Position numbers and translations under genes: made by a program
Assembly (NCBI RefSeq): GCF_947623445.1
Contig: NC_135243.1
Location: forward strand, 20,902,479 to 20,966,478
Length of the DNA stretch: 64,000 bases
Source of the DNA: Clavelina lepadiformis
Taxonomy: Eukaryota; Chordata; Ascidiacea; Aplousobranchia; Clavelinidae
Direction of reading: 5' to 3'
Notes under the pieces: model-generated
What the model was told of the DNA's origin: nothing
Databases searched by the model: none
Seen by the model: only the letters and a program-made list of their open reading frames with translations
In this document: piece by piece, positions 1 to 64,000 of the stretch
Numbering within the stretch: the first letter of the stretch is position 1
Layout: each line of letters opens with the position of its first letter

Positions 1-3000
1 TCTGCCGAAAGCTTACAGAATTTCCACGAAAAAGTGGAAACGGAAGGAATGTTGTGCATGAGAAGCAAAACAACGGAGTTGTTGGATTATGCTAACGAGT
101 AAGCTTAATTTAGGTACTTGCTACTGTCTCCCAATAACGTAGGCTTATATATTATTATTAGCCAACCATGATCTTTGTATCCATTTGTAAAATGTAGTGG
201 ACTAGTGGTGTTAAAATTTATATAATAATGCTAAAACTGCTGCTGATTTACATACAATTGCCGGACCAAGGCTAATTCTGTGACAAATTTATTACTTTTG
301 TACAATTTCAAACACTCAGTTTGCATTTCTTAAAAGTGTTTCTCAAATTTCTTGTCACATTTTCCAGAAACAGACAGAACGGTCGATTTAGCGATGTGTC
401 GTTAATCGTTGAAGATCAAACAATCCGCGCCAACAGAATGGTACTTTCATGTTATTGTCAATACTTTGACAGGATGTTTACCACTGAGGTAACGTTGTTG
501 TCCTGTTTTTCGTGATTTGCATCACATTTTATGTTCAGTGAATAAATTGCGAAATTCCAATTATTCAGTTGTCGTTAATTTTTTATTGTTAGCGCTTAGT
601 TACCGTTAATGATCGTTTTTATGACGACATGTTACTATAACGTTAGATCGGCATTGCTGAGTTTCAAGCAAATGTTTTGTTGCAAACTCTTGGTTTAATA
701 TAGGAAAGTGAACATAAACGAGATAAACTAAAGCTTTGAGCAGATGCGCGAAAAGTATCAAGATGATATCGTTTTAAACGGAATAACCAAAGAGTCAATG
801 GAACTTCTAATAGAGTTTATCTACACGGGAAGAATTGTCATCAAGAAAGAAAACGTCTGTAACTTGTTGTCGGCCTCGGACATGCTAGGTGTGCCAGGTC
901 GGACAGAAACGTTTCAAACTGCGGTCATTTAACATACAATACTGTATAGTTGAATATCATTTTTTCTCAGATAACAGTCAGTGCAACAGCTACTTCGTCC
1001 TCCAGTTGATTTTCTGTAGCTAAATGTTTTCATTTATGTTTGGTAATGTTCATATGTTCACGTTGAAATTGCGTATCACTTCAAACAACTATTACTTAGA
1101 TGTCAGGGAGAGTTGTCTTGAGTTTCTGGAATGTTCCATAAACTCCCAAACTGCCCTGTTTCTATTATCACTCGCCGATCTCTACAGAAGTGAAGATGTC
1201 AAACAAAGAGCTTTTGACTTCATTGAAGAGCATCTAGAAGAAATCATTCTATCTGATGAATTTAAGAAACTTGAAATGGATAAAATGTGTTTGTTTGTTA
1301 ACGAATATAAGGTATATAACAACCAGCAGTAGGCCTATAGTAGGCTATATAGTTTTACTTTTTCTACTTTTATTTTAAAAGAATATGATATCTTTTCACA
1401 CCAATGTGAATGATTATTATTTCCGGTACCTTTTCCAATTTTACCTCTGTTTCGAGTTACACAATTACTTTGCAACTAATTAACATAAAAAGTATAAAAA
1501 ATAATTTGTTTTTATATACAGTATATGATATAGTTGCAAGCTTACTTAATAATGACGTTTATGACTGCAGGCGTCCCAAATGACTACCTTCAAAGCATTT
1601 ACCTCGTGGATCAGAGAAGATTATTCAAATAGACGTGAACATTTTTCAACTCTTTTTTGTTCATTGGAGCTGAATAAGATGCCACGTGACTTTTTGGAAG
1701 ACGTAGTATCTTGTGAGGTAAGGGCTAGTAAATGTCAAAGGAAGAAACTGTCATCCTGACTTGACTTGACTTGTGACTTGTCGATTTGACTTGAATTTGT
1801 TTCCAATTAGTTTGATGTGTTTTGCAGGAGCTGGTGCAAGAACATTTCGAATGTGTCAAACTTCTGAGCAAAACGTTAGTAGAGAAATCAAAACGGGGCA
1901 GAAATCTTGGTACGTGCAAATGCAATGAAAATGTATCATTTTCGAACTGTGTAACACGTATTCCGCTTTCTAATGTCTGTTTTACTGTGTGTTTTTGACT
2001 GCTAAAATTTTTCTTGAAATGTCAATTCACAGGTTGCGAAGGTAAGATTATTGCGATTGGCGGTAGTAGAACCATGAAAGAAGTGAGGGAAGTTTTCAAT
2101 GATTTTTCAGGAGGAAACGCAAAATATCCGGTAAAATTATGCTTTACACGATGTTTAGGAATTTTTGAACTACTCCTGTGATGCCACACGCCTAATTTGT
2201 TTTCTGTCTAACCTAGTTTTGTACTTATTTTCACAACCGCTTTTGTCTTGTATGTTGTTGTCAACTTGGGCAGAGTTTACCGGACGGAAAATACGCTGCG
2301 TCCGCCGTATACGTACATCCGCGGCTGTTTGTAATTGGCGGAAGTAAAGAAGACGAAGATATTGCTGCTGCCAACAACGAGGTTCTTTTTATGGATTTTA
2401 GTAAGTCGGAGCTAAAATGGCATGAAGCCTCCCCAATGAAAGATCAGCGTCTAATGACTGCGACTGCCGTTTTGTACGGTAAGCGGTGAGCTAAAATTCT
2501 ACATGGATAAACATCATCGAAGATTTCTGGCTTTACGGTGTGTTTTTAAAAATGGCCGGTTTTTAGGCACCATTTTTACTGTTGGTGGCTTGGATGGCTT
2601 TGGAAACAGTTTATCTTCAGGCGAATGCTATTCCCTTGCATTTAATAAATGGGATGAAATCAAGCCTATGGAGGAACGTCGCAATGGCCACGCACTTGTA
2701 ACATGCAGAGGTTTGTTTATCAGTCTAATGTGCGCACATACTCGCTATCTACAAACTGCTTAGCTCAAAACTTCGATTGAGTCAGAGTACACCAGCTGGT
2801 TAGTACCAAATAGTTACTTCAAACTGCAACACCCAGTTTAGTATCAGTATCAATTTAAATATTTTACCAACTAGCATAATGTTTTCCTTGAGCTTCTAAA
2901 TCTAACCCTCGAAAAAGTAAATAAAATGCATATAGACTGCCCTTGCATTTAGATATAAAATTATATTGCAGGAAATATTCTGTGCAAAGTTTTTGTCCGG

Positions 3001-4468
3001 TTAATGTAAACTAAACGGAATGAAATTAAACTACAAACTAGATTTGATGTTCCCTTACTTTATTCGCTAATGTCACTTTAAAGCCTGTAAGCAAAAATGA
3101 AATTTTGCGCTCCTGTTAACGTTATATCTTAATCTACCTCCAGAGTTTATGATAACTTTTTTGTGACTTACTTTTAAACCAAGTCTTGTTTTCAAGCAAA
3201 TAAGCAACTAAAGCGTATTCGGGATTAGTATTACGACTATAGCCTACTGTTTTAGCTCGCAAAATTAATCACACTGTATATTAAACAATACCATCATGCC
3301 TTTAAACGTATAGGAGACTTGTACGCAATAGGAGGCTGCAATGACGGAACTTATCTCAATTCAGTTGAAAGACTCAGACCAAATAAAATGACTTGGGATG
3401 TAGTGAGCCCCATGGACACGCCAAGACGATGGCTGGCCGCTGTAGTAATGGAAGATAGATACATATACGCCATAGGTAAGCTTGACTGCATTAAGCATAT
3501 ACGTTTGACCACGTAGCCTACTTACGAATGCGTTGCAACAAGACTAAAATTTTCGTTATACTAATTAACTATAATATTATTAACACCACACTTTTAGTAA
3601 GCAAAATATAAAAATATCTTGTAAGAAACAGCGCTTTAAAATATCAAATGATGATGTTTTCTGTTCAATAAATTTACCCGTATGCTCTCGAACAGGTGGA
3701 TGCAGTGGGTCTGATAGAGAAACCAATCTCAAACGCGTGGAAAAATATGACGTTGACATTGGCAAATGGAGCAACGTCTGTCCCATGCTAACGGCACGAA
3801 GCGCACATACAGCCAATGTCCTTCACGGCAAGATTTATGTTGTTGGAGGGTAAGTTTTAAAACACGCTATCCCATGATGTTCAGCGCAATTTCCAACATA
3901 AAGCAATCGATCTAGTGTTAACCCCAGTACTAAATGATACTGTTATTCTTAGCTTTGTTAAACGTAAAATCATACTTCTGAAATTCAGGAATAAGGATAA
4001 GCACTTCGCAGAAATTTTTTTGTTGTATTGCTTTACCATAGTGCTTTTATATTACAGCAAAATGGGTTTGGTGACACTTAATCACGCGACACTTAATCAC
4101 TAATTAAACTAACTTAATAACTAATAATAACTTAATAACTAATCACACTAACACTTAATCACTAATCAATTTTGGGTCGCGTGATTAAATGTGGCGTGAT
4201 TAACTGTCCAAGTGATTATGTGTCGGTGATTAAGTGTCGCGTGATTAAATGTCGCGTGATTAAGTGTCGGTACACCAACAAAATGTACTTGCAAATACGT
4301 GAACTTTTTATCAAAGGTTCTTGAAAACAACTTGTGTTTTTTTGCAGGGTTGACGAAAATATCGAGGTTGCTACTGCAATCGATTGCTATGATCCTGCTG
4401 TTGACAAATGGACGACAGTTGGAGAAAGCAAAATAAAATTGTTCCACCACGCACTTGCTGTAGTATAA
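1..4468 (+). CDS. Kelch-like protein (BTB-BACK-kelch), 12 exons, 5' end possibly outside window
   Basis: Exons by splice sites and homology: <1-98, 368-488, 744-897, 1100-1311, 1571-1717, 1828-1909, 2033-2130, 2274-2478, 2567-2710, 3314-3475, 3696-3849, 4348-4468. They sum to 566 in-frame codons including a TAA stop. The reading frame is open from base 1; the first Met is at 49, so the start may lie upstream. The BTB domain runs about residues 35-130 (NGRFSDVSLIVEDQ, YFDRMF, ELLIEFIYTGRI), BACK about 125-250 (SLADLYRSEDVKQRAFDFI, FTSWIREDYSNRREHF), followed by six kelch blades with GG and W/Y-P-M-R motifs (YAIGGCNDG, CYDPAVDKW). Family knowledge: such proteins are usually substrate adaptors of cullin-3 ubiquitin ligases, BTB binding CUL3 and kelch binding substrate. 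The length (about 550-565 residues) is typical. No break was seen. The exact orthologue cannot be named from sequence alone. Confidence 0.9.
4065..4276. mobile_element. Mutator-like non-autonomous element (212 bp) in the last intron of the kelch-like gene
   Basis: The ends are inverted: GGTTTGGTGACACTTAATCA at the left and the complement of GGTGTACCGACACTTAATCA at the right. Both continue into arrays of short CGCGACACTTAATCA-like units. Flanking 9-mers AGCAAAATG (4056-4064) and AACAAAATG (4277-4285) match at 8 of 9 positions, which fits the 9-bp target duplication of Mutator-like elements. It shares both ends with the larger copy at 53937-54749. Confidence 0.8.
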
Positions 4469-7400
4469 CAGGCAGTGCATGACTGAAATCAGTGGAAATT
4501 GAGAACGAAACGTCATTCCTAAGTTCCTAACCCATCTAAAACATAATGAAAACGCACGGTTAGAGGTAGAATAAACTATAGTGCGATCACTGTGCTAAAT
4601 GTACAAGCCCCTTTGCTTAGATAGCCAACAACCATTGTCCTAAGTTTAGACTTCCCATATCATCCCAGTCATCATCCGAAAACAGGTTTGCAGACATTGA
4701 GTTTCTTTTTAAAATTTGGTTTTAAAATATGGCTTTTTAACGTTGTTGCATTTAAAACAGTGATTTTTTGCCGTTAAGAATAGTTATAAAGTTTAAATGC
4801 GAGATTGTATCTGTCATGCTATATTTGTAATTCGCCGCGGTTGAGTGCAGTATCAATGTTGTGATTCCATTATTTGTGAAATTGAGTGCTACCTTCATCG
4901 AAAAAAATTAATTTTTTGAGTGCAGTAGCTGAAGTTACTTCATATACCATGACCCAAGTTGAATATTTTTCTGGCAAATCTATTTATGCAACGCGCAAGT
5001 ATATTTTTGTTCTGGAAATACCAACGCTATGAATCACAATGAAATCGTGCTGATTTTTATGGTCGCAGATACCTTTTGATATAATTCCTGTTCATGATGC
5101 GGACAGTGAGCTTACTGACATTCCCGACTGTGTACAACAGCTGCTATTCGTTTGCTTCTTTTGACTTAAGTAATGCAGGAGGTCATGGATGTTGTGGCTG
5201 ATTTAAAGTAATTTCAATTTGTTGTAATTTCCAAGGTTGTTTATAGTGGATTGCCACTTTTATTTGCTTCTTTGTTGAATAACGCAAAGTTTTGTGAGCG
5301 GTTAATTATTCTTGTGCGATATTAACATCAGTTAGTAAACCTTCCGTTTTAGAGCCTTCCACCTACCAGCCTCCTGGCTAACACGCAGAACCATAATGCC
5401 CAGCACTTTGTATTGAGGACTCCGTAGAGTCAACTATTAGCCAATTCTTTAGGTAATTAACTATTAACTCATCGCAAGGTGGCCGTAGGTTACTGTCATA
5501 GAGCAGTAGAGAAAACACAAATAACCGTCACCCATTTCAAAACTGTCTTTTAATTCAAGAAAGAAGTGTAGGGTATCGTACAGTCATTTTTGCCAGTGTA
5601 AGCTAATATATTGCTAGTAACCTTGTTTAAAAAAATTCTTTGCATATGAATGGATTTTAACCGCCAATTTCTAAGATACGTATGCGTTAAACTTAAACAT
5701 AGATTGACCTAGTACCATGGCCTAAACTAAACCTTCTTCTTTGGTCGCATAAACCAGGAACTTGGTTGCTTGCACTTAAAACCTGTTTTATGATGTCTCG
5801 AACGGTTAATTATGACGTCATCATCGGTTCTTTAGTTTTTCGCAAACAAGAATCTTAACTCGATTACAAGATGATAGGCTGACCGTTTGGAAAAATTACT
5901 ACAAGTACAATATCTTATAATTGCAAAAGATTGAAGAAATTTCTAATAGCCCAAATGCAATTAGAAATGCATGTGCAGTGAGTTTTACGAAAAGTTGGCG
6001 TAACATGTGTTGACAAAGCTGTTTTCGGCTGCTTTGTTTTTATTATTATTTTGGCGTAGAGATGAGCAACACATTACCGTAAAGTTTTCTAGTTTCTGCT
6101 TTGGAACACAAACATTGATTAACATTTATATATACTTTGTAATCCTATGAGCGCCAAATAGATCAGCTACTGTCTGACAATCTGTTTATTTAAATCATCT
6201 CTGCTGCCCACTAAGTTTCATTTATGACCGAAAGACTTGTGGCAGTGGCGCTTGTGTTGCAATTTGAAAAGGATAAAGAATAAATGAACATTAAAAAATT
6301 GCTTTGGGCAAAAATGCCGCAGAGTACATTAATATGCTTATCCAAAGCAAAAGACCACACCTGTTTTGAAATTCATAAGAAAAAATGCCTTCATTAAACA
6401 TAAAACCATAAAAGAGTTCTTTCCGCGTATTTCACCGAAATAGTTTTCTGTGCATATTAATTGGTACCACTAAAGAATATGAAAAAATTGCTTAGGGCAA
6501 AAATGCCTCAAGCTACATTAATCTGTTTACCCGAAACACACAGGCCAGGTCTTATTTGATCCTCTTTCTCGAGAATTCAGAAGAAAAAAGTCGCTGCTGG
6601 ATTAACGCCGGAAATGGTGTTTTTATCGTATTTCTGGGAAATCTTTATTAGTGCATTAATGCATAGTTTACAGCACGTTACGTTCTGCAGTAAACATAAT
6701 AGCCTGATAAGAAACGTATTTGAAATTACCTACATTTTTGTGGTATTTTAAACTAGCTTGGTTTGAATAATGAATAATAAACCTAAATCGAAGGATACTC
6801 GTTGCATAAGAGTGAGACTAAATACATAGTAACATACTATATATTAAGGGTAATGATTTCATCGCGACTATATTAGTACAAATAAGTGGATTTAGGTATG
6901 ACGTTTAACTTTCAGTTAGAACTGCAAACAAGAAATGCACAGTTTCATCCGCTATTTGTGTTTTTCTGCGTGTTTTATGTAAAATGAATTTTGTGGTCAC
7001 GTGATGGCTTGATCTTCTCCAGCAGACTATTTATAGTATTGGTCTCATTCTTGGGCAGCAACCAGATGTTGCGTTATTCGATAGTGGTTGATTTAATATC
7101 TTCTGCATACAGAGAACAATTGGTTGGTTTGTCTTTACGCTTCGCAAAATACTTTAATTGAACCAAAATTAAAAAATACTTCCCAACACAATAGTTTTCA
7201 GGAAATAGCTATAGCTAGAAGAAAGCCATAGCTTTTACTTTGGGTTTAAAATACTAACTGGTTAGACAATTGGCGCCAATCTTCAGTATGACCGGCTAAA
7301 CTACAGTACGGGTGGGTCAAAGTTTTTGTTGGTAACTTTTAATTTTAAGTTTAATAAGTTGCTATTTTTATTTTCCAGAGACATACAAATGTAGGCCAAC

Positions 7401-10224
7401 TTGCTTATTTCCAGTTGTTCTACACTTAGCATTCTATAACTTAAATTTCCAAGGACATTTAGTAAATGACCGATCAAAGTTAAATTAGGCTTGGTCAAAC
7501 AATTCATATTGTAGAATATTTTACTTCTCTTTAGAAAAGCTACAATTTAATCGTTATATTCTAAAAGCGCAAAACCCCAAACATTTATGACTTTGCAGGT
7601 TTACAAACTTTTTTCACTGCACAAACATGCTTCAACAATGTTTCATTAAATCAGCATTGCAATATTTTTTTCTGTAAGAAATTTAAGTAGTTGACAAAAA
7701 TTTTAATTACACAAATCCTTTATAAAAGTCTATACAACTCGCCCACAACGACATTGCGTAAAATAGCATAATAGCATATTGCTTATATCAGCACAATTTC
7801 TTTGGTAATAAAATTACTCACTTATCCCCTAATGTGGCTAGAAAGTAGAAACCAACGCAATATGGCATGTCCGAAATCTTGTACAGCATATGGGAAATGT
7901 ATGAAAGACTAAAGAAATAAAAAAAAACTACATACGAAAAGTTCAATCAATGCGTAACGCAGCGCGTGTAGTCTAAAGTCTAATATGTCTAACTTAAATG
8001 CAGTGTTAATTTACTATCTAAGCTCTAATCTAAACACTTATTTAAAAGAAAGTACATTCTTTAGGGGTCGTTTCAAGGGTCATCTTTAAGAAGACGGTTT
8101 TAAGCGGGTAACAATGTGTTTGTGACCATGTCGCAGCCAAAACGTCATGATAAAAAGAAATGTTCCGGGTTACTGCGCATGTGACGACGATGTGGGTTAG
8201 TTTGTTATGCTCTTGGCGATAACTGGTTGTAGCGCCAAGTTAAGGTTTAAATTTACTTAGGGTTGCAAATTTTGTTTTTTCGAGTATTTGTCTTAAAATT
8301 TTAAGCTTAAAACTTGTAAAGTTTAGGTGGTTCTTTAGAAATTTTAGTGCAATGATTTTGTCCAAACTAAGTATATAAGCAGTCCTTGCCTTGATCTCGT
8401 TGCAAGCCAAAACTTCAGGAGGTTGATGACGTAACTTTGCGGTAAAAGCTTCTCCGTTTAATGTACTTTGTTTTGAAAAGCCTATTTTTCTAAATTGAGT
8501 CATTATCCTTTTAGCTTATGTATACATTATAAGATATCTTTAGTTGATTCAGGCTTTGTTGGCATTGGCAACGCAAAAAACTTTAAGATTAGGGTTCAGT
8601 TTGGTTCAAAGCGAAGTTCACTGTAACGGTAAAGGCTTAGCGAAATAGCCTAGTTACAGTACTAAGCCATACCACTTTCAAGAACAATCCTGCTTTGTAA
8701 ATAACTAAGAATACTGGTTGTTTAGACGCTAATTTATAATAGACCTTAAAAACGGACGTCTTTCATCTTTCTATGCAACACGACCCTAGGCTATTCTTAG
8801 CATAGGCTACTACGCAGAAGACATAAATTTTGTACTTTCGTAATGCGCGGTTGACCAATTTTTATTATCAGTTTCGGAACAAAATTGCGCGAATACGACT
8901 TATTCCGATATATTTTCATGTAGTCTAACTTTTTTTCTGTATTTCCTTAAGTTCCAGTTGAATAGCATCAGAAAAACTAAACAGAAGTACAAAACCACGG
9001 CGGTACAACGGGCACATGCGGTATGCGCGACTGAGATTTCAGCCTGTTTTGCGGGATCAAGCACTTTGTGCTGGAAATGTATTTCCCAATATCGACAAAA
9101 AATGCAGTCTGGAATTATTTTCCAGTCTGAGCCGGGCACACCAGTCACCAGCCGACCGTTTTGCACATTGGCACACCAGGGATACTATCTCTGCACACCT
9201 GATATTTTTTAAAATTCCAAAAAATGTATACTTGGGCAAGAACGTTCTATTATTCTATCTAACGTTTATTTGTTTCCAAATGTAATGATGTTTGATGTAG
9301 TGTAGTGATGGAGTGTACAGATGTAGATGCAAATTATCTGGAAGCCCGACCGGAAAGTATAGCTGTTTTCGACGAGAGATTGTACATGTAAAGATACAAA
9401 TTTTGGTGTGATGGCAAGCACTGAAGCCTCAATTCTTTATTTATTATAAATTGGCATTCAAACATTCAGTTTTTCTTTGATTGTCATAAATGGGCGTGAT
9501 AAGAAAAATGTTTGGCATGTAGGTGCCACACTTTTCATTATGGTCTGGGATTTCACATTGAATTATTACATTGAATGAATTCTGCAAAATGAAAGAATAA
9601 TTTTTTGGCTACCGTTATAAGCCAGAGTGCATACTGGGTGGCAGATGTAAATTTCGTACTTCTGTTTTGCTGTTGTTGACCAATTTACTTTTTAGTTTTG
9701 GAAAAAAATTGTGGGTTACGACTTAATCTACTTCTGATATGTTTTTATGTAGGCTAAATTTTTTCTGTATTTGCTCAAGTTTCTGTTGAGTAGCATCAGA
9801 GAAAACAAACCAGAAGTACAAAAATGATACATATGGTGTTGTACGATATTGCTATTTCCTATCGCCCCATTGATGGATGAAGGAAAAAGAAATTTTATTA
9901 TGTTTTTCTTTCATTTCACTTTTTTCATCTATACACTCATTATCCTAATTTAAAAAATTCCAAGATCTCTGAAATACTTCTGTGAAATTAATAGTACCTA
10001 ATTTGTTTTATCTTAGATTTCAGAACTCATCTTAACTAAAAACTGTTCATGTCAGCTTAGTTTAAAGTACAAGTAAAAGTGTATATAAAGTCATTTTTGA
10101 ACAAAAGTTGTAACATAGACTATAAAGTAGCAAACCAAGGTCCAGGTTTCTATGTTATGGCACTCTGAGTTGATAGTTGAGAATTGTACAATTACTTGAT
10201 CATCATTTAGTAGAGATAAGCAAT
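4469..10224. other. Intergenic stretch without a supported gene
   Basis: No run of splice-consistent exons or recognisable domain was found between the kelch-like gene and the TIR-kelch gene. Open frames are short and unlike any family I recognise. The stretch holds the direct repeat at 8818-9822 and otherwise ordinary AT-rich sequence. Two similar passages near 6300 and 6485 (TTGCTTNGGGCAAAAATGCC) suggest a small local duplication. Confidence 0.5.
8818..9822. repeat. Direct repeat pair flanking a GC-richer insert
   Basis: About 170 bp at 8818-8990 recurs at about 9648-9822 in the same orientation; shared landmarks are TTGACCAATTT, CTGTATTT, AGTTGAATAGCATCAG and its variant, and AGAAGTAC. 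The intervening 9000-9220 is richer in G and C than its surroundings and is open on both strands, but no protein family was recognised. It may be a duplicated element fragment with another sequence inserted. Confidence 0.55.
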
Positions 10225-13200
10225 ATGGCTTTACAAAACGTAAGTCGGAATAATGAGACTTTTAGGATTTAATGTTGGTTATGGTAAACTCATATCAATA
10301 CAATCTGAAAAAAGTTAAATTTTAATTTACAATAGTATCCGCTTAAAATGACCAGCGCCTTTTGGGACCATTTTGGTATGGTCCCAAATTTTGCCATATA
10401 AATTATTTTTGTTTACCATGACCAGTCTTCTGATATTATGACCACTTTTTCTATCTTTTTCGTGCCAGTTACACAACTTGACAGTATTTTCAATTCAACT
10501 ACTGACGTTCACTTTTAATCTTGCTGCCTAACACAAATGAAAGAAATGATGAATGTGATATTTTTTGTCCATTTGTGCCTAACTGTAACCATCCTGGCAT
10601 GGTTGAAGGGCACTATAACAATTTCAGTTATTGTGACCATTCGGATATTACGACGAAAACTGTCTGGTTCCAAAGTGGTCATAATAAGCGCAGTTTACTG
10701 TATTAAATATGTCATAAAAGTGGTTAACATAAATTTATGACTCCAGTAATCTATGAAGACTAAACATATGATCTTCAGGCGGTTTGCTCTTTCTGCCTCT
10801 AATATTAAAACTGCTGTACATGTGGCATTATGAATTGCAATATGTAGTGTTTGGCATCTACACTGCAATGTTTCCATGACTATTACTATCATAAGCATTT
10901 ACGTAATTCAACCAATCAAGTCTCTTGTTTAATTTTCAAAGCTTAACATTGCAATTTAAGAAACTGCCTTTTGGAAATATATATACAAAGCTAGTATTAT
11001 TTTTATGAATGTAGCCTTGACTAAGACTGCATAGAATCAAATATTTCTTTAACATGCCATATAACACCAATATGAGTTATCACACAACAGCAAAAAGTTG
11101 TTGTTAAACTAAATTCTTTTCTTTGTAGAATTCAAATCAAGACAAGCATATCATGATCAGTTACAACTGGAAAGATTCTAAAGAGTTGGCTGATAAAGTG
11201 AGCGGCTGTGACAGACTTTTTTCTTTAGTTTAAAATAATTTTTTAAGTTTTCTTGATTTAGATAAATGATCGTTTATGTGATGCCGGGTATAATGTGTGG
11301 ATGGACAAGGGTCAAATGAAAGGAGATATTTATGAAAAGATGGCGCAAGGTGTCAGAAATTCTCATGTTCTACTCATGTTTATGTCGTCTAATTACGAAA
11401 AAAGCCAACACTGTAAGAGAGAGGCCTCATTAGCTGCAGACATGGACATAACGGTTATTCCGATTCGCGTCCAACATGGTTATGAACCTGGAGACAGACT
11501 GCGTGAGTATGAAATTAATAAAACCCCTGGCGTCTTGAACATGGCGTTATCATGCTTAATACTAGTGCTAACTTGGGCAATAAAATTGTCTTTGTTTTTC
11601 CACATCTTAGGTTTGCTGACAGCTGGCCAGTATTATCATGATTTCAGCAAAGGATCATTTATTGATAACTATAATGAACTTCATGATGCAATCAGTAAGT
11701 TACATGCCTAAGCTGGTTACAATCCAAATGTTTTCGATGGTTTTACTAAATTTTCATAATTTTAAAATTTCCTGCAATATTTGGAAGATACGTCTGTGGA
11801 TCTTGGGCTTTGCTGATTTTTCCCGCTCATTCTTTGCTTGTGCAGTTTTTATTTTATCACCTTATTATAGTTATTATTTTGTTACTTGTTCCCCTAAACG
11901 CAATGACAAAAAATAAACAGCATTTATACAAAAAAATAAATGGCAGTACAACAAAGTACAGGTAGTTAGTATTGTTAACATCAGTGTCATCAGTATCATT
12001 ATATCAGTATTGTTAACATCAGTGACTTCCTCTGTTTAGAAGCCATGGATGGTATAGAAGTGACTAGAAAAGCAAAAACATCAATTCCAGCACAAATAGT
12101 TAAAGTTCCTGAGAATTTTGAACTTCTTCAATTCTCACAATTGAGTATTCCAAGTACGTCTAATAAACGGCAGAGATTTCAACAATTGAGCATTCCAAAA
12201 GCTTTGCCACAACCAGGTTTGTCGAAGAGCTTAGCGTTGTTTTGTTTATTTGTCTTAAACTATGCAGTTTTCAAGACAACTTGCGTATTGGTGTAACTGA
12301 TTATGTAATTGCTCTCACAAAATTTTAGTTTTGCTTGGTGGTCCCGACTGACATTGTGCTTATATGACAGGGAAGTGTTATTGCCCCCATTTCACAGAAT
12401 GCATTTTTCCAGCTAGATTTATCATGCAAGTTAAACACTTTTAACTCTCAGCTTTTCTCGTTTGCATACGTTACAAAACTTGATTAAAACTTCTAGATTA
12501 ATTTGGCTTTAAGAAATACACCTTTAAAATTTTAGCATTTTCATTTTAAAATTGAGCCTTTTATGTCTGTAGCATTCACAGAGCTATTATGGGAAAACGT
12601 TAAGAATTGATTGGTTTTTATTTTTCTGTGGCAAAATCTTATTGCTTATTGTGTTTCCAGCTGAATAATTTTCTTTAAATCAGTTGTGCCAGAAGGGTAA
12701 ACTAGTTCGCTGTAAATTGTCACCAAAATATGTTTTGTCCTAGTTGCGCTGATGTGCAGTAATTCACTTACAGACACGATGAATATAAATGGGCTTAATT
12801 TTTTCAGCCTGTTTTCGGCATTCTAACCTACTTGTTTTACGTGCAAAATTAATGGAATTTCGTTATGGTTTATCTATCAATTTTCTTTGATTGTGATTTG
12901 AACAGGTACGGATCACTTACTATAATCAAAAACATGAAGGTTAGATTGAAGTAGCTCCCATTTTATTGCATTTGCATATGATCTTGTAACTCAAATGGTT
13001 TTTAGGAAGGTTTTCTTATTACAATTGTCAAAAGCCTTCCACATACCCCCCACGCCACCCCTCATTTACCCCTTTCGTGAGGAGTTATGTGATAGCTACA
13101 CTGACATTCACTCGAAGTTTATGTAAATATTTAATCTGTGATATTCTACTTATCTAAATTAACGTTACAGGTAACGTGCCAAGGATACACAGCATAGGAG

Positions 13201-16058
13201 GAAGGTTAACCATGCAAAAAGTTGTGGACGTTATTAACGTTTCTGAAGCACACTCAAGAGTTTTTCCGGTGATGTTTTAAACTTTGTCTTACAGAATTAG
13301 TGGTATCATTAGATGGGTTATTGCCTGTTTTTTTATGTATCTACTTACTAGACTATATAATGTGGATATATCTATGCAAATTTCAGCCTTGTCATAACTT
13401 GCAGACAATCATTTTTGCAATTTATATAAAATTTTATACAAATCATTTCTTTGAAGAAAACATTTTAAAAATTCTTGCCCAAAAGTCGTGAAAAACATAA
13501 CAAGCTAGTTATATATGAATGGCTGGCTTGTATTATTTATATTATCACACAAATGTCTTCACCAATACATAAATGCTTTGCCTTATAAGCAAACATTGGC
13601 CAGTCCTGGCCTAGTGTCGATTACAAAATACTTTTGACGAATCATGATGGGAAAAAGTCATCCATAATTTTCTTTACGTACCTCGAAATGTATATTTTAA
13701 CTGATCTATCTTATCTACAGGATTTGCCGGTGAAAAAATTAGCGCATTGCTGTACAGTCCTAAACGATAAAGAGGTCTATGCAATTGGTGGCTCTACGGA
13801 TGGTAAAGATGCTTCTGCGACAAAGCAAGTCTGTCTTTTGGATTTGAAGAAAAAGGCTTTAAAATGGAAGGAAGTTGCTCCGATGAAAGTGCCAAGATGT
13901 GCACTTGCAGCTGCTGTTACTGTTAACGGTTTGTGATGTCATCAATGTTTGCGTAATGGCATGTGATATTTGTTGGTTAGCCAAAACTAGTTCGTTGATT
14001 TTGTAAACTATAGAAGAAAAAATGAGAAGCCTGTTACTCTTTCAAATTAAGTTTTTAATATTTTTTTAACTTTTACTGGACACGATGTTATGAGTTTACC
14101 TGGGAAAATTTAAAAAGCCTTCTGGACACAGCAAATAGTCTATGAATTCAAAGTAGACAAAAATTTGAACAGTTGTAGGAGAATTGAGAATACACGTGGC
14201 ACAATTTTCACTGTCAAGTTGCATGAGTGACAAGAAAAATTGATAGAAAAATCTAAAAAGATAGAAAAATTGGTCGTAATATCCAAAGACTTGTCATAGT
14301 AAACGGAGAATTTTATGTTGCAAAATTCGGGACTGTACCAAAATGGTCATATAAAGCGGGTGGTCATATTATTCGTGGTTATGTAAAGCGTATTACACTG
14401 ATTGTGATATAGATTTGGATCGACGAAAAGCAATATTGCAATAGAAAATTACATTTTACGTTTTTGCAGGAAAAATTTATGTGGTTGGTGGAGCAAATGA
14501 AAAAGAAGATCAGTTATCATCTGGTGAATATTACACACCAGCTTCGAATAAATGGGCTGATATTTCACCGATGAAACAACCGAGATGTAGACTTGCAGTT
14601 GTTGCATGTAAAGGTGACACTTTCAAATGTTGACTCTTTCGCAGTGTTATTCCACTAATATTCTCACTGCTCCTTGTTTTAAAACATGCTTGGCAAATTT
14701 GAACTATTTTTTGAAGTTAGAAATTCATATTAACTTATGTAAAATTTTGGTTTATTTGTTATAAAATAAGTCTATTTCTGACAAATATGTCTGTTAGTAC
14801 ACGTAAAGTTCCTGAGAAAATCTGGAACGAAATTGTAATTGTTTGAAATGTTATTTGTTAATTCTGTGTTTTAAGTTGGGCAAAATCTACAGCACTCAAA
14901 AACACTTATATATTTTTGTAATAATGTGCTTTCTTTTATGAACAGAGTATGTCTATGCAATGGGTGGCTTTGGAAACGATGAATTTTTAAGCTCAGTTGA
15001 ACGGTTTCATCCCAGAAATAACTTGTGGAAAAAAGTTCCATCCATGAAAGTACCTCGACGTTGGTTGGCTGCAGTTACTCTTAATGACTCTCATATATAT
15101 GCAATAGGTAACATGTGATAAATTATCCATTATGGCAAAAAAATGCAGCAGAAAACACCTTTTGCTTTATGAAACGTTTTGACCGAAGCAAATTTACTAT
15201 TTGACACACTTACGCATGACTTGAAAAAGGTGTTGATACAAAAGCAGTGTGCATGTACCATGGTATTTGAGACAGATTTTAGTCAAATAAGCTAGTTGTT
15301 TGTACTTTGCATGTTCACTCTTAGATGAAAATGTTTGATATGCACAATACCACATAGTACTTGACAAGAGTTTGTTTTACTGTTGTTTCCAAAGAAATTC
15401 ATCAATGTGTTACAGAATAATTTTGATGCCAAAGTCTGCCATAATTTCTCGATTAAATCTAATATTCAGGCCCAGTGTTCTCACTACTTCCTTTGTATGG
15501 CTTCAACTAAAGGAATTATAAAAATAAGTGAAGATTTTGTGACCAGGTGGCCGATCTGGTGTAGATGAAGCAACAACAACACAGAAAAGTGTGGAAAGAT
15601 TTAACGTTACCACAAACAAATGGGCGGATGTTGGGGAGATGAATGTGGGTCGGGCATGCCACGCAGCTTGCGTCTTGCAGGGAAAGATTTATGTTTCTGG
15701 AGGGTAAGCTTTTTGCAATTTATATCTAAGCAAAGTTCTATTCGGTTTCTGACCAACATTTATTTTCTGGCCTGAAACGTATCGCTTCAGATCCAACAAG
15801 TTTTGATTTCGTTTCCTAATAGTTGGATCAAATTAAGCTTATTTTTATAAGCCTTAAGGTTAGAACGCACCCCTGGTTGGAAAACTCTGAATTAAGCGAA
15901 CTGGCTGATCAAGCTTTGTATTGCATTGCTTTTCTAGGTTAGACAAAGATGGTTTTGTTGTGAAATCAGTTGAATGCTACGACCCTTCCACGGATAAATG
16001 GACCATTGTTGGCGAAACTCAAGATGGATTGTTTCATCATGCTCTTGTTCCTGTTTAA
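10225..16058 (+). CDS. TIR-kelch fusion protein, 11 exons, no BTB or BACK
   Basis: Exons: 10225-10239, 11129-11197, 11262-11502, 11611-11694, 12040-12216, 13171-13268, 13721-13928, 14470-14613, 14946-15107, 15547-15703, 15938-16058. The total is 492 codons including TAA, all phases matching. Residues about 12-140 form a TIR domain: HIMISYNWKDSKELA, AGYNVWMDKG, VLLMFMSSNYEKS, then CKREASLAAD and VIPIRV. Glu82 in CKREASLAA sits where catalytic NADase TIR domains such as SARM1 carry their glutamate; enzymatic activity is inference. A linker (about 137-200) has QLSIP twice. Residues about 200-491 are six kelch blades (YAIGGSTDG, YVVGGANEKE, YAMGGFGND). The first exon has only five codons (MALQN); ATG followed by GTAAGT supports it, but it is the weakest link. 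An innate-immune or NAD-linked signalling role is plausible; none is shown. Confidence 0.85.
10327..10706. mobile_element. pogo/Tc1-like non-autonomous DNA element in intron 1 of the TIR-kelch gene
   Basis: Imperfect terminal inverted repeats: the left end reads ATAGTATCCGCTTAAAATGA and the complement of the right end reads ACAGTAAACTGCGCTTATTA followed by TGACCACTTTGGAACCA. The interior repeats ATGACCA-type motifs. No transposase was recognised. A related copy in opposite orientation lies at about 14160-14405, in another intron of the same gene. Confidence 0.55.
14160..14405 (-). mobile_element. Second copy of the pogo-like element in a TIR-kelch intron
   Basis: The complement of this stretch matches 10327-10500 over much of its length: landmarks are CCATTTTGGTA, AATTTTGC, TTTACTATGACAAGTCTT, GATATTACGACCA, TTTTTCTATCTTTTT and CAACTTGACAGT. 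It lies in the intron between exons 7 and 8. The other end of the element was not found here, so this is probably a partial copy. Confidence 0.55.
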
Positions 16059-19000
16059 GCTGCATGTGTTTTGGACTAATCAAACACATCTCCACTCCAA
16101 CTGACTCATTGTTATCCGTACATACGCTGAGATACTCTCTCAGGAGAGTAGCATTTCAACTTCACTTCGATGAGCATTAGCCTTTCGTCTTGAAAATAGC
16201 AATTTAGTAAATTATTCTCAAAATTGATAGATACTGTCCAATGTGTTTGTTCTATTTTCTGCAGTTTCTGTCAAGAAACACTTTCTAACGTAGAGTTGAG
16301 CCCACTATCAGGAAGGCTAAAAAATCTCTGTGTAACATCGGTCCTCGAAGAACTTTTGAAGCTTTTCACATTTGCAACTTCCACATTCGGTTTTGTGTTG
16401 TGCTAGTTTTATGCTGGCTACTTACCTATACAGTAATTTCATGTTTTCTTTAAATCGTAGCAGTTTGCGTCGTTGTTTGTTATGGAAATTGGTCGACAAA
16501 AATTTATGCCTTGATAAGTTAAGAAACTTAATTATCACAGCAATCGTGTCCTAACTTAAAGAAAAACACCAAGTTATGAGAAGCTCAAACCCAAAGTTTC
16601 TCATAAAAAAGCGATTGAATAGTTTATACTTTTCATGTGCATTATTGTGTGTAATATTTTGGTTTTAACGTGCGAAATTAATTCAATCCATTTGTTCAAA
16701 AGCGTTTAATTTACTTATGCAAATGATTACTGTGAAATTGAATTTATTTAATGTATGTTACGCAAGCACTTGTAGATTAGTATTTTGAACAGCAGTACAA
16801 GCTTTGTACGGGTACGTTTTGTTGTACAAAGCTTTTTTATATATACTTTGTTTGCATTTGATATCGTGCAGGTGTAGTTCTTGTTCTCCTAATTATATAT
16901 TACCTGGTAAAAATATCTCAATTCTGTTGAGGTCATAGTCAAGAAAGATTCCTAAATTACCTAAAAACTCGATTCTTTTCTTGCTTTTGTATCAGTTTTT
17001 AATCCATTTAAATTTTAGTGGCTTTTAAAAAAATGTTCTCTCGTTTTGAAATTCCTTCTTTCAACAATGCTCGTCCATAAACAAGCGTAATTCGTTGCTT
17101 TTCACTTAGACGTCTGGTAACGATATAATCTAAAGACGGCTTTAATTTTCTGAAGAAAAGCTTCAGTAAAAGGTTTCAGAAGTAATTTTGTACAATGAAA
17201 TTACTTCAATCGCTATATTTCGAAGTACTTTCAGCAACTTTTATTTTAATTATGTTTTAAAACTATTTTTTGCATGTGCCTATACCCTATCATCAAATAA
17301 ATATTATTCCTGTTAAAAAACAGCACTAAAGTGCTCCTTCTTTCGAAGCAGTAATCAAAGTGCCAAAATAAACCGGAAAGTGTTCTTCCTATCAGCTTGA
17401 GTTTGCTCTGTCGTGTATTGTGCTGGTGGGCAAATTCTTCGACTTAGAAGTCATTTATATACAATCAAAAAGTTATTAAAAACACGATTATTTGTTTTGA
17501 AACGTTTGCATTTGTATTTTGATTGTTCTGACAGGGTTTCCATATTAGGCTACTATTGGGAAAAAGTACACTCACTACAAACTAAAGCACTGTCGTTATC
17601 AATGCTATGCTGCCTGGAATATAATATTTCGTTTTAGAACTCTCAACTACACTGTCATTCATGTGTTTAAAATTTAAACACAATTTTACTTCTTTAAACA
17701 TGTTAAAGTGTTTAATTATGTGTTTAAGTGTATAGATTTTGTTAATTTGACAAAATTTAAACACTTTATGGGTTAAACACCACAATCCATGACACGTTTA
17801 ATAATGATTTATGCCTATTCTACACTTTTTCCATGCTTTAGGCGTTTAAATGTTAAACACATAACACAAAGATTACAAAATGTGTCAAACAAAAAGGTGT
17901 TTAGGAGGAATGTGTTTATTTTGATGAGTTTTATTGAATTATATCTTATACTTTAAGTTGCTTTAGAAAGAATCTATCAAAAACAGTTCGGTACTATATG
18001 CTTTAGACTTGTTCGCATAACCCAATTACACGAGCTATTGTTCAGTATAAATTTGTATCTCGGACTTAATTCTTAGGTTTAAAGTTGGCAACTTGAAGTC
18101 GTTTTAAAAATTTTCCTGTATGGAGTGGCTGAACACTAAATTGTATTGTTCAGGCCTTACTGTAGGCTATATTTCAAAGGGGTGAAAAGGGCCTTGGCCA
18201 CCCCGCCCCCATATTTTGTGTCTATAGGTTTTTACATCGGGTGGCAGTGTCTTAAAACCAACAATTTGTATAGTTCTCTTTATAATCTCATGAAATATTT
18301 GACCCCCCCCCCAATTTTTTTCCGGCTACGCCACTGGCTGTGATTGGTTTTCAAGTAAAGCTATTCACCCAGGAATGGAGGGTGAAAAACCAATTACCAT
18401 ACTTTGCCCATCAAAGTTTAAAATTACTCGGGCATGGCCTAACGTGGGCGTTCTCTTCTCGTCGTTTGATTGAAAGGTAAATGACAAGCGTTCACCATCA
18501 GTTAGTGGAACGTCTGAATAACGTTTGTTCATATAATGTAGAATGTGTATCTGAAAATAGTAGGTTATAACTATTTATTCCATGTTTAAATAACTCAAAA
18601 TCTAAAATATTAAAATAAAAAAACTTTCATAACATTACATTAAACGTATTTTTTTTACATTAGAACAAGCAATTGTTGTTTTTATTTGTTTTTTATTCAG
18701 CAAGTTTACCATTTCAAAATTATTTTAAGTTTTATGAAATAATATGTTAAGTTCTACCATTGTCAAAAATGTGGGCGCGCATTTCCTCCTTCAGGCAGCT
18801 ACAAGCTATCTCTAAAATCTGAATCCTCTTTTCAGCTAATCAGCTTACATAAAGACAGCGAATTGTTTTATGACGTTTCGTAGGGCTGTAGCTTATTGTC
18901 ACAGTTTATTTTCTGTAGCCAATATAGGTAGCCTGGTGTAACGTATTTCGCTGTATGGTTCAGGTTTGTTACTACAAGCTAGGCCTATATTCCATGCAGG

Positions 19001-19283
19001 CAGAAAGGTTTACAGAGTTACAGACAATAACAAATAGGCCTACTTATAGCATGTTTTCGATACCCGGTGGTGCCATACCGTTTTAATGCTCTTGGGCAAG
19101 GCATTGGCCTTCGGTAAGCATTTGATTTTGATAATTTAGTAGTAAGAAAATTGTTGTAATAATTGTAATGATAAATTTCCTACATTATAAAATATTTTTG
19201 TACGCAGTAGGCTGTAACAGTCTATACTAAGCTGTTTCTTCAGGCGTTTTCTGTAGAAAGTTATTGTAAAAGCTTAGAAACTT
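16059..19283. other. Intergenic stretch with small repeats
   Basis: No gene is supported. It contains a short palindrome near 16799-16838 (TACAAGCTTTGTAC and TTGTACAAAGC), a stretch at 17645-17925 with many GTGTTTAA or TTAAACAC copies in both orientations, beginning TACACTGT, and at about 18175-18343 a C-rich fragment ending CCGGCTACGCCACTG, a terminal motif seen in several animal DNA transposons. The rest shows nothing recognisable. Confidence 0.5.
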
Positions 19284-22011
19284 ATGTTGAAGAGAAGCCA
19301 TCCACCTGTGCCATCACATAGTAAACAACCCTCATCATTAGGTTTCCTTCAGCTACAAAGACTGCTGGCAGGTGATGCAGAATTATATATTTTTGATCCA
19401 CATGAAATTTATATTATTAACAATATTGAGTTAATTTTAAAATATACTGTGCATGCCAAAAAGTGTTGCTTCAGTGGTGGATTGGCTTAGCACCAGGTTC
19501 AAACAATGCGGACTTATTGCAAATGTACAGTGTTGCTACTTTTGTAATGTTCTTGGGTAAGGCATTATTAACCTTTACTCTTCTGGTCCCGGTAAGCAGT
19601 GTCAGGGTTGGTCAATACGTTTGAAAATTCAATTTATAAACAAATGAAAATTGAGTTTTTGTGGAAAACTGCAGAGAGTGGAGGAATCATTGCCGAGTCC
19701 GAGTCTTCTAAAGATGTTCCTCAGGCCAAGAAGAAAGATTCTGATACCTTATCAAAAAGCTTAAATAATAATTACATTTCACTACTGTTTTAAAAGCTAT
19801 ATTGTTTAGTTTTATATTTGTAATCACTGTAGATTCAGAATGGACAAAAAAGGCTACTGAAGTTATTAGACAACATTTAGAAAAGGAAGAATCAGAATGG
19901 GAATCTGGTCTACTAAAACAGGTATTTAAGACCAATGTCTGTCTTTCACCAAGAAGCAATTAGTTTAATGTAAAGATGGATGCATTAGTGGAATCATTGA
20001 AAATTTTTCATTATTAGGACAAATGCCTTTTGTCAGTGTTTGAAAGAAACTATGATAAGGTGTTTTAGATTTTGATGCATTTTTAAGAGAATACAGTTGT
20101 AGATCATGTTTAGAGGCTGCAACATGGTTATTGATATGATGATAACTTATGCAGATTGAGGAAAAATTCAGAAACGTTTATCAATTTGATTACAATACGA
20201 TTTAGGAGGCTTGTGTAAGCATGCTAACCACACTAGACAACAAATGTGACAGCAATGTTGAGCGGCAATGCCATGAGACTGAGGTGAGCAATCTGAGCAT
20301 TCATCCAGCAATTAACAAAAATCCAATTTGGTTGTTTGTGTATTAGTTTATTGCTTTGTTGAGGAATAATGTGTTCAGATCTTGAGACACTTAATATATA
20401 TTGAGGGAAAAATAGAGTCATTATTATTAATAGTGTAAAAATCTAACAAAACTTTTGACATAGGATCCATCATCAGAGAAAAAACTTAATCTCTTTTTGA
20501 GGTCACAAAAACAACTTTGGCCGACCCGCAAAACAAATCTTTTTCATGCAATGCAGACTGTTAATGTGAGTTGTAGTTGCTTTACAGAACAATTGAACAG
20601 AACATGTGGCTTTACAGAACAATTTGTATACATTGACATTTTTGTTTTAATTTTTTAGGCATTACGGATTACTTTAAACTCCAGAAAGAAAACACCGCCA
20701 AGTTTGCTTGTTTCTTACAACGAAGCCGGAACCATGAAAACATTCATTGTTGCTGATTCAATCCATGTCAGATGTAACAACGATTCGAGGGTGGTGTTAG
20801 GCTATTTAATGCAACTTATCGGTTGTTATTATGCTTAGCAATTGCAATACCCAAAGGTTTACCCTATTTTGGGTTTTTTACAAGCTCATCTCTTGAAGGA
20901 TAGTCTGTCTGGTTATCATAAGTCCTCCAAATACGTCTTCTTTGAGAAGTATGTGAACAATATGAACATGGAACATTATGAGTAATGATTTTACACTAAA
21001 CTTATTGCAGCAATTATTATTACTCACGGGTGCCGGAAGAGGAAGGGCAGAGAGGCCATCGCCCCCTTATCTTTCTTTATTTTCCAAAATGACATTCAAA
21101 AAGTGTCCTTTTTTCGAACTTTGCCCCCTGCCAAAAATAATTCCGGCGCCCGTGATTGTACCTGCCTTGTTTCTGTTGCGTTGCTGTAATAAACGCTATT
21201 TTGGAAATTTTGACTGCCAAGTGACAATACGAATAAAATAGTAAACACGTACAACATTTAAACATAAACACCAAAGATAATAAACACCTAGTTAGTAAAC
21301 ACGTACAACATTTAAACACAAAACAGAATAAACATGTGCGATTTAAACATGTAACCATTTTAGGCGTTTCTTTTTGGCCTCACTTTTCGTGTTTAATTAA
21401 AGTGTTTAACAAAATAACAGTGTACGGAATATGGGTTTGGTCAAGTTTTCCGCCATTGTTTTATCATCATGCATGATTATAAAGGTCCTATTTAACTCAA
21501 TTCGACCCATTAATCATAGAACATAACAAATATAACAAGCATGTTAAAAAATTAAAAAACACGAAAACCATTCGTACTACGTCAGGGAATAAAGTTAGTC
21601 AATTAGCAGAAGAAAAACGTTAGTAAAAAAGTATGGAAGTAGGTCTAAGTAAAACAGAAAAAGCTTGTAACACAAATACTGTAGTTAAAGAAATCACAAC
21701 ATTTTCAAACAAAAGTAATGTCGATTTTTTAAACACAAATTTACATGAGTAGGCACACAATTTCAAAATACAGTGTTAATTTTTTCTGTAAAGACTTGTT
21801 AATTCGATAAACATATGCTATTATCAATTTTCTGAAAATTTAAAAAGTATTATAACATCATTACCAAATGCATTAAAAATCTTAAAGAAAGATCTGATAT
21901 AGCTTATATTTGCTTTCAATTGTCTTTAAGCACGACAGCAGCATTTGTCTGCGAACCGAGGATGAAGCAATTGCAAATGCATTGGAAAAGCAACTCATCA
22001 GAACATACTAA
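19284..22011 (+). CDS. Unrecognised small protein, at least seven exons
   Basis: Candidate exons: 19284-19371 (starts MLKRSHPP), 19675 to about 19760, 19833-19921, 20206-20283, 20464-20565, 20659-20790, 21931-22011 (ends QLIRTY, TAA). Exons four to seven are each bounded by AG and GT where needed and keep phase 0 throughout, which is unlikely by chance. The second donor is unclear: no GT lies in the needed phase, so a GC donor or an unseen small exon is possible. The predicted product is about 200 residues, hydrophilic, with a charged helix-prone part (EVIRQHLEKEESEWE), a basic part and a C-terminal part (SLLVSYNEAGTMKTFIVAD) that may be folded. No signal peptide or membrane segment is seen. 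I do not recognise a family and assign no function. Confidence 0.65.
21024..21155. mobile_element. Small inverted-repeat element (MITE), 132 bp
   Basis: It is bounded by TCACGGGTGCCGGAA and TTCCGGCGCCCGTGA, inverted at 14 of 15 positions. It lies in the last intron of the unrecognised gene and is markedly richer in G and C than the flanks. A target duplication is not clear, so the superfamily is left open. Confidence 0.6.
21238..21431. repeat. TTAAACAC-rich repeat with an internal tandem unit
   Basis: A unit of about 55 bp beginning TAGTAAACACGTACAACATT is present twice (from about 21238 and 21293), followed by further AAACA and GTGTTTAA motifs and the end ACAGTGTA. The motif content matches 17645-17925, which begins TACACTGT, so both may belong to one inverted-repeat element family. 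Confidence 0.5.
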
Positions 22012-22515
22012 ATGGGTTAAAACGAAAAACTTTGATTTGATCAATTACGTGTTATGTAAATAAAACCCACCAATGCGAAATAAATGGCTTTTGGTTTGCT
22101 TTCTTCAGCGCATACGGTCGCCATGGATGTAGGTTACGTCACCGAAAGCAAACGCTTCCCAGAAAAAAATATATCACAAAACAAAGTCATAACTGGGTGT
22201 TTTAAAAGAAATTTAAGGAGGGGTGTGGGTCAGAAATACAGATTTCTCTGATTTCATTACATTCTTGCGTTGACCTTAAAAAATCCTTGTCGACCAATCA
22301 GAGGGCTTTATGGTTGGTGCTGGTTTTTAGTGTGGGAATTCCGCTAACAGATGACATGCTTGAAATGTCCTGGTCGTGTGCAAATTGTAGCTAAAACCTG
22401 CCATGAAAATAAGCGAAATTATAGATTTTAGGTCAGAAATACGAATTTCGAGTTTAAGCAAGTGTTGCAAGATTTTAGGAAATACAAATTTAGTCATATT
22501 TCAATACGATATACC

Positions 22516-22681
22516 CAGTGGTGGGATTCAAATATTTTACCATCCGGTTCTCTAACTGGCAGCATTCCATATTGACCCGGGGCCGATGCAATAATATACA
22601 CATAGGCTAAAACAAAAGCTTGTTATCAACCGGTTGGCGGACGTCAATAAAATTCCAAGAACCGGCTGAATTCCACCGCTG
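22516..22681. mobile_element. hAT-like MITE with perfect 8-bp target duplication
   Basis: The ends are CAGTGGTGGGATTCA and the complement of TGAATTCCACCGCTG, with internal CCGGTTC and GAACCGG. The 8-mer GATATACC occurs immediately before (22508-22515) and after (22682-22689). An 8-bp duplication and CAG-G termini fit the hAT superfamily. It is only 166 bp long and encodes nothing. Confidence 0.8.
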
Positions 22682-25666
22682 GATATACCCCCAGGCATGC
22701 GTTTTCGCTAGACATTGGGGTAAAATCAATCTTCGGTTCCATAGTACAGTATGGATAGCCAAAAGCAAGCTTATAGAATGTTAAGTTGGCATAATTTTAT
22801 AAGAGCAAAAAACGAAAAAGAAAAATTTACTAGAGCGAAAGACCCGTGAAAGAATATAGTAAAGGCGCCAATAAATTATTTTTTGCTATTTTAATAAACT
22901 TGGGAACATGGTAAAACTAACAACGATCGTTTACGTCATGTGCTGTAGTAGTTTAGCCTAGCCTAATAACCTACATTTGTCTGCAAATACAATCTACCCA
23001 CGATCGGACAAATGATGTACCGTTGCAAAGGAAGCTGTTGGTTTTATGACATTAATGAGATATGTATAGTATATTGTGAATAGAAATTTTGTTTAACTAT
23101 TATTGTTGACAAACAACAAATATTGTATTAAAAAGCAAAAATAAAAGTAAAAATGGCAATAAAATCAATAAATAGCAGGCAAGTCCTCCACGCCTTATAT
23201 AGTGGTTCTTTTTTTATATTTTCAGGTTGCTCTACAATCTTTATAAGATGTTTCAATATCATTTAAACATCGCAAATCACACTATGGTGTGTTTGTGAAT
23301 TTATTTGTGCTCCGGCTTGTGGTATAACTTAAACAAGCTTGGTTATCTTGTTCGTCCGCAAGCAGGCGTAACGGCGCAAATAATCCTCTTTTTTAAGTGT
23401 CCACCGTTTTAGCTGCGGGGTATAATAAGTCTGAGAAAATGTTAAACTATTGGTTAGTTTTAGTGGGCGTTTCTAAGGCGTGCAGCTTGCCGTAAAATTT
23501 CAGTCACATTTTAATTCAATTTCTGCGTTTAATCTTATATCTGTCTGTTCTTTAATATTTCTGCCACCTCGCTTATTGCTTAATGCTTATTTCCATATTT
23601 TGATGACGGTGTTAAAAATTTAGATAGAATGAAGCTAGACTTATCATAAAATATTTGTGAAAAAATAATTTTTTTTATAAGTAGGAAATGGTTTCATTTT
23701 TTATAACCACGCATCAAAAGCAGCACGATAATGACAATGTCGAACTTAATTATCTCAACTCGTCATATTTGTCAACAAATACCGGAATCTTTTTTGTAGC
23801 ATAATTCTGTCAGCGCGATATTATGATTTCAATCATCGCCCGATGAACGTTTTCATTGTTAGAACGACTATACAAATAAGATCAGAAATAAACTGTCATT
23901 GTGCAGGAAATTTACTCTTAAACTATTCTTTTTATTTCATATGTATAGTTCGAACTGCTTCAAACGTATCGGAAAACCCCTATTTTGTAAAAGCTTGTAG
24001 ACAGTATTGTGATTTTGCTTTTATACGTTGCCTTTTTTGTTTTGTTAAACGGATTATACTTTTATTCTTGCGAAAATGAGTTCTTATTTGGAAGTGAACA
24101 GTCACCAGATTTTAAGTATGAATTTATTTTAAATTGTTGTACAATTTTTAATTCATTTGACCACACTCTTTGTAAAATGGATTCCTCGCCATAAACAATT
24201 TGATAAATAAATTTCAAAATTTACCTGAACGGTAAATGCGTTCGAGAATATAATTATATTTTATAAATAAAGCACATGTCGATCTTGAATTACCCTAAAA
24301 AGTATCTTTTTGTTGTCTATTTTTATCACGTGCAAAATTGTTACACGTCTCACTCTCAAGCTTGAATAAACCTTTGTTAAAAAAATTGTTTTGCGTGCTT
24401 GTAGCAACATCGCATACGCAACACTTTTTGTTTAGTAGTTCTGTTTGTGTTTGCACACACTGATATACCCACCTTTATAATCGTAGGTTGGTGAAGATGA
24501 TTCAGAACGGCACCATATTTGGTGACCCATTTTCTTTGCTGCAATGTTTTTATTTAGCGCTTTCTAGCGGAAGGGAAAATTTGAGAATAATTTTAAGCAA
24601 CAACGGAAAAGTATTTCATTTGATCTTGCATTGTTCCTTAAAGTTTCAATACCAGATATTTTAGAACACTTTGAATAATTTAAAACTTAACAAGGGTTAT
24701 ATAGTTTGGCTCGTTCATATAAATATGCTAAAGTTTTTTTATCAAACTATTCAATTTTTTGATATTTATAATTTCAATCAGTACATAAATTTTATCCAAG
24801 GGAATAAAAGGAAGTGATAAAACAGTTAATTTAATTATTTAATTCTATTAAAAATTATTTTTGTACGATACATATTTATATGCATTTTGTACGGCTTCGA
24901 TTTAGTCATTATGATTGCAGCAATGCGGTTAAGTTTGATACTTACAGCTGAATTGCATTTTCCTTTCATTAAAACCGCCTAACTCCAGGTTGGTCATAAC
25001 ATGATTAAGATTAAATTATATAATATGCCAGATGTTTGCAAACCGAGATGCAAAAACACAAAATTTCAAATCGGGGACTCTCAGGAATTATAAGTTGTCT
25101 AGTAACGGTAATGTACTTCCTTATGAAATCAGAAAATTAAACTGACCTCAAAATTAACGTCACGTGCGGTGTGGTCACTATTCCGTATACCTGGGATTTG
25201 TCCGCAAACGAATCATTTTATATTACACATTCAAATTAAGCGTTATTTTGTGCGGTAATTTGCTTGTTTATTATGTCGTTATCGCATTTGGTCGTGTTGT
25301 CAGTTGTTACTTGCTTCGTAACAGAAGCTATTTGGTTATAAATGGGTTTGAAACAGCCAACATTTAAAATTTTTTGATTGCAATATCAAATTGTATACAC
25401 TGTATACTCTAAATGATAGTGCGTTAAGATATATGTCTGCTTTTCCATGAGTACGCCGTGATTGAAAAAGTTTGTAAAATATTGTGTGGTATGGAGAAAC
25501 TGGTTCGCTGATGGAAAACACCATTTTGTGGTCGGTCTTGTTTGGAAGCATAAGGTTTTACAAAAACAAAAACGTTTGCTCACTGCTATTTTTACATCGT
25601 TTACAATTTACACCAAACTATCCATACACGCGACCTCGTGCACGTAAACTGAAGTTATGTTTTCAT

Positions 25667-28020
25667 AGCCGCGGGAAATGGACGCATGTAGCTATATACA
25701 ATGTCGTAATTATGTCCAAGAACTAGACATAGTTTGTCAAGTAAAGCACCTCTTTATCGCAGAAGGCCATAATCTTTAAGCTGTAATTTCTATCTGGCTC
25801 AAAATTGTTGAACAAGTACGAAAATGTCGTCATTTGATAAGCGAAACGCTTTAACCCCTCCCGAATAATTGATCATAATTTTTTCATCATTACTTTTAGA
25901 TTGAATGAGCAAAAACTTGACACCTTAATCGCTTTAAAACCACTTATCAACCTACTCATAATCTCTCAAAAATGGAATGTTGTTTAGAAAATAATTGGGT
26001 AAATTCTGGTGTTTTCCAGTCGTGATATGTCTTAGTAAAACCACTGAGAAAAACAGCAAATCGTTTGCTGGTTTATCTCATTTGTTGCAAACAGAACCAA
26101 TGATAAGCTACTCAGTTGCGGCAAACAAAGACTTTAACGATTTGTTTGCCTAAATTGGTATACAAAGTCGTCAACTTCGCTTGTCATTTGGTTAGAATTC
26201 GAATGCCATAACAGAGATTTTAACCTACAGTAAAAAATGGCATAAAGGAATGGTATACATGAACTTTATTCTTAAATGTAAAAATCAAAGCTATAAGAAA
26301 GCAAATTTGAACGTCGCCATTTTAGCAATAAACATATAATACGGAATTTATTGCATCTTTACCGTAGGCTGAAACGAAAATAATCATTCCAAAGGTTTTG
26401 TTTGTTTTCATGTTACGAAACAATTAACAAAAAATGATGTTGTCAACATTTATTCTAATCTTTTGTTTCAATGTCTGCAAATGCGTGACGTCATTATTAC
26501 ATTTAATCGTGTTGGTTATAGTTAGGCGATAACAACTGCTCACGTAATAACTTCATTCATAATGATAAACGTTTAAACCGCTTTAAGTGAAGTTTAAAAA
26601 TCTATAAGTTACTGTTGCGTCAAAATACTTTTGCTATTTTAAAGGTACTCCGTGATCCAAAATGTTTAGAAACCATTGCATCATAATATAAAACAATTTT
26701 TCGGAAAGAAAATTTGGCCAAACTTTTATACGGCACTGTGACAAATTTCAATATTTTTAGAATACAGATACAAACATTGGAGTAATTTTCTACAAAGAAA
26801 ATTTACAACACAATGACCGTTTTGTACAAATTCCGATACAAATTCCAAATTAGACCAAGTATACCTGTATTACATAGTCACTATGTCATAGTAGACTGTT
26901 ATTAGAATATCAGTAAGGACTGCCTATATACTTTTCATTCAATAAGAAACTTATTTTGTGCTCTAATGTGTTCGTTAAGTGCTTGAATGGTGGAATGGAA
27001 AACTACGGTCATGAGATGACGAGTGCACTGAACCTAGACACTATTTGCTGTTATTTCTATTCGAATGTAAGCAACAGGTTTCGTCAACATAACATTTTTT
27101 ATTGTTAACGCAAAAATGTTTCAACATGCGTCCGTGTATACTGCATATATAGACGTAAGCTTTATACAGAAATTCTTATGTTGAAAGTTGCAGGGAATGG
27201 ACGCATTAAGCCAAAATCGGACATAATTATGTCAGAATACTGATGGGCATTATTAGTAAAGTAATGACCACTTTTTTGAAAAGGGCCATTAACCTAACCA
27301 TTAACCTTAACCTGTAATTTTGATAACTGATTTAGAATTCTGAAAAAAAAGGAAAATGTTATCAATCAACAACAGAAACGCTTCGCTTTGCCGTCTACAT
27401 ACATCAAATATAATTTTAATCTCTTGTTACCTAACTACTCATAATCTCTTATAAAAAATACGGTTGTACAAAAATAGTTGAGTGATTTCGGGCGTTTTCA
27501 AATCGTGATATCGCAAAAACCACAGTGAAAAACAGCAAATCGTTTGCTGGATTTTCTCATTTGCTGCAAAACAAAACCAATGATGCAGCTGAGTTGCGGA
27601 AAAACAAAGACTGTAACGATTTCTTTCGTAAATTCAAACAAAGTTGTCACTTTTTTTGCCTTTTGGTCAGCAATTTGATATCTGTGCATACGCTTTGTAA
27701 TGCCATAACATAAACTTATATAGTAAAAAGGCATCAAGAGGTACTATACAGAAAATGTATATTTCAAATGTTAGATTCTAAGCCATAAACAGAAAACAAA
27801 CTGCACTATCTGAGCAATAAACATACCACAGCATTTATATGCAGCTTGTGTGAGTGTACTCATTTTAAACGCTTTGCGTTTTCTGATAACACAAAGCAAT
27901 TAACAATAGATGCATCATGATGTTAACATTTATTGTTTATTTGCGCTGTATACCATATATGCTCATGCAAACAATCGCGGAAATGTTTCAATATAGTTAT
28001 TATAGTACGAAAATTGAATG
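25667..28020. repeat. Diverged tandem segmental duplication, unit about 1.5 kb
   Basis: The passage from about 25667 recurs from about 27183 in the same orientation. Shared landmarks in order are GGAATGGACGCAT or its variant, CATAATCTCT, GTTTTC-A-TCGTGATAT, AACAGCAAATCGTTTGCTGG, CTCATTTG-TGCAAA, AACCAATGAT and GTTGCGG-AAACAAAGACT. Several gaps separate the copies. No conserved reading frame was recognised in it. Confidence 0.65.
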
Positions 28021-29349
28021 ATATTTTATTTATTCATTTCTCCAAGCATATTTGACATTCCTAAAGAAACCACTGCAATGAATGCTGTACAAAAAGTTTA
28101 TGTATATGCGTTTTGGATCACACACTTCGACGATAATCGCTTCAATCAACTCATCCCAAAGGCATTTTAATAAGGCTTTCCATAATGAGGTGATTCCCGT
28201 TCGTGATAATAAAAGTTATTTTTTCACTGGACCAAAATTTAAAAGCACAAAGTGATGAAAAACGAAGGTAGACGACGTCATTATAAGTTAATCGTTTCCG
28301 CTCGGTAAAACAAATTTTGGCCGAGCATCTTTCAAAATTTAAACTAGTTTCCTTTTGATCATTTTGATTGACGTATATAATGAATGAGAAGTTGGAATGT
28401 AGAATGAAAAGTCATATTTCCAAGAAAAAAATTTAAGTTCTATTGCGTTTATGTATTCAGTTATTATATCAGTCTTTTGGTTACTAACACTCAGTTTCTT
28501 GTTTTATATCATCTTTATTTCATTTCTATAGTGCAGTCTTACATCATAACTTGAACAGCCGTCGTTAATACGACAAAGAAATGTATTTTGCGATGTGGCG
28601 GTATTTTTAGTTAGTTGCAACTGTAAGAGACTCTAATAGACAAACAAAATTATACATTACAAATATGGTTTAAATATTTTATAATCTTTTTATTTCTAGC
28701 GATAAGGCTAGTTTTATTGTTTGGAGTTTGTCATGTATATTGCATGGTTTGCCATTTCAATTTGCTTTAATTTATTTCCAATGATTCTGCATAAACTATT
28801 AAACCAATCTTTGCATATCAATATTACTACTTTTATTACAACATTATCACATATCTCTCGAATACAGATGCATTAGCTTTTGTAAATGTGTTAAAGATTT
28901 CTGTATAATTAATTTGGAGCTGTTCATTTTGTGAGTTATTTGCTCGAAAAGTATAGGTGGGTCTGGTAATTAACTAATCACTCCAAGGTTGTGTTTTTCT
29001 TGAAGGACGCCAATTGAAATATGACGCTTCAGTTTGAAAGAATGTCAACGAGGGCTTGGCCCTGAGCGGTGCTTTACGTTCGTGCTGGAAAAAACGCTGA
29101 TTTTGTTCAACTTCTCAAGAAATTTTAAGAAACGAAAGGGTGTAATTTTTATGCTGGTATAATTACAATCAAAGAAAGTATAATATTGTTGGTCAATTTT
29201 AGAATAACATATTACATCTTAATCGATTTTAATGAGGATTTTTACCGGTTAGAAATCAGTTTGATGGTTACTTATATTCAATAACTTATTTTAAGCGCGA
29301 TATTGATTACACTTCAAGCGGTTTTCTATTCTATTACTTAATACCATAG

Positions 29350-29706
29350 CTCAATGTTTCTTAAGCTTTTTTGGGTCATTAACCCCTATAACATTCTTTA
29401 AAAAGCTATAGACCACTTTGCAAGAAACACATTGCATTAAAAACCTTTCACAGCAAAAAACACAATCATGTACGCTAAGGCCCGATTTCTAGTAGTGGTG
29501 TAGCCATTGTGTAATAATTATTACATCACAAAGACGATTTTGCAATTGTCCAAACTAGTCGAAGTGCATGTCTGACCACAGCTGTCGTGTAATCAAGGGG
29601 AACAACGACATTATGGACAGATAAAAATAAGTGGATTTTAGTAATAATTGGATTCCTTTTTATGGCCCCTTAAAGTGTCTTCTCGGACCCCAGATTAAGA
29701 ACCCCT
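29350..29706. mobile_element. hAT-like remnant
   Basis: The complement of the right end reads CCAGGGGTTCTTAATCTGGG, a form common at hAT termini, and the left end has TTTCTTAAGCTTTTTTGGGT in matching orientation. The interior contains TAGACCACTTTGCAAGAAAC but no recognised transposase. The left boundary is approximate. Confidence 0.5.
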
Positions 29707-31269
29707 GGTATAGATGATTTTGGTTGTGTGCTACATATAGTTACCTTTATTAATCTGCAAATTTGTAGATAAAGTTATTCACTTACACTGTAATGAATCA
29801 GTGTAACTGACTGAGTGAACATGCAGGCATGATGTCAATCATGCAGATAAAATGACGCCTGCACACTTTCACGATACTTTTATTACATGACATCACTGTA
29901 ATTTCAAATGCCGACACTCGTTCGAATTGTAACATCAACGAATCAATTTCAGTTACTTTACAGTATACTTACCTTTATATTTTTTTCTGACCCGGCAAAC
30001 TATATCCGTAATGTTAAAGGTGGTAATGCATAAACAAGCCTATTTAATTTCCTTTTATGTTGTATTTACTTTATAAATTAATGTTAATTTATTAAGTTTT
30101 AGACTAAGCATAAAAGTTTGCACATTTACACAATAATTATACAATTTTAACTTTTCTATTAGACTATTTTTATCAATTATAATTATAATCAAATATAATA
30201 TCAAAAATTATCAAAAATTATATAATTATCAAAAATAATTATTTATTATAAATTAATCGATAAAATGTACTTTTTTTGTTTACATGGATTTTGAACTCTT
30301 ATTTTAAATGACTTATACAAAAATTATTTGACATTTTGTGATTGCTGCATTCTTTGGCTTAAACGAAAAAGTTGTTTTATGTAATTTACAACAATTAACC
30401 ACTTGGTGTTAAGGTCAATCGCTTTTCGGTACTTTACGTTCGTGATAGCTATAGTATAATATGCTTATACCGTATATTCCATTTCTTGTCATTTTAATCG
30501 GAATTGCTAATTATAAAGGTTTTTATTTGAAGATTTTAATGTAATCATATATAATATTTCATTGTTTTTCATTATTAAATGTTGTTTTGCGGTTTTTGTA
30601 TGTCTTAAATAATTTAATTCAAGCAATGCTACACCAAAGCGTAAACACCAAAGTCAATGATACGTTTTACGCATATACTGAGTGTTCAAAATAACAAAGA
30701 AAAGTTGTAAAACTTGAAACAAAATAATTTTAGTAAATTGATTTGTCGGCTATACTTCTAGTTTTACAAAACAGGGCAAATATCTTTATTAAGACTTGTA
30801 TTGTACCAACTGTAGGATGTCAATCACTTTGCTAATACTTTTTCAACATCTTCCTGTTCGTTAAAAATGTAACAAATATTTTTACACATTGAGCGCAAAT
30901 ACTTGATTGATTTTACCATTTTATCTGTTATACATTAAAGTTGAAAAAAAATCATAAAGGTCTTTTTTCACATGTTCGATTTTTCCAAAAAAAAGAAAGG
31001 TTGAACGTTTATAAAAGAAAGCTTTTTTCCTCTCTTTGCATTCATTTTCAGCTTGGGAATTGATATCGTAATACCCACCTTGTGGAAGTCTTTTTATCGT
31101 TCTTGAAGCTAAAGGTGGCTTGTGCAAATTTTAAATTGATTTAAGATAGCGCTTAACGCAGAGGACATGGGCTTACTATATATAACTAAATTAACTAAGC
31201 TATGCCAGGGTTTACTAAATTGTTTATTTTTTGCAGTTTCGTTTCTTCTAACAAGAAAACTCTTGAAAT

Positions 31270-31915
31270 ATGAACAGCAAACTCCTTCTTTCACTGTTGA
31301 TCATTTGCTTCGTCGCATATGCAGCTGAAGGACAAGCTCCCGACCGTTTGGTTCCCGTTTCTCGAGGTGAGAGTTTGCCTACAGACTGTACAAAACAGAT
31401 ATATAACTTACTTTTACTTCTAACAAGAGCTGTGCATTTACCATGTTGCGAAATAATATAAGTATAATAAATTAATCACATATATAATCACTATTATGTT
31501 GCTAATTAACCTCTTGTTAGATGCCTTAAACAGTCTTTACATTACAATAACAATAACATTACAATTACAACTTTTTTACAGTATTTTTTAATTTAGCTAA
31601 CTTTTTATTGTTTTTAGTTGTTTATTTCTGGAAAAGACATTACTACTACAGAATAGTTAGAGTGTGCAGATGGAGGTGTTATTGCATTCGGGTTAACCCG
31701 TTCACTTTCCAGTCTGCAGCTGGACTTAAACAAGTAAATTTTCTTTTATTACATTTTCTTGCTAAACTAAGTTGAAAAATTAAAAAAATCAGAAACATAA
31801 AGTCTCAACTAAATATTCTTTGTCGCATTTATTGCAGGTGAGTGGATCCTTCTGTCGTGGATATTCTAGGGGTGCCGATGTCGAACCCGAAACTGTCTTT
31901 GAAACGAAGGACTGA
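31270..31915 (+). CDS. Secreted cationic Cys/aromatic-rich peptide precursor, copy 1 (96 aa)
   Basis: Exons: 31270-31366, 31618-31733, 31838-31915 (TGA). Residues 1-21 (MNSKLLLSLLIICFVAYAAEG) are split here as MNSKLLLSLLI plus ICFVAYAAEG and form a signal peptide. A short spacer follows, then a strongly basic aromatic core (VVYFWKRHYYYRIVRV, CRWRCYCIRV), then exon 3 with one Cys (SGSFCRGYSRG) and an acidic tail (DVEPETVFETKD). Four cysteines lie outside the signal. The exon phases (1, then 0) are the same in the copies at 36064-36789 and 52963-53644, which supports the model. An AATAAA signal follows near 32012. Precursors with a signal, basic core and acidic tail are known among ascidian antimicrobial peptides (clavanins, styelins), but I recognise no named family. 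An antimicrobial role is inference; a neuropeptide or structural secreted role is not excluded. Confidence 0.85.
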
Positions 31916-34900
31916 TAACACTGACCAGCACACCAGCCATGTCAATCACACGAGTAGACTTTGCTTTTCACGTATATGAATCACTTTTTGCTATTGCGGT
32001 TGTAGATTGTAAATAAATCTTTTGCTGCATTATTTAATGATTACTTTCCTTGTCAGAATTAAGGCAAAGTCTATAAAAGCTGAATCCGTGAAATTCAAAA
32101 ATGGCTTTGCGGTCCGCTAACTGATAGTTATGGGTTGATTAAATTTACAGAATTGATTGAATCTAAGTTGTATAGCAACCATCACAGTTGGAACTAAGCA
32201 AGTCACGCCTTAATGCAAAACGTCTAAAGAGCAAACACAACAAAAAACGATTGAACTCCACGAGCTTTAATGCGTCATAACTCGAAAAACTTATTGCATC
32301 CTGTTTGTCAGTTGAAATTATACACTATTTGCAGCTTTAAACACGAAATGCTTTGCAACATAGATAATAATTCATGTTTAATAGGTTCACGTAAATACAG
32401 ATTATGCAGTGTCAAATGATTTTGTTAAAGATGGCAGCTAGGTATTTCTTCCTTGTTTAATCTGCTGCGAGCTAACATGACGTGTTAACAAGCCCGTGTT
32501 TCAGAAAACTGCCTGGTGTTTTAGTTCAAATCATCGTATTTTGAATGAGCCATTTTCTTTGCAAATCGTTCCTTCAGCACTTTCTGGCGGCAGGTCAATT
32601 ATGAGACTTAAGTTCAAGCAATGATTAACAAATATTTCGTTTGAAATCGGAAAAAATATTTTTAAGAAACTGCAACTAATAATTATTCATGTTTAAAGCC
32701 AGGATTCAACTCGAAGAAAGGTAGAACAATATTTTCGGCTTAAGATATTTCTTTAAAAATTTATTTTCAGAGAAATTTTGTTGTTTTACATAACCATGAT
32801 TTTATCGTGAAATGCGAAAAATCTATTAAAAATAAACACTTGTAACCAAATTACAATCCTCCGACCTGGATCTGCTCATGATGTTTTATGAAATGGAAAA
32901 AGTGGAGTTTGCCTCGGTTTCATCTTCTGTGTTTTGTGTTCTTTGTCTGCTGTGTTATCATAATTTTTAACAAAATAAAGTTTGATATAATCTATAAAAG
33001 GTGTAGTCAAGAACACTGCGAAAAAATATACATTGTACCAGAAGGCAAGCAAAGTTAACCTATATAGTCTTATGGCCATATAGGTTAACTGGTCAAATTA
33101 TACTGAATATTACGTGAAGCCCTCAAGACATAAACGAAATGCTGACAAACGTATCGCTACCAACTAGGGAAATGAAAGTTACTTCATTGATTTAAGTCGG
33201 TATTTGTGTCTTCTGACATAATTACTTCCGTGTGAGTGTCATTTTATATCAATTGCATATCCATTATATCAGGCAATACTTCAAAATCTGATGGCTTTCC
33301 CACTTTATTGTTTTAAGTTTCATAAGTTTTAAGGTTTGCTTCGTTTCAAGCAAAGGTTTGCAGACAAAGCAAAACGTCTGGCTGGCAAAAAATGGCTCAC
33401 AGACCCGGCTGTTGGAAAATCCGGTGTACTGCATATTTCTGCGATATAGCTGTTACACTTGTTTTTGTCCTATATTTATTGCGCTTCTCCCTTGCGGCCT
33501 ATTACGCTTTTTTGTGCTTAATTAAGCACATGTGTCTTTTTTCGACTTGTATCCGACAGGGAATCACACGGTCAGTTTTATATTGGAGCTCCTGAAATGA
33601 GCTGTGTCAACGACACTTAACTAAACTGTTTTTAAATAAAAGGTGTGCTTGTAAATCTGTAAATATTAGAGTGAGGACAACAAAACGTAACATAGCCTAT
33701 GTATACGGTTTATTTAAACACCTCTTTACCGCAGTAAGTTAGGCCTATGCATTTATTCAAGTACACAGAATCGGAGTGATCGAACAAAAATTGCAACAAG
33801 TCCAGTTAAGGTTGAAGGAGTGTTTTTGTCTGTTTTACAAATTGAGTAACAACATTAGTAATTAATGAATAAGAAAACTAAAAACTGCCAAAACCTGAAA
33901 TTTTTTCATTTTAAATCTGCAGCAATGTGAAAAAATTCATTTTCTGTAGAAAACTTAAACCTCCTATGAAACTATCTAAAAAGAAGTATTCCTACCGAAA
34001 TTCTTAGTAAACTTGCACATTATATAGGGCCTGGGACTTAACGATGCACATTTGCCTGCACTTGAATCGATTTGCCAAGCTTAGTGTGATCCTCACAGTG
34101 ATAAGGAAGTGAGACCGAGCTGCTTTGATTTAAGTTTTTAGTTATCCGATGTTTCCTAAGCAGATATATTCTGCCCTGTATCTAACTGCTTCTATCAAAC
34201 GCACAAATGAAGTAAATTTTTTCTTGGTTTTTCCGCAAGAAGGAGCTGCAGCGCAAAATATTTTCCATGTTTCGGTTTAACTGCAAGGTAGAAGTCTGGA
34301 TAAACGTATAGTGACTACTGATTGATTTATTTTAGAAATAGTTGCAGATTTTGAGCCGATTAATCGGTATTGACTGAGTGGCAGATTTAAACGACAGTCG
34401 TAAGTAAATTTCAGCAACATATAGATTTTTTGCAATTTTCTTCTTTCGATTGAAACAGATGGTTTCTGCTATTGCTGTTTTAAATTGTAAATACACATTT
34501 TTTTGCATCATAATATGATTGATTTCATGTCAAAATTAAAAGCAAAATGTATGTATTAAAAGCTGAAATTTTTCTCACATACCAACATCTTAAAACAAGA
34601 AACTTATCGGCCTACGTGCGTGTGTATTTGACGTGTGTATATATGAATAGGTTGTTTACATACATTTTACTTCTTTTATTCATACACTTACTTCTTTCTA
34701 AAAGTCTATTTGTGTGTGTTCACAGAAAATTTATTTTCTGATAATTAATCTAATGAATATGGCCCGCTTTTTGACGGAATCGAAGACTACGAGAGGAAAA
34801 AATTAAACGCTTTTCTAAACTTATATAAATTTTCCAAATTATAAAACCAGCCATCAATAAGCCTACGCAAGAGCGATATATTATAACAACCTTATTCTTT

Positions 34901-36063
34901 ACACAGCCTTTTCCCACCTGAATTTTAGTTGACGAAGTTTTCACCTGAATGAAGTTTTTTGTATAGCTCTTTACCGCTCTTTAACGGTTATGTGTTTTGA
35001 TAAATTCGATTAAGAAAGATCGGTTGGCAAATTTTTTGATAGGTATTTCTTAAAACAATTGTAACTCATAAATACAAAAATAAAATAACTAAATATGTCT
35101 TTTAAGTTGGGAAAACTGCTTTAGTATTTGGCCCAAACTTTCTATAACTTATACTGTAGTTTTCAAAGATGTTGTGCAGTAAATTTGAAATTGTCTGACG
35201 TTAAGCACGTTCACACGTGGTAGTAGATTCATGATGTAGTAGATTTTTGATTTTAACAATGCGGATAAGTTTACTTTTAATGCAAGAATAATGTTTTTCT
35301 TTCCACTTGTAGAGTAGCTAAGCAATGAAATCGTCAATTATTGGTTTAGTCTGATTTGCTTGCAACCTGGCAATTTGCCCTGTGTTGAGTGTTGAGTTAT
35401 AAACGTGTTGCGATGAAAGTAGTTTATTAAGGAAAGAACTTTTTGGTAGCTTTATTTCACTCAGTCATCGTCTACTAATAAAAATACTCTCCCACTTCAG
35501 CATATTCGGAGGTCTTAAAATTTGTATAAACGTTTATATTTCGACAAACGTTTTAAGGGCACCAAAATAGTATTCATAGAGAAATACGGAAATATACAGT
35601 AATCTATGCAGATATAAAATCATGTAAAGTGTTTGTATAAAGATATTTTTGTAAAAAGGAAAATATAGACCGCACAAAACGAAATGTATTTCAAAATGTC
35701 CTAGTAAAGATTTTCTCTTTTGGATGTTCTCTTTTTATTGCAGTTTTGTTCCTAGTTTTACGCTTTGCCACATTTACGGTTTGGTGCAAATATAGACGAC
35801 TAAAAAGCTTTGCCATTAATTTGTGAAAAATTAATAATTTTCAAACAAATTGAAATTTTTTGCAACACTCAAAAATGTCACCATTGTATACCAAAACGAG
35901 AAACTACCTGTCCCGCTGTTTGCCTAAAAGTTCCTATTCTTCTAAAAAACGACCACAATTATGTTTTGCAGCTGGGCAAGGAGTTTTATTTACATTTTAA
36001 TTAAGCAATTGAAAAACATTTCGATTTCGTATACCATTAAATCGATTTCAATAAAACAAGCAG
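31916..36063. other. Intergenic stretch between peptide genes
   Basis: No complete gene is supported. It contains a 3'-end relic of a peptide gene (34380-34560) and a passage (32545-32670) resembling 24510-24660. Other open frames here are short and lack splice-consistent partners or recognisable motifs. Confidence 0.5.
34380..34560 (+). pseudogene. Relic of a peptide-gene 3' end
   Basis: The sequence from about 34440 resembles the 3'UTR of peptide copy 1 (31965-32080): shared landmarks are TGCTATTGC-GTT, ATTGTAAATA, TTTTTTGC or TTTTGCTGC, ATGATT, TGTCA-AATTAA, and AAAAGCTGAA. Just upstream, AACGACAGTCGTAAGTAA resembles the last codons of copy 2 (TACGACAGTCGAAGAGGTGA). No signal-peptide exon or core exon was found upstream, so this looks like a decayed or partial fourth copy. 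Confidence 0.45.
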
Positions 36064-36789
36064 CTAGTCATCATTTTTGCTGCTATATACTTCCTCAGGT
36101 AAGAGCAGACCTCTGGGTCTTGTTCTCACGGTGCAGCGATTATCACCGACCTGCAAAAACAAACAAAACCATCTTAATTTTTACAAAGTTTAAATTAATA
36201 AAGATTGATTCCACAAGCATAGGCTTACAGATGTATTTTTGAAATAGCTACAACCGTGATAATTCTTGTTTGTCAATATAGTCACACGAGTGCTTGTTTG
36301 CTCAATTTTGGTTACTAAAATACTAACATACGAAATACTAACAATACTTCTAAATACTTCACAGGTAAAAGTTGTTATATGCTAATAAACAAAACCCGAA
36401 TAAATAAGAAGCAAAACGTTTACCCATTGCGTTTGCGGTGGTGCTGAATACGGGAATATGTTTATGCACCAGCACCTCCATATCGTGTACTTTGTCGTAA
36501 CATAGTAGGTGTACTTTTTCCAAACGTAGATCGTTTGACCTGTAATTTGTCATTAATACGCGAATTAGTAGGAAGAAAATTTGACTTTGCATGGTATATA
36601 TCGGTATAATTATACATTTTACTGCAGTATTTTGCAAGTATAAAGTATTTACTATACTTTCATAAAATAAACATATACAGTAAAACAGATTTCAAACGAA
36701 CTTTGAGGCGGGAATAAAGGATTGTGACCTTCCACAGAATATGCCATAAAGCAAACCAGGAGCAAAGCAAAAAGCAGCTGAATCTTCAT
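36064..36789 (-). CDS. Secreted cationic aromatic-rich peptide precursor, copy 2 (96 aa, three Cys)
   Basis: Minus-strand exons: 36789-36702, 36539-36424, 36150-36064 (TAG). The signal peptide is MKIQLLFALLLVCFMAYSVE followed by G. The core in exon 2 reads QTIYVWKKYTYYVTTKY, then TIWRCWCINIFPY; exon 3 carries DNRCTVRTRPRG and the tail LPEEVYSSKNDD. Where the other two copies have Cys before WRCxC, this copy has Thr, leaving three cysteines outside the signal. The splice sites and phases match the other copies. On the complement, ATGTAAATAAAAC at about 35980-35997 matches the polyadenylation region of the 53 kb copy. The promoter and 5'UTR are described separately. Intact by inspection; role inferred as host-defence-like, not shown. 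Confidence 0.85.
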
Positions 36790-36999
36790 TCTTGCTTTCT
36801 TCTGATGTTTTTCAAAAAGGAAAATCTGTTGAAGGTTGAAAAAACGTCCATTAAAGCGTTATTGGCCTTTTATAGAATTAATTCGACTGTTTAATTAATT
36901 AATTAATATAATATATTCGACTAATTACTGTAAAATTATATCCATATGTATATCCGTTATCGTTATATCCAACGTACGTTTAATTTTTTTTTTGCAAAC

Positions 37000-37115
37000 A
37001 GCTTATGAACTTACAAGTGACTTTTGGTTCAAATTTCTTTCTTTCTTCTCTTCTACGAGAAATCAATCATATCAGGATGATGGTAGGGTGTGAAAATCGC
37101 GACTATTTATACGTG
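37000..37115 (-). promoter_or_regulatory. TATA box and 5'UTR exon with intron donor for the minus-strand peptide gene
   Basis: On the complement, GTATAAATAGTCGCG lies at about 37112-37098, followed by a 5'UTR ending GTCACTTGTAAGTTC near 37014, a splice donor. GTAGAAGAGA and TTTGAACCAAAA in the UTR are shared with the 53 kb copy (CTATAAATAGACGCG; GTAGAAGAGA; TTTGAACCAAAA; GTAAGTTTTTAAGCTG). Shared order and spacing support a conserved promoter and a 5'UTR intron. Confidence 0.65.
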
Positions 37116-38799
37116 AAACCTAAAAAATACTTTCAGAAAGAAAAAAATTTATGACGGCAGGGAATTTCTGAAATAAAAAGAAAAAAGCGACCAAATTTAG
37201 GAAAACCAGAGACGATCATTATTCTTTCCAAATCAATTAATTGTGGCAATCTATTGTTATGCTTTGAAAGATAAGATGTTATACGTTGAACCTTTTTCTT
37301 GATCAAAACAAAGTTTTTAATGATTCAATAATATCCACTTTAATGGAGATTATATTAAAACAACTTCTTATTTAATTATGGATCCAAAAAACTATTGAAT
37401 ATGTCTTGTTGCATAATGACGTATTTGGAATTTTGTTACTAGTTTCAACTTGACAGCTTACACAATAATACAGTCTAAGGCAGAGTAAAATGTTTTCACA
37501 CACAACATTTCTACCGTTTTTTTGCAAAGCTTTCAAATTCTAAATAAAGTCGTCAATTTGAAGTGGCCATTCCTAATGCTCTTGCAACATAAAACGTGAC
37601 TCGATATCTTGGACGGTGTCCATTAAACGTCAACGTTGTTGTTAATGTACGAGTTCTGTTCAAATGTTATTAGTCTTAAATTTATTCCCACCAAACGTAT
37701 TACAGTAACACCCAGGCAAAGTTTAGTTTGAAAGAAGTGAATTTAGCCTTTTTGTGTACGTATGAGTATGAAAAACTTTGAAGACTGACATTTGACTAGC
37801 TATTTTTCTCTTTCAGGTCTTAGATTTAGACGTGTAGTGTGCTTTGTTTCTTTCTGCACAGAAACGCATTGAACTCTTGCAGCAAAGAAATTGCATCATA
37901 TTTTGCTCAATGCCGAGTTGTAGCAATACAAGCCGTTTTTTGACTGGTACCATTTGGAGTTGTGGCTCAAGTCACGTCAAATCGTTGCATTTTACTTCAC
38001 AAAACTTTTTCTGACGTCACACATATACTATGCGTTACGTTAAATGCCTAATGATGACGTCATGGCTGTCCCCAAATTACAGTTGCGTGCATGGTTGATA
38101 CATTTTTCATGGACGTGTAATTTTTTGAAAATTCCATTTTACTGCTTAAGGCTTTATTACGTTTCCGTCACAATTGTACTAACGTGACTCGAGTCAGGTG
38201 ATGTTATTCAAGATATCTGACGTGGGTCAAGTCAAGTCTTGGGAAAACGTGACTCGAGTCATTACAATACTGGGTCAAAGCTTCGATATAATCTAATTAG
38301 ATAGAGAAGATACAACAAACCATTATGACGCAGTCATCTTTGCGTCATTGTTCTGACCGGGAATATCAGTTCCAGTCAGTCCATTTAAATCGTCATGAAC
38401 ATCGACATCAACAAGGCAGTAAATAGAAGATATTTTATTGATGACTTAACAATGACCAACAAGATGTTCCACAAAAATAACATGGCGCTGCATACGTGAC
38501 ATGCAACATGCATTTAAAATTTGCAGAATCGGAAGGTGGAGCTTTATGCGTTGCATAAATTCCATTTTATAACAAATAACAGTACAAGTTTGTAAGTTGC
38601 ACAATTTAAAAATGACAATGTGATTGCATCGCATTAGAAAGGGTTTTAAACTTATAAATGCCCATCGTTGTTATGATTAAAAAAGTTTACTGCAATAGCA
38701 CTTTTGACTCGGCTTAGTAGATATATAAATACCCAAAAAAAAAGAAATTTCCTTACAGTGAAAAGTGAATAAATTAACACTGCAAAGAAAGCTGCATTG

Positions 38800-39950
38800 C
38801 TACAAAGTAAGTCTTAAAACTCCTGCAATAGAAAAATATATTTTTATGTCACGTGCCGGTATGGGACGTTGCTTGGCGACAACAAATTTATCCTTTTCAA
38901 TTTTGCGTTGTCAAGTGTTCTTCAAATAACAGTGTTAATGACATTGCTTAATTGCATCGTGTTAATGACATCGCATTTAATTTAAGAGCAAACGGTACAT
39001 TTTTTTGAATATCATTACATGTGGCCAATATGCGGTCGCCGATTATATTCTCCAGAGCATTTTTATACTCATCTATATCTAATACATCATTCCATTTCGT
39101 TTTGCTTTAGATTGTATAAGTAAGCTTTGTAGTTGCTTTTAAGCAATACAGTATTGACGACATGAAACAATATAAACGCGAAAAAATGTCAATTAGAATA
39201 CAGGAAGTTTCGCTATAGAGCAAAGGCATTTTTTCATAATAAGCAAACTTATACTGTGTGTTATATAAGCTTTTGCTTAGTCTTAAAACGTAATTGGCCG
39301 GTCTTCGAGAAAATTTAGATGTCATATTTTAAAATAGACTTTTTTTTCTTTAGGGTGTTAAAATTAGGTTATAGAGGTCAGCAGATTCTAAAATCAGCAG
39401 AACTTTAAGGTTACGTCAAACCTAAATTAAGCAACTGCTTGAAAGAACACGGAGATCGTTTTAATGCTACAGCTATTCTACAATCGCTGTTACATCTGCA
39501 GTAGTACATTAAAAGGAAGGTGAAGGGTTTAAGATAAACGTGACAAGAAAGTTTGAAAACCGATTTGTTGACCACTATCGGTTCCAATGAAGAGTTTTAT
39601 AAAAATTACAACGAACGCTTTGTGGCTGCTTGTTTTGCGGTGAAAGATGCCAGCCACAGCCAAGCCGATATGAATGGCATGACATACACTTACTATTTTT
39701 TCCAATTGCTTTTGCTTTAGGCTATATTAATTAATTCATTGTTATGTGACATTGTTGATTTGTTATAACTTGTTTTTATTCTTTTGTTGAACTTGGGAAA
39801 ACGTCTTTCCAGAATTAAACCTTACATTTATGTACCTGTATATGCAGGTAATTTTTTGTGCTTGAAAACTCCCAAATTTGTCATTGGAATCACGTGCTGA
39901 CATAATGACGTCAGCTAAGCTGTTTTACCACGAGGTTATATCTAAATAAA
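38800..39950. repeat. Partial third copy of the duplicon, next to the minus-strand peptide gene
   Basis: The passage resembles 55170-55420 and 56870-57150 in the same orientation, and so also the left arm in inverse. Landmarks are TATGGGACG-TG-TTGGCGA, AATATGCGGTCGCC, GCCA-AGC, CAATT-C-TTTGCTT-AGGCTA, and GGAATCACGTG-TGACATAATGAC. It lies on the 5' side of the 36.4 kb peptide gene just as the left arm lies on the 5' side of the 53 kb peptide gene. Confidence 0.6.
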
Positions 39951-40789
39951 ATAACTGTATGACTCCGAGCAAAAAGATTGGGATCTAAATTTAATTTTAA
40001 GTTTTAAATGAATTTTAAATCCAAAAAACGGGATTTCAAGCGCCAAAGTTTTTGATCTTTTGCGATAAAATGGAAGCTTTACTTTTTGCTTTTTTCCGCA
40101 AATGTTTCAAGAAGCGCCATTTGCTGTTTAGAATCTTCATTAAAAACAAACTGTTTTTCTATGCGTACTTTCATCTTCAAAGACATGCAAGTGTAACTTT
40201 GGTACAAAAATATGTAAATTTTAAACGATTAATACATTGACAGAGAAACGAGTGTTATAAAAAGATATGTTTTCTTACATTTTAATTGTAATAAGGAAAA
40301 TAACACATTGTCATTCCACTTATATGATGCAGAAGAAAAACGAACAAATCCCAAAGGCAAGGGTATATCAGGGGCGTTGAGTCCGAAAATGCCATTACTT
40401 TTGCTGAATTGTCTCTAGTTTTTGAGATATAGCTTCTTCCTACGTATACCATGAAAAGTTAGAAATGTATGCTAGTGAGTAACATAGGTTAATAAAAACT
40501 GAAGCCATGTGAAGCAGCTATTTAGTTTTGCCCAAATATTGAGTACTCTGGCACAAATTTCTCACTTGAGAGGTAAACAAGGCCTTAGATTAGTTTTTAT
40601 CATCTCCCATCAAGCACTAACATAAGCTTTGTAGCGCACTGATAAAGCAATAGTTAGTTGCCTGTGTTCCAATTTGTCACTCAGTCGTTTTAAAGGAACA
40701 CTACTAAAGTGTAAAGATGGTCCTGAAGTAACTTTCTTATACTGAGCATAACTGGGAGATATGCGTTGATTTGAAAATGGTCAACTTTC

Positions 40790-41285
40790 TCTTAGGACAA
40801 CAAGGCGGCTACACCAAGTATCCATGGTTTATTCGTTACTGGGATAGTCGGGCCACTGATCATTAAAAAGGAATGGCCCATACGTGAACAGCTTGTGCAT
40901 GGAGATAAAAACATTGTAAATGAACCTTTGGTCAGTCGGGATCGCATCATTTTAGTCCCATTGCACATCAAATTGGGTTTGATGAAACAATTTGTCAAGG
41001 CCTTAGATTCAGAAGATGGTGGATCAAGGATAAGCATAAAAGTTCACTATCTATTCAGTCACTTGGATCGCTTCCCTTAAAACCTCGGATATATGAGTAA
41101 GGAACAAGGTTTCACCAAGATATCAAAATAATGGAAGAGAGATATCAAGGTAGATGGGATACTCACATGATGGCAGATTGCTACTGGTGCCTAATGCGAA
41201 GCTGTCCACAACAAGACTACAGGCGAAAGTCGTACAACAGGACTTTCCTGCAGATGACTTCAAGCTAATTTGAATCAATAACTAG
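40790..41285 (+). other. Broken relic of a transposon-associated coding sequence
   Basis: The translation contains motifs that I recall from a multi-copy, transposon-associated protein of many animal genomes: GYTKYPWF near 40806, LHIKLGLMKQFVKAL near 40965, SHLDRFP near 41055 and MEERYQGRWDTHMMAD near 41131. The element family is not assigned. It looks broken and shorter than the usual protein, with no intact reading frame, and is probably old. No terminal repeats were found. Confidence 0.55.
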
Positions 41286-43948
41286 AGTGCATCTAACAAC
41301 TTCACTAATGCACATCCTGAGATGGGTATATTTCTTCGTAAGGTGTTTTGCTTTGAATATTCCGTTGTAAATGAAAAAAATTGATTGCTTTTTCATTTCG
41401 TCTGTTTTTACAAATTGTTGTCTTTCTTGTGTAGGCTTAGGCATACTTGGTTTGTTATTAACAAATTACTGCTATTTATTGTTCACTACATGAAGTTACG
41501 CATAAGCTAAATAAAGCAACAGAAAGTGCAAGAAACATTGCAACAAAGCATTTCTCGATATTCATTTATTGTATCAACTCTACACCGAATATCAACCCAT
41601 TGCTGTTTTACCGATGGTTAGAATCAGACTCGATTGTGCCGACCAAAGCAGGAGTTTTTGTAGAATTATTTTTTTGCAATTACAGAAAAATGATTTACTA
41701 CTATGACAAAATTTAACCCAATACCAAAAAATCAGATCAGAAACAAGACATAGGAATAAGCTTGCCAATCCATAAAAGTAAAAGGTGACCATAACTACCA
41801 ACAACTTTTGGCAAATAAACGAAGCCATAAAAATAATATTGAAGACCAGAAGTTGCCTACTCTGATTGAAGAAAGTAAAATAACAGTAACAGTATATTAT
41901 GAATATTGCACCAATTTGAAGTAGATTTCGTTTCAGAAAAATTATTGAAGAGGTAATCACAAATCAACAAATCATGACATCAATTGCATTACAAAATTGA
42001 CATAAAAGTAAAAATGAATGAAAAACGAAATTTATAAAATGATAAAAGAATTTTAACTTAAATAAATACAGAATCAAAAATACTGACAATCATAGCATTA
42101 TATCATAACATCACAAAGCAAGATCACGGAATCAAACTGCAACAAGTGCATGATTAATGAAGTTTTCATCAAGTTCATCGTCAATCATGGACCATTCGTC
42201 TGTGGTTGGGTCGTAACATTCAAGTGAACACAAAATAACACCAGACTGACAAGCTCTGCAACAAAAGTTTTGTGGTTGATAGAACAACAAAAGGCTGGTA
42301 AATTTCAAACTTGTCTCTCTCGAACGTTTTTTCAAACAAGTTAACTATATGCCGAACGCAATGGAATGCAGTAACAATATCAATACCCCACCCACCCTCC
42401 AACAGTGTAAATCTTTCCCTGGACAACCGATGCAGCATGACAATGCCGCGATTCCTGCATTGCGCTAACATTGTTCCATTCACCGGTGATGACGTCATAC
42501 CTTTCCACACTTTTTTCAATTTTATCATCACGTGATTCTCCCCCTATTTTTAGATCCATTAAATGAGTGAGTTTCAGAAAAAACCATACAACAAAAGGAC
42601 AAATTTTTGTAAACGATATCACAAATGTCTTAGTGTTGACATGTGGGACCTGCCATGGTGGAAACAACTTACCCAGTGCATAAATATAGTTGTCATCCAT
42701 AGGCACAGCTGCTAGCCAGCTACGAAAAGTTTTCATGGGTGCAATTTCATCCCAACTATCACTTCCAGGATCGTAACGTTCTACAGAGACAAGTCGACTC
42801 CCATTATCATCTTTTAAGCGCCCACCAATGGCATATACATGACCTCCAAGCAAAGGTATCTAAATAAAAAATCACATCGTCATTGCTTATCATTTAAATA
42901 CACCGCATTTAGTCTACATATCATTTTAGACATCGCTTCATGAGCTGATGTTTGCTATTGACATTATGAGTGGAAACCACTACTACTGTCACCTTTACAA
43001 GCAGCAAGCGCATGTGTACTTCTTGCCAGTTTCATTGCTGATATCTTAGTCCAAGCATTGGAAGTTGGGTTGTAACATTCTCCACAACGCAAATAAAGTC
43101 CGTTTTCATCAACACCACCGGTGACGTATATTTTATCTGTGAATATTTATATTTTACAAGTGTTTCCAAAATAAGCTTAAAAAGTTTTAGAAAGACCTGC
43201 GGCACGCATTTAGCAAGCAGATAACTATTGTTGAAAAAACAGAAACATTTCAATGAAATATTAAACATGTTGCTGAAAACAATGTTTGCTCTTTTCTATG
43301 ATCTACAATTATACATCATTCGTTGTGGTTTGTGCTAAAATGTTCTTTTTCCTACTTCGCTGAGGCAGTTGTTTAATTTTGTACATTTGACATTCTGGTC
43401 ACTGAAATAAAATGCAATAGTTTTCTTATACAAAAGAGAAGTAAGTAACATACAGAATTAGATTGAAACAAACCATTTAAAATAGCCGTCCCATGACCAA
43501 ATCTTTTTTTATTCATTGGAGCAACATCTTTCCATTCCAAATCATCTTCTTTCAGGTTTAAACAAGATACACGGTTTGTTGTGGTGTTAATTTCTTCACC
43601 GGTGGTTCCACCGACTGTATAAAGCAAGCCTTGAAGAAACACTGCACCACAGCATGAACTTCCAACAACCATGTTCTGTAAAAGATAATTTGCATCTGGT
43701 TAAATGATTGTTAGTTTTCAAACTTAGAAACTTTGCATTATAGATACTGATTATCAGTTTTTACCAGGTAAGTTTTTCTCGGTGCTTGGGAAACATTAAA
43801 AATTTCAAAGACTTTTTCATACATTGATTCGCCTCCAACTACTAATAAGGATGTTGGGCCATCTGCAATATATATTGTTTGTGTTAAGCAGTCAGCTAAA
43901 TGTTAACTCAAGAAACATGCATATTGACACGAATGATACTTCCAAGTA

Positions 43949-44121
43949 CAGTAGAACCACAGACCACTCCAGTATTGCGGCTACTTAAACAGGGTTCGGA
44001 ATATCTTCTATTCTATTGCAATATATACCATTCTCTTTCACTAAACCGGCCACCATGCTAATTGCTAACCGAAGCATTTGACAAAGGTCCCGTGTATAAC
44101 CGACTTACCGAGGTTCTACTG
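43949..44121. mobile_element. Tigger/pogo-like MITE shared by both arms
   Basis: The 173-bp element begins CAGTAGAACC and ends GGTTCTACTG, flanked by TA on both sides. The corresponding element at 58583-58756 lies at the equivalent intron position in the right arm, inverted. It was therefore present before the inverted duplication. Confidence 0.75.
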
Positions 44122-44604
44122 TAGATATAACGTCACACATTTTGGTCACATATCGCACAGGTAATTCATCCTTGTAATTTTGATACCTTTTTTTCTGACA
44201 CAACGAGTCATTTCTTTCCCAAGAATTTTTGAGCACTGGCACTCAAAATTAATTTTACACAGTAATTGGTTTTCCCACTACATGGAAACACGGTTCATTC
44301 AAACTTAATTTGATGAAATATTTTACTTCGTAGTTACTTTTACTATACTTCGTACTCATGTAAGCTATAAGCAAATTTTTCTGAACGAAAGTTTGTTATC
44401 ATTTATCGAAAATTTGGATTGCAACTCATGTATAACATGAGAGTGCAACTGAAGCAAGACAATTAAAACTGTACCTAATGCCAAACTACTAGACATTAAA
44501 TGGGAGACTTTTTTGATCCAGAGTTGGGGATGTAGCTTATGCAGGTATATGACTTATACTCAGAGAGATAGGCAACAATTAACATATATTTTACTACACA
44601 TATA

Positions 44605-45086
44605 CAGTGAGACCTCGTTAATCGGAACCCCGAACAACCGGAATCCCGGCTATTCGACACAGAACCACAAGGAATTAATTTCTTTCTATGCATTTTACCC
44701 CAATAATCTGGAAACCCCACTGTCCGACTCCGACACTGAAGTTTTGGAACAAATTTGCTAAATCAATAGAAAAAAATCTGATAAACTGGATTGTAAAGTG
44801 CGAAGTGAAAAAAAAACTTGTGAATGCAGGTTTTTGTCAAGATGACAAAAACAATAGCGAGTTAGCCGATCTACACATGATAAAATCAGCTGTTTCACTC
44901 CTGGGCTTCTGTAATGGGTTTGAGTGTCAAGTACAGAAGCCCTACAATCATAGTTTAGCAGCACGGCCTGACATTCACTACGAAACATTTTGCCTTATTG
45001 TTGTTTTGATGCCGGTTATCCGGATAACTTGCTAAACTGACATTTTGTGGCGAAACAAAGTGGTCCGGATTAACAAGGTCTGACTG
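44605..45086. mobile_element. Tigger-like non-autonomous element, 482 bp
   Basis: It begins CAGTGAGACCTCGTTAATCG and ends in the complement of CAGTCAGACCTTGTTAATCC, with TA at both flanks. These ends are typical of Tigger/pogo elements of the Tc1-mariner superfamily. Open frames inside are remnants without a recognisable catalytic domain. No counterpart is seen in the right arm, but the right-arm region is partly deleted, so the order of events is not proven. Confidence 0.75.
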
Positions 45087-48000
45087 TATGTACAGTTCAT
45101 ACATTTATTAGTATTACACAATATGATTTTTATATGTCATACACAGGACACCACTTGATACAAATGACATAAACATCTGATACCATTTTATTGTGAAATT
45201 GCTTTTTAAACACCATTCTGGTACAAATACAATTTTCACAAAACCTAAGATATCCAAAAATATAAAATGATGTGAAGAAAGCTTACCTTTTTAACATCTA
45301 AAATTGAATGTAGTTCAGTTAGTTTTAACTGTTGAAATTCTTCAGACATAATAATATCATCTAAATTTTAAAGAATGAAAAACTTAGCACCATCTTGAAG
45401 TTCCTTACTGAGATAAAGGTCAGCCAGGGACAAAATGGTGAAAACTGTGTCAAAATTGATGGATACCTGAAGAAACTTTAAACAAGCTCCGCTTACATCT
45501 AAAAGAATGCAGAAAAACATTCTGAAATTAAACATATATATACATAACGAACACCATTTCAGCCACTAAGGCCAACATATAAAATAATCTAGAGCAAAAA
45601 TGTACTTCCATAGTAATTTGGTGTTTTAGAAACAATGATTTCACAATAATAATTTGGTGCAAAATAAGTGAAATATCTTTAATCATAAAAACACTTACCA
45701 TCAATTTGCAACATGTTAGAGGCTGAAAGTAACTCAAAAACATCGTCCTTATTAATGTCTATTTGATTTGTGTAAAAGTATTCAACAAGCGATTTCATTG
45801 AGGAACTTGTAACGCTCTTTATAGTGACTTCATTTTGGTAACTCTCCTGCATCTTAAAAGATTATTCAATAATGGTTAATCAAACGTAGTTAGTAGGAAA
45901 TACTGTATAAGTAAGGATCATTTCAATACCAGTAACAGTAAAGCTAATGTTTATGTATACTAAATCATATTCATTTTTATTATTCTTTGATTGTAAAGTT
46001 TACAAATTGCATGCAATATTCCCAAAGTTAATATTTCATTGGATAAGCAACTTACCTCGCTTTCAAACATTCTTTCAAAATACTCTGAGTTAGAAGACAA
46101 TATCATTTTATTCACTGAAAAGATCACATTTTCCACTTTGATATCCACATCATTAAATCTTCCCATGCGACGCTTTCTAAATTTTTTAACCTGTGTCAGG
46201 ATATGTACAAGGAGTCTAGCACACAACCAAATGACATCAAATATGGGTAGCAGGGATCTAGTAGAGTCAGGGGGCAAGTGTACATTAGTACCCAGAGTAT
46301 GGATTTCGTTTAAAATCGCTATTATTATAACAAATTTTTCATCTAATTTTGTAGGGTTTTTGAAGATAGTTCAAAACCTTTTCAAACCATATGCATAAGT
46401 TCAAGTTTACGTATAAAACTTTTAGCTCCATTGCAGCAAACATACCCACCTCACAAAAACATAATTTTAAAGCAAAAGTAAAAGTTCAATTTCTGGTGCA
46501 AAAACTCCAATTAAAGAACTCTTTTTCTGCACAATTGTGCACTAATTTCTTCTCTGTATATACATGTAAAGTTAAATTTTTACGGAGCTAACTTCTAAAA
46601 ATTTCGTTTTTGTGAAATACGTACTTGTGAAAAGATTGGATGACATTTAGCTAAACGATGCAGATTGATAGTAAATGTTTATGTGATACATAATTAAATT
46701 CTACATCTGATGATATAAAATTTGCTGCTATTGATGCTGTACGTTGAGTGCATATTGTTGTTGTGTTTTTTATTATGTTTAGGTTTTAATCAGGAATATA
46801 TTTTTCGTATCGGTACATAGTCTACTCGACCTTATACAAATGCATCACATGGTTGCGCACTTATGCTTCAGACCCTATTAAAGTATTGTTAAGATAATAA
46901 ACCATGCTAGTAGTTTAATTTATGAATGTTGTTGGCTTAGTTTATCATTCGTCATCAATCGAGCAAACTGCGATATAACTTCTTAAATATAGTTAGGTTT
47001 AAAGGGTGTTTTCTAGACCTCAATCTTCAAATTTATTTACATCCATTAAACTTAAAGTTTAAATAAAATTTTATGGAAGGGCTAGCCTAGGGCAAGCAAG
47101 TCCAGGTGGTGCAATGTAGCCTCATAACTTGAATTAAAACATATATAGCAAAACTATAATACCTATTGGCATAGTCTAGGAGATCTTCATCCGTTTTTCT
47201 TTTATGGCGCATTTCTCGAGTAATGATTTTGTCCTTTAAGTAAGCCATGCAGCTGATAGGCTTTCAGCCAAAATATAGAACTACCATATTCATATTGCAA
47301 AAAAGCATACATATTAGGCTATAATTAGTAAACTAGAAAAATTTTTAAAACATATGGAAAACCAGACTAATGAACATAGCCTAGGATGCCATTTCCTACA
47401 TCAGTAATTGTTAATTAACTTTTGTTTGTTTGTTTATTATAAAGTAAGGTAAAAATAGAAAAAATTCGGTGTATACGTTAAAAATCTCGTTAGTGCAGGT
47501 GTCACACTTTCTACTACGGATTCGACTCCTACACTTTGACACTTGACAGTACCGTAAACCGCCTTAGGTGAAGTTTTGTACGACAGCTTGATAAGGCTTG
47601 TACATTTATCACTCTTGAAAAATACAGAGGTCAGAACCATTTTCACATTAAGTCATACAATAAGTAGTTTGAAACAACGACATCATATTAGCCTAACAAG
47701 ATCTTTTTTGATACAATTTTTCACCAACTTTGTTGGGCTTATGGCAATTTAATTATATAACCGCGAATTGAAAGTTAGCAAGTTGTAGTTTTAAGGCTGG
47801 GATAGGAAATTTGTCATTTATTGACTTTAACTACGTGCCGCTACTTTAAATCATAGTGCAGTCTATGCATAATATTTTCTGACGACCGCAATATAGGAAA
47901 AGAATCCTGAAGTTGTATTTTACGTCTTCAAGCGGTACTTCGGTGAAATGCCAGTCGTTTGTAAACTAACTGGAAGTAGACATTAGACAGGCAGGGGCAG

Positions 48001-48474
48001 CATTGTAAACAAGCGCAAAAATTCCGATTTATTATTTACGTCTTCGAGACGCTTTTGCGCTACCATAGTAGGCCTAATGTTAATGTAATTGGGCATCCGT
48101 AGCGTTAACGACGCTTGCTCCGGTCCAGTGTCTCTCTTATCAAGTCCAACTTCGGGCGATACATTGAATTCTCAAAATAAATAAATAAGAATTGTGTATG
48201 ACAAACAAAACTTAAGAAAACTTCGGTAACCATGGCTGGTGTGATGAGGAATGATCCTCGAGTTGAAATGGTGCACAGAACTTTCTCTGTCTGCAAAAAA
48301 AAAACTGTGATGCAATACCAGTAGCAACAAAATTGCTGGAGTTTAAATCTCTTTTTTACGCAAATAGAGATAACATTCAACCATATTAAGCTTAATTAGA
48401 TTATAATCCTTTCTCTGACTTTGTACAAAATACGGCAGGCAAAGAATTTCTGTCATTGTAGGCTATTTAAAACA

Positions 48475-48775
48475 TGGGTTCTTAACCATGGCCCACTGGT
48501 GGGCCACAGGAGCATTTTGAGGTGGGCCACAGAGCTATTTGGAAAATAATAAAGTTGGTGAAAATTTTAGTTTTATTTAGTTGGTGACAATTTTGTAACG
48601 TCCAAATTCGCATTTGTTGTTTGTTCAAATTATATGATTTAAGTGATAATGATTTATATGATTTTGTGTCGCCCAAAACTCCAGGTCCAGGTTCAAAACT
48701 TAGGTGATCAGCTTTGAAAGTGGGCCACGAGCAAACGAAAGTGGGCCACGACTATAAAAAGGTTAAGAACTGGCG
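48475..48775. mobile_element. hAT-like non-autonomous element
   Basis: The left end has GGGTTCTTAACCATGGCCCA and the complement of the right end reads CAGTTCTTAACCTTTTTATA. The interior repeats GTGGGCCAC several times near both ends. These resemble hAT termini. The exact boundaries and a target duplication are uncertain. Confidence 0.55.
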
Positions 48776-50404
48776 GTTAATGCTTTACAATAACTGCCAA
48801 ATTATAGAAGTTATATATATATATATCGCTATCTGACTCTTAAGAATAATTAGAAGGTTGCGAATTCTGTCTAGAAACTCCTAAACTTCAGTTGAACAGT
48901 TTATACAACCTTAAACGCTGAGATTCTGATTAATATAATTTTTAATATTCTTCCTTATTATTTCAAACAAACACTAAAATTACAACAATATTATTATTAT
49001 ACAGAAGGGGTTTTAAGAATTAGTTAACAATAAAGGCGCATCACACTACATTTCACATCGATTTAAAGAATTATTCACCGAGTTATTACGATCTATATCT
49101 TCTCATTAATTGAACTTTAAAACTCCAGTGTATACTGAAGAACTAGTATTTAGACAACTAGAACGAATCTAATACTGATTCTGAATGCCCAATTACACAG
49201 CATGCAAAGGTACATTTATACCCTGAAATAGATAATAAAAAAAAAAATTCCACTTTAAGAGCAATGCGTTTTTCAATGGCAGGAAATGATTTGGACTTTT
49301 TGAACTCGAAGTTTTAGCTCAGGTGATAATTACAATCTGGCAATTTTCAATTAAAGGAAACAAATGTTAATCAATATGGTCTATTTTTAGATTAACAATG
49401 TTGTTAATACAAGCTCAATCGTGCAGCTAAACATTTTTACCGACTAAGTTGTCAATCACATAAGGTAATTTTGCATTTTGCAAACTCATACTGCAATGTG
49501 AATAACATGCTTGCAAAACATAATGACAAATATGGAGTTATCATATTTTGCAATAAGCTCAAGGGTGCAATGCAGCAGGTAGCCTATGTTTACGGAACCG
49601 ATTGTCAATCAACTATTCTTCGATAAGTTTGCAATTATACCGTGAACTTAGATTGAACTTATGGCAAGTATGACGTTATGTAATAGCGCGTTAAATATCA
49701 GAAATTTGATTAAAATGATACAACTTGGAAGACAATGGAAACAGTGTCTTCCAGAACCCTGATTTAAAAGAACTTCGTAAACACAACCACTGGTGTCATT
49801 ATGTCATCATCTAATTCCAATGATAAAAAGGGAAATTGCCAAGCCCACGTAGCTTTGATTTTATATGCATAAAGTCTAATTTTAGAGTGACATCTTTCCC
49901 AAAATCAGTTGAAAAATATTAACAATCTGCAGTGTCACTTAAATACAATTGAGTAATGGTAGCCTGAAGCAAATGAAATTGGAAAGATATAATCAATCTA
50001 CTTGATAGTTTTGCTACGGCTGTCATACTCCACCACAAATAATACCGCAAAGTTTTCGTTGTTCACTTTATAAAATCTTTTGGAAAAACCGATGGTTAAT
50101 ATACCGCTTCTTGTGACGTTGCAAACTTTTACCTACAGTATAACTTGGAATTTTAAGGAGATTATGGATTTGATGCAGCCTTGAAGCGATCCATGAGCTA
50201 TCTTCAAACGTTACTTTACGATTGACGTTAATTTGAAATTGGAAAACAAATCTAAAAAGAAAGAAAGAAGTTGTTGTTTTTTAGTTCTGCTGACCTTAAT
50301 AACTTTAACGTTTTTAAGAAAAAAAGTGTTAAACTCTCTCTGAACAACCGAATTTTAAGCAATGCATAGACTATTTACAATATCTTTTATTCTCTACAAG
50401 TTTT

Positions 50405-50720
50405 CGTAATACAGTAGTCTCGCTTATAGGATCTACGGATATTAGATCCAGTCACTGATTGGAGCCAAATCCCGTGGAACGGAATTTCTACATAGCCTAC
50501 TAACCTAACTAACGTAGTGCAAAATACTTCGCTTAGTGGATCCACGACTCCGGTTAGTGGATCCACTCCCAACGTCTGGCAACGTAGTAAAATGCTAAAA
50601 TGTAGTAGAAACCTAGTAAAATGCTTTCCCCAGCTGTTGTAACGTCTCTTTTCATGTTGTCGGCTCTGACAAATTAGCCGTTGTGATGTCATAGACACTA
50701 TAGTTTGCGTGGGTACCTGT
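50405..50720. mobile_element. Fragment of a Tigger/pogo-like element
   Basis: It begins TACAGTAGTCTCGCTTATAG and contains GGATCTACGGATATTAGATCC and two GTGGATCCAC-like passages, the style of Tigger ends. The opposite terminus was not found. The long minus-strand open frame crossing it reads through repeat sequence and is not supported as a gene. Confidence 0.5.
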
Positions 50721-52716
50721 TCGTGTACGAGTACCTGAGTACATGCGAAAGAATTTTCCTCCTCGACAATCAACTTTAGATAGATTTTTTTAAATGCTTT
50801 CTTTGTGTTTTTTTGAGTGATTTATGAGTAACTTTTGTGTTCTTTGAGTTATTTCCAACGTTCATATACATTACATGATTAACAACCGTGCACACTGAGT
50901 TTGTTTTGGTCATATGGAGACCTAAAGTAGATCAGCCGTTTATTGGAGCTTCCTGTTAACACGATTACTCGTCTTTCACCTTTGTATAACGCTTATGTCA
51001 TTAATACTGTATTGTAACCACCAGCCTAATTGTTAATGTTTATAGAATTTTATATTGGCTATTAAAAGAAGTAGAATAATGAAATAAAGAAGTGTAAAAG
51101 TTCTCTTTAGGAATGTCATTGACAACCGCATATTGTTTTCCTCAAGTAATGATGCTTTATAACATTCTTATTGGTGTGTTTGTGCTTAAAATAAACTACA
51201 AGTAATTGCAAGAAAACTGCCATTTAATAGAAACTTGACAGATAAATTACTATTTAAAATAAAAATTGTTTTCGCCAAACACGCTCGAATACTGTAGCAG
51301 GTGACACAAAACATATTCTTCCAATGACAAGTGAAGTACTTCGAGAAAAACAGCTTCATTCTCAGTATAACAAACTATTTGCTTTTCACTACAGTGACTA
51401 CATGATAATGTTTGCATTGTTTTAGAGATTTTGATAAGCTATGGTTTTAGGAAAATAAGGACTTAAAATGTATTAAGTCGTTAATTTGAAACTATTCAAC
51501 AAAAATGTTAATGCGATAATCAGTTACACTAACAATTAAATTGCACACATTTGAAACCCTTTATGGATCGAAGCATTCACAAACGCTAGACACAAATTTT
51601 GAACTACCACTGTTGTATACTATGAAAGGACTTTTATGTGACACAAAAAGCTCAACTTACAAGTCTGGTGATTTCTGAAGTAAACATGTATGTTTTGTAT
51701 TACGTATATGGCGTATAAGTGTTGTTTGTGGTTGCATTTTGTTCGTCGTTGCTCAGTGATTACTAAGATCTTCTATATGTATAAATACCTTGTTGATGTC
51801 ATGTGCTCCCAATGGGAGATTGAGAACTGGCATTCCCGATGGGAACCATGACGAAACGATGGCTGCTTTGTAATGACCTGCTAAATGTTCTTCATCACTT
51901 CAGTTTGACTATCAGGAAACTTTGGGGAGAACGTAATGCAATTAAATTTTTTACGTTAAACAGAAACCCAATGAGAACGCACAACCTACCTGAAACCATA
52001 CCTTGAAAAAGGGATAAAGGCGCCTTCCAGCGTCTATAGAAATGTCTCCAAATATACTTGTGCCAAAAGGCTGAATGTCACCTCCTACCAAATATACTTT
52101 GTTCGTACGTTTGCTTGTGGTGGTGAAAATATAAAATCGAATACGTTTTAAACACAATTCCTTTATACCAGCAAATATGTTGGTCTTTGATGTACACCAT
52201 GCAAAATTTATTGGTACGTTCTATGTTGCAAGAGCATTATTAACAATGACCATCGCAATATCAAGTTTCCGTTTAGCGTATACCTTAAAACTTTGCCGAA
52301 AATTGCTGTAAATAATGTCAATGTGATGCAGTTTCTAAAACGTTTTACTCAACCTTTTCATAATCATATATCGAACAGCTCGTTGATGTTAGGCACACGA
52401 ACACAATTTTGTTATTATGTCACATTAATGCACGCTTTATAATACGCCAGGTTTTTTAATCAAACGCTAAGTCATATTTATAACCAGTATTGTGATAAAC
52501 ATTGCATATCACAATTTTTTTGTCGCTCGGGAAAATGTTTCAAGGTTAGCAGTAAAAGCAGTTTTTATTTCCTTTTAAAATATTACAAAAGTGATGCCAC
52601 AATTGGCATTGAAAGGTTGAGATCATCTCTGTCATCCGCATAACTTTTGTATTTTGTTCCATAAACTTCACACTGTCGCATTTTTTTGTTCGGAAAATAT
52701 TTGTTTTAGGTTTCGC

Positions 52717-52927
52717 CTATAAATAGACGCGTTTTTCACATTGTTCGGTCATCTTGACATATCAATTTCTTGTAGAAGAGACGCAAAAAGTTTGAACCAA
52801 AATCACCGGTAAGTTTTTAAGCTGCGTGCAATGATAAACAGAAAAGTAGGCCTACGTTTAAAATTACTGTAATTAAGTAAAATAACTTATATAGAAGTTC
52901 AATAACTCATTTGATCAACTTTTTCAG
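52717..52927 (+). promoter_or_regulatory. TATA box, 5'UTR exon and 5'UTR intron of the 53 kb peptide gene
   Basis: CTATAAATAG lies at 52717-52726. The likely 5'UTR exon contains GTAGAAGAGA and TTTGAACCAAAA and ends at 52808 before GTAAGT. The acceptor TTTTCAG ends at 52927, 35 bp before the ATG. The same elements occur in the same order upstream of the 36.4 kb copy. Confidence 0.65.
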
Positions 52928-52962
52928 ATTTTACTCTTTAAACCCATCGGAAGAAAGATAAG

Positions 52963-53644
52963 ATGAAATCTCACCTGCTTTTTGCTTTGATGCTGGCTTG
53001 CTTCATGGCATATACTGCCGATGGACAATTTCCTTCATCTTCGCAAAGTTTGTATAAAATCTGACAATGTTATTTTATGAAAGTGGAAATATTAATATGA
53101 GTAATGCATTAAATTGTACAATTATGCTCATATACATATGCATGATACATTTGTAGCAAAAATCATTACCCATACTTTTCCTACGCACATTATTGGCAAC
53201 TTACAGGTAAAACTTTGTATATTTGGAAAAAATACACCTACTACGTTATAAAGAAATATTGCTACTGGAGATGCTGGTGCATAAAAACATTCCCATTTCT
53301 TCCTTCCCGGACAGAATGGGTATTTTCTTCATTTGTTATATCTAGTAGCATATTAACTTATACTAGTTAAGTATACTTAAAGTCTTTATTTACAGTGAAA
53401 TTGCTCGAATAGGCACTTGTGTAGCTATAGTATCGTATACGGTTAAACAAAAATCATTATGTCTGTAGGCCTACCAGTTTCAAATTATGATGAGATTGTA
53501 GAATAAACTTTTGTAACTTTACAATTCATAGAATTTAATGCTATCTTGTTTGCTTTTCAGGCGAGTAACAGCCGTTGCACCAAACAAAAACCTAGCCAGC
53601 GTTTCTCACCTGAAACAGTATACGACAGTCGAAGAGGTGACTAA
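52963..53644 (+). CDS. Secreted cationic Cys/aromatic-rich peptide precursor, copy 3 (93 aa)
   Basis: Exons: 52963-53047, 53207-53319, 53561-53644 (TAA). The signal peptide is MKSHLLFALMLACFMAYTAD then G. The core is KTLYIWKKYTYYVIKK followed by YCYWRCWCIKTFPF; exon 3 carries NSRCTKQKPSQRF and the tail SPETVYDSRRGD. Four cysteines lie outside the signal (C-x3-C-x-C, then one in exon 3), as in copy 1, which would allow two disulfides. Phases are identical to the other copies. Reading through the second donor would instead give a hydrophobic extension ending at a TAA; the conserved exon 3 argues for splicing. AATAAA follows near 53717. It lies in the spacer of the inverted duplication. An antimicrobial-like role is inference from layout and charge. 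Confidence 0.87.
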
Positions 53645-53936
53645 TTGGCCGTTTTATTGGCATCTACTTCACGGTTTACGAAAGCGGAAACTTCCTTTCA
53701 ATTGCTTTGTTAAAATGTAAATAAAATTTCTTGGTGAGCTGCATAAAAATACTTGTGTTCGTTTGATAAAAAAGGAGAAATTCTTCACACTTTACCAAAG
53801 CCAGGACACAGCATCACTTCAAGACATAAATGTTACATAAACTTTTAATCGCAATGCAAAATTTACGACAAAGCAACGACGAACAAAACACACCACAAAC
53901 AACACTTTGACATGTACGTAATAGGCTATAAAAAAT

Positions 53937-54749
53937 GGTGTACCGACACTTAATCACGCGACACTTAATCACCGACACATAATCACTAGGACATTTAATC
54001 ACGCGACACATAATCACGCGACTTTTAATCACGCGACTTGGGCACTTAATCACGCGACATTTAATCAAGCGATACATAATCACTTGGACAGCGCCTTTTT
54101 CTATACCTATAGCCTGCCGCTGTCTTACCGTTGTAAATCGTGATTATTTTAATTTAGCGGACATTACTATGACTAATAAAAACGGAAACCAAATCATAAC
54201 TGACGCTGATGCTGAACATAACCACGGCGGCAACAAAGAGTCGGCTTTGGCAAGACAGGCTATCAGTCAAATGAAGGTGAATATGGGTGAACTGTCAGCC
54301 AGTACAACCAACTCATCGGGTTTGTAAGCAGAGACTTGGAACCAGGTGTACTCATGGCGCTGCCAAAAAAGCAATCTTTGAAGCGGACATTGCAGAGAAA
54401 ACGTCGCGAACTGCAGACTGCACACTGTACGGCCGCTCTACATTCTGGACCTGGAAACAATCGTCTGATTCTTCTTGGCAGCAGGGTTCTGCTAGACGGT
54501 TTGGCCAGAGCGAAATTGTGGCTAGCTGATGGAACGTTCAAGGTTGTACCGTCTTTGTTCTTTCAACTGTACACAGTACATTTTGAACTTGTTTGTTTTT
54601 TCGTGTGTAGACATGCAATTTTCGATACTGTAAATGTGTGATTAAATGTCGCGTGATTAAATGTCCAAGTGATTATGTGTCGCGTGATTAAATGTCCTAG
54701 TGATTATGTGTCGGTGATTAAGCGTCGCGTGATTAAGTGTCACCAAACC
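53937..54749. mobile_element. Mutator-like (MULE) element with transposase remnant, 813 bp
   Basis: It is flanked by a perfect 9-bp duplication ATAAAAAAT (53928-53936 and 54750-54758). The ends begin GGTGTACCGACACTTAATCA and (complement) GGTTTGGTGACACTTAATCA, and both continue as arrays of CGCGACA-TTAATCA-like units (to about 54090, and from about 54640). The interior encodes a FLYWCH-like tail (DADAEHNHGGNKESALARQA near 54205) and, in another frame, the start of a MULE transposase core (ADGTFKVVPSLFFQLYTVH near 54530). The two are in different frames and most of the catalytic domain is absent, so this is a non-autonomous internal-deletion copy. The 212-bp element at 4065-4276 has the same two ends. 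Confidence 0.88.
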
Positions 54750-55658
54750 ATAAAAAATACTTGACATGTATTTAAAAAATGTATTGTTCATGACATCCAT
54801 GACATGTATTGTAAACTACACCAATCATCAAACTTGTAAGTTGAGCTTATTGCGTTACAAAAAAGCTTTTTTATAATATACAACAATCGTAGTTCAAATT
54901 TGAGTCTAGCAATGTGAAGACTTCGATCCATAAAGAGCTTCAAATGTGTGCAATTTAATTGTTAGTATAACTAATTATTGCATTACAAATTTGTTGAAAA
55001 GTTTCAACTTATTGACTTAATACATCTTTAGTTCTAATTTCCCTCAAACCATAGTTTACCAAAATCTCTAAAATAATGCAGAAATTATCATGTATAGTCA
55101 CTAGGCCTACAGTGAAAAGTAAATAGTTTGTTATCCTGAGAATGAAGCTGTTTTTCTTGAAGTACAACCCCGGTCATTGAAAAATATGTTTTGTGTCACC
55201 TGCTACAGTATGGGACGGTGTTTGGCGAAAAAAAATTTAATCTTGAGTTTTCCTGTCACATTTTCACTAAATGACAGTTTTCATATGATTACCTGACGTT
55301 TACTTTAAGCAGAAAAGCCACCAATAAAGATGTTTATAGAGTTTCTGTGCTTGAGGCCAACAATATGCGGTCGCCAATGACATTCCCTAGAGAACTTTTA
55401 CACTCATTTATTTCAATATTCCAATTCCTTTATTAGCCAATGTTACATTTTATAAATATTAATAATTAGTTAAATGTTTACAATGCAGTGCATAAATGTA
55501 TATATAATGTTTACAATGACATAAGCATTATATAAAAGTCAAAGACGAGTTTATGAGTTAACAGGATGCTTCAATATTATAAAAACTTGTAGAGAACAAT
55601 TATTATTTATAGCCTAATAGTTTATACAATGCTTTAAAGTCGGTCGTTCGGAGTGAGT

Positions 55659-56594
55659 AAGGTACCTGTACCAATTAAGGCCCACCTAACACTTTTTTGA
55701 AAATAACTCAAGAACCACAAATGAAAATAGACTGAAAAATCGTATTCTATTAGTGAGGGTATGTGACTACAACATATTAAAACCACAATACCTGACAACC
55801 CCTCAAAAAATTTTTTATAAACAAATTAAAAATTCCAAAAAAATGGGCCTTATTAGGAGCATAGGCTCCTAATAAGGCCCACCAATTTTGTGAATATTTT
55901 GATTCAAAACATGGCTGAAAAATCGTATTAAGCAAAAAAAACAAGACAGCAACCACCAATTTGTGTAAGACAACGACCAACAAACGTGGGTTGAAAACTT
56001 AAAGGAATGTGACACATCAGCATAGGTGCAGAAGGGGGGGGGGGGTCACCGGCACCCCTAACCGTCATTAAATAGGCAATTTTTGGGCAGTTCGAAAGTA
56101 TTTGAGCAATTTTTGGTACTTTTTCTGGCATATTTTGTAGCAAAGACCTTTTTTCTTTTTTGGGAGGATTAACCATCTTCAACCATCAAGCATATTGCAT
56201 GGGCCTTATAAGGCGCATGTGGCATCCACGAAAAAAATGTCACATTTTTATTATCAGAAAAATTTTTGCAAAAAAAAGTGCATTATCCTTTTCAATACTA
56301 AGTTGGTTGTTACATGAAAACTTCAGCCGGCTGACAACAGTTCATTTAACCGGCCAAATTCTCACTTACTTTTTTTCTAAATTAACAAAACCACTTTAAC
56401 TGCAAATATCAAATTTTTGTTGTGCTCTAGCGAATCGGTTGATCACGTGACAAGGATGAAATCTGGTAAACCATCATGAATTTATATTAGTTTCGTTATG
56501 TAGGGATAAAATTTTTCTTTTATTTGCACGGGTTTGCGAAATATGATCAATGGGCCTTATTAGGGAACCGGGCCTTATTAGGCACAGGTACCTT
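55659..56594. mobile_element. Unclassified inverted-repeat DNA element, 936 bp
   Basis: The left end is AAGGTACCTGTACCAATTAA and the complement of the right end is AAGGTACCTGTGCCTAATAA, both followed by GGCCC. The interior has repeated GGGCCTTATTAGG-type motifs, including an inverted pair near 55845-55885. A G-run next to CACCGGCACCCC at 56032-56058 may be a nested fragment. No coding domain was recognised. Confidence 0.65.
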
Positions 56595-57940
56595 ATATGT
56601 AATTGTCAAGACAAAATTTGTTTTCTTAGAAACGTCAAAGTTATAAAGATCAGCAGAACTTCAAAACACAAACAACTTTTTTTCTAAATTTGTTTTCCAA
56701 TTTCAAATTAACGTCATTCGCAAATAAATGTTTGAAGAAAACACATGGATTGCTTCAATGCTGCACCAAATTCCTAAACTCCTTCAAATCCAAAGTTATA
56801 TATAATTAAAACCTGTAGGCTTGAAGTAAACATCACAAGAAGCGGTAGGCCTATGCTAACCATCGGTTTTTCCAAAAGATTTTACAAAATAAGCAACGAA
56901 AGGTTTGCGGTGGAGTATGACAGCCAAAGCAAAACCACCAAGTAGATTGATTATATCTTTCCAATTTCATTTGCTTCAGGCTACCATTACTCAATTTATA
57001 TTTATGTGACACTGCAGATTGTTAACATCTTTCAAACGATTTTGGGAAAAATGTCACTCTAAAATTAGACTTCATGCATATAAAATCAAAATTATTTACG
57101 CTTGGAAATCTCCCTCTTTATAATTGGAATCACGTGATGACATAATGACACCAGTTGTAGTGTTTACGAATTTCTTTTTAAATAGTATAATGACATAATT
57201 CCTTTGCCTGCCGTATTTGGTTTTGAAGACCGTCCGTCAGACTATATTATGTATAGAAATTATATTATAGTTTAAAGTAGCGGCACGTGGTTAAAGTCAT
57301 TAAAAGGCAAATTTCCTTTCACAGCCGCCAAACTAAAACTTGCTGATTTTCAATCAGCAGCTATATAGTTATATTGCTCTAATCGCAGCATACTTGGTGA
57401 AAAATTGTATCAAAAATAATCTTATTAATCTTGTTTTATATGATGTCTTTGTTTCAAACTGTTACTTGTATGAATGACTTAATGTGAAAATGGTTTCGAC
57501 CGCTGTATTTTTCAAGAGTGATAAAGGTACAGGCCTTATCAAGCTGTCGTACAAAACTTCTCATAATGCGGTTACGGTACTGTCCAAGTGTAGGAGTTGA
57601 ACCCGTAGTAGAAAGTGTGGCACCTGCACTAACGAGATTTTTAACGTAAACACCGAATTTTTTCTATTTTTACCTTACTTTACGATAAACAAACAAAAGT
57701 TAATTAACAATTGCTGACGTTGGAAATTGCATCCTAGGCTATATTCATTCCTCTGGGTTTCCATATGTTTTAAAATTTTTTCTATTTACTAATTATAATA
57801 TGTATGTTTTTTTGCAATATGAATATGGTAATTCTATATTTTGGCTGAAAGCCTATCAGCGGCATGGCTTACTTAAAGGACAAAATCACCACTCGAGAAA
57901 TGCGCCATAAAAGAAAACCTGATGAAGATTTCCTAGACCA

Positions 57941-58018
57941 GCGGTTCCCAAACTGGGGTCCGTAACGCAGATTCAGATAGTCCGCAATGAGAATTACTCT
58001 TTAAAGCAGTTTCAGAGG
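57941..58018 (+). mobile_element. hAT-like terminal fragment at a deletion junction
   Basis: CAGCGGTTCCCAAACTGGGG followed by TCCG is a typical hAT terminus. It lies where the right arm passes directly from sequence matching about 47180 to sequence matching about 44430, that is, at the point where the BTB-containing interval is missing. The other terminus is not seen. Confidence 0.5.
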
Positions 58019-58230
58019 GTACACAACATGAGAGTTGCGCTATCCAAAACCAAACCAAACATTGGTGAGTTAATTGCAAGTAAAATATTTCATCAAAATA
58101 AGTTTATAAATGAACCGTGTTACCATGTAGTGGGAAATCCTACCCGTTCTGACATCCAATGTAATATGCTCAATATACATATCCTATGATTGTACAAAAG
58201 GTCTATCGTCTATTTATGTAATTTTTTTAG

Positions 58231-60576
58231 ATTAACTAGGATTCTCTTTATAAGGCATATATTGAGTGGACCAAGTATGACTTGGTAAATCGCAGTGCTC
58301 ATTCTCCTGACCTCTTTGCTAAGATAAATCTCAATATTCGTTCAAATAAAGTACTGGATGATTTGAATTTAAATGAGGTATATATTTTCAACTGGAATTA
58401 ATGAAGTCTTTTTGGATGTTTATCACTGTTCCTGAATATTACAGAAGCTGGTCATTGAAAATTGCCAGTGTTCAAAAATTCTTCGGAAAGAAATGACTCG
58501 TTGTGTCAGAAAAAAAGGTATCAAAATTACAAGGATGAATTACTCGTGCGATATGTGACCAAATTGTGTAACGTTATATGAACAGTAGAACCCCGGTATG
58601 TCGGTTATCGACGGGACCTTTGTCAAATGCTTGGGTTAGCAATTAGCATGGTGGCCGGTTTAGTGAAACAGAATGATATACATTGCAATAGAATAGAAAA
58701 AATTTCCGAACCCTGTTTAAGTAGCCGCAATACAGGGGTGGTCTGCGTTTCTACTGTACTTGGAAGTATCATTCGTGTCAATATGCATGTTTCTTGAGTA
58801 AACATTTAACTGGCTGCTTAACACAAACAATATATATATTGCAGATGGCCCAACATCGTTATTAATAGTTGGAGGCGAATCAATGTATGAAAAAGTCTTT
58901 GGAATTTTTAGTGTTTCCCAAGCACCGACAAAAACTTACCCGGTAATAACTGATATAATCAGTATCTATAACGCAAAGTTTCAAAGTTTGAAAACTAACA
59001 ATCCTATAACCAGATGCAAATTATCTTTTACAGAACATGGTTGTTGGAAGATCATGCTGTGGTGCAACGTTTCTTCAAGGCTTGCTTTATACAGTCGGTG
59101 GGACCACAGGTGAAGAAATTAACACCAGAACAAACCTTGTATCTTGTTTAAACCTGAAAAAGATGATTTGGAATGGAAAGATGTTGCTCCAATAAAAAAA
59201 ATAGATTTGGTCATGGGACGGCTATTTTAAATGGTTTGTTTCAATCTAATTCTGTTTGTTACTTACTTCTCTTTTGTATAACAAAACTATTGCATTTTAC
59301 TTCAATGACCAGAATGTCAAATGTACAAAATTAAACAACTGCTTCAGCGAAGTAGGAAAAAGAACATTTTAACACATATCACAACGAATGACGTATAATT
59401 GTAGATCATAGAAAAGGGCAAGCATTGTTTTCAGCAACCTGTTTAATATTTCATTGAAATGTTTCTGTTTTTTCAACAATAGTTATCTGCTTGCTAAATG
59501 CATGCACTGGCCTGTCTAGAACTCTTAAGCGTATTTTCGAAGCACTTGTAAAATACAAATATTCACAGATAAAATATACGTCACCGGTGATGTTGATGAA
59601 AACGGACTTTGTTTGCGCTGTGGAGAATGTTACAACCCAACTTCTAATGCTTGGACTAAGACATCAGCAATGAAACTGGCAAGAAGTACACATGCGCTTG
59701 CTGCTTGTAAAGGTGACAGTAGTAGTGGTTTCCACTCCTATAATATCAATAGCAAACATCAGCTCATGAAGCGATGTCTAAAATAATATGCAGACAAAGA
59801 GCGGTGCATTTAAGCGATAAACAATGACGATGTGATTTTGTATTTAGATACCTTTGCTTGTAGGTCATGTATATGCCATTGGTGGGCGCTCAAAAGATGA
59901 TAATGGGAGTCGACTTGTCTCTGTAGAACGTTACGATCCTGAAAGTGATAGTTGGGATGAAATTGCGCCCATGAAAATTTGTCGTAGCTGGCTAGCAGCT
60001 GTGCCTATGGATGACAACTATATTTATGCACTGGGTAAGTTGTTTCCACCATGGCAGGCCCCATATGTCAACACTAAGACATTTGTGATATCGTTTACAA
60101 AAATTTGTCCTTTTGTTGTATGTTTTTTCCTGAAACTCACTCATTTTATGGATCTAAAAAATAGGAGGAGAATCACGTGATGATAAAATTGAAAAAAGTG
60201 TGGAAAGGTATGACGTCATCACCGGTGAATGTAGCAATGTTAGCGCAATGCAGGAATCGCGGCATTGTCATGCTGCATCGGTTGTCCAGGGAAAGATTTA
60301 CACTGTTGGAGAGTGGGTTGGGTGATGATATTGTTACTGCATTCCATTACTTTCGGCATATAGTTAACTTGTTTGAAAAAACGTTCAAGAGAGATAAGTT
60401 TGAAATTTACCAGCCTGTTGTTGTTCCACCAACCACAAAACTATTGTTGCAGAGCTTGTCAGTCTGGTGTTATTTTGTGTTCACATGAATGTTACGACCA
60501 AACCACAGACGAGTGGTCCATGATCGATGATGAACTTGATGAAAACTTCATTAATCATGCACTTGTTGCAGTTTGA
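58231..60576 (+). pseudogene. Kelch-like gene, right-arm copy, decayed and lacking BTB
   Basis: Exons by comparison with the left-arm copy and the gene at 1-4468: 58231-58377 (147 nt, BACK; AYIEWTKYDLVNRSAHSPDL), 58445-58517, 58845-58942 (98), 59034-59233 (200), 59569-59712 (144), 59864-60034 (171), 60165-60312 (148), 60453-60576 (124, TGA). No BTB exons are present upstream. The 147-nt exon has TAG as its third codon, and the 200-nt exon is 2 nt shorter than its 202-nt counterpart because of two single-base losses, which breaks the frame. The later kelch exons remain open (YAIGGRSKDDNG, VERYDPESDSWDE). It is most likely a pseudogene; transcription is not excluded. Confidence 0.85.
58583..58756. 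mobile_element. Tigger/pogo-like MITE, right-arm counterpart
   Basis: It begins CAGTAGAACC, ends TTTCTACTG, and is followed by TA. It is the inverted counterpart of 43949-44121 at the same intron position and is therefore older than the duplication. Confidence 0.7.
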
Positions 60577-61203
60577 TTCAGTGATCTTGCTTTGTGATGT
60601 TATGATATAATGCTGTGATTGTCAGTATTTTTGATTCTGTATTTATGTAAGTTAAAATTCCTTTCTGATTTTATAAATTTCGTTTTTCATTCATTTTTAC
60701 TTTTATGTCAACTTCGTAATGCAATTGATGTCATGATTTGTTGATTTATGATTACCTCATCAATACTATTTTGTTCTGAAACGAAATCAATTTCAAAATG
60801 GTGCAATATTCATAATATACTGTTATTGTAATTTTTCTTTCTTCAATCACAATAGGCCGCTACTAGTCTTCAATAATATTTTTATGGCTTCATTTATTTG
60901 CCAAAAGTTGTTGGTAGTTATGGTCACATTTTATTTCTATGGATTGGCAAGCTTATTCCTATATCTTGTTTCTGATCTGATTTTTTGATATTGTGTTGAA
61001 CTCTGTCATATAATAAATCATTTTTCTGAAATTGCAAAAAATAAAATCTACAGAAACTCCCGCTTTGGTTGGCACAATCCAGTCTGATTCAAACCATCGG
61101 TAAAACAGCAATGGGTTGATATTCGGTGTAGAATTGATACAATAAATGACTATCAAGGAACGCTTTGTTGCAATGTCTATTGCTTTATTTCTCTTATGCG
61201 TAA

Positions 61204-64000
61204 CTTTATAACAGCAATTGTGTAGAATATGGCTTTAATTGTTATTTGAAGCAGTTAAGGAACACACAACAGCTTATTAAGGATTGTAGGTTCAAGTATC
61301 GCAAACCACCGGATTTCGATGTAGGGGAATTACCGATATCAATAGAAATATCCATCGTCCATAGACTCCTCTGTCGCTGTTAGCGCTGCCGAGGGGCTGA
61401 TTGCAAAGTTTACTCTGTTCAATGATGCCACAAAAAACTCCATAAGCCGCGGCTTACAATCGAGTAAATACGTTGCAAAATAAACGTACACGGTGAGCCA
61501 GTTTGAGGTGAAGTTTATCAGACGTAAACGACAAGAATCCTAGATTGGTTCTCGCGTTCCACAAACACATTTTCTTTTTCCTAAAATACGATAATTATGC
61601 AAGATCGCTATGATCCGAGTGCCGCTGTACTTTTTCATAAATTCATGGTTGTTCAATTTCGTTAACAAAAGTTGAAGGTATAAGACATGCTAAAAGGCAC
61701 GCAGTGGCACTGACCAATTGTCCAAATAGCATAAGAGAAACAAAAGCTCAGCTTTTACCGTGGAAGCAAAATGAAATCGTGGCTTAATTTACCAACTGGC
61801 CTAACTTTGTACGGAGACCAAATCAATATTTTTTGAATAAACCGCATCGTTCATCTGCATTGACTGTTTTAGGAATAAAGTTTATTAACGAGAGAGTTAC
61901 ATGTGTTATTTCGTGGATACAAATAAGCGAAATGGTCATGTGAATTGGAATGAGATGCCATACCATACTTTGTACAATCTAAAATTAGTATCTGGAGACG
62001 TGTTTACGACTTAAAAGCAAACACAATAGTATCACAAAGTGTTCTCCATCCGTGCAAAGTATCAAAGCCAAGATGATTATTAAAAATACCACCAGCTTGC
62101 TGTGGTGAAGATTAGAATTAACTTCATTGTTTTGAGATGACGATTTTTAATTTTGTTTATTTTTAAAATTGAATTATTTTTCCACGTCTTGAGTTGCACG
62201 TTGGTATGAACACTGCAACAGTTTGTGCTAAAACCGCAGAATATGCGAATGATGCAAACTTCAAATAATGCAGTTGCCTGAGTTTAGCAGAGCACTGACG
62301 ATATCATTTCAAGAAGCAAAGTTTTATTTTGTTGAGCAAATAAATGTTTCGAAACGCCTATAAGGTTGTCAAACGTATGTGATGCCAGTAATAAAAAGGG
62401 TTAAATATTAACGCTTTAGCAGACTTTCAACCTCCGTCGCGAGCAAAAATTGTATTGCGTATAGCTTAACTAGTGGAGAGGATATCTGGTATCCCAAACT
62501 ATATGACGTGAAGCAGAATAAAACGTTTTAAGGCTGTATCGCTTACACAAACGTACGTTCATGCAATGTAATGATATATGAATATACGGTTGTACGTATA
62601 ATCTTTATTTGAAACACAATCTTTGGTTCTGTGATATTGAGTAACTACAAGTGGCTAAAGTTTGTACAATATTAAGCAAGTGATGGCAACTGACCAGCGT
62701 CAGAGTTAGTAACTATTATGTAGGACGAACAAACATTTACTTCAAGACCGTTTCAGGATATTATTTTACTTTCTAATCTAGTAATTTGTAGATTGTATCG
62801 ATACAATTAAACACCTGTTTAAGGTTTTTACTGTTCGGTGTTCATTTGGTTCATATAAGAAAGCAAGATGGCATGGCAGAAAGTAAGTCGGGGTCGTGGA
62901 GTAAAAGTCTTGTTTGATGGTGCATTTTTTCCACTTTGTGCATTTATTTGTGCAAGAGTGGTTTGTCAATTTTTTGATAATTTTTTTCTTGTTATTTGAA
63001 TTATCCTGTATTTTTAGCGAATTTTACGACTTATATACTGTACATTGTGTACATGGAAGCGTTAATTTGCGTAAGTTACTTCTAAGCAACCAGCCTGCAA
63101 CAAATATTGAGCAACACACGTATAAACTCATCAGGTTAAACTTCATGTTTTAATTTTGCAACAAAGTGACATGGCGTTTGTTTAACGGAAAATGGCGTTT
63201 GTTTGACGTCATGTTTTTAACATTTTGTTAGTTACGGAGAAAACGTGTAGCAAAAAAAAGTTAACTACAGTATATAAAAACGATTTTTGAAAATTTATTC
63301 TATTTTGTAATCGTTATTATTACACCAATACCTTCTGTTAGCATTCTTGGTTCAGTATCCATTATTCACAGACATGTAAACGCTTTACGATCGCAGAACT
63401 ATATGCTTACTCGTTGATCATTTACGCGGACAGTAAACAATGAACTGATTGAATTGGATGTATGATAAATTGTTATTAATAACTCACTTAAATCAGTATG
63501 GTATGAATGTTGTTTGCGTTATATCATTATATAATATTTACCTTTTGATGGAAATATAAACATTTCAAATGAGTGTTATTTTACTGAATTAGCTAGGTGC
63601 ACATTGGTGCAGTAAAATATTAACTCGGATTGACATGAGAAACGGTTTAGTTACCAGTTTAAAGACGACGTCAGTTAAAAGAGCAGTTCACTCATATGAG
63701 CTTGTTTACTAAAATCTTCTATAGTTGGCAGAACGTCATGTACGTCGGATCTGCGATAACCAGTGTTAATGTTAGAAAACAGCATGAAAGCAAATGTGCG
63801 TTTGATGTGTTTTAAGTAAAAGCAATTTAAACCAGTTGTTGAATGTTTTATTGGTGAAAGAGCATGTAGTATAGAGCAAGGCAGTAACAGCTAAAAACGA
63901 TAAAAAGCAGTGCAACGTTTGCAAACATAACGAATAACAATAGGACATTTGTTTATAATTACAACTTCTCTATTTTACTTTTACTGTAGAGCACAAATCA
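61204..64000. other. Stretch with no supported feature
   Basis: Beyond the end of the right arm I see no exon set, RNA gene, terminal inverted repeat or recognisable protein motif. Short open frames occur, as expected in AT-rich DNA. Confidence 0.5.

What the first reader, a model, noticed from the sequence alone, without database searches (positions are those of the whole stretch)
31270..53644. A dispersed family of three secreted, Cys- and aromatic-rich cationic peptide genes that matches no family I know
Seen: three genes (31270-31915 +, 36789-36064 -, 52963-53644 +) with the same three-exon structure and phases, a signal peptide exon, a core exon with W-K-[KR]-x-x-Y-Y then W-R-C-x-C-I, and a third exon with one Cys and an acidic PE-V-[YF] tail. 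Known: ascidian antimicrobial precursors often pair a basic mature part with an acidic tail. Inferred: an undescribed host-defence-like peptide family, possibly a disulfide-stabilised hairpin. The core is under clear constraint while spacers vary.
Basis: partly seen in the sequence, partly recalled or inferred. Interest (0 to 1): 0.9.

Follow-up and report, generated by a model that had tools for sequence, protein, structure and literature searches.

The report
Orphan secreted peptide family in sea squirt
A sea squirt genome carries seven related genes for small, positively charged, cysteine- and aromatic-rich peptides with secretion signals that match no family in the libraries searched; they look like defence peptides, but nothing yet shows what they do.

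Summary
The three genes lie where stated, each with three coding exons in phases 1 and 0, a signal-peptide exon, the W-K-[KR]-x-x-Y-Y / W-R-C-x-C-I core and one Cys in exon 3. Chromosome lengths place the window on chromosome 4 of Clavelina lepadiformis. The core shows excess synonymous change (P 0.0006, 0.001); against introns, B-C constraint is only moderate. Pfam, PDB and exact-motif literature searches gave no family match.

The defence reading is plausible but unproven. The acidic tail holds for A and B, weakly for C, not for the four chromosome 3 genes. The hairpin is undecided: thin AlphaFold models give a helix, residue propensities favour strand. Styelin, turgencin, clavanin and BRICHOS membership failed on the features tested. 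Best reading: an undescribed secreted cationic peptide family, most likely host-defence.

The parts
31270..31366 (+). Gene A exon 1 (coding): signal peptide and short linker; predicted cleavage AAEG|QAPD
31618..31733 (+). Gene A exon 2: cationic aromatic core VYFWKRHYYYRIVRVCRWRCYCIRVNPF...
   Evidence: E 1.5e-12 or better to four chr3 paralogs
31838..31915 (+). Gene A exon 3: one Cys, tail PETVFETKD, stop
31010..31015 (+). Gene A TATA element 260 bp before ATG (a second, TATATAA, lies at -91); 5'UTR acceptor with exon start 31237; poly(A) signal at about 32012
36702..36789 (-). Gene B exon 1: signal peptide; non-consensus donor GTTCGT
36424..36539 (-). Gene B exon 2: core TIYVWKKYTYYVTTKYTIWRCWCINIFPY; first core Cys replaced by Thr
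36064..36150 (-). Gene B exon 3: one Cys, tail PEEVYSSKNDD, stop
36869..36874 (-). Gene B TATA element only 85 bp before ATG, unlike the other TATA-bearing members; acceptor-like AG just before 36825
52963..53047 (+). Gene C exon 1: signal peptide; non-consensus donor GTTTGT
53207..53319 (+). Gene C exon 2: core TLYIWKKYTYYVIKKYCYWRCWCIKTFPF
53561..53644 (+). Gene C exon 3: one Cys, tail PETVYDSRRGD, stop
52718..52927 (+). Gene C promoter and 5'UTR: TATA at 52718, 5'UTR intron donor GTAAGT at 52809, acceptor ending at 52927; poly(A) signal at about 53720
41490..61209 (.). Decayed inverted duplication, four arm pairs 92.9% to 77.7% identical, with single-copy gene C near its centre

Best explanation
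A family of seven intact genes in Clavelina lepadiformis, three here and four on chromosome 3, encodes 93-100 aa precursors. The signal peptide is probably removed just before a Gln in 6 of 7 (His in B), releasing a 72-79 aa cationic peptide. Its conserved core packs Lys/Arg with Trp, Tyr and Phe and holds two invariant Cys (WRCxC); a third invariant Cys lies in exon 3 and a fourth, in the core, in 6 of 7. Most likely it is a host-defence peptide that binds and perturbs microbial membranes through the cationic aromatic core, with the Cys closing intramolecular disulfides (or linking dimers in three-Cys gene B). Shown: gene models by sequence, exon plan, paralogs, promoter and poly(A) anatomy, core conservation. 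Inferred: transcription, secretion, cleavage site, disulfides, membrane action, defence role.
For: Intact frames and identical phases in 7 of 7. Paralogs on two chromosomes. TATA within 300 bp in 6 of 7, consensus 5'UTR donor near -150 in 4 of 7 (C, D1-D3), 5'UTR acceptor in 7 of 7, poly(A) signal in 7 of 7. Conserved signal end: small or aliphatic at -3 and small at -1, then Q in 6 of 7, cut placed by eye. Net charge +4 to +10 with 13-15 F/W/Y/H residues after that cut. Core synonymous excess: 15 of 35 changes against 6.3 expected, P 0.0006 (B-C); 16 of 37 against 7.5, P 0.001 (A-D2). Recent local multiplication: D2-D3 95.8% identical over 3.7 kb. Known ascidian haemocyte peptides are likewise small, cationic and often aromatic (PMC10608444, PMC3039461, PMC9966394; passages seen).
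Against: No transcript, peptide or activity evidence. Tail clearly acidic in 2 of 7. No amphipathic periodicity beyond shuffles at 100, 160, 170 or 180 degrees in 4 cores. No full kB site upstream of 7 genes, 0.1-0.2 expected, so uninformative. Against intron divergence (B-C introns 66% and 60% identical, exon 2 69%) B-C core constraint is only moderate. Structure methods disagree. D4 lacks a TATA element within 300 bp.
Confidence: 0.45

Rival explanations
1. A structural or cross-linking secreted peptide of blood cells or tunic: Tyr oxidised to DOPA and Cys thiols form covalent cross-links in tunic hardening, clotting or wound closure, as proposed for tunichromes.
For: Tyr-rich core (YYY, YTYY) with Lys/Arg and Cys; ascidian blood cells are known for DOPA peptides and proteins (PMC3039461, passages).
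Against: Short, non-repetitive peptides; the conserved core is rich in Trp and Arg/Lys as well as Tyr. No direct test was possible.
Confidence: 0.2
2. A secreted signalling peptide or cytokine-like ligand, or a gamete or self-recognition factor, acting through a receptor.
For: Signal peptide, small size, 3-4 Cys, conserved core with variable tail.
Against: No terminal Gly for amidation in 7 of 7; the core dibasic site is lost in D1 and D3 (WRPH), and the other dibasic sites are not shared by all members; strong positive charge.
Confidence: 0.17
3. A distant, Cys-containing relative of the styelin-type aromatic cationic haemocyte peptides.
For: Similar make-up (Lys/Arg, Tyr, Trp, Phe; the styelin composition is partly recalled) and a secreted precursor with material after the basic core; helix in the AlphaFold models.
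Against: The KHK motif reported as fully conserved between botryllin and styelins (PMC9966394, passages) is absent from 7 of 7; styelins are described as linear helical peptides, these have 3-4 Cys. No full styelin sequence was available in the text seen, so no alignment was made.
Confidence: 0.06
4. Decayed or untranscribed copies rather than working genes.
For: D4 lacks the TATA region, B and C have non-consensus intron-1 donors, and two truncated exon-1 relics exist.
Against: Seven intact frames with identical phases, synonymous excess in the core, conserved promoter and poly(A) anatomy.
Confidence: 0.04

Closest known systems
Styelins and botryllin (ascidian haemocyte AMPs)
   Same: Ascidian, precursor with signal peptide, cationic and aromatic mature part
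   Different: Here 3-4 Cys, no KHK motif, no sequence match established; styelins are described as linear helical
Turgencins (Synoicum turgens)
   Same: Cationic Cys-containing peptides of a colonial ascidian
   Different: Turgencins have six Cys in three disulfides and an amidated C-terminus (PMC7024374, start of abstract in listing); here 3-4 Cys and no terminal amidation signal
Beta-hairpin AMPs (tachyplesin, protegrin, arenicin)
   Same: Cationic aromatic stretch with closely spaced Cys; the likeness of CRWRCYCIR to such hairpins is recalled, not tested
   Different: No significant sequence match in the PDB; one conserved Cys is in another exon; the AlphaFold models are helical; no BRICHOS domain (the arenicin-type precursor feature, recalled)
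Mouse defensin alpha-related peptide (PDB 5gwg)
   Same: Local RVCRxxCxCIR similarity, E 2.4, not significant
   Different: 31-residue chain; treated as chance

Membership tests
Styelin/botryllin | Conserved KHK motif | tested here: not met
   Absent from 7 of 7 precursors; feature from PMC9966394 passages
Styelin/botryllin | Homology over the mature peptide | not tested
   No full styelin or botryllin sequence was available in the text seen
Turgencin | Six Cys in the mature peptide | tested here: not met
   Three (B) or four (other six) Cys after the predicted cleavage site
Turgencin | C-terminal amidation (Gly donor at the precursor end) | tested here: not met
   Precursors end in D or A, 7 of 7; an internal cut was not tested
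Clavanin | 23-residue, His- and Phe-rich linear peptide, C-terminally amidated | tested here: not met
   Predicted mature part 72-79 aa with Cys and no terminal Gly; feature from a PMC10608444 table
BRICHOS-type AMP (arenicin, nicomicin) | BRICHOS domain in the precursor | tested here: not met
   No Pfam match in the 4 precursors tested of 7: A, B, C at E 10, D2 at E 1
Beta-hairpin AMP | Disulfide-closed two-strand hairpin | tested here: inconclusive
   AlphaFold gives helix at mean pLDDT about 70 from 3 sequences; strand propensity 1.25-1.30 against helix 0.92-0.94
Antimicrobial peptide (functional class) | Small, secreted, net cationic, rich in hydrophobic or aromatic residues | tested here: met
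   Net +4 to +10, 72-79 aa after predicted cleavage; secretion is predicted by eye only
Antimicrobial peptide (functional class) | Kills or inhibits microbes; expressed in haemocytes or epithelia | not testable with these tools
   No expression or activity data could be examined

The most novel reading that the evidence does not exclude
A new chordate host-defence peptide family with its own fold and disulfide pattern (CxxxCxC plus a distant Cys), restricted to Clavelina or aplousobranch ascidians and perhaps carrying DOPA or bromo-Trp modifications as other ascidian blood peptides do.
Probability: 0.3. Interest if true: 0.6.

Novelty: new variant of a known kind. Interest (0 to 1): 0.4.

Why it matters
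In the reviews seen (passages) tunicate defence peptides come mostly from Styela and Halocynthia. An undescribed multigene family in Clavelina, with a core under constraint and recent tandem copies, gives a concrete set of peptides to synthesise and test, and a case for how short secreted peptides multiply and spread between chromosomes in a chordate.

Tried and rejected
Pfam at E 10 with A, B, C: no family; D2 at E 1: none. PDB by sequence with C, with gene A's core, and with a 7-member profile: best hits E 0.5, 2.4 and 1.6, judged chance.

Exact motif strings in 5.39 million open-access papers: 6 WRC-type strings gave one unrelated clinical paper; 6 core strings gave none. This does not exclude papers outside that library or sequences shown only in figures, supplements or databases.

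Prokaryotic and viral contigs with the family profile: 28 and 24 pattern matches, none confirmed by tblastn.

A WRCSCV stretch about 8 kb from the chromosome 3 cluster was examined and dropped: no significant family exon-1 or exon-3 match in that 9-kb segment. A weak hit on chromosome 8 (E 0.099, one stop inside) was not followed. An 18-base DNA pattern for WRCxCI had 8 matches in the genome, one of them (gene C) in the family. Exon 3 alone was not used as a genome query.

Amphipathic moment tests at four angles: no excess over shuffles in 4 cores. Upstream motif counts over 600 bp of 7 genes, against a crude two-base shuffle: full kB sites 0 against 0.1-0.2; GGGAA 7 against 3.7; STAT-type TTCNNNGAA 5 against 1.9, all in the D copies, which share sequence; TTRNNNAA 82 against 57; GATA 9 against 14.5. 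None was taken as evidence. tRNA scan of the four chromosome 3 loci, prompted by a tRNA-like stretch: none found. COX1 in the assembly for species identification: none; chromosome lengths were used instead. A paper search for Tyr-rich or Cys-rich secreted tunic peptides listed 3 papers, not opened; a Clavelina/antimicrobial search listed 15 of 3,779, not opened. Structure searches were not run because model confidence was low.

Full report
Source. The window is G000:C4:20902479-20966478 in a 209 Mb, 95-contig assembly. Contig lengths C4 25.07, C5 24.62 and C7 20.45 Mb equal chromosomes 4, 5 and 7 of Clavelina lepadiformis kaClaLepa1, and C2 and C3 agree within about 0.01 Mb (lengths; PMC10884593, passages). 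The published assembly is 210.1 Mb in 102 scaffolds, so the copy held differs slightly. Ascidia mentula, also listed, holds none of the five lengths searched. The species assignment rests on these lengths only.

Gene models. A, B and C each have three coding exons with intron phases 1 and 0, GT-AG introns and precursors of 96, 96 and 93 aa. B and C have non-consensus donors at intron 1; position and frame are the same in both, which is why they are kept.

The family. With gene A's core, four further genes appear on chromosome 3 (C3:2312-2324 kb, here D1-D4). They have the same phases and 99-100 aa. Gene A's signal exon finds nine places: seven intact genes and two truncated exon-1 relics on the strand opposite to D2-D4 in the chromosome 3 cluster. 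Seven protein queries with exon-1 or exon-2 peptides gave no eighth intact member; one weak match on chromosome 8 (E 0.099, one stop) was not followed. The tool calls its counts lower bounds, and exon 3 alone was not searched genome-wide.

Relationships. B and C form one side of a fully supported split from A plus D1-D4 (100/100 in protein and DNA trees, 7 rows). The tree is unrooted, drawn from the midpoint, and the tool flags B's long branch, so the order of splits among A, the D genes and B/C is not proven. By identity gene A resembles D1-D4 (52-54%) more than B (36%) or C (40%), although it lies beside B and C. In a DNA comparison of the window with 48.6 kb around the cluster, the only matches at E 1e-4 were a 25-base poly(A) region and a short repeat. 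The D copies are young: D2-D3 95.8% over 3.7 kb; intron 1 is 89% identical for D2-D1 and 98% for D2-D4.

Expression anatomy. TATA elements lie 245-260 bp before ATG in A, C, D1, D2, D3 and at 85 bp in B; D4 has none within 300 bp (6 of 7). A has a second TATATAA at -91. A consensus 5'UTR donor lies 150-155 bp before ATG in 4 of 7 (C, D1-D3), and an acceptor 32-36 bp before ATG in 7 of 7. An AATAAA signal follows the stop in 7 of 7, in the shared context AAAATGTAAATAAA in B, C and D1-D4. D4's upstream 300 bp is 60% identical to D2's while its exons and introns are 94-99%, so D4 may have lost its promoter.

Selection. Nei-Gojobori omega for the core is 0.13-0.15 for A against three of the four D genes, with bootstrap limits from 0.08 to 0.46-0.52 over the 302-363 of 500 replicates in which dS was finite. 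B-C core dS is saturated; whole-gene B-C omega is 0.32 (0.15-0.55). Five of the six D pairs compared have whole-gene omega 0.35-0.69 on very few changes, uninformative. A count test is safer: of 35 B-C core changes 15 are synonymous against 6.3 expected (P 0.0006); of 37 A-D2 core changes 16 against 7.5 (P 0.001). Tails: P 0.16 and 0.09. Signal exons: P 0.46 and 0.05. Result against the reading: B-C introns are 66% and 60% identical, close to exon 2 at 69%, so measured against introns B-C core constraint is only moderate. A-D2 is clearer: exon 2 69% against introns 51% and 48%.

Peptide features. After the predicted cleavage site (small residue, then Q in 6 of 7, H in B) the peptide has 72-79 residues, net +4 to +10, and 4 Cys (3 in B). 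Signal cleavage is judged by eye; no predictor was available. The last 13 residues are acidic in A (-4) and B (-3), weakly in C (-1), and basic in D1-D4 (+1), so a general basic-mature/acidic-tail plan is not upheld. No Gly ends the precursor, and the core dibasic site is lost in D1 and D3, which argues against neuropeptide-style processing.

Structure. AlphaFold on the exon-2 peptide (three window sequences only) gives helix 2-25 plus 27-34 for A and helix 2-27 for C, mean pLDDT 69.5 and 70.0. Chou-Fasman propensities favour strand, 1.25-1.30 against 0.92-0.94.

Known families. No Pfam match for A, B, C or D2; no significant PDB match; no exact core string in the open-access library apart from one unrelated clinical paper. 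The one paper holding Clavelina lepadiformis, transcriptome and antimicrobial peptide together (PMC12373286) was seen only as a listing. Styelin, turgencin, clavanin and BRICHOS membership fail on the features tested. Other tunicate genomes could not be searched, so 'restricted to Clavelina' is not shown.

Reading. Real genes for secreted peptides: very likely, short of RNA evidence. Defence: the most likely single role, at about 0.45, from charge, aromatic-Cys make-up, copy number and the known ascidian pattern. A cross-linking role with oxidised Tyr is the best rival.

Noticed in passing
window 41490-61209: Large decayed inverted duplication: 41490-44241 with 58463-61209 (92.9%), 47174-47884 with 57235-57938 (85.6%), 49763-50325 with 56618-57181 (81.8%), 50941-51681 with 54815-55576 (77.7%). 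The outermost arms are the most alike; gene C lies near the centre. A 451-base piece of an inner arm matched only these 2 places in the genome, though the search skips very common words.
   Followed up: partly
window 13589-13933 (+), 42383-43699 (-), 59848-60177 (+), 45963-46370 (-); weak at 2217-2486 (+): Kelch-repeat gene fragments and a BTB domain surround the peptide genes; two Kelch loci lie in the outer arms of the inverted duplication. The match at 2217-2486 is below Pfam's cut-offs.
   Followed up: partly
window 11262-11708 (+): Open frame encoding a TIR domain (Pfam TIR_2, E 2.8e-15).
   Followed up: no
G000:C3:2317353-2317439 (-) and 2321925-2322011 (-): Two truncated copies of the 5' region plus signal-peptide exon of the family, inverted beside D2 and D3; one has lost its ATG.
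   Followed up: partly
L014, L015, L013 about 1660-1760 (intron 2 of D2-D4): Shared tRNA-like stretch that looks like a SINE by eye; ARAGORN calls no tRNA.
   Followed up: partly
window 4169-4277, 53935-54090, 54631-54751: Short imperfect repeats shared between the start of the window and the region just beyond gene C, in both orientations.
   Followed up: no
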